Below are positions 1-22,242 of a stretch of DNA of 22,242 nucleotides, one piece after another. Every line of letters starts with the position of its first letter. The first letter of the stretch is position 1. The notes beneath the pieces were generated by a model that did no database searches, had not been told where the DNA came from, and saw nothing but the letters and a program-made list of their open reading frames with translations. The stretch spans positions 1 to 22,242 of the forward strand of contig LJUY01000046.1 of NCBI GenBank assembly GCA_001304015.1, written 5' to 3'. The position numbers were made by a program, and so were the translations under genes. The stretch is from a candidate division Zixibacteria bacterium SM23_81 (GTDB lineage Bacteria > SM23-81).

Positions 1-1
1 C

Positions 2-952
2 TTTCCCACTCCCCCTCCTCTTCAGCTAGACACCCTAGAATCCGCCAAATTGGAAGCCGGCTGGAGATACAAGATCGAATATGTCGCCGAAGAAGCCGAC
101 ACGCTCTTCCATCGGCCAACTGACAAAATCAGAGCTTATTTCTTTCTCCCTGACCATGAGAGGGGAGCAATACTCCCAGCCATCGTGGCTATCCACCAGG
201 ACGGGCCCCACACACATCTGGGGAAATCAGAGCCCGCTGGTTTGGGAGGAGATGAAAATCTGCAGTATGGCTTGGAACTGTTTGAAAGAGGCTATGTGGT
301 CATCTGCCCTGACAGGTATTACCACGCTGAGCGAAGGCGCATTTCCAACTCCAGCCCAGCCGGTTCACAGATGATGCGGGACTTGGGACTGTGGCTAAAA
401 TGGGCTGGACAGCTGATTCTATCGGGAAGGACTCATATGGGAAAGGAGATATATGATCTGACGCGAGCCGTTGATGCGTTAACCTCCTACGATTTTGTGG
501 ACCCAGGCAGGATCGGAGCCATCGGCCATTCAGCGGGCGGAAACGTTTTAGTCTACTTCATGTTTGTGGACAAAAGAGTTCGCGTGGGCGTTTCCTCTTG
601 TGGCTTTTATGACCTCATCGATGATTTTGACGATGGCGATCAATCCTTCTCAAACTCGGTTTTCGCTATACCCTCTTTAGCCAAGCTTGGCAGATCCGCT
701 GATTATCTGGCCTTCCTCGCCCCAAGGCCATTTCTGATGACCAGAGGCCTGAAAGAGCTGGAGAGCGAGGGGGAAAGCAAAAAGCATGTCGCAAAGACCA
801 AATCAATCGAGCAGCGCGTAAGCCTGCGATATAATCAACTTGATGCCAGCGAAAATTTTAAGACCATCTACTTCGAAGGTGGCCACGATTTCCCCTCAGA
901 GGTGAGACAACAGGCCTACCACTGGCTGGATAGTCATTTGCGACTTAAGTGA
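2..952 (+). CDS. Dienelactone hydrolase-like alpha/beta hydrolase (5' end outside window)
   Basis: A serine hydrolase of the alpha/beta-hydrolase fold, closest in layout to dienelactone hydrolase or acetyl-xylan-esterase-type proteins; the substrate is unknown. Counting from a TTG at 50, the nucleophile elbow GHSAGGN places Ser at about residue 161, and GGHDFP near the C-terminus supplies the catalytic His (about 279). An N-terminal strand and turn with VAIHQDG and a segment ending APRPFLMTRG are typical of the fold. The frame stays open, and protein-like, from the TTG back to base 2, and the TTG has no ribosome-binding site. The true start therefore probably lies upstream of the window, and this entry is 5'-partial. 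No signal peptide is visible in the part seen, so it looks cytoplasmic. The next gene follows after about 100 bp on the same strand. The family call is firm and the substrate is open. Confidence 0.85.
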   Translation, partial: FPTPPPLQLDTLESAKLEAGWRYKIEYVAEEADTLFHRPTDKIRAYFFLPDHERGAILPAIVAIHQDGPHTHLGKSEPAGLGGDENLQYGLELFERGYVVICPDRYYHAERRRISNSSPAGSQMMRDLGLWLKWAGQLILSGRTHMGKEIYDLTRAVDALTSYDFVDPGRIGAIGHSAGGNVLVYFMFVDKRVRVGVSSCGFYDLIDDFDDGDQSFSNSVFAIPSLAKLGRSADYLAFLAPRPFLMTRGLKELESEGESKKHVAKTKSIEQRVSLRYNQLDASENFKTIYFEGGHDFPSEVRQQAYHWLDSHLRLK

Positions 953-971
953 CAAAAAAATAGTACAAATA

Positions 972-988
972 AAATAGTGAAACTATTT
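972..988 (+). repeat. AT-rich perfect inverted repeat after the hydrolase gene
   Basis: AAATAGT (972-978) and ACTATTT (982-988) are perfect 7-base arms around a 3-base loop, 20 bases after the hydrolase stop codon and followed by GGTTTTG. The weak A/T stem and short T-run make it a poor terminator. It could equally be an operator for the aldo/keto reductase gene that starts 65 bases downstream. Confidence 0.35.
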
Positions 989-1052
989 GGTTTTGCGGGC
1001 GCTGTTATACGGCCACACCCTGACAACTTCTATCAACCTAAAGAACCAGAAA

Positions 1053-1895
1053 ATGAAAACACAGATGCAAAAACTGAGCATTGACACCAAAATAAGGCTT
1101 AACAACGGAATCGAAATGCCTATTTTGGGCTTTGGCACCTATCAAATAGGAGGGGGCACCAAAGCACAAGATGCTGTCCGCTATGCCCTGGAGGCGGGCT
1201 ACAAACTCATAGACACAGCCGCCATGTACGAGAACGAAGAGGAAGTCGGAGAAGCAGTGAGGCAAAGCGCTATTCCTCGAGAGGAGATCTTCGTCACCAC
1301 CAAATTACGGAATTCAGACCACGGCTACAGGGCTGCTATAACTGCTTGTGAAAAAAGCCTTGAGAAGTTGGGTCTGTCCTATCTTGATCTCTATCTGATT
1401 CACTGGCCCGTAGAGGACCTGCGAAATGAAACCTGGAAGGCTTTGGAAAGCCTGTTGGGTGAAGGAAAATGCAGGGCTATCGGCGTCAGCAATTACATGA
1501 TTTGGCATCTGGAGGAGCTATTGGATAACTCACGGACCATCCCCGCCGTGAATCAGGTTGAATTTAATCCCTATCTCTACCAAGAGGATCTCCTGGAGTT
1601 CTGTCGCTCCCATCACATCCAGCTTGAGTCATACAGCCCGCTGACAAAAGGTTCAAAGCTTCATGATCCGAAATTACTAGATCTGGCCTCAAAATATTCC
1701 AAAAGCCCCCCACAAATCCTCATTCGCTGGGCCCTTCAATCAGGAGTCGTCACCGTTCCCAAATCCTCAAAAAAAGAGAGAATTTTTGAAAACTCAGATG
1801 TTTTCGACTTTACGATTTCACCTGAAGATATGAAAGCTCTCGACTCATTTGATGAGGGCTTGCGCACCAGTTGGGACCCTTCCACAGCTCCATAG
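1053..1895 (+). CDS. Aldo/keto reductase (AKR superfamily)
   Basis: A cytoplasmic NAD(P)H-dependent reductase of aldehydes or ketones. The family signatures appear in order: GFGTYQIGG near the N-terminus; DTAAMYENEEEVG with the catalytic Asp and Tyr; VTTKLRN with the catalytic Lys; LIHWPV with the catalytic His; GVSNY; NQVEFNPYL; and the C-terminal cofactor segment VTVPKSSKKERIFENSDVF. The catalytic tetrad is complete and the length (280 residues) is normal for the 2,5-diketo-gluconate-reductase-like branch. The frame opens with a TTG at 987, but the 22 residues this adds are not AKR-like. I chose ATG 1053, with ATG 1065 as an alternative; neither has a strong ribosome-binding site. Nothing in the motifs fixes the substrate. 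It sits between the hydrolase and the deaminase on the same strand. Confidence 0.9.
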   Translation: MKTQMQKLSIDTKIRLNNGIEMPILGFGTYQIGGGTKAQDAVRYALEAGYKLIDTAAMYENEEEVGEAVRQSAIPREEIFVTTKLRNSDHGYRAAITACEKSLEKLGLSYLDLYLIHWPVEDLRNETWKALESLLGEGKCRAIGVSNYMIWHLEELLDNSRTIPAVNQVEFNPYLYQEDLLEFCRSHHIQLESYSPLTKGSKLHDPKLLDLASKYSKSPPQILIRWALQSGVVTVPKSSKKERIFENSDVFDFTISPEDMKALDSFDEGLRTSWDPSTAP

Positions 1896-2022
1896 CCATT
1901 GGCCCCCACTGATCTCGAAAACTCACACTGAGAGATTATTCTGCCAGGCATTGCGAATGGCACTTGACCACTTCCACCTCCAGCTTGCTCTGGCGAGTAT
2001 CTCAAAGTGACCCCAATATGAG

Positions 2023-2041
2023 TCAAATTTGGCTCAAATTT
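2023..2041 (+). repeat. Tandem TCAAATTT direct repeat, 11-bp period
   Basis: TCAAATTT occurs at 2023-2030 and again at 2034-2041, one helical turn apart, and ends 14 bases before the GTG start of the deaminase gene. The spacing suits two protein-binding half-sites on one DNA face, but the A/T richness means chance is possible. Confidence 0.35.
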
Positions 2042-2055
2042 AGGAAAATACCTTT

Positions 2056-3111
2056 GTGAATACCGGCTTCAGTGACAAATTGAGGCAATTCATTCGGGAA
2101 ATGCCCAAGGCAGAGCTTCATCTCCATATGGAGGGAGCCATACCTGTGGAGACGCTTTTTCATCTTATTCGAAGAGAAGGTAATGAACCATCCATCAAGA
2201 AAATAGACGACTTGCGTCGGAAACTTTGCTATAAAGATTTTGAGCACTTTATCGATGTGTGGGTTTGGAAGAACACCTTCATCAGAGACGAGCAGGATTT
2301 CGAAGAAATTGCCTATCAAGTGCTGCGCCGCTTGAGTGAGCAAAATGTCAAGTACGTCGAAGCTTTCTACTCTCCAGGCGATTATCGACGCAAGGGTTTA
2401 TCTTCTCAAGGAATTACTGAATGCTTAATAGAGGGTAAGGAAAGAGCATACCGCGATTTTGGCATTCGAAGCGAGTTGATCGTTGACCTCATTAGAGATC
2501 ATGGACCGGCCATCGGCAGACAACGCTTAGATGAGCTGACACCCTATTTGGGCAAAGGGCTTATTGGCATCGGGCTGGGGGGAAGTGAGCAGGAATTTCC
2601 GGCCGATCCCTATGCTGCCCTTTACCACGAAGCGAAAAAACGAGGCTTCAGGCTGACTGCTCACGCCGGTGAGGTGATGGGAGCAGATGCAATATGGACT
2701 GTTGTTGAGAAATTGGGGGTTGAGCGGGTTGGCCATGGTGTGAGGGCTTATGAAGATCCGCAACTTGTCTCTCTGCTTAAGGAAAGACAGATCCCCCTGG
2801 AAATGTGTGTGATGAGCAATGTGAGAACGGGAGTTTGCCGATCAATAGAAGCTCACCCTATAAAGCAATATCATCAGGAAGGACTGATGGTGACCGTGAA
2901 TTCTGATGACCCGACTATGTTTAATACCTCCATCAGTGAAGAATACCTCGTATTAGTTCAGAAGCTTGGCTTTACGATGAGTGATCTGAAACGTTTGAGC
3001 ATGAATAGTATTGATGCCTCTTTCATGTCAGCTGAAGATAAAGAGCGAATGAAATCACAGTTTGAAAAAGAATGGCAACGACTCATAGAAAAGCATTGCG
3101 GTAGATCCTAA
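2056..3111 (+). CDS. Adenosine deaminase-family amidohydrolase
   Basis: A zinc hydrolase of the adenosine/adenine/aminodeoxyfutalosine deaminase family, which removes the 6-amino group of a purine base or nucleoside in the cytoplasm. The metal and catalytic sites are all present: HLH at residues 22-24 in MPKAELHLHMEG; TAHAGE with His203 and catalytic Glu206; VGHGVR with His227; and VNSDDP with Asp284-Asp285. The segment GIGLGGSE stands where classical adenosine deaminases usually have a GIDLAG-type sequence, so the substrate may be something other than adenosine. Length (351) is normal for the family. The start is GTG 2056, behind a weak AGGAAAAT about 6 bases upstream. It follows the reductase gene after 160 bp. 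No menaquinone-futalosine genes are in view to support a role there. Confidence 0.88.
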   Translation: MNTGFSDKLRQFIREMPKAELHLHMEGAIPVETLFHLIRREGNEPSIKKIDDLRRKLCYKDFEHFIDVWVWKNTFIRDEQDFEEIAYQVLRRLSEQNVKYVEAFYSPGDYRRKGLSSQGITECLIEGKERAYRDFGIRSELIVDLIRDHGPAIGRQRLDELTPYLGKGLIGIGLGGSEQEFPADPYAALYHEAKKRGFRLTAHAGEVMGADAIWTVVEKLGVERVGHGVRAYEDPQLVSLLKERQIPLEMCVMSNVRTGVCRSIEAHPIKQYHQEGLMVTVNSDDPTMFNTSISEEYLVLVQKLGFTMSDLKRLSMNSIDASFMSAEDKERMKSQFEKEWQRLIEKHCGRS

Positions 3112-3563
3112 TCGAGCGCCAATTTCAGATGAAGCCAGTTATGTGAGACGGATATGTTCATGCAAATTGTCTTCCGAGTTCGGAATCGTTCCAGACGCCC
3201 AAGTGTGTAGAAATCCCAAGGTGATGCAATAAAGAATGAGCTGTTATATCAAAGGCTGCTTGGTCCAGTTAGCTCGATATATTTTCGAAGAATCGCTTTT
3301 CTCTATCCAACGTCAACGTTGGCTTCGTCTTCAGGGTCTCACGAGAGGTAACAGTATGGATTTTCACGAGGTCGGGAGCGTTGGCCTTTAAAATTATCGC
3401 TATTTTGGCATGATTAATGCATCATTCCTATTATGGTTCCAAAGGATCCTCCAAGAGATATTCGATCCTAATGAACTCATCGCCTTACAGGGTAATACTG
3501 GGTTCATCTTCCAAATCCCAAGGATTCAATAAAAATAAAATAGAAAAGGAAAAAGAATCAATA
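3112..3563. other. Intergenic region before the jelly-roll protein gene
   Basis: No convincing gene was found. The frame of the next gene stays open upstream to an ATG at 3417, but those 49 residues are low-complexity Ser/Lys-rich sequence followed by a signal-anchor Met with its own ribosome-binding site, so I treat them as untranslated. A sigma-54-type promoter candidate lies at 3405-3421. Confidence 0.5.
3405..3421 (+). promoter_or_regulatory. Candidate sigma-54 (-24/-12) promoter
   Basis: TTGGCATGATTAATGCA has GG at 3407-3408 and GC at 3419-3420, exactly ten bases apart as sigma-54 promoters require, and it matches most of the surrounding consensus (TTGGCA at -24, TGCA at -12). A transcript would start near 3432 and carry a leader of about 130 bases before ATG 3564. 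No enhancer-binding activator gene is in the window. Confidence 0.42.
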
Positions 3564-4247
3564 ATGAAAAAACCCATGTTTTCCGTTGTTCCACTTCTTA
3601 TTCTTTGTTTCATATTAGTATTCTATGGATACTCAAAGAATTACTCGAAAAGCTCACAGCCTGCCGCTGTGACGAAAGGACCAGCCGTCGAGATAGACGG
3701 CATAAAATGGACTCAGGTTTTGTATTGGGATTTCGCGAATGGTTCTTATCCAAGTAGCTGGGGCTGGGGAGACTGGGATGTCGTCGATGGGATACTCGAG
3801 GGGCAAGATCCTGATGGCAGCATCTCTGTGTATTTTTTCCCATTCGATCACGACGCAAATTTCATCTTGGAGACAAAAGTTCAGTTCATTCAAAAAACAT
3901 CTATGCATGATGTCGAAGCTCAACTCTTAACCAGAGATAGCAGAAAACTCAACTATGAAAGCGGCATGGTTCTTTTCGCTAAGGAGAACAATGCAACTGT
4001 GCGGCACATGGCCAACAAGATCGACTATGTCTATGAGACCTTTCGAGTTGACATGGAGATAAATTATCGAGAATGGTATGTGATGAAATTTATGGTTTAT
4101 AACGGGCTTGTGAAAGCTTTCGTGAACGATGTCCAAGTATATATTTCAAACAATAGCTTCCCCGTTGGGACATACCACGAACCGCATCTCGCTGTGAAAT
4201 CAGGCATGGCCAAATTCGAATACGTAAAGATTTTGACTGTCAAATAG
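3564..4247 (+). CDS. Exported or membrane-anchored concanavalin/jelly-roll-fold protein (DUF1080-like)
   Basis: A 227-residue protein opening with a Lys-initiated hydrophobic segment (about residues 5-22) that serves as a signal peptide or anchor. No lipobox Cys is in the right place. The rest resembles the jelly-roll sandwich of DUF1080 or laminin-G-type carbohydrate-associated proteins: an opening strand VLYWDFANG with a Trp/Gly-rich turn, then WDVVDGILEGQDPDG, paired strands with alternating hydrophobics, and a WYVMKFMVYNGLVKAFVN segment typical of these domains. I see no catalytic residues I can name, so a binding or structural role is as likely as an enzymatic one. The start was chosen because ATG 3564 has GAAAAGGA 13 bases upstream and begins the hydrophobic segment. 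The YaiO-like barrel gene follows 75 bases after its stop, so the two may be cotranscribed. Confidence 0.65.
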   Translation: MKKPMFSVVPLLILCFILVFYGYSKNYSKSSQPAAVTKGPAVEIDGIKWTQVLYWDFANGSYPSSWGWGDWDVVDGILEGQDPDGSISVYFFPFDHDANFILETKVQFIQKTSMHDVEAQLLTRDSRKLNYESGMVLFAKENNATVRHMANKIDYVYETFRVDMEINYREWYVMKFMVYNGLVKAFVNDVQVYISNNSFPVGTYHEPHLAVKSGMAKFEYVKILTVK

Positions 4248-4322
4248 CAAAAAATCTCTTTTCTGGTCAGCAATTTGCTATTATTTGGCAATGATCAATT
4301 GTTTAAAACAAAGAGGTCTGCT

Positions 4323-5177
4323 ATGAGGGCAAAAAGTTGGACGAACTTAAAACATGGGAGAAAATTTCTCTTGGACAGTTTTTTCCTGGCGTCCTTCTTC
4401 TTGGTCTCAGCTGGAGTGTTTGAGTTTTCCTCTAGCCAGGAGATAGAGGATCAGACGCCGGAAGTTCCTTTAACGCGAGTCATTGAGGTGGGCGGCGATT
4501 ACGGCCATTATTCGGACGATCTGGGCAGCACTAATTCCCAGTTTTTGAGATTCTCAATTGCAAAGCCAGATGTTTATACGTGGCGTTTTGTGACGGGCCG
4601 CGCCTATCGATTCAAGGATGAGGCTTTTGACATCGGCGTCTCGTACACGCGATATCTGCCGGATGGCATCAGCCTCTCACTAGGCATTAGTACAGGCACT
4701 GGCGAGGTTATATCCCCAGAATATCGAGTAGACGCATCCATCGGCATGGCGTTCTTGGAAAAAGATAACTTGTTGGCTTCGGTGGGATACACACGATCAC
4801 AGAGCAAAGCTGAAAACCGTTCTGACGGTGTTGGCCTCGGGCTTACCTACTATATGGATGACCACTGGATCCTGAGCGCTTCTGGTCGGTATGATATTGG
4901 TCAGCCCGGCGAAACGGTATCAACCTCGGGAGGTCTAGGCATCACTTACGGAGTCTATCGCAAAAGATACATAGGTGCAGCAGTTGAGTTTGGGGACGTA
5001 TCCTATCTGCTTATTGGACCCAGTGAGGTATTGGTCGACTACAACAGCACCACCTATAAGTTGTACTTCTCGCACTATCAAACACCCAGCGTGGGTTTTC
5101 ATCTTCGCCTGGACTACGAGCGCAATTCCTTCTACGACTTGGTGGGCGGTTCAATAACGCTGTTCAAAGAGTGGTAA
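4323..5177 (+). CDS. YaiO-like outer-membrane beta-barrel protein
   Basis: A 284-residue protein with a long N-terminal signal peptide (basic residues, then a hydrophobic run ending near VSAGVFEFSSSQ). It is followed by about a dozen alternating-hydrophobicity strands separated by Gly/Asp/Ser turns and ends on an aromatic Trp, as outer-membrane barrels do. Segments such as VGGDYGHYSDDLG, RAYRFKDEAFDIGVSYTRYL and YMDDHWILSASGRYD resemble the YaiO barrel domain. The function of YaiO proteins is poorly known; some lie near surface-glycan genes. ATG 4323 is preferred over an in-frame upstream TTG (4275) because AAGAGG lies 6 bases before it and the hydrophobic segment follows. It is 75 bp after the jelly-roll gene and 74 bp before the glycosyltransferase gene. 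Confidence 0.75.
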   Translation: MRAKSWTNLKHGRKFLLDSFFLASFFLVSAGVFEFSSSQEIEDQTPEVPLTRVIEVGGDYGHYSDDLGSTNSQFLRFSIAKPDVYTWRFVTGRAYRFKDEAFDIGVSYTRYLPDGISLSLGISTGTGEVISPEYRVDASIGMAFLEKDNLLASVGYTRSQSKAENRSDGVGLGLTYYMDDHWILSASGRYDIGQPGETVSTSGGLGITYGVYRKRYIGAAVEFGDVSYLLIGPSEVLVDYNSTTYKLYFSHYQTPSVGFHLRLDYERNSFYDLVGGSITLFKEW

Positions 5178-5203
5178 CGAAGGCTGGCGTAGCTGAGCTA
5201 CCC

Positions 5204-5233
5204 TTGAAAAAAGAGCGAAGACCTCGGCATAAT
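5204..5233 (+). promoter_or_regulatory. Candidate sigma-70 promoter for the GT-C gene
   Basis: TTGAAA (5204-5209) and CATAAT (5228-5233) are separated by 18 bases, with each box one or two mismatches from consensus. Transcription would begin near 5240, leaving only about 12 bases before the TTG start, so the message would be nearly leaderless. A GTAGC/GCTAC hairpin (5189-5201) lies just upstream and may end the previous transcript. Confidence 0.42.
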
Positions 5234-5251
5234 AACCAGGTGTGAATCATA

Positions 5252-7168
5252 TTGGCGTCCCCACCAAGAGATGTAACCACTCCCGCAGGCAGCGATCCGG
5301 CGTCCGCTGCAAGAACCGCCGCTGCCCGTTCTGGCCTCCTGGCCGCCTTCGCTGGCGTGTCCTGCTTTCTCGCCCTCATCCAGATCTTCTGTGTGTTTTT
5401 TAGCCTCATTGGAATTGCCCTAAACCAGCCTCTGGCAATCATCATTCTCGTTCTCATTCTGATAATTTCCTACCTTTTCGCCACAAGATTCCGAGAACCG
5501 GGAACTGAGCAAGCTCTTACTCCCTCCTCTAAACGAGCCAACCCTCTTTTAACTGGGGTTCTGAAAATACTCGGCATCGGATTTCTGCTCTGGGCCGGAT
5601 GGGTGTGGTTGCAGCTTTGGATTCTGGCCTCATTGCGCCCTCCTTACGACTGGGACGGCCTCTACTATCACATCCCGGCAATCCATGAATGGGTCCTGGC
5701 TGGCCGCGTCTTGTGGATCGGAAATATGATGGATATACCGTTTGTCAGCTATCCCATGGGTGTGGAGGTCTGCACCTTTTTCATGCACCATATCTTTCAG
5801 ACAACTCGTCTTGTTAATGCATGTAACCTGTGGTACTGGCCGCTTGCCTTTCTTGCGGTCGTGGTGATCGCCTCCAGGCTGGGAGCGCGGGGAATTTGGA
5901 AGTGGCTGGCGGGTGCGCTGGTCATTGGGGCGCCCGTTTTCATCAGCCAGAGCGTAAGCTGCTATATTGATATCGGCTTTGCCAGCGCTGTCATGGCAGC
6001 CATAGCCGCCTCATGCATTTTTGTCTTTCATAAAGAACTGTCACTATGGTATAAAGCAATCCTTTTCGCGGCCAACGTTGGGCTTGCAGCCGGCTCCAAG
6101 GGGACAGGCCTGCCCTTCGCCGCCGTCTTCTTCGCTGCGGTCATAATTGGCCTTCTCTGCGTCTATGGTTTCAAATATTGGAAGACGTGGCGCAGACAAA
6201 TTCTTATCGGCGTGCTCATCGTGCTGGCTATTGGTGGATACTGGTACGTGCGAAACACGATAAAAACAGGCAATCCCATTTATCCCTTGCAACTTAAGTT
6301 TGGTGTAAATGTGCTCATCGAGGGCTACGATCATGTGCTTTTCAATGAGGCCAACATGCCTCCCTGGCTCGAAAAATACCCGCCCCCGACGCGCATGTTT
6401 ATCTCCTGGCTTCAGCTGGACGCACCGATTTCCAGCTACGCGCCGATAGGGGGAATGGGGTACATCTGGATTGCCGGTGCCCTACCTGCCTTTTTCTTCT
6501 TGTGGATACAAATTCTGCGAAAACGTAGGAGCACTGTCTGTCCCATCGGCGAGTTTGCCTTTTTGACAGCCCTTGTCCTGACTCTCCTCATCGTACAACC
6601 GGCAGCATGGTGGGCACGATTCACCCTCTGGCTGCATGCTCTTGGTCTCCCCTGCTTTGCCGTAGTGCTCCATCAAGTGGTCTCCAGATGGCCCATGGCG
6701 AAGAGAAGCTTTATCCCGGTCCTCATAGGCTTCCTGGTTATCTGCGCTGCGATTTGGGAATCTCAAAAAACTCTGCAAATCGAGTGGAAGACAGGGCGGA
6801 TTCCGCAAGCACAAGGCACTTTCGGAAAGTTTTTATCCAGCCAGGAGTATATGTTTCCGGGAATGGCGGAAACTTCAGGTTTTAAAGCTTTTCTAAGGGC
6901 AAGAAAAATCGCCCGCAGCCCTTGGGGTCGGATGGGCACCCTCCTGGGTGGCGTTCTCGCGATGCCGCTGGGCCAGCGAGAAATACGAGTTCTCCCAAGG
7001 GAGCTCGAATTTGAGGACATCTCATCGCTGCGAGAAGCTGGAGTTCAATGGGTGATATGGGACGTTTTGGGTGCCGGAGAGGTCCCAGAGATCCTCACCC
7101 GGGAGGCTCAGGAAGAGCATGCATATCACCCGGCCCATGATGTGAACTGCCATATTATCCGCCTATGA
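5252..7168 (+). CDS. Multi-membrane GT-C-fold glycosyltransferase (PMT/ArnT-like)
   Basis: A 638-residue integral membrane protein with about 11-13 hydrophobic helices and a soluble C-terminal stretch from about residue 520. After two N-terminal helices comes PPYDWDGLYYHIPAIHEWV, which resembles the first periplasmic loop of GT-C enzymes, where an Asp near the membrane face is catalytic. Further on, GYWYVRNTIKTGNPIYP is a pattern shared by many uncharacterised GT-C proteins. Such enzymes move a sugar from a polyprenyl-phosphate donor onto a lipid, glycan or protein at the outer face of the inner membrane. The TTG start at 5252 is preceded only by a weak CCAGGTG; no better in-frame start exists before residue 160. 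The N-terminal 40 residues are Ala/Ser/Pro-rich. It is placed upstream of the synthase genes, though a 0.7-kb gap separates them. The donor and acceptor cannot be read from sequence. Confidence 0.78.
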   Translation: MASPPRDVTTPAGSDPASAARTAAARSGLLAAFAGVSCFLALIQIFCVFFSLIGIALNQPLAIIILVLILIISYLFATRFREPGTEQALTPSSKRANPLLTGVLKILGIGFLLWAGWVWLQLWILASLRPPYDWDGLYYHIPAIHEWVLAGRVLWIGNMMDIPFVSYPMGVEVCTFFMHHIFQTTRLVNACNLWYWPLAFLAVVVIASRLGARGIWKWLAGALVIGAPVFISQSVSCYIDIGFASAVMAAIAASCIFVFHKELSLWYKAILFAANVGLAAGSKGTGLPFAAVFFAAVIIGLLCVYGFKYWKTWRRQILIGVLIVLAIGGYWYVRNTIKTGNPIYPLQLKFGVNVLIEGYDHVLFNEANMPPWLEKYPPPTRMFISWLQLDAPISSYAPIGGMGYIWIAGALPAFFFLWIQILRKRRSTVCPIGEFAFLTALVLTLLIVQPAAWWARFTLWLHALGLPCFAVVLHQVVSRWPMAKRSFIPVLIGFLVICAAIWESQKTLQIEWKTGRIPQAQGTFGKFLSSQEYMFPGMAETSGFKAFLRARKIARSPWGRMGTLLGGVLAMPLGQREIRVLPRELEFEDISSLREAGVQWVIWDVLGAGEVPEILTREAQEEHAYHPAHDVNCHIIRL

Positions 7169-7679
7169 TCAGGTCAACTGCTGCAGATCCAATCGATTTG
7201 ATGCAGATGCCCCATGCTACAATTCTGTTCGGGGTTAAGAAGAAAGAGAAACGTTCGCAATCAAGCCCGCTGGTCATGCCTACAATAGGTTGCCCTGCAA
7301 CGATTTTTGCCGCATAGCCTTTTTTCTGGAGACCCGATAGCTATTCGGCTGGTCTAGATATACGATGAAACGAGGAAAAGGCATAGAATTTGCTGCTTTA
7401 AGCTCCTGAATATTATGGCAATTGTCATTTATGAAGAGCTTTAAAAGGCCTTTCGTTACGAAGATTGCTGCTTTTGCCTCCATCTCATTGGGTATGTTAC
7501 CCGATTCGAGCTACATTCTGCCTTTTAGAGGAGGTAGATACACCTATAACTTTTTCATCCGGTTCTTCAGAGAGATTCTTTTTTGCTCTTTTGGCAGGAT
7601 ATACAGCACAAAGCAGAGAGAAGAAAAATATTCGAACTGCCGGTTTGCTCACACCTCAGTGATCTCGGCAATAAAAGGC

Positions 7680-7708
7680 TTGACAAAAAAACCCGCCTAT
7701 GATAGAAT
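7680..7708 (+). promoter_or_regulatory. Candidate sigma-70 promoter for the synthase operon
   Basis: A perfect TTGACA (7680-7685) is followed after 17 bases by TAGAAT (7703-7708), four of six matches to the -10 box with optimal spacing. An overlapping TATGAT (7698-7703) would be too close to the -35 box. Transcription would start near 7715, giving a leader of about 180 bases before the membrane-protein start. Confidence 0.55.
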
Positions 7709-7801
7709 GAAAATTGATCTGTGACCTCTTGGCTGAACATACAAACCATATGTTACTTACTGAAGCGGGAACTACAAGGCTCTCGCAGAAACGCATATAG
7801 A

Positions 7802-7850
7802 AAGGATCGGATCATTTTTCACCGCGCCCACTAAAGGCTTTCCCGTGTTA
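7802..7850 (+). repeat. Imperfect copy of a coding segment found at 8097-8144
   Basis: About 47 bases here match 8097-8144, including an exact 13-base core TTTTTCACCGCGC (7815-7827 and 8110-8122). Read in the matching frame the upstream copy encodes KDRIIFHRAH then a stop, against KDRIFFHRAY in the membrane protein. The similarity is therefore at protein level too and points to a partial duplication. Confidence 0.55.
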
Positions 7851-7892
7851 GAGAGTAGATCATGGCGCGGTTCGTCTTGTGGGGGAATCATC

Positions 7893-8867
7893 GTGTCATC
7901 AACCTTTGTCTTCTCTAGAATATTTACCCACAGCTTTTTCGCTTTGCTACAGGGCAACTTGTTAGGCTCCAGAATTCACGCCCAGATGTGGGACGATTTC
8001 AGCCATAACGGAATGGGTCTGATGATGCCATTTGCATTAGCCATGGCCCTGGCCCCTCTGTCAGCCCAGCTCTTGGAAAAGTTGCGGTTCCTCTTTAAAG
8101 ATCGAATCTTTTTTCACCGCGCTTACAAGAAACTTCCCCATTTCAGCGTGTGGACCATGGCAAAACTGCTCTTGCTTGTGGGGATCTTGGATGTGTTGAT
8201 ATTCATTTATCACAGGGAATTAACCCATGGTTTTGTCACGATGGTTCGCGGCATCCTTCTGCGGTGCGGTATCTATACGGATTTGCTGTACTGGCCTTTC
8301 CTGCCGGTGGTGATCAGGAACATGCCCATCCTGGATTCAGCCTGCTTATTTCCCTCCTGGCATCTGGCTCTGTACACCCTCGTGGTGGCGCTTGTGATCA
8401 TCGTGATCTTACCGCGGCTATACCGCATACCCAGAGCCATAGTGGTCTATTTTGTGTTGCTCTCGCTACTGAACGTAGCCTCCGCAGCCTTTTTCCTCTT
8501 GGCACCCCACCGATTTCCCTACGACATCGCCGACTTCTCAATGCTATACATGGGCACTCAACTCGGCATGTGGTTACTCATCCCTCTGGTGCTGGCGGTA
8601 GTCCTGGCACCTTTGCCGGCCTACCTCTTTGAAAAGCTGCTGGTCATCTTCCTGACCGTAGTCTATGCAGTGACTTTTGGGGCGATTCGCTATGCCGCTT
8701 TACTCTACCTGCTAAATAAAGTGACCGTCTTGTACATGGCGGCTATGTTCTTCGCCGTGGGACCGCTGATCGACTTCTTTTACGTGGTGGCTATCTATTC
8801 GGTTTACGTCAACATACTCGCGCTGCGTCTGCAGAAAGCTCAGGAGATCTGGCGATGGTTGTTCTGA
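7893..8867 (+). CDS. Multi-membrane protein with internal duplication, coupled to GT2 synthase
   Basis: A 324-residue polytopic inner-membrane protein with about 7-8 hydrophobic helices. I do not recognise the family. It contains a clear internal repeat: an early segment DFS..GMGLMMPFALAMALAP followed by LSAQLLEKLRFLF, and a later one DFS..LGMWLLIPLVLAVVLAP followed by LPAYLFEKLLVIF. Each begins with Asp-Phe-Ser and ends with a Leu-Glu/Phe-Glu-Lys amphipathic turn. Between them is YWPFLPVVIRNMPILDSACLF, a polar-edged stretch that could line a channel or active site. I chose GTG 7893 because GGGGGA lies 6 bases upstream; an in-frame GTG at 7845 would add 16 residues without a good ribosome site. 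The stop overlaps the GT2 start by 13 bases, so the two products are made together. It could be a polymer-export or synthase partner subunit. Confidence 0.72.
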   Translation: MSSTFVFSRIFTHSFFALLQGNLLGSRIHAQMWDDFSHNGMGLMMPFALAMALAPLSAQLLEKLRFLFKDRIFFHRAYKKLPHFSVWTMAKLLLLVGILDVLIFIYHRELTHGFVTMVRGILLRCGIYTDLLYWPFLPVVIRNMPILDSACLFPSWHLALYTLVVALVIIVILPRLYRIPRAIVVYFVLLSLLNVASAAFFLLAPHRFPYDIADFSMLYMGTQLGMWLLIPLVLAVVLAPLPAYLFEKLLVIFLTVVYAVTFGAIRYAALLYLLNKVTVLYMAAMFFAVGPLIDFFYVVAIYSVYVNILALRLQKAQEIWRWLF

Positions 8868-10138
8868 TCCTCAAACTCTACATTATCCTGGTCGTATTGG
8901 TCATGTCAATCTACGCGTTCCGGCACTACTTGTTCACCATCAACCGGCTTGGTGGGGAGCAGAGGCTGTATTACCAGGATATCGTCGATTCGGACCTACC
9001 CACAATCTCAGTCCTGGTCCCCATGCACAACGAGGAAAAAGTGGCTCGGCAGTCCCTCGAGGCCATTCTGCACTGCGATTATCCGCGGGAAAAGATGGAG
9101 ATCATTCCCATCGAGGACCATTCCACCGACGGCACCGAGGAGATTCTAAGGGAATTTGCCGCTAAACATGAGCTAATCCAACCTCTTTACCGCCAAGATG
9201 GGAAGAGGGGTAAGCCGGCGGCCCTAAACGAGGCTCTAAAGGTCGCTCGGGGAGAGATCATCCTGGTATTCGACGCCGATAACCTGCCCACTAGCGGAGC
9301 GTTGCGTGACCTCGCTATTTCCTTCAAGGACCCCGAGGTTGGGGCGGTCATGGGGCGAGTGATCCCCATTAACACTCGCAGCAACCTTTTAACCCGCCTT
9401 TTGGACCTCGAACGCAGCGGCGGCTACCAGGTCGACCAGCAGGCCCGCCATAACATGAAGTTGATACCACAGTATGGCGGGACAGTGGGCGGCTTCCGTC
9501 GCGAACTGGCCCTGGCCTTGGGTGGCTTCGATCCCAAGGTGTGTGCCGAGGACACGGAACTAACCTTCAGGCTGTTCATCAGAGGATGGAAGGTGGTTTA
9601 CGCCAACCGAGTAGAGTGCTTCGAAGAGGTGCCCGAAACATGGCGGGTGCGATCCCGGCAGATCCGGCGCTGGTCACGGGGGCATAATTTAACCCTTTTC
9701 AAGCATCTCGGCTCTCTACTCCGTTCTGATTTCCTGAGTCGAAGAGAGAAAAGAGACGGTCTGTTGCTGCTGATGATCTACACCGTGCCGGTCTTCCTCT
9801 TCGCCGGCATCGTCGATTCGGTTATTCTGTTTTTTCTAGGAGAAATGCAAATCTTCGAGAGCTTGCTTGTATTCCTCTACGTGGCAGCTTATAACTCCTT
9901 TGGCAATTTCGCCCCTTTCTATCAGATCGGCACTGCGTCATTGCTAGATGGTATAACTCATCGTATCCGCTTGTTGCCCTTCCTGATGTTCTACTTTGTG
10001 TTGAACATCTGGACCATAACCACGGGCTTCTTCCTCGCCGTCAGCGATCGGGTCCGGAATAACCAAGAAGCTCCGACTTGGCACAAAACTCAGCGGTTTG
10101 GAAATAACAATCACTTAAACAACAATAACCTATCATGA
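8855..10138 (+). CDS. Processive family-2 glycosyltransferase (polysaccharide synthase)
   Basis: A membrane GT2 enzyme of the cellulose/chitin/hyaluronan synthase kind, which links sugars from a nucleotide-sugar on the cytoplasmic face and feeds the chain through the membrane. A single N-terminal helix (about residues 3-24) precedes the catalytic domain. Its signature residues are all present: Asp88 in PIEDHSTDGT, the DxD at 140-142 (VFDADN), Glu232-Asp233 in AEDTEL as catalytic base region, and QIRRW at 269-273. A C-terminal set of three or four helices follows, ending near residue 400. The tail has the WHKTQR pattern common in bacterial synthases, then an Asn-rich end. There is no PilZ domain, so no sign of direct c-di-GMP control. 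ATG 8855 has AGGAG 8 bases upstream. It overlaps the genes on both sides. The sugar is unknown; an N-acetylhexosamine is likely given wecB downstream. Confidence 0.88.
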   Translation: MVVLILKLYIILVVLVMSIYAFRHYLFTINRLGGEQRLYYQDIVDSDLPTISVLVPMHNEEKVARQSLEAILHCDYPREKMEIIPIEDHSTDGTEEILREFAAKHELIQPLYRQDGKRGKPAALNEALKVARGEIILVFDADNLPTSGALRDLAISFKDPEVGAVMGRVIPINTRSNLLTRLLDLERSGGYQVDQQARHNMKLIPQYGGTVGGFRRELALALGGFDPKVCAEDTELTFRLFIRGWKVVYANRVECFEEVPETWRVRSRQIRRWSRGHNLTLFKHLGSLLRSDFLSRREKRDGLLLLMIYTVPVFLFAGIVDSVILFFLGEMQIFESLLVFLYVAAYNSFGNFAPFYQIGTASLLDGITHRIRLLPFLMFYFVLNIWTITTGFFLAVSDRVRNNQEAPTWHKTQRFGNNNHLNNNNLS

Positions 10139-11391
10139 AAACCTACTTTCTAACATTACTGGCAATTGTGCTTATCACATCTCTCGGGATTCCTACAAGT
10201 GCTCAGGAACAAGATTCGAGGGAATTGGCGGATTCAGCGGCTGTGGCTGATTCAGTGGCCGCGGACGCAGCCGCTGAACCCTACCGATCCTGGACACCTT
10301 TTTTGCTGCTATCCGTCTTTGTGCTGCTTATCATCATCCCTTTCATGCCGGGCTTTATCGAGGTCACCATCCCAAAGGACAGGTATCCGCTGCCGGTAAA
10401 GAACACGAGATACGCCAAAGATCCGCGCTACCTCGGCAAATCGGCGCGACGAATCCTCGCTGAGGCTTTGGAGGGCAAAATCCTAGAGGATGGCCAGCAC
10501 GCGGTGCTGATGTCCAAGGAGGAAACCCTCGACGTGAGCGACCAGATGGTGGTACCCATCAACGAGAGAGTCGAAAACGTCCAGTACGTTCGCGACGACT
10601 TACAGACCGAGGCCGGCGTTCGATTCAACAAGGAAGTTTTTGTAGGTGGCAAAGCGCACATCGGAGCCAAGAGCCGGCTGAGAACCCTGGCCTGCGACGG
10701 CGCCGTGACCATGGGTGAGGAAACTCGGGTGGCGCGCTGGCTTGATGCCGAGGGAGAAATCACCGTAGGTGATGGCTGCAACTTGGGAGTCAGCGCGGCG
10801 AGCCCGCGGGGGATCAGCTTGGGTGACCGAGTCCAATTCAAACGGCTCTTCGGCAATCCGGTGACTACGCCGGATTACATCGGCAGGGAAAATACCCAGC
10901 CTTCCACCGAACCACCCCGAGGTGCTAAGATCCCCAACAAGATCCGTACTATTAAAGACACCCTCGACCTGCACAGGAGAAACTTGACCTTGGCCGAAGG
11001 TGAGGAGCTGGAAGCAAACTTAGTGGTCAAGGGGGATCTGACTTGCGATGAGGGATCACGTCTCAGGGGTTCGGCTAAGGTCTACGGCTCTACGGTGTTG
11101 AAAAAGAACGCTATGGTGATGGGCGATATTTTCAGCGAGGGACCCGTCACCGTGGGCAAGGGCGCTGTGGTTTTGGGCAACATCTTCTCCCAAGACGCCG
11201 TCAAATTACTGCCTGGCGCTCGCCTTGGCCGCGAAGGGGCGCTCAAATCTGTCATCGGCAAGAAGGAAGTCCATATTGCTCAGAACGTCTCCATTCATGG
11301 CTATGTGCTGACCGAAGGCCGGGGAAGGGTTGTGCGTGAAAAAAGCTCCTCATCACGTCGCTCTCAGCCATCTGACCATATTGGGGCATAG
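10135..11391 (+). CDS. Membrane-anchored bactofilin-like beta-helix protein
   Basis: A 418-residue protein. An N-terminal signal peptide (residues 1-23, ending TSAQ) is followed by a short acidic Ala/Asp-rich segment (24-50), a transmembrane helix (about 54-75) and a basic stretch. Two right-handed beta-helix blocks follow (about 130-250 and 285-395), built of short repeats rich in Gly, Val and Asp such as VKGDLTCDEGSRLRGSAKVYG and VTVGKGAVVLGNI, as in bactofilins (polymer-forming cytoskeletal proteins). A Pro-rich linker splits the blocks. Basic residues right after the helix predict that the beta-helix faces the cytoplasm. Bactofilins polymerise and place cell-wall or polysaccharide enzymes. 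The start overlaps the GT2 stop as ATGA, with no ribosome-binding site of its own, so translation is coupled to the synthase. A role as synthase scaffold is inference. Confidence 0.78.
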   Translation: MKTYFLTLLAIVLITSLGIPTSAQEQDSRELADSAAVADSVAADAAAEPYRSWTPFLLLSVFVLLIIIPFMPGFIEVTIPKDRYPLPVKNTRYAKDPRYLGKSARRILAEALEGKILEDGQHAVLMSKEETLDVSDQMVVPINERVENVQYVRDDLQTEAGVRFNKEVFVGGKAHIGAKSRLRTLACDGAVTMGEETRVARWLDAEGEITVGDGCNLGVSAASPRGISLGDRVQFKRLFGNPVTTPDYIGRENTQPSTEPPRGAKIPNKIRTIKDTLDLHRRNLTLAEGEELEANLVVKGDLTCDEGSRLRGSAKVYGSTVLKKNAMVMGDIFSEGPVTVGKGAVVLGNIFSQDAVKLLPGARLGREGALKSVIGKKEVHIAQNVSIHGYVLTEGRGRVVREKSSSSRRSQPSDHIGA

Positions 11392-11701
11392 CTACTTTCC
11401 CACGAATAGGCCAGCAGAGCTGCTGGCTACAATCGGCATCCAGGATAATGCTCATACAAGTACATGAAAATTATGAAACAAAAGCATTAGTTGGCGGTTG
11501 AGCCTCGGTTCATTTCTGTTCAGATTCTCACCTTCTCCGCATGAGGGTTTTGGATACACTTCATACGATCTGGCCCGAATAAAGAAATGGGGTGTCACGC
11601 TCCCGGAACTGGATCATCGGTCAACTGAAAGCTAAATCGTCTCCCGCAACACAGCTCCTCCATGGGTGCAACGCTAGCCGCATTGGAAGGTGGTGGGCTC
11701 A
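11392..11701. other. Intergenic region between bactofilin gene and wecB
   Basis: Apart from the hairpin near its left end nothing definite is seen. A frame running into a TAA near 11634 reads like protein for about 30 codons (SYDLARIKKWGVTLPEL) but has no start codon or ribosome site; it could be a relic of an older gene. Confidence 0.35.
11407..11429 (+). repeat. Strong hairpin just after the bactofilin gene
   Basis: TAGGCCAGCA (11407-11416) pairs with TGCTGGCTA (11421-11429) around GAGC, leaving one bulged G. It begins 15 bases after the stop codon. No T-run follows, so it is not a classic intrinsic terminator; it may protect the 3' end of the mRNA or pause transcription before wecB. Confidence 0.4.
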
Positions 11702-12877
11702 ATGGCCAAAGTCGCCTTTATCTTTGGAACCCGACCAGAAGCTATCAAACTCTGTCCCGTTATCCTCGCATTCCGAGATAACTCCAGCTTGCAATCGCGT
11801 GTCTGCGTTACAGCTCAGCACCGTGCTATGCTCGATCAGGTACTGACTGTATTTGGGATAGTCCCGGACGTGGATCTGGATCTGATGCGATATAACAAGT
11901 CTCTGGGATCGCTCACCTCCCACACCGTGAACGCTCTGGACGGCTATCTGACGGACGAGCAGCCTGATTTAGTTCTGATCCAAGGGGACACCACCACGGT
12001 CTTCTGCGCCGCGCTGGCAGCCTTCTACCACCACATCGCAGTGGGGCATATCGAGGCTGGTCTGCGCACTGGCACCAAATTCTCCCCCTTCCCTGAGGAG
12101 ATTAATCGGGTGATGGCCTCCGTGGTGGCTGATTTGCACTTCGCGCCAACGGAGCTATCCCGCCAGAATCTGCTAAGGGAAGGCGTGCCAGCCGAGAGAA
12201 TTCTGGTAACCGGCAACACAGTTGTCGATGCCTTGCTATTTGCTCGATCCCGCGTCCGCAGCCATCCGCCGGCTATTGCAGGCCTGCCGGCCGAGTTGGA
12301 AACGCCGCGGGCAGAGCGACCTTTGGTCTTGGTAACCAGCCACCGCCGTGAGAACTTCGGAGCGGGCTTAAGGTCCATCTGCCGAGCCATCGCCACCCTG
12401 GCGAAAAAATTCCCCACAACGGACTTCGTCTACCCGGTACATCTGAATCCCAATGTCCATCAGCCGGTGCACAATCTACTGAATGGCCGACGGAATATCC
12501 ATCTAATCGAACCTCTGAGCTATCTGCCCTTCGTGGCCTTAATGGACCGCGCCTCTCTGATCCTCACAGACTCGGGTGGGGTGCAGGAAGAGGCGCCCAG
12601 CTTGGGTAAGCCGGTGCTGGTGATGCGTGAGAGCACTGAAAGGCCCGAGGCACTGGAAGCGGGAACGGTTCTGCTGGTGGGAACCGACCATGAAAAGATT
12701 GTTGCTGAGACGACCCGCCTATTAACTAACCGTGCGGCATACGAGGCCATGGCCCGAGCCCACAACCCTTATGGTGACGGCAAGGCCAGTGACCGCATCG
12801 TAGCCGCCTGCCAGGATTTCCTGGCTGTAAAGAGTTTTAGAATTATCAAGCCGAGGATCAGCTCGAGGCTCGCATGA
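11702..12877 (+). CDS. wecB: UDP-N-acetylglucosamine 2-epimerase (non-hydrolysing)
   Basis: Interconverts UDP-GlcNAc and UDP-ManNAc in the cytoplasm, the supply step for ManNAc- and ManNAcA-containing surface polymers. The family motifs run in order: FGTRPEAIKL at residues 8-17, QGDTTT, VGHIEAGLRTG, PFPEEINRVM, VTGNTVVDAL, VTSHRRENFG with the His-Arg-Arg-Glu cluster, YPVHLNPNV, and LTDSGGVQEEAPSLGKP, which with RESTERPEA binds the UDP phosphates. Length (391) is normal. I chose ATG 11702 because GGAAGG and GGTGG lie just upstream; a GTG at 11690 would add only four residues. It is 310 bp after the bactofilin gene on the same strand. No UDP-ManNAc dehydrogenase (WecC) is in view, so ManNAc itself may be the sugar used. 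The enzyme call is firm and its use by the nearby synthase is inference. Confidence 0.93.
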   Translation: MAKVAFIFGTRPEAIKLCPVILAFRDNSSLQSRVCVTAQHRAMLDQVLTVFGIVPDVDLDLMRYNKSLGSLTSHTVNALDGYLTDEQPDLVLIQGDTTTVFCAALAAFYHHIAVGHIEAGLRTGTKFSPFPEEINRVMASVVADLHFAPTELSRQNLLREGVPAERILVTGNTVVDALLFARSRVRSHPPAIAGLPAELETPRAERPLVLVTSHRRENFGAGLRSICRAIATLAKKFPTTDFVYPVHLNPNVHQPVHNLLNGRRNIHLIEPLSYLPFVALMDRASLILTDSGGVQEEAPSLGKPVLVMRESTERPEALEAGTVLLVGTDHEKIVAETTRLLTNRAAYEAMARAHNPYGDGKASDRIVAACQDFLAVKSFRIIKPRISSRLA

Positions 12878-12909
12878 ACTTCAAGGTAAGGGACGCTTCC
12901 TGCCCATTT

Positions 12910-12938
12910 TAATGGCAGTCTAGGGGATAGTATATAAT
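12910..12938 (+). promoter_or_regulatory. Possible promoter for the radical SAM gene
   Basis: A perfect -10 box TATAAT (12933-12938) lies 97 bases before the next start codon. The -35 region is weak (TAATGG at 12910-12915, 17-base spacing). A small inverted repeat CTGCC..GGCAG (12900-12919) overlaps it and might be an operator or the end of the wecB transcript. Confidence 0.35.
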
Positions 12939-13034
12939 AGCTGTTCTGACTATTCGCATAAGATGGAGTTATCAGCCATTGACGGAGCTTCATCAATTTG
13001 TCAGAACGAAAAGCAAACATAAACTAGAGAATTC

Positions 13035-13835
13035 ATGAATCCAGCTGAGATGGAAGAAACTCAAGGAGAGCAAAAAAGCAGCTCAAAGGAACACTGCATA
13101 GGGTCCCAACCATACGACCCGAAGATGCTGGCGAAAGAGCTGGAGAAAAGTGTCTGCCAGGGAAGCCAGCGCAAATACTACCGGCTGGCCAGGGCGGGTC
13201 ACTGGTATGGCGGTATCGCCACGGCTGATTGCTGCGGCTGCAATCTTCGGTGTGTTTTTTGCTGGAGTGGTAAACCCCGCAACCATCCAGAGACCATGGG
13301 CACCTTCTATCAACCTTTCGAGGTGGCCGGAGCCCTTATAGATTGTGCCCGGAAGCGTCGCTACCAGTTAGTGCGCATCAGCGGCAATGAGCCCACTCTG
13401 GGGAGGGAGCATCTTATCCAGGTCATGCACTCCGTGGAACGGTCTGGTCTCGCCTTCATCCTGGAGACCAATGGCATCCTCCTTGACCTCTCTCTAGCCA
13501 AAGCCCTCTCCTCTTTTTCCAATCTGCACGTCCGCGTCTCCTTGAAGGGAACCGATCCGGAGGAATTCTACCTGCTGACCGGCGCACGTCAAGAGAGTTT
13601 CTCCCTCCAACTATCGGCTTTGGAAAACCTACTGGTAGCAGGGGTCAGCTGCCATCCCGCTGTGATGGCCTCTTTTAGCTCTCCGGACAATATGGAGCAT
13701 CTGCGCACAACGCTGAGGATGATCAGCTCAGATCTGGTCCGTAATCTAGAAGAAGAGATCGTCATTATTTACCCGCACGTGGCCAGAAGGCTGAAACAGG
13801 CTGGTTTGCGACCCAGAAAGTCATATCGTCCTTAG
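13035..13835 (+). CDS. Radical SAM protein, function unknown
   Basis: A 266-residue cytoplasmic radical S-adenosylmethionine protein. The cluster-binding motif is CNLRCVFC (Cys69, Cys73, Cys76; CX3CX2C), preceded by two more cysteines at 66-67 that could hold other metal or simply flank the site. GNEPTLGREH, about 50 residues later, is the Gly-rich SAM-binding element seen in activase-like and 7-carboxy-7-deazaguanine-type branches. ETNGILL and VRVSLKGTDPEEF follow as the expected barrel strands. No C-terminal Cys-rich SPASM domain is present. The short end after VIIYPH is basic. The neighbours, wecB and a terminator, give no clear partner. An organic-radical modification or an activating-enzyme role are both possible. 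The ATG at 13035 has only a weak AGAGAA upstream. Confidence 0.82.
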   Translation: MNPAEMEETQGEQKSSSKEHCIGSQPYDPKMLAKELEKSVCQGSQRKYYRLARAGHWYGGIATADCCGCNLRCVFCWSGKPRNHPETMGTFYQPFEVAGALIDCARKRRYQLVRISGNEPTLGREHLIQVMHSVERSGLAFILETNGILLDLSLAKALSSFSNLHVRVSLKGTDPEEFYLLTGARQESFSLQLSALENLLVAGVSCHPAVMASFSSPDNMEHLRTTLRMISSDLVRNLEEEIVIIYPHVARRLKQAGLRPRKSYRP

Positions 13836-13939
13836 TTTATTGAGAAACAGAAGGGAGATGAAAGGCTGCTCCTGGCTTCTTCCGTTGGCGAATGAGAGGA
13901 TGGTCCCTTTCCTCTCTCTTTTTTCTGCAGAAAAGAAAA

Positions 13940-13966
13940 AAGCCCCGCCATCCCTTGGCGGGGCTT
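13940..13966 (-). terminator. Intrinsic terminator of the GH57 operon
   Basis: A perfect 10-base stem AAGCCCCGCC / GGCGGGGCTT around a 7-base loop. On the - strand it is followed by TTTTTCTTTTC, 22 bases beyond the GH57 stop codon. On the + strand it could also slow transcripts coming from the radical SAM gene, which ends about 100 bases to the left, so it marks the point where the two halves of the window converge. Confidence 0.9.
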
Positions 13967-13988
13967 ATCTGCTCCACATTGCTGTTCC

Positions 13989-15578
13989 TCAGCACATATC
14001 CCCATATACACGATAATCTATTCTGGGAAAGATGTTGTCCTGACCCTCGATCTCCCCCAGCCAGCGCTCGTCAATCTGGCCGTTCTTAGTATCCCGATAG
14101 AGTTTTAGGAATCGGAGGATGTGATCCCTGGTCCGGTTTACAGCATATGGGGCCACATCCCCCGTCTTCATCATGAAAGCCCAATCGCTGCTTTGAGCCA
14201 GAAGAAGCTCCCGGGCCGCCTGATTGAGGGCTCTGGTCTCCAGGGGGGTGGGCTGCACCTTCTCGTTGGCCAACTCGGTCATCCTCTCCGCAGCTTTATG
14301 CAGGTGCCGGTAAATCCAGTTGTTACTCCCCTCAAGCCACACTTCGTGATAACCCTTATACCCCCAGCTAGACGCCGAAGGAGTGGTCACTTGGTGGGTA
14401 GCATAACGCTGTAGGTATTCGCTGGGTGTGATCATCTTGAAAACCGTCTGATCGAAAGCTGCCTTGCGCAATAGCATCTCAAGCCACTCTGGCCCCTCAT
14501 ACCACCAATGGCCGAAAAGCTCCGCATCGTAAGGGGCTATTACTATGGGTGGTTTGTCCATAAAATCGCGGAGATACTCGATTTGTCGCTCTCGATTGAA
14601 CATGAAATTTCCGGCGTGTTCGTTGGCCTTTTCCCACCCTTTTTGAGGCACATAGGGCTGTTTCTCATCGGTTTTCCCGGTAATGCGATAATACTTGATG
14701 CCGGTGAAAACCCGAATTCCATGACTCCCAAGGTAAGGGCGAATGTACTCGTATTCCAGATCAAAACCGATATCCCGGTAGAAATCCCTATACCAGTAGT
14801 CTCCAGGGTAACCCCGTTCGACGCTCCATACTTGCTTAGAGGATTCCATGTCCCGACCGAAGGCAGCTACTCCCGAAGGGCAGTAAATAGGTGCAAATAC
14901 CCCAAACTTGGGGCGAGGAGAGGCATGAAGGATGCCGTGAGTTTCCGTAATAAAATACTCGATGCCTTCTTCCTTGAGCACCTGGTCGATTCCCGGCTCA
15001 TAACCGCACTCAGGCAACCAGATGCCTCGGGCTTGACGTCCGAATACCTGTTCATACTGCTGAATGGCCACTCGCACCTGCGCTCTCAGGGCGGGACGAT
15101 GGCCATTCATCAAAGGCAGATAGCCGTGAGTGGCAGCACAGGTGAGAATCTCCAACTTACCTGTCTCTTGAAGTTGCCCGAAGGCTGATACCAGATTTGC
15201 ACCAAATTCCTCCAAGAATCTCTGTCGGGCGCTGGTGAACTTCCCATGATACATGAGGGCAAGTTCGTGGAACTCCTGCTGCCACCGCGTGCGCATGACT
15301 TCTTTCTCGGCGAGCTCAATAAGCTTCTCCAGATGGCGGGCATAGCGGTCCTGCAAAAGGGAGTCTGTCAACATAGAGATCAAAGTGGGTGTCAGAGAGA
15401 GGGTCACGCGAAAGTCGACTCCCTCGGCGGACAGACGAGTGAAGGATTCTAACAGGGGGATGTAGGTCTCTGTGATGGCTTCGAAAAACCAGTTTTCCTC
15501 CAAGAAATCGGGATGCTCCGGATGACGAACGAAAGGAAGGTGCGCGTGGAGCACCAAACACAGATACCCTTTCTCCAT
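13989..15578 (-). CDS. GH57 1,4-alpha-glucan branching enzyme
   Basis: A glycoside hydrolase family 57 enzyme that makes alpha-1,6 branches in glycogen by transglycosylation in the cytoplasm. The N-terminal (beta/alpha)7 barrel opens with LVLHAHLPFVRHPE, holding the HAHLP motif of the family. GIWLPECGYEPG carries the nucleophile at Glu190, and VIAPYDAELFGHWWYEG the acid/base at Asp351. HAGNFMFNRE and SDWAFMMKTG in the C-terminal helical region match branching enzymes of the Thermus/Thermococcus type (DUF1957 domain). Length (529 residues) is typical for that group. The start is firm: ATG at 15578 with GGAGGG about 12 bases upstream, lying inside the end of the DUF4912 gene, whose stop is 7 bases away. 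The two genes are thus coupled. A strong terminator follows the stop. Confidence 0.92.
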   Translation of the reverse strand: MEKGYLCLVLHAHLPFVRHPEHPDFLEENWFFEAITETYIPLLESFTRLSAEGVDFRVTLSLTPTLISMLTDSLLQDRYARHLEKLIELAEKEVMRTRWQQEFHELALMYHGKFTSARQRFLEEFGANLVSAFGQLQETGKLEILTCAATHGYLPLMNGHRPALRAQVRVAIQQYEQVFGRQARGIWLPECGYEPGIDQVLKEEGIEYFITETHGILHASPRPKFGVFAPIYCPSGVAAFGRDMESSKQVWSVERGYPGDYWYRDFYRDIGFDLEYEYIRPYLGSHGIRVFTGIKYYRITGKTDEKQPYVPQKGWEKANEHAGNFMFNRERQIEYLRDFMDKPPIVIAPYDAELFGHWWYEGPEWLEMLLRKAAFDQTVFKMITPSEYLQRYATHQVTTPSASSWGYKGYHEVWLEGSNNWIYRHLHKAAERMTELANEKVQPTPLETRALNQAARELLLAQSSDWAFMMKTGDVAPYAVNRTRDHILRFLKLYRDTKNGQIDERWLGEIEGQDNIFPRIDYRVYGDMC

Positions 15579-15585
15579 ACGCTCT

Positions 15586-16677
15586 TCACCCTCCCTGAGA
15601 ATTTCTCTTGGGGTCCTTTCGTATAGTCGGCTTTAGCACCCGGGTGCTTTTCTCCACGATGGGAATCACAGTACGCTCTTCGAGTCCATCGGCGGATGTG
15701 GATGTCACGGGAATGGATTGTCTGCCGTCGGGCAAAGCCAGGCGAAAGGAAAAGGTACCATCGGCTCTCAATGAAACGCGCTTATCCCCCACTTTAACCT
15801 CGGCATCCGGCTCCGTGGACCCGTACACCACCAGTTCCGTGTTCAGTTGGAAACGAAATCGTCTCCCCCTGCGGCCCAGATAACCGCTCCACATGCCCCA
15901 ACTGCCAACAGCCCCGGAGGCCATCTCCCCTTGCAGCAGCCTTTCCAGCTTTTCCCGAAGTTCAAGGGAGCTTTCTCCCATCCGCAAACCACCCGAAAGT
16001 GCATACATCTTCTCATAGTCTACCTGTCGGCTCATCCAGGCCTCGTCCAACACATCGGACATGCCGCTGCGAGGAGTGGTCACCACATTGGATTGAGCCA
16101 GAGCCGTAAAATGGTCTTCCCCAGACAACAGTCCGATCTCAACATAGTAAGAACGATCGGCATCGGGAACCTTAATGTACCAGTTATCTGCCCCTGGGGT
16201 GATGACGATGTCGAAAATCCTCTGGGCCTTCTGACCATTGTCGTCTCGGCCGTCCACCTGGTAAATCCTCAGCGCTTTTCTGGCCTCCCCCAGCCCGGAG
16301 CCCAAAGAGGCCAGAATCTCCTGGAGCCGTTGGGGAGTAATCTCCCAGTAGGCGAAAATCCAGTATGGATCTCGAACCATCAATACGATTCTATCATCAC
16401 CATAAGCCGAAGGAAGCTCTTGAGGAAGCTGATCGGGTAATTCTTGTGGTGATTTGCGAACATCATACTTGGCTGCCTCTACTCTTTGCTCCTCTAGATT
16501 CTGAATTTCTGGGGAGAAAGGCTGGGAAATGGTTGAAAAGGCAGCGTGATTGATCTTACCCCAGAGATGGTGCACTAACTCCTTCTTGGTCATGGATCGC
16601 CATTTAGGGATCCCAATCTGTCGAGCCATAACCTGGAGCTCTTTCTTTGTCTTGGAGTGTAAATGTCCCCGGGCCAT
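15586..16677 (-). CDS. DUF4912 domain protein coupled to the branching enzyme
   Basis: A 363-residue protein with no signal peptide. The first 45 residues (SKTKKELQVMARQIGIPKWRSMTKKELVHHL) resemble a Rho-N/SAP-like helical fold of the type that can bind nucleic acid. Residues of about 95-205 fit DUF4912: DDRIVLMVRDPYWIFAYWEI, then a helix and strands ending DNWYIKVPDADRSYYVEIG. A C-terminal beta-rich segment (ELVVYGSTEPDAEVKVGDKRV) looks Ig-like and ends in a basic tail. DUF4912 genes are often found beside GH57 branching enzymes, and the 7-base gap here says the same. A carbohydrate-binding or regulatory role in glycogen metabolism is inference. ATG 16677 has GGAGGG about 9 bases upstream. 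Confidence 0.82.
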   Translation of the reverse strand: MARGHLHSKTKKELQVMARQIGIPKWRSMTKKELVHHLWGKINHAAFSTISQPFSPEIQNLEEQRVEAAKYDVRKSPQELPDQLPQELPSAYGDDRIVLMVRDPYWIFAYWEITPQRLQEILASLGSGLGEARKALRIYQVDGRDDNGQKAQRIFDIVITPGADNWYIKVPDADRSYYVEIGLLSGEDHFTALAQSNVVTTPRSGMSDVLDEAWMSRQVDYEKMYALSGGLRMGESSLELREKLERLLQGEMASGAVGSWGMWSGYLGRRGRRFRFQLNTELVVYGSTEPDAEVKVGDKRVSLRADGTFSFRLALPDGRQSIPVTSTSADGLEERTVIPIVEKSTRVLKPTIRKDPKRNSQGG

Positions 16678-16753
16678 GACATCACCCTCCTGACTAGATC
16701 TAAGTGGACGTCCGGACCTTTGCCTGCATCGCTTACTATTGTGAAATTGAAAT

Positions 16754-16782
16754 AAAGTAGCTTTTTTCTAGGTAAATGTCAA
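16754..16782 (-). promoter_or_regulatory. Candidate sigma-70 promoter for the DUF4912-GH57 operon
   Basis: On the - strand a perfect TTGACA (16782-16777) is followed after exactly 17 bases by TACTTT (16759-16754). The -10 box is weak but A/T-rich sequence surrounds it. Transcription would start near 16747, about 70 bases before the ATG. Confidence 0.5.
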
Positions 16783-16798
16783 GCTATTTATAAAAAAG

Positions 16799-16820
16799 AA
16801 GCCCATCCCGAGATGGGCTT
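16799..16820 (-). terminator. Intrinsic terminator after the CsgG-like gene
   Basis: A perfect 9-base stem AAGCCCATC / GATGGGCTT closes a CCGA loop. On the - strand it runs into CTTTTTTATAAATAG. It lies about 105 bases after the stop of the CsgG/FlgT-like gene and only 17 bases before the -35 box of the next operon, which makes the boundary compact. Confidence 0.88.
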
Positions 16821-16926
16821 ATCTAATACTCCTTCTGCCTCGAAAAACCTGTCCCCAAGAGGATTTCCAGCCAGAAATTGAGGAAGTTGACCTTCTCCCC
16901 CTGAGGTCCTGTATTTCCATCCGTCT

Positions 16927-17877
16927 CTATCTAGCCCGGACTTCGTTTCCCACGGCGACCTCTTCTTTTTCCTCCACGACCTCCGCTCTGGAAAGATGAG
17001 CCGATTTGACCAGGGTCACCCGGATGCGGCCCACTTCTTTGTCGCTGTATCCCAAAAGCTCATGCGTCTCTGGGTCAAATAACTCCTTTCCTTGGCTGTA
17101 AACCACGAATTCGTCCCCTAGCCTGATTCCGTCCTCGTAGCCGCGATTGAAAAATACCTGGCCCTCCTCCACCAACAAAATGGTAGCCGCACCGATGTCG
17201 GAGCTCAAACTCTTCAGAGAAGGCAAAGCCTCCTGGATCTTTTCCACCATGTCCGTCAAAAGGGCCTCCATTGCCTTGCCAACAATGGTATCCATGAAAG
17301 GGTCGGAGCCAAATTCCAGCTCGTCTAGAAGCTCATATTCCGTCATCTCCTCAGTGGGGCGGCCCAACAAGGTCAGTCCCAGCCCTTTTTGTTTCATCAG
17401 CCCCTCGGCTTCGGCTTCCAGCAGCGAGCTTTCCACATCGCGAGCTCTAAGGGAAAAACTCACCTGAACGCATGCGCGATAGGCTTCATACCCGCCCACT
17501 TTCGGCGAAGCGATGCCGAAGCGAGAGATGGTGAACTCCTCCACAGATCCATTGACCAGAAAACCGACCTTCAACGAGTCGAAGACGTCTTCGAGATCCT
17601 CCGGCCTTTCCAATGTCCGGTATCCCAGGTCTCCCTCCCAGAGGATTTGGCTGATGGAGTCATAATCGGCCACCCGGTATCCCGGAACTTGGCCCAGACG
17701 CGCAGACAACAATCGGGGAATGCCGTTTGCTAAGTCCCAGCTGCCCTTAAAGCTACTACGGTCCTGAAAGGGAGCTATCGCCAAGCTATGCGCGGCCAGA
17801 ACCGGACCAACCTGAAGAATCAGGACCAGCGCCAGAGCCACTATGGCGCCGAGGAACAATTGAGTGCCTCTAATCAT
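16927..17877 (-). CDS. Secreted CsgG/FlgT-like protein
   Basis: A 316-residue exported protein. The signal peptide covers MIRGTQLFLGAIVALALVLI and ends near LAAHS, with no lipobox Cys, unlike true CsgG lipoproteins. The middle (about residues 30-215) follows the CsgG pattern: an opening strand LAIAPFQDRS, helices, YRVADYDSISQIL, FLVNGSVEEFTI and a long strand with AYRACVQVSFSLRARDV. The C-terminal 80 residues (ILLVEEGQVFFNRGYEDGIRLGDEFVVYSQGKEL, then VGRIRVTLVKS) look like the FlgT C-terminal domain. Such proteins sit in the periplasm or at the outer membrane; the exact role here is unknown. I chose ATG 17877 because AGAGGA lies 7 bases upstream and the signal peptide begins there; a frame extension to 17961 adds 28 unlikely residues. 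It is a single-gene unit between its own promoter and terminator. Confidence 0.75.
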   Translation of the reverse strand: MIRGTQLFLGAIVALALVLILQVGPVLAAHSLAIAPFQDRSSFKGSWDLANGIPRLLSARLGQVPGYRVADYDSISQILWEGDLGYRTLERPEDLEDVFDSLKVGFLVNGSVEEFTISRFGIASPKVGGYEAYRACVQVSFSLRARDVESSLLEAEAEGLMKQKGLGLTLLGRPTEEMTEYELLDELEFGSDPFMDTIVGKAMEALLTDMVEKIQEALPSLKSLSSDIGAATILLVEEGQVFFNRGYEDGIRLGDEFVVYSQGKELFDPETHELLGYSDKEVGRIRVTLVKSAHLSRAEVVEEKEEVAVGNEVRAR

Positions 17878-17896
17878 GACAGATCCTCTCCGAATA

Positions 17897-17925
17897 AATA
17901 TAACATCGAGGTGAGTCCTGGTCAA
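17897..17925 (-). promoter_or_regulatory. Candidate sigma-70 promoter for the CsgG-like gene
   Basis: TTGACC (17925-17920) and TATATT (17902-17897) on the - strand are one and two mismatches from consensus with 17-base spacing. Transcription would start near 17890, right at the edge of the ribosome site, giving a leader of about 13 bases. Confidence 0.55.
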
Positions 17926-18275
17926 CCAGTTTGCCTTGTGAGGGCACTCAGGCATCGCCAATTGAGATCAGGAGACCTCTCACACAATGACGCCTCACGG
18001 GCAAGGCCTAAAGAAAATCATAGAGCCAATTTCATAAATTACCAATATACCGGTAGATTAAACTTGAAACTTCCCCTGAGGCTATAGTACTCTATTTGGG
18101 ATGCTTTATGTCTCTTCCCCTGAGAGATCTGGGATTTAGAATTTGAGCCTAGGAATGGGAAAAAATCAAAGACTCAATAGACCGAGTCGCGTGCAAAGGC
18201 GATAGATACAGGCTTGAAAAGTGTCACTAATCCTTCAGCCAATCCCTTAAGCCTGACGTTTTTAGACGCTGAACC
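17926..18275. other. Intergenic region between CsgG-like and MscS genes
   Basis: No gene recognised. It holds an exact 11-base direct repeat CTTCCCCTGAG (18070-18080 and 18114-18124), 44 bases apart, and a TTCAGC/GCTGAA pair near the MscS stop codon that is too weak to call a terminator. Confidence 0.4.
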
Positions 18276-19091
18276 CTACTTTGCGCCCTCCGAAGCCATG
18301 TGGACCACACGCTGTGGGAAGGGAATCTCGATGCTGTTCTCGTCAAAAGCCTCCTTGATCTTGCGAGTGAGATCGAAGTATACAGACCAATAATCTTCTT
18401 TCTTAACCCACGGACGAACCACGAGATTAACGCTGGAGTCCGCCAGCGCAGCGACGGCAATCTGGTGAGCTGGTTCGGACAATATTCTGGTATCTTCTTT
18501 AATGAGCTTTTCGAGAACTTCTATAGCTTTTTTGATAGAGGAATCATAGCCGATGCCGACTTCAAGGTTTATTTTCCTGGTATCATAGGCCGTGATGTTC
18601 TTGATAGTATCACCGAAGATCTTGCTGTTGGGCACAATAATTTTGATATTATCTGGCGTGGCCAATATTGTGGTGAACAGCTTGATCTCCTTCACCGAGC
18701 CTGCTACGCCGGCAGCGTCGATGAAGTCCCCAATTTTATATGGCCGGAAAAGAAGGATCATCACGCCGGCAGCGAAATTGGACAACGAGCCCTGCAATGC
18801 AAATCCTATGGCGAAGGTTGCAGCGCCTAATACGGCAACAAGGGAGGCCGTCTCCACGCCGAACTTTTGCAGCACGGCAATGATGACGAAAACAATGACC
18901 AGGGCGTATACCAGGCTGCCGGCAAAGGAGACGATGGACTTGTCCGTATTGGTCCTGGTCAGTATCTTCCGCACGACCTTGCGCATAATGCCTGCCGCGA
19001 TGCGACCGATGATCAAAATGAGAATGGCGCCGATGACCTTCAATCCATAGACGGTGGCCAACTCGGTCAATCTCTCAACTACGTTTTCCAT
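18276..19091 (-). CDS. MscS-family small-conductance mechanosensitive channel
   Basis: An inner-membrane channel that opens under membrane tension to release solutes on osmotic downshock. The 271-residue protein has three N-terminal helices (about residues 15-35, 54-76 and 80-110). The pore helix shows the Gly/Ala-rich pattern VAVLGAATFAIGFALQGSLSNFAAGVMILLF. FRPYKIGDFI begins the cytoplasmic beta domain, followed by IIVPNSKIFGDTIKN and the alpha/beta C-terminal domain ending near IPFPQRVVHM, all family landmarks. Length is close to that of E. coli MscS. ATG 19091 follows AAGGAGG at ideal spacing; an upstream in-frame Met (19130) has no such site. The MscL gene lies 270 bp upstream on the same strand, which suggests a shared osmotic-stress role. 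Confidence 0.92.
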   Translation of the reverse strand: MENVVERLTELATVYGLKVIGAILILIIGRIAAGIMRKVVRKILTRTNTDKSIVSFAGSLVYALVIVFVIIAVLQKFGVETASLVAVLGAATFAIGFALQGSLSNFAAGVMILLFRPYKIGDFIDAAGVAGSVKEIKLFTTILATPDNIKIIVPNSKIFGDTIKNITAYDTRKINLEVGIGYDSSIKKAIEVLEKLIKEDTRILSEPAHQIAVAALADSSVNLVVRPWVKKEDYWSVYFDLTRKIKEAFDENSIEIPFPQRVVHMASEGAK

Positions 19092-19150
19092 AATATCCTC
19101 CTTTCTTCTTTGAATGGGTAACTCGTGCAATGATATCCATTTAGATAAAC

Positions 19151-19244
19151 TTGTCCCTCAATCCCAAGGTTCCCACCGGTGATAATACTCAGCCCTCTGT
19201 GCGCTGATTTCTCCCAACTGACCTGTCGTCCAACTAGAGGGACA
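19151..19244 (-). repeat. Spaced inverted repeat in the MscS leader
   Basis: TGTCCCTC (19151-19158) and GAGGGACA (19237-19244) are perfect complementary arms 78 bases apart, in the gap between the MscL stop and the MscS start. They could close a structured 5' leader. I recognise no known riboswitch in it. Confidence 0.3.
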
Positions 19245-19361
19245 GATATCTCATCCTTCAGTGAGACAAATAGGCGCATGGAGGGCTGGACTCGGGCCTC
19301 AGCAGCTGTCGGCATTGAACCGTCATTAACGGATTGGTGAGCTCGTCGAAAACAACCAGGT

Positions 19362-19817
19362 TTAGGCCGCACCCAGCTCAGATGTGCAGAACGCACAACG
19401 AGTGGCCTTAATCGGGATAGTGGACAGACATTTGGGACACTCTTTGGTGATCGGCTCGGCCGGCGGTGCTTCCTCTTTTTTCTTGAGTTTGACGAAATTG
19501 CGGACGATGAGGAAAACGCAGAAAGCGACGATGATGAAGGTGATCACGGTATTGATGAACACGCCGTAGTTTATCGAAACCGCACCCGCCGTTTTCGCGT
19601 CAGCCAGGGCTGCGTACGGACCGGCTATGGTCCCCTGTTTCAGAATGATGAACAGGTTGGTGAAATCCACATTGCCTAACAGCAATCCGATGGGGGGCAT
19701 GATGATATCTTCAACCAGTGATTTGACGATGGTGGCGAAAGCGGCGCCAATGATGATGCCCACGGCCATGTCAAGCACGTTGCCTCTCATGGCAAATTCT
19801 TTAAAATCCTTTAGCAT
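19362..19817 (-). CDS. mscL: Large-conductance mechanosensitive channel with zinc-ribbon tail
   Basis: A pentameric inner-membrane safety valve. The N-terminal helix and TM1 read [20 protein letters not shown] through [12 protein letters not shown], the signature region of MscL; TM2 spans about residues 84-107 ([21 protein letters not shown]). The end differs from the E. coli protein: after a Lys/Glu/Pro-rich linker it carries CPKC (Cys127, Cys130) and CAFC (Cys141, Cys144), a zinc-ribbon-like module. Length is 151 residues against about 136 in E. coli. The start is firm: ATG 19817 with GAGAGGG 5 bases upstream. It lies between the DUF3078-like gene (about 90 bp upstream) and the MscS gene. 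The channel call is certain; that the cysteines bind zinc is inference. Confidence 0.95.
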
Positions 19818-19861
19818 AATGACCCTCTCTTAAGAACTGGGACTTTGAGGTTTGAACCCTT

Positions 19862-19897
19862 CTATGAAAGCATATTCTTCTGGAACATCACCTCCTT
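19862..19897 (-). promoter_or_regulatory. Perfect Shine-Dalgarno element over a tiny frame upstream of mscL
   Basis: AAGGAGGTGAT on the - strand (19897-19887) is the full complement of the usual 16S rRNA 3' end, yet no gene starts at the normal distance. An ATG overlapping its end opens an 8-codon frame (MFQKNMLS, stop at 19864-19862). The mscL start with its own ribosome site is 45 bases further on. Confidence 0.3.
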
Positions 19898-19906
19898 CAA
19901 AGCTTA

Positions 19907-20794
19907 TCAGATCAGCTTATAGGTTAAGCCCAGAGACAAGGTCTGCTTGAAACGTCCTCCTTTGTCCACCTCCTTATCGTAGAGAATTTGTGTGTAGAGA
20001 TTCACCATCAGGTATTTGGTAATACTGGCTGTAAAGATGTTCTCCCAGTTGACATCGGGGGATTCCCAGTAATCTTCGTTAGGTTGGCCCTTGAGCGCAT
20101 CATCCTCGGAATAGAAAAGCGCTTGAAAGACGGTGAGCTTACTAGAAATAGTAATTCGCTCCTGAGCTATGGGAGATTTGAACTCGCTGACGAACTCGAG
20201 GCCGCCGTCGTTGGAAGTCTGGGTTTCTCGTTTATCAGCCTGAGGATCCACCAGAACATCGCGGTTCACATGCTGCCTCAGGGCTGCACCCAAGCGGTTT
20301 GACCACTCCCGCTTGTCCTCCTTGATGAAGAACTTGATCACCCCAAAGCTCTCGGTGAAATTGAGGGGATTGAGATATCGATTCTTCTCAGGGTCGCTGG
20401 CGTCGAGAAACTGGCTCTCCAGCCGGCCAGCCACAAAGGGATCGGCGAATGCCCCCAACGTGAAGTTGAAAAGCGTCTCAAAGTCAATGAGATCTGTTGA
20501 CTTAGTAGGTTTGGCCCAGTTTTTAGTTTCCTTATCCTGGTTGTGATTTTGACCAAAGGAAAGCTTGAGGGCATTTTTAGTGTGAACTTTGGGGCACAGC
20601 TTCCGCTCAGCCAAGGAATTGGAATTGAAAGTCCAGGAAAGATTTCCAGCTTCACCCCCCGCCCAGTTGTCGCTGTATGCCGTCTGGGCTAAGGTCAGGT
20701 TGGCGTCCACGGATCTGCTCCATTGATCGGCCGCCACAGCAGTGGTCACAAAGAAAGCCGCCACGACAGTCAGCAAAATGATGGATATTCTCAT
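19907..20794 (-). CDS. DUF3078-like outer-membrane beta-barrel protein
   Basis: A 295-residue exported protein. The signal peptide covers about residues 1-22 (MRISIILLTVVAAFFVTTAVA) with cleavage before ADQW. The mature part opens with LTLAQTAYSDNWAGGEAGNLSW, very like the start of DUF3078 proteins of Bacteroidota and relatives. The remainder is a run of amphipathic strands (LKLSFGQNHN, FTLGAFADPFVAGRLESQF, ITISSKLTVFQALF, LMVNLYTQILYD) ending in Tyr-Lys-Leu-Ile, consistent with an outer-membrane barrel. Its substrate is unknown. The frame is open upstream to 21220, but that stretch overlaps another gene and has no signal peptide; ATG 20794 has GGAGG 5 bases upstream and begins the signal peptide. 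It is 47 bp after the four-helix protein gene and probably cotranscribed with it. Confidence 0.78.
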   Translation of the reverse strand: MRISIILLTVVAAFFVTTAVAADQWSRSVDANLTLAQTAYSDNWAGGEAGNLSWTFNSNSLAERKLCPKVHTKNALKLSFGQNHNQDKETKNWAKPTKSTDLIDFETLFNFTLGAFADPFVAGRLESQFLDASDPEKNRYLNPLNFTESFGVIKFFIKEDKREWSNRLGAALRQHVNRDVLVDPQADKRETQTSNDGGLEFVSEFKSPIAQERITISSKLTVFQALFYSEDDALKGQPNEDYWESPDVNWENIFTASITKYLMVNLYTQILYDKEVDKGGRFKQTLSLGLTYKLI

Positions 20795-20841
20795 TCTTAC
20801 CTCCGCACTGAAATAGTCAACTCTTTGGTTCTCTCGATAGC

Positions 20842-21204
20842 TCATGATGACCACGAACGCACTGCACGAACGCACTGGCAGAAACCATAATAGTTGGCGC
20901 AGAGACCGCCCATCACCGAGAACAAGCCCCAGAACAGGGGACGAAGGAAGATATGTGCCAGAGTCGGCTGCGCATAGGGCAAGAGATAGATTCCCCAGGC
21001 GATCAGAAAACAGCCCAGCACGATGCACATGTGGCCGAAGATGAGAAAACCTCTCCGGCCTCTGCGCACATTCAGAAAAACAAGGCCGCAGCCGAGGAGA
21101 AGGGGTATGATGCCCACAGGCCCGTTGCCAAAAGCCAGCAACAAGATCCCCAAGATTACCAGGAGAATACTCAGAATAAAACCAATGGCGCCATTCTTTT
21201 TCAT
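20842..21204 (-). CDS. Small four-helix membrane protein
   Basis: A 120-residue integral membrane protein with four predicted helices at about residues 6-24, 28-45, 54-76 and 86-107, joined by short loops; the loop after helix 2 (RRGRRG) is strongly basic and should be cytoplasmic. No family is recognised. Cys residues cluster near the end (ANYYGFCQCV). The ATG at 21204 follows AAGGAGAGG with good spacing, which decides between this frame and the longer overlapping frame of the DUF3078-like gene. The barrel gene follows after 47 bases. Confidence 0.7.
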   Translation of the reverse strand: MKKNGAIGFILSILLVILGILLLAFGNGPVGIIPLLLGCGLVFLNVRRGRRGFLIFGHMCIVLGCFLIAWGIYLLPYAQPTLAHIFLRPLFWGLFSVMGGLCANYYGFCQCVRAVRSWSS

Positions 21205-21290
21205 ATCCTCTCCTTTTCACGGCGTAAGGGCACCCGAATGGAATACCGCTTTTGCTCAGGTGCGCCTGACCCCTCTTGGGTCCCTGTATG

Positions 21291-21327
21291 AATAACTAGT
21301 ATAAGTAAGTTATTTACCACTCCACAA
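21291..21327 (-). promoter_or_regulatory. Candidate promoter with inverted repeat around its -10 box
   Basis: On the - strand TTGTGG (21327-21322) and TATACT (21303-21298) are 18 bases apart. The -10 box lies between perfect 7-base inverted arms AATAACT (21291-21297) and AGTTATT (21308-21314), a layout often seen for repressor operators. A short GACCC/GGGTC hairpin (21268-21282) lies in the leader before the four-helix protein gene. Confidence 0.4.
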
Positions 21328-21338
21328 CTATTTTTATT

Positions 21339-21683
21339 CTACGTCCCTTCAAAATCATCCAGGAAATCCAGAAGATGATCTCTGACCACCACAAATGAAG
21401 GTCCACCACCGAATTCGACTCCTATGGCCGCTGCCTCTATTATTTCTCCCCTACTGGCGCCGGCAGATAACGCATTGTTAGCGTGGTTAGCCAGACAAGG
21501 CACGCATCGCATCGCCACCGATGCCGCGACGGCCAGCAATTCTTTATACCTTCTGTCCAGGGTACCGGGTTTGTAGTAGTGCTTCATCAATTCGTTAAAG
21601 CCGTTGTAAAGATCTAAAGCCTCCCGCTCCAAACGCTCCTTATTGGCCTTCCTCTTTTTCAAAATGTCTTGTGCAGCGCCCAT
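21339..21683 (-). CDS. Carboxymuconolactone decarboxylase / AhpD-like protein
   Basis: A 114-residue all-alpha cytoplasmic protein of the CMD/AhpD family. The key element is MRCVPCLANHANNAL: the CxxCxxxH motif that in AhpD serves as a thiol redox pair. The surrounding helices (YKELLAVAASVA, ASRGEIIEAAAIGVEFGGGPSF) are family-typical. Many such proteins act in peroxide or thiol defence, others are decarboxylases; with both cysteines present a redox role is more likely. The N-terminus is basic (KKRKANKERLERE). ATG 21683 has AAAGGGGGG 5 bases upstream. It has its own promoter. Confidence 0.85.
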   Translation of the reverse strand: MGAAQDILKKRKANKERLEREALDLYNGFNELMKHYYKPGTLDRRYKELLAVAASVAMRCVPCLANHANNALSAGASRGEIIEAAAIGVEFGGGPSFVVVRDHLLDFLDDFEGT

Positions 21684-21698
21684 TTATGCCCCCCTTTC

Positions 21699-21736
21699 TG
21701 ACAGTTCATTTTGACTCAATCGTTCGGGACTGTCAA
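21699..21736 (-). promoter_or_regulatory. Candidate promoter and operator of the AhpD-like gene
   Basis: On the - strand a perfect TTGACA (21736-21731) and CAAAAT (21713-21708) are 17 bases apart. Perfect 7-base inverted arms TGACAGT (21699-21705) and ACTGTCA (21729-21735) cover the start-site region and the -35 box, their centres 30 bases apart, about three helical turns. Confidence 0.5.
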
Positions 21737-21818
21737 TGCGGCAACACCTCACCGCGTACAACGCTTCGAGCGTGAGCACAGCTATGCCCTCTCAGCCCGT
21801 TGGCTTCAGAAAGCAGGC

Positions 21819-22121
21819 TTAGCCTCTGCCCCACAACTTCTTTAACACATGCGCCCAAAGGCGATGCTCCCTGATCCGACGTTCTCCCATGATGTAGAGC
21901 AGAATGAACATAAGTCCCAGCAAAAATCCTGGAACGCTAACCCAAAAGGCTATTCTGTCATGGAGTTGCTGAACAGACAAGAAACCATGGATAACGATAA
22001 TAGCTCCGCCTAAAATTAAGAAGAGGTTGTAAAGGAGTCGCTCGACAGGCCTATGTGTTTGATCCCAGGTCAACAGTTCATGAATAAGCTGTTCCTCCTC
22101 TTGGCTCAGTTCCGCCTTCAT
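21819..22121 (-). CDS. Small two-helix membrane protein
   Basis: A 100-residue membrane protein of no recognised family. An acidic N-terminus (ELSQEEEQLIHELL) precedes a helix at about residues 28-48 (LYNLFLILGGAIIVIHGF) and a second at about 60-78 (FWVSVPGFLLGLMFILLYIM), then a basic amphipathic end (GERRIREHRLWAHVLKKLWGRG). The basic tail should be cytoplasmic, placing both ends inside. Two adjacent ATGs (22124 and 22121) could start it; AGGGGAA is better spaced for the second. Confidence 0.65.
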   Translation of the reverse strand: MKAELSQEEEQLIHELLTWDQTHRPVERLLYNLFLILGGAIIVIHGFLSVQQLHDRIAFWVSVPGFLLGLMFILLYIMGERRIREHRLWAHVLKKLWGRG

Positions 22122-22137
22122 CATACTTCCCCTTTAT

Positions 22138-22159
22138 CTTTGGTAATTCACCACCAAAG
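22138..22159 (-). repeat. Perfect inverted repeat before the two-helix protein gene
   Basis: CTTTGGT (22138-22144) and ACCAAAG (22153-22159) are perfect 7-base arms around 8 bases, about 15 bases upstream of the start codon. It could be an operator or a leader hairpin near the ribosome site. No clear promoter boxes were found beyond it before the window ends. Confidence 0.4.
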
Positions 22160-22242
22160 TTGCACTAATTTAGTTCTTTGATAACCGGCTGTTTGAGATA
22201 TTTTCGAAGCAATGGGATTACGTTTTCACTCCGATGATTGAA

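Follow-up and report, generated by a model that had tools for sequence, protein, structure and literature searches.

A conserved synthase, membrane protein and bactofilin-like gene set suggests a synthase-dependent exopolysaccharide system

Introduction

Three overlapping genes on a contig of candidate division Zixibacteria bacterium SM23_81 raise the question of whether they form a single polysaccharide system and, if so, what that system makes. The window, meaning the whole 22,242-nucleotide stretch of DNA that was analysed, carries these open reading frames on its forward strand at positions 7845 or 7893 to 8867, 8855 to 10138, and 10135 to 11391, with overlaps of 13 and 4 bases as the original prediction described. 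They encode a membrane protein of no named family (MEM), a glycosyltransferase of family 2 (GT2), and a bactofilin-like protein (BAC). Collectively, our findings point to a synthase-dependent exopolysaccharide system (a probability of roughly 0.68) in which GT2 acts with MEM, BAC serves as a scaffold, a YaiO barrel provides the exit, and WecB supplies UDP-ManNAc.

Results

Conservation of the gene set

The comparison set comprised 80 fetched loci; going by their titles, the source genomes span more than a dozen phyla, and many of the loci end early at contig ends. MEM was encoded directly upstream of GT2 in all 72 loci with room for it, and BAC directly downstream of GT2 in 72 of 73. When other genomes were searched by MEM alone, GT2 and BAC were found alongside in each of seven cases. 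Separation of the genes in relatives had been named as the observation that would speak against a single system; the genes are instead adjacent, and the idea survives. Of 77 loci in which the overlap of MEM and GT2 could be measured, 66 have one of 10–19 nt, and the frame offset of the two genes is identical in 77 of 81. Apparent GT2-MEM and BAC-deacetylase fusions were rejected as artefacts of ORF calling, since the frames differ.

The set is retained in loci where the order is shuffled. In Cupriavidus the order is WecB, deacetylase, GT2, BAC, hydrolase, YaiO, MEM, and on an Escherichia fergusonii plasmid it is BAC, WecB, YaiO, MEM, acyltransferase, hydrolase, GT2. A cluster in E. coli NCTC8623 is arranged like that of the plasmid; such clusters are rare in E. 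coli. Homology of MEM in the shuffled loci was indicated by hhalign (97.6%, E 4e-12). The MEM relative in E. fergusonii is a 243-aa gene; a 355-aa protein considered for this role was rejected; it matched the hydrolase profile weakly (31 bits). Diderm loci frequently also encode a CE4-like deacetylase, a six-hairpin-type hydrolase, YaiO, and WecB, and the majority of monoderm Firmicutes loci encode DHHW/VTC/DUF4956/CotH in place of YaiO and the deacetylase.

The GT2 synthase

The product of positions 8855–10138 is a processive-type polysaccharide synthase of 427 aa with no additional domain (PF13641, 107 bits). The catalytic residues expected of it were all located (D88, DAD at 140–142, AEDT at 231–234, and QIRRW at 269–273), and these motifs are near-invariant across 77 family members. 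Its best named NCBIfam match was the PgaC/IcaA equivalog (TIGR03937), at 131.5 bits and thus below the cut-off of 422.3; the CelA equivalog scored 69 bits against a cut-off of 699. A profile of the GT2 family scored PssC-type synthases of Listeria at 181 bits, PgaC at 109 bits, and NfrB at 5 bits, and NfrB was therefore rejected as a relative and retained as a functional precedent only. GT2 and PssC are about 30% identical, and the GT2 tree has long, deep branches.

The membrane protein and its decayed copy

The conserved MEM gene, encoding a six-helix inner-membrane protein of about 261 aa, is intact. Its frame is open upstream as far as 7845; because homologues begin near ‘KDRIFFHR’, we place the conserved gene at about 8082–8867. 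Homologues of at least 230 aa are present in 71 fetched loci. The AlphaFold2 (AF2) model is confident (pLDDT 91.7, pTM 0.86) and predicts six helices. Two residues of MEM, R203 and D231, are near-invariant. The protein had been described as unrecognised, and it indeed gave no meaningful match to Pfam or NCBIfam; its model likewise gave no Foldseek match in the PDB at E ≤ 0.001. The best fold comparison, VIA, reached Z 6.9 across 55 residues, which does not prove a new fold.

The same protein had also been called duplicated. An internal duplication was rejected, however, as the repeat stems from a second, tandem copy at 7802–8081, which has decayed and lost part of its length and lies beside the intact gene. 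Positions 7802–7866 and 8097–8161 share 74% DNA identity (65 nt), and tblastn matches the decayed copy to residues 6–31, 34–68, and 162–186 of MEM, with stops, a frameshift, and a deletion.

The bactofilin-like protein

BAC (10135–11391) is membrane-anchored and comprises two beta-helices, the second with a bactofilin fold. In the AF2 model (pLDDT 86.7), residues 281–395 superimpose on the bactofilin BacA (2n3d) with Z 12.2 and an rmsd of 2.6 over 102 of 103 residues. This agrees with the beta-helix first proposed, and hydrophobic segments lie at 5–23 and 57–75. Matches to PF04519 (E ≤ 0.01) were obtained for 46 of 53 BAC family members; the window protein scored 19.9 bits, under the gathering cut-off of 27.9, and is therefore termed bactofilin-like. 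BAC is fused ahead of a TM-DHHW protein in two loci (L034 and L041) and ahead of a signal peptide and YaiO in another (L082). From the orientation of these fusions, the helix domain of BAC is predicted to face the cytoplasm.

Bactofilins commonly affect cell shape and wall synthesis (PMC10259793), and BAC adjoins the synthase in nearly every locus. It could thus be argued that BAC directs an envelope or shape glycan of the wall or a sheath to a set place, with morphology and not a secreted matrix as the main function. The YaiO, deacetylase, hydrolase, and DHHW/CotH/VTC genes of these loci instead speak for an extracellular polymer that is modified and exported, and part of the DHHW/CotH/VTC set is common to Gram-positive Pel clusters (PMC7112168). 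We consider a primarily morphological function highly improbable.

WecB and the sugar

The three genes are followed, as predicted, by a gene for the UDP-GlcNAc 2-epimerase WecB (11690–12877), which would supply UDP-ManNAc. Its product scored 485.9 bits against TIGR00236, for which the equivalog cut-off is 210. WecB occurs in 41 loci of the fetched set, across phyla, and within about 10 kb in 16 of the 33 loci with full flanks. The Cupriavidus, E. fergusonii, and rare E. coli clusters each carry their own WecB, and E. coli already has a chromosomal wecB for ECA (PMC8669469). At the level of genomes, WecB was present in 8 of 8 carriers and in 66 of 98 genomes overall, which is weak evidence for an association because WecB is common; the window genome itself holds two further copies.

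The recurrence of WecB within the clusters and the ranking of Listeria PssC over PgaC by the GT2 profile support the amino-sugar polymer put forward originally. PssC is the synthase of a ManNAc polymer, a beta-1,4-ManNAc chain bearing Gal branches (PMC10172500), and the requirement of NfrB/NfrA for WecB provides a precedent (PMC8669469, PMC8669472). Since PssC is only about 30% identical to GT2, sugar specificity is not readable from the sequence. The same machinery might instead make a GlcNAc-based polymer (PNAG- or chitin-like) or a mixed GlcNAc/ManNAc polymer, with WecB serving another pathway or part of the repeat. The PgaC/IcaA equivalog is the top NCBIfam equivalog of GT2 (131 bits), the deacetylase and hydrolase recall the logic of PgaB, and no WecB lies nearby in about half of the loci with full flanks. 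Yet the PgaC score is far under its cut-off of 422, PssC-type synthases outscore PgaC, and a dedicated WecB recurs in clusters across phyla and in Escherichia islands. We regard a GlcNAc-based or mixed product as unlikely, and favor ManNAc.

The outer-membrane barrel and other neighbors

An outer-membrane partner, which the original prediction implied was lacking, is encoded just outside the region it considered. The product of positions 4275–5177 is a YaiO-family beta-barrel (PF19413, 49 bits; TIGR04390, 89.2 bits, over the cut-off of 32) that a profile of the cluster YaiO proteins recovers at 172 bits. It lies 4.4 kb upstream of GT2, with a possible GT-C gene in between. Many further loci of this family also encode YaiO, including those of the diderm Sporomusaceae, and it is absent from the monoderm Firmicutes loci. 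The barrel is probably the exit channel in diderms; the literature that we found demonstrates no transport function for YaiO.

The intervening gene (5252–7168) encodes a 638-aa polytopic protein with about 12 hydrophobic segments, which had been assigned to the system as a GT-C enzyme. It gave only sub-threshold NCBIfam and Pfam matches, and none of the other loci that were fetched encodes a relative. It was accordingly rejected as a part of the system and probably lies outside the core.

No deacetylase or hydrolase was identified in the 92.6% complete window genome by single-sequence and profile searches. Elsewhere the two may be joined, as in locus L025, where the deacetylase is fused to the hydrolase as in PgaB. 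Identification of the hydrolase as GH126/PssZ by sequence was rejected, as GH126/PssZ was absent among its PDB matches, which comprised only weak six-hairpin-type ones. The missing enzymes, the broken MEM duplicate, and the GT-C insertion might mean that the window copy is decaying and no longer works here. The frames of MEM, GT2, BAC, WecB, and YaiO are nonetheless intact, GT2 retains its catalytic motifs, and the deacetylase is also missing in many relatives. We consider loss of function in the window very unlikely.

Discussion

In the exopolysaccharide system that we propose, WecB would convert UDP-GlcNAc to UDP-ManNAc. GT2, whose catalytic domain would face the cytoplasm, would polymerize ManNAc processively. 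The chain would cross the inner membrane through GT2 and MEM, the six-helix partner translated in overlap, whose role may resemble that of PgaD or BcsB in other systems. BAC, anchored on the cytoplasmic face, would gather or position the synthase, and the YaiO barrel would be the way out for the chain. In other diderms, the CE4-like deacetylase and the alpha/alpha-type hydrolase may trim the chain in the periplasm; with neither identified in the window genome, the polymer there may stay fully acetylated. Gene content, conserved linkage, the overlaps, the family assignments, and the bactofilin fold were observed directly; the substrate, the polymer, a physical complex, the direction of export, and the role of BAC are inferred.

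If this is correct, the locus represents a further synthase-dependent exopolysaccharide system beside those for cellulose, PNAG, alginate, Pel, and Nfr. It would include a membrane partner that belongs to no named family, and in almost all loci a bactofilin adjoins the synthase. This adjacency makes the question of whether bactofilins organise polysaccharide synthases directly testable. More tentatively, a bactofilin-like cytoskeletal protein might be an obligatory synthase subunit, and a ManNAc homopolymer might be made in diderms and monoderms alike, including gut species and mobile Escherichia islands, by a widespread and undescribed class of exopolysaccharide machine. The reading predicts a role for YaiO barrels and a ManNAc surface polymer in cultured species, for example Sporomusa malonica and Phascolarctobacterium faecium. 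In E. coli, the ManNAc-type NGR glycan serves as a receptor for phage (PMC8669472), so polymers of this kind may do the same in other bacteria.

Comparison with known systems

In the open-access literature that was searched, no paper was seen to describe these genes as one system. Among the known systems that come closest, the Listeria Pss system (PssA-E, PssZ) has a synthase related to GT2 over its full length (about 30%, 181 bits), a ManNAc polymer (PMC10172500; predicted here), and an (alpha/alpha)6 hydrolase, PssZ (PMC7479077). In contrast, Pss has a BcsB-like PssD and a c-di-GMP receptor, PssE (PMC4125290), and no MEM, BAC, or WecB is among the annotated genes around the L. innocua homologue. 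The E. coli phage N4 glycan receptor NfrB/NfrA likewise combines a GT2, an outer-membrane barrel, and dependence on WecB (PMC8669469, PMC8669472), which here is a genomic association only. Its GT2 is barely related, however (5 bits by the family profile), NfrB has a C-terminal MshEN c-di-GMP domain, NfrA is a TPR barrel, and neither MEM nor a bactofilin is described there.

The PNAG systems PgaABCD and IcaADBC have a GT2 of similar size, a small membrane partner, and deacetylase and hydrolase domains, but their synthase is distant (109 bits), PgaD has 137 aa compared to about 261 aa and six predicted helices in MEM, and BAC and WecB are additional here. Cellulose synthase (Bcs) shares a processive GT2 with QxxRW; the original prediction noted no BcsB, BcsC, or PilZ equivalents, and none was among the Pfam matches of the window genes scanned. 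The E. coli YaiS-YaiP-YaiX-YaiO locus also clusters a GT2, a putative acyltransferase, a YaiO barrel, and a deacetylase, whereas YaiP, rejected as a close GT2 relative, is 24% identical over 257 aa, and MEM, a bactofilin, and WecB are not annotated there. Gram-positive Pel clusters resemble the Firmicutes loci in encoding CotH, a poly-phosphate polymerase (VTC-like), and DUF4956 (PMC7112168), but rely on another synthase set (pelDEADAFG).

Conservation of the MEM-GT2-BAC Unit

The original prediction described three overlapping genes, encoding an unassigned polytopic protein (MEM; 8082-8867, +), a GT2 synthase (8855-10138, +), and a membrane-anchored beta-helix protein (BAC; 10135-11391, +). 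These genes were confirmed, and the DxD, AEDT, and QxxRW motifs of the GT2 are all intact. Conserved adjacency in relatives, which had been set as a test, was evident among 80 loci (a few of them sharing a genome) gathered by one scan of genome contigs with the window GT2. In six-frame profile searches, MEM was directly upstream of GT2 in 72 of 72 loci with room, and BAC was directly downstream in 72 of 73. Record titles of these loci span more than 12 phyla; carriers include Gemmatimonas, Fibrobacter, Latescibacterota, Cloacimonadota, Zixiibacteriota, Aquificales genera, Nitrospirae, Aminicenantes, Acidobacteria, Elusimicrobia, Armatimonadota-type genera, Eremiobacterota, Sulfurovum, Dictyoglomus, Firmicutes, and Actinomycetes. 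One contig labelled Micrarchaeota (L041) has a Firmicutes-type cluster and is probably mis-binned.

Because these loci had been selected by GT2, 386 genomes were also searched with the MEM profile alone. This identified eight carriers, including the window genome, and all seven others (two from the same genus; one assessed in locus L060) encoded GT2 and BAC in the cluster. Translational coupling is also conserved: of 77 measurable loci, 66 have a MEM-GT2 overlap of 10-19 nt.

The original prediction was revised in three respects. The apparent internal duplication of MEM comes from a partial tandem copy (7802-8081; 74% identity over 65 nt to the gene that follows) that has decayed, with stops, a frameshift, and a deletion; because the last part of this copy shares its frame with the intact gene, the open reading frame looks duplicated. 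MEM homologs are ~250-270 aa long; in the window, the MEM frame is open farther 5', a possibly translated extension. The GT-C-like gene (5252-7168, +), proposed as a system member, has no relative in the other fetched loci. A YaiO-family outer-membrane barrel (4275-5177, +) lies just beyond the region first delimited. The gene 27 nt before it (3417-4247) encodes a 276-aa protein that could bind the polymer; this protein has a hydrophobic N-terminal stretch and weakly matches 3-keto-disaccharide hydrolase (concanavalin-like). Elsewhere in the window are a GH57 alpha-glucan branching enzyme adjoining a DUF4912/Rho_N protein (13989-16677, minus strand), side-by-side MscS-type and MscL-type mechanosensitive channel genes (18276-19817, minus strand), and a 437-aa protein with a DUF3078 domain (19907-21220).

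Proposed Roles of BAC and MEM

The second beta-helix of BAC has a bactofilin fold (model versus 2n3d, Z 12.2). Natural fusions place BAC before a transmembrane helix and DHHW domain (L034 and L041) and, in a single open frame with no intervening stop, before a signal peptide and YaiO barrel (L082, 11328-13352). The simplest explanation of both arrangements is a cytoplasmic BAC, which would share a face with the GT2 catalytic domain. A high-confidence prediction gives MEM six helices and an extracytoplasmic helix or hairpin; its near-invariant R203 and D231 are both in the membrane region, and the protein is the natural candidate for a partner in translocation.

Accessory Genes and Rearranged Clusters

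Frequent additions to diderm loci are YaiO, WecB, a protein of ~600 aa carrying a CE4-type deacetylase domain (PF01522 matches in 17 of 25), and one of ~300 aa that weakly matches six-hairpin glycosidases. Deacetylase and hydrolase are fused in one protein in locus L025, a union also found in PgaB. In most loci from monoderm Firmicutes, these genes give way to DHHW, a TM protein, VTC, DUF4956, and CotH; CotH, poly-phosphate polymerase, and DUF4956 genes are common to these loci and Gram-positive Pel clusters (PMC7112168). Profile searches of the fetched loci detected YaiO in diderm Sporomusaceae (L011 and L012) and in no monoderm Firmicutes, as expected for outer-membrane exit. Two diderm Firmicutes loci, L016 and L021, have no recognizable YaiO; at its expected place after the hydrolase, both encode an unassigned 599-617-aa protein (14910-16709 and 7814-9667, respectively), possibly an alternative exit protein.

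GT2 relatives or a matching cluster start were identified on a Cupriavidus plasmid, a conjugative E. fergusonii plasmid, and two E. coli chromosomes (GT2 identities of 48, 40, and 41% for three compared sequences). These clusters retain, in changed order, an annotated polymer-forming cytoskeletal protein, WecB, YaiO, and a MEM relative (hhalign 97.6%). Retention of the parts despite reshuffling is strong evidence that they share a function. The GT2 tree places these sequences within the family; PgaC, YaiP, NodC, BcsA, and NfrB are on very long branches. The clusters of E. coli NCTC8623 (L092, 11669-18580; AH19B041 in part) and the E. fergusonii plasmid (L090, 3581-10206) have their own WecB and an acyltransferase; that of NCTC8623 is near fimbrial and integrase genes. 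E. coli already has wecB in its ECA locus (PMC8669469).

Identity of the Sugar Donor

WecB was detected in 41 fetched loci and in every proteobacterial cluster examined; roughly half of the loci with full flanks have none nearby. At the genome level, its occurrence (8 of 8 carriers versus 66 of 98 overall) does not settle the matter. Three copies are present in the window genome, of which that in the window (11690-12877, +) scores highest. Listeria PssC-type synthases score 181 bits against the family profile, versus 109 for PgaC and 5 for NfrB. The L. innocua gene was identified as PssC from the BcsB-like gene next after it, an order matching the published pssC-pssD pair (PMC4125290). The Listeria Pss polymer is beta-1,4-ManNAc with galactose branches (PMC10172500), and NfrB/NfrA require WecB, their product probably being a ManNAc polymer (PMC8669469, PMC8669472). 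Together, clustered WecB, the PssC-type score, and these precedents suggest UDP-ManNAc as the likeliest, though not proven, GT2 donor.

Comparison With Known Systems

No description of the MEM-GT2-BAC unit was found in the open-access literature searched, and the MEM family yielded just scattered single Pfam matches across 68 members. As far as that literature shows, what is new is the conserved unit, MEM as a family with no name, how widely the system occurs, and the presence in almost every locus of a bactofilin-like protein next to the synthase. Synthase-dependent exopolysaccharide secretion as a kind is already known, as is the pairing, in Nfr, of an outer-membrane barrel with a GT2 that depends on WecB.
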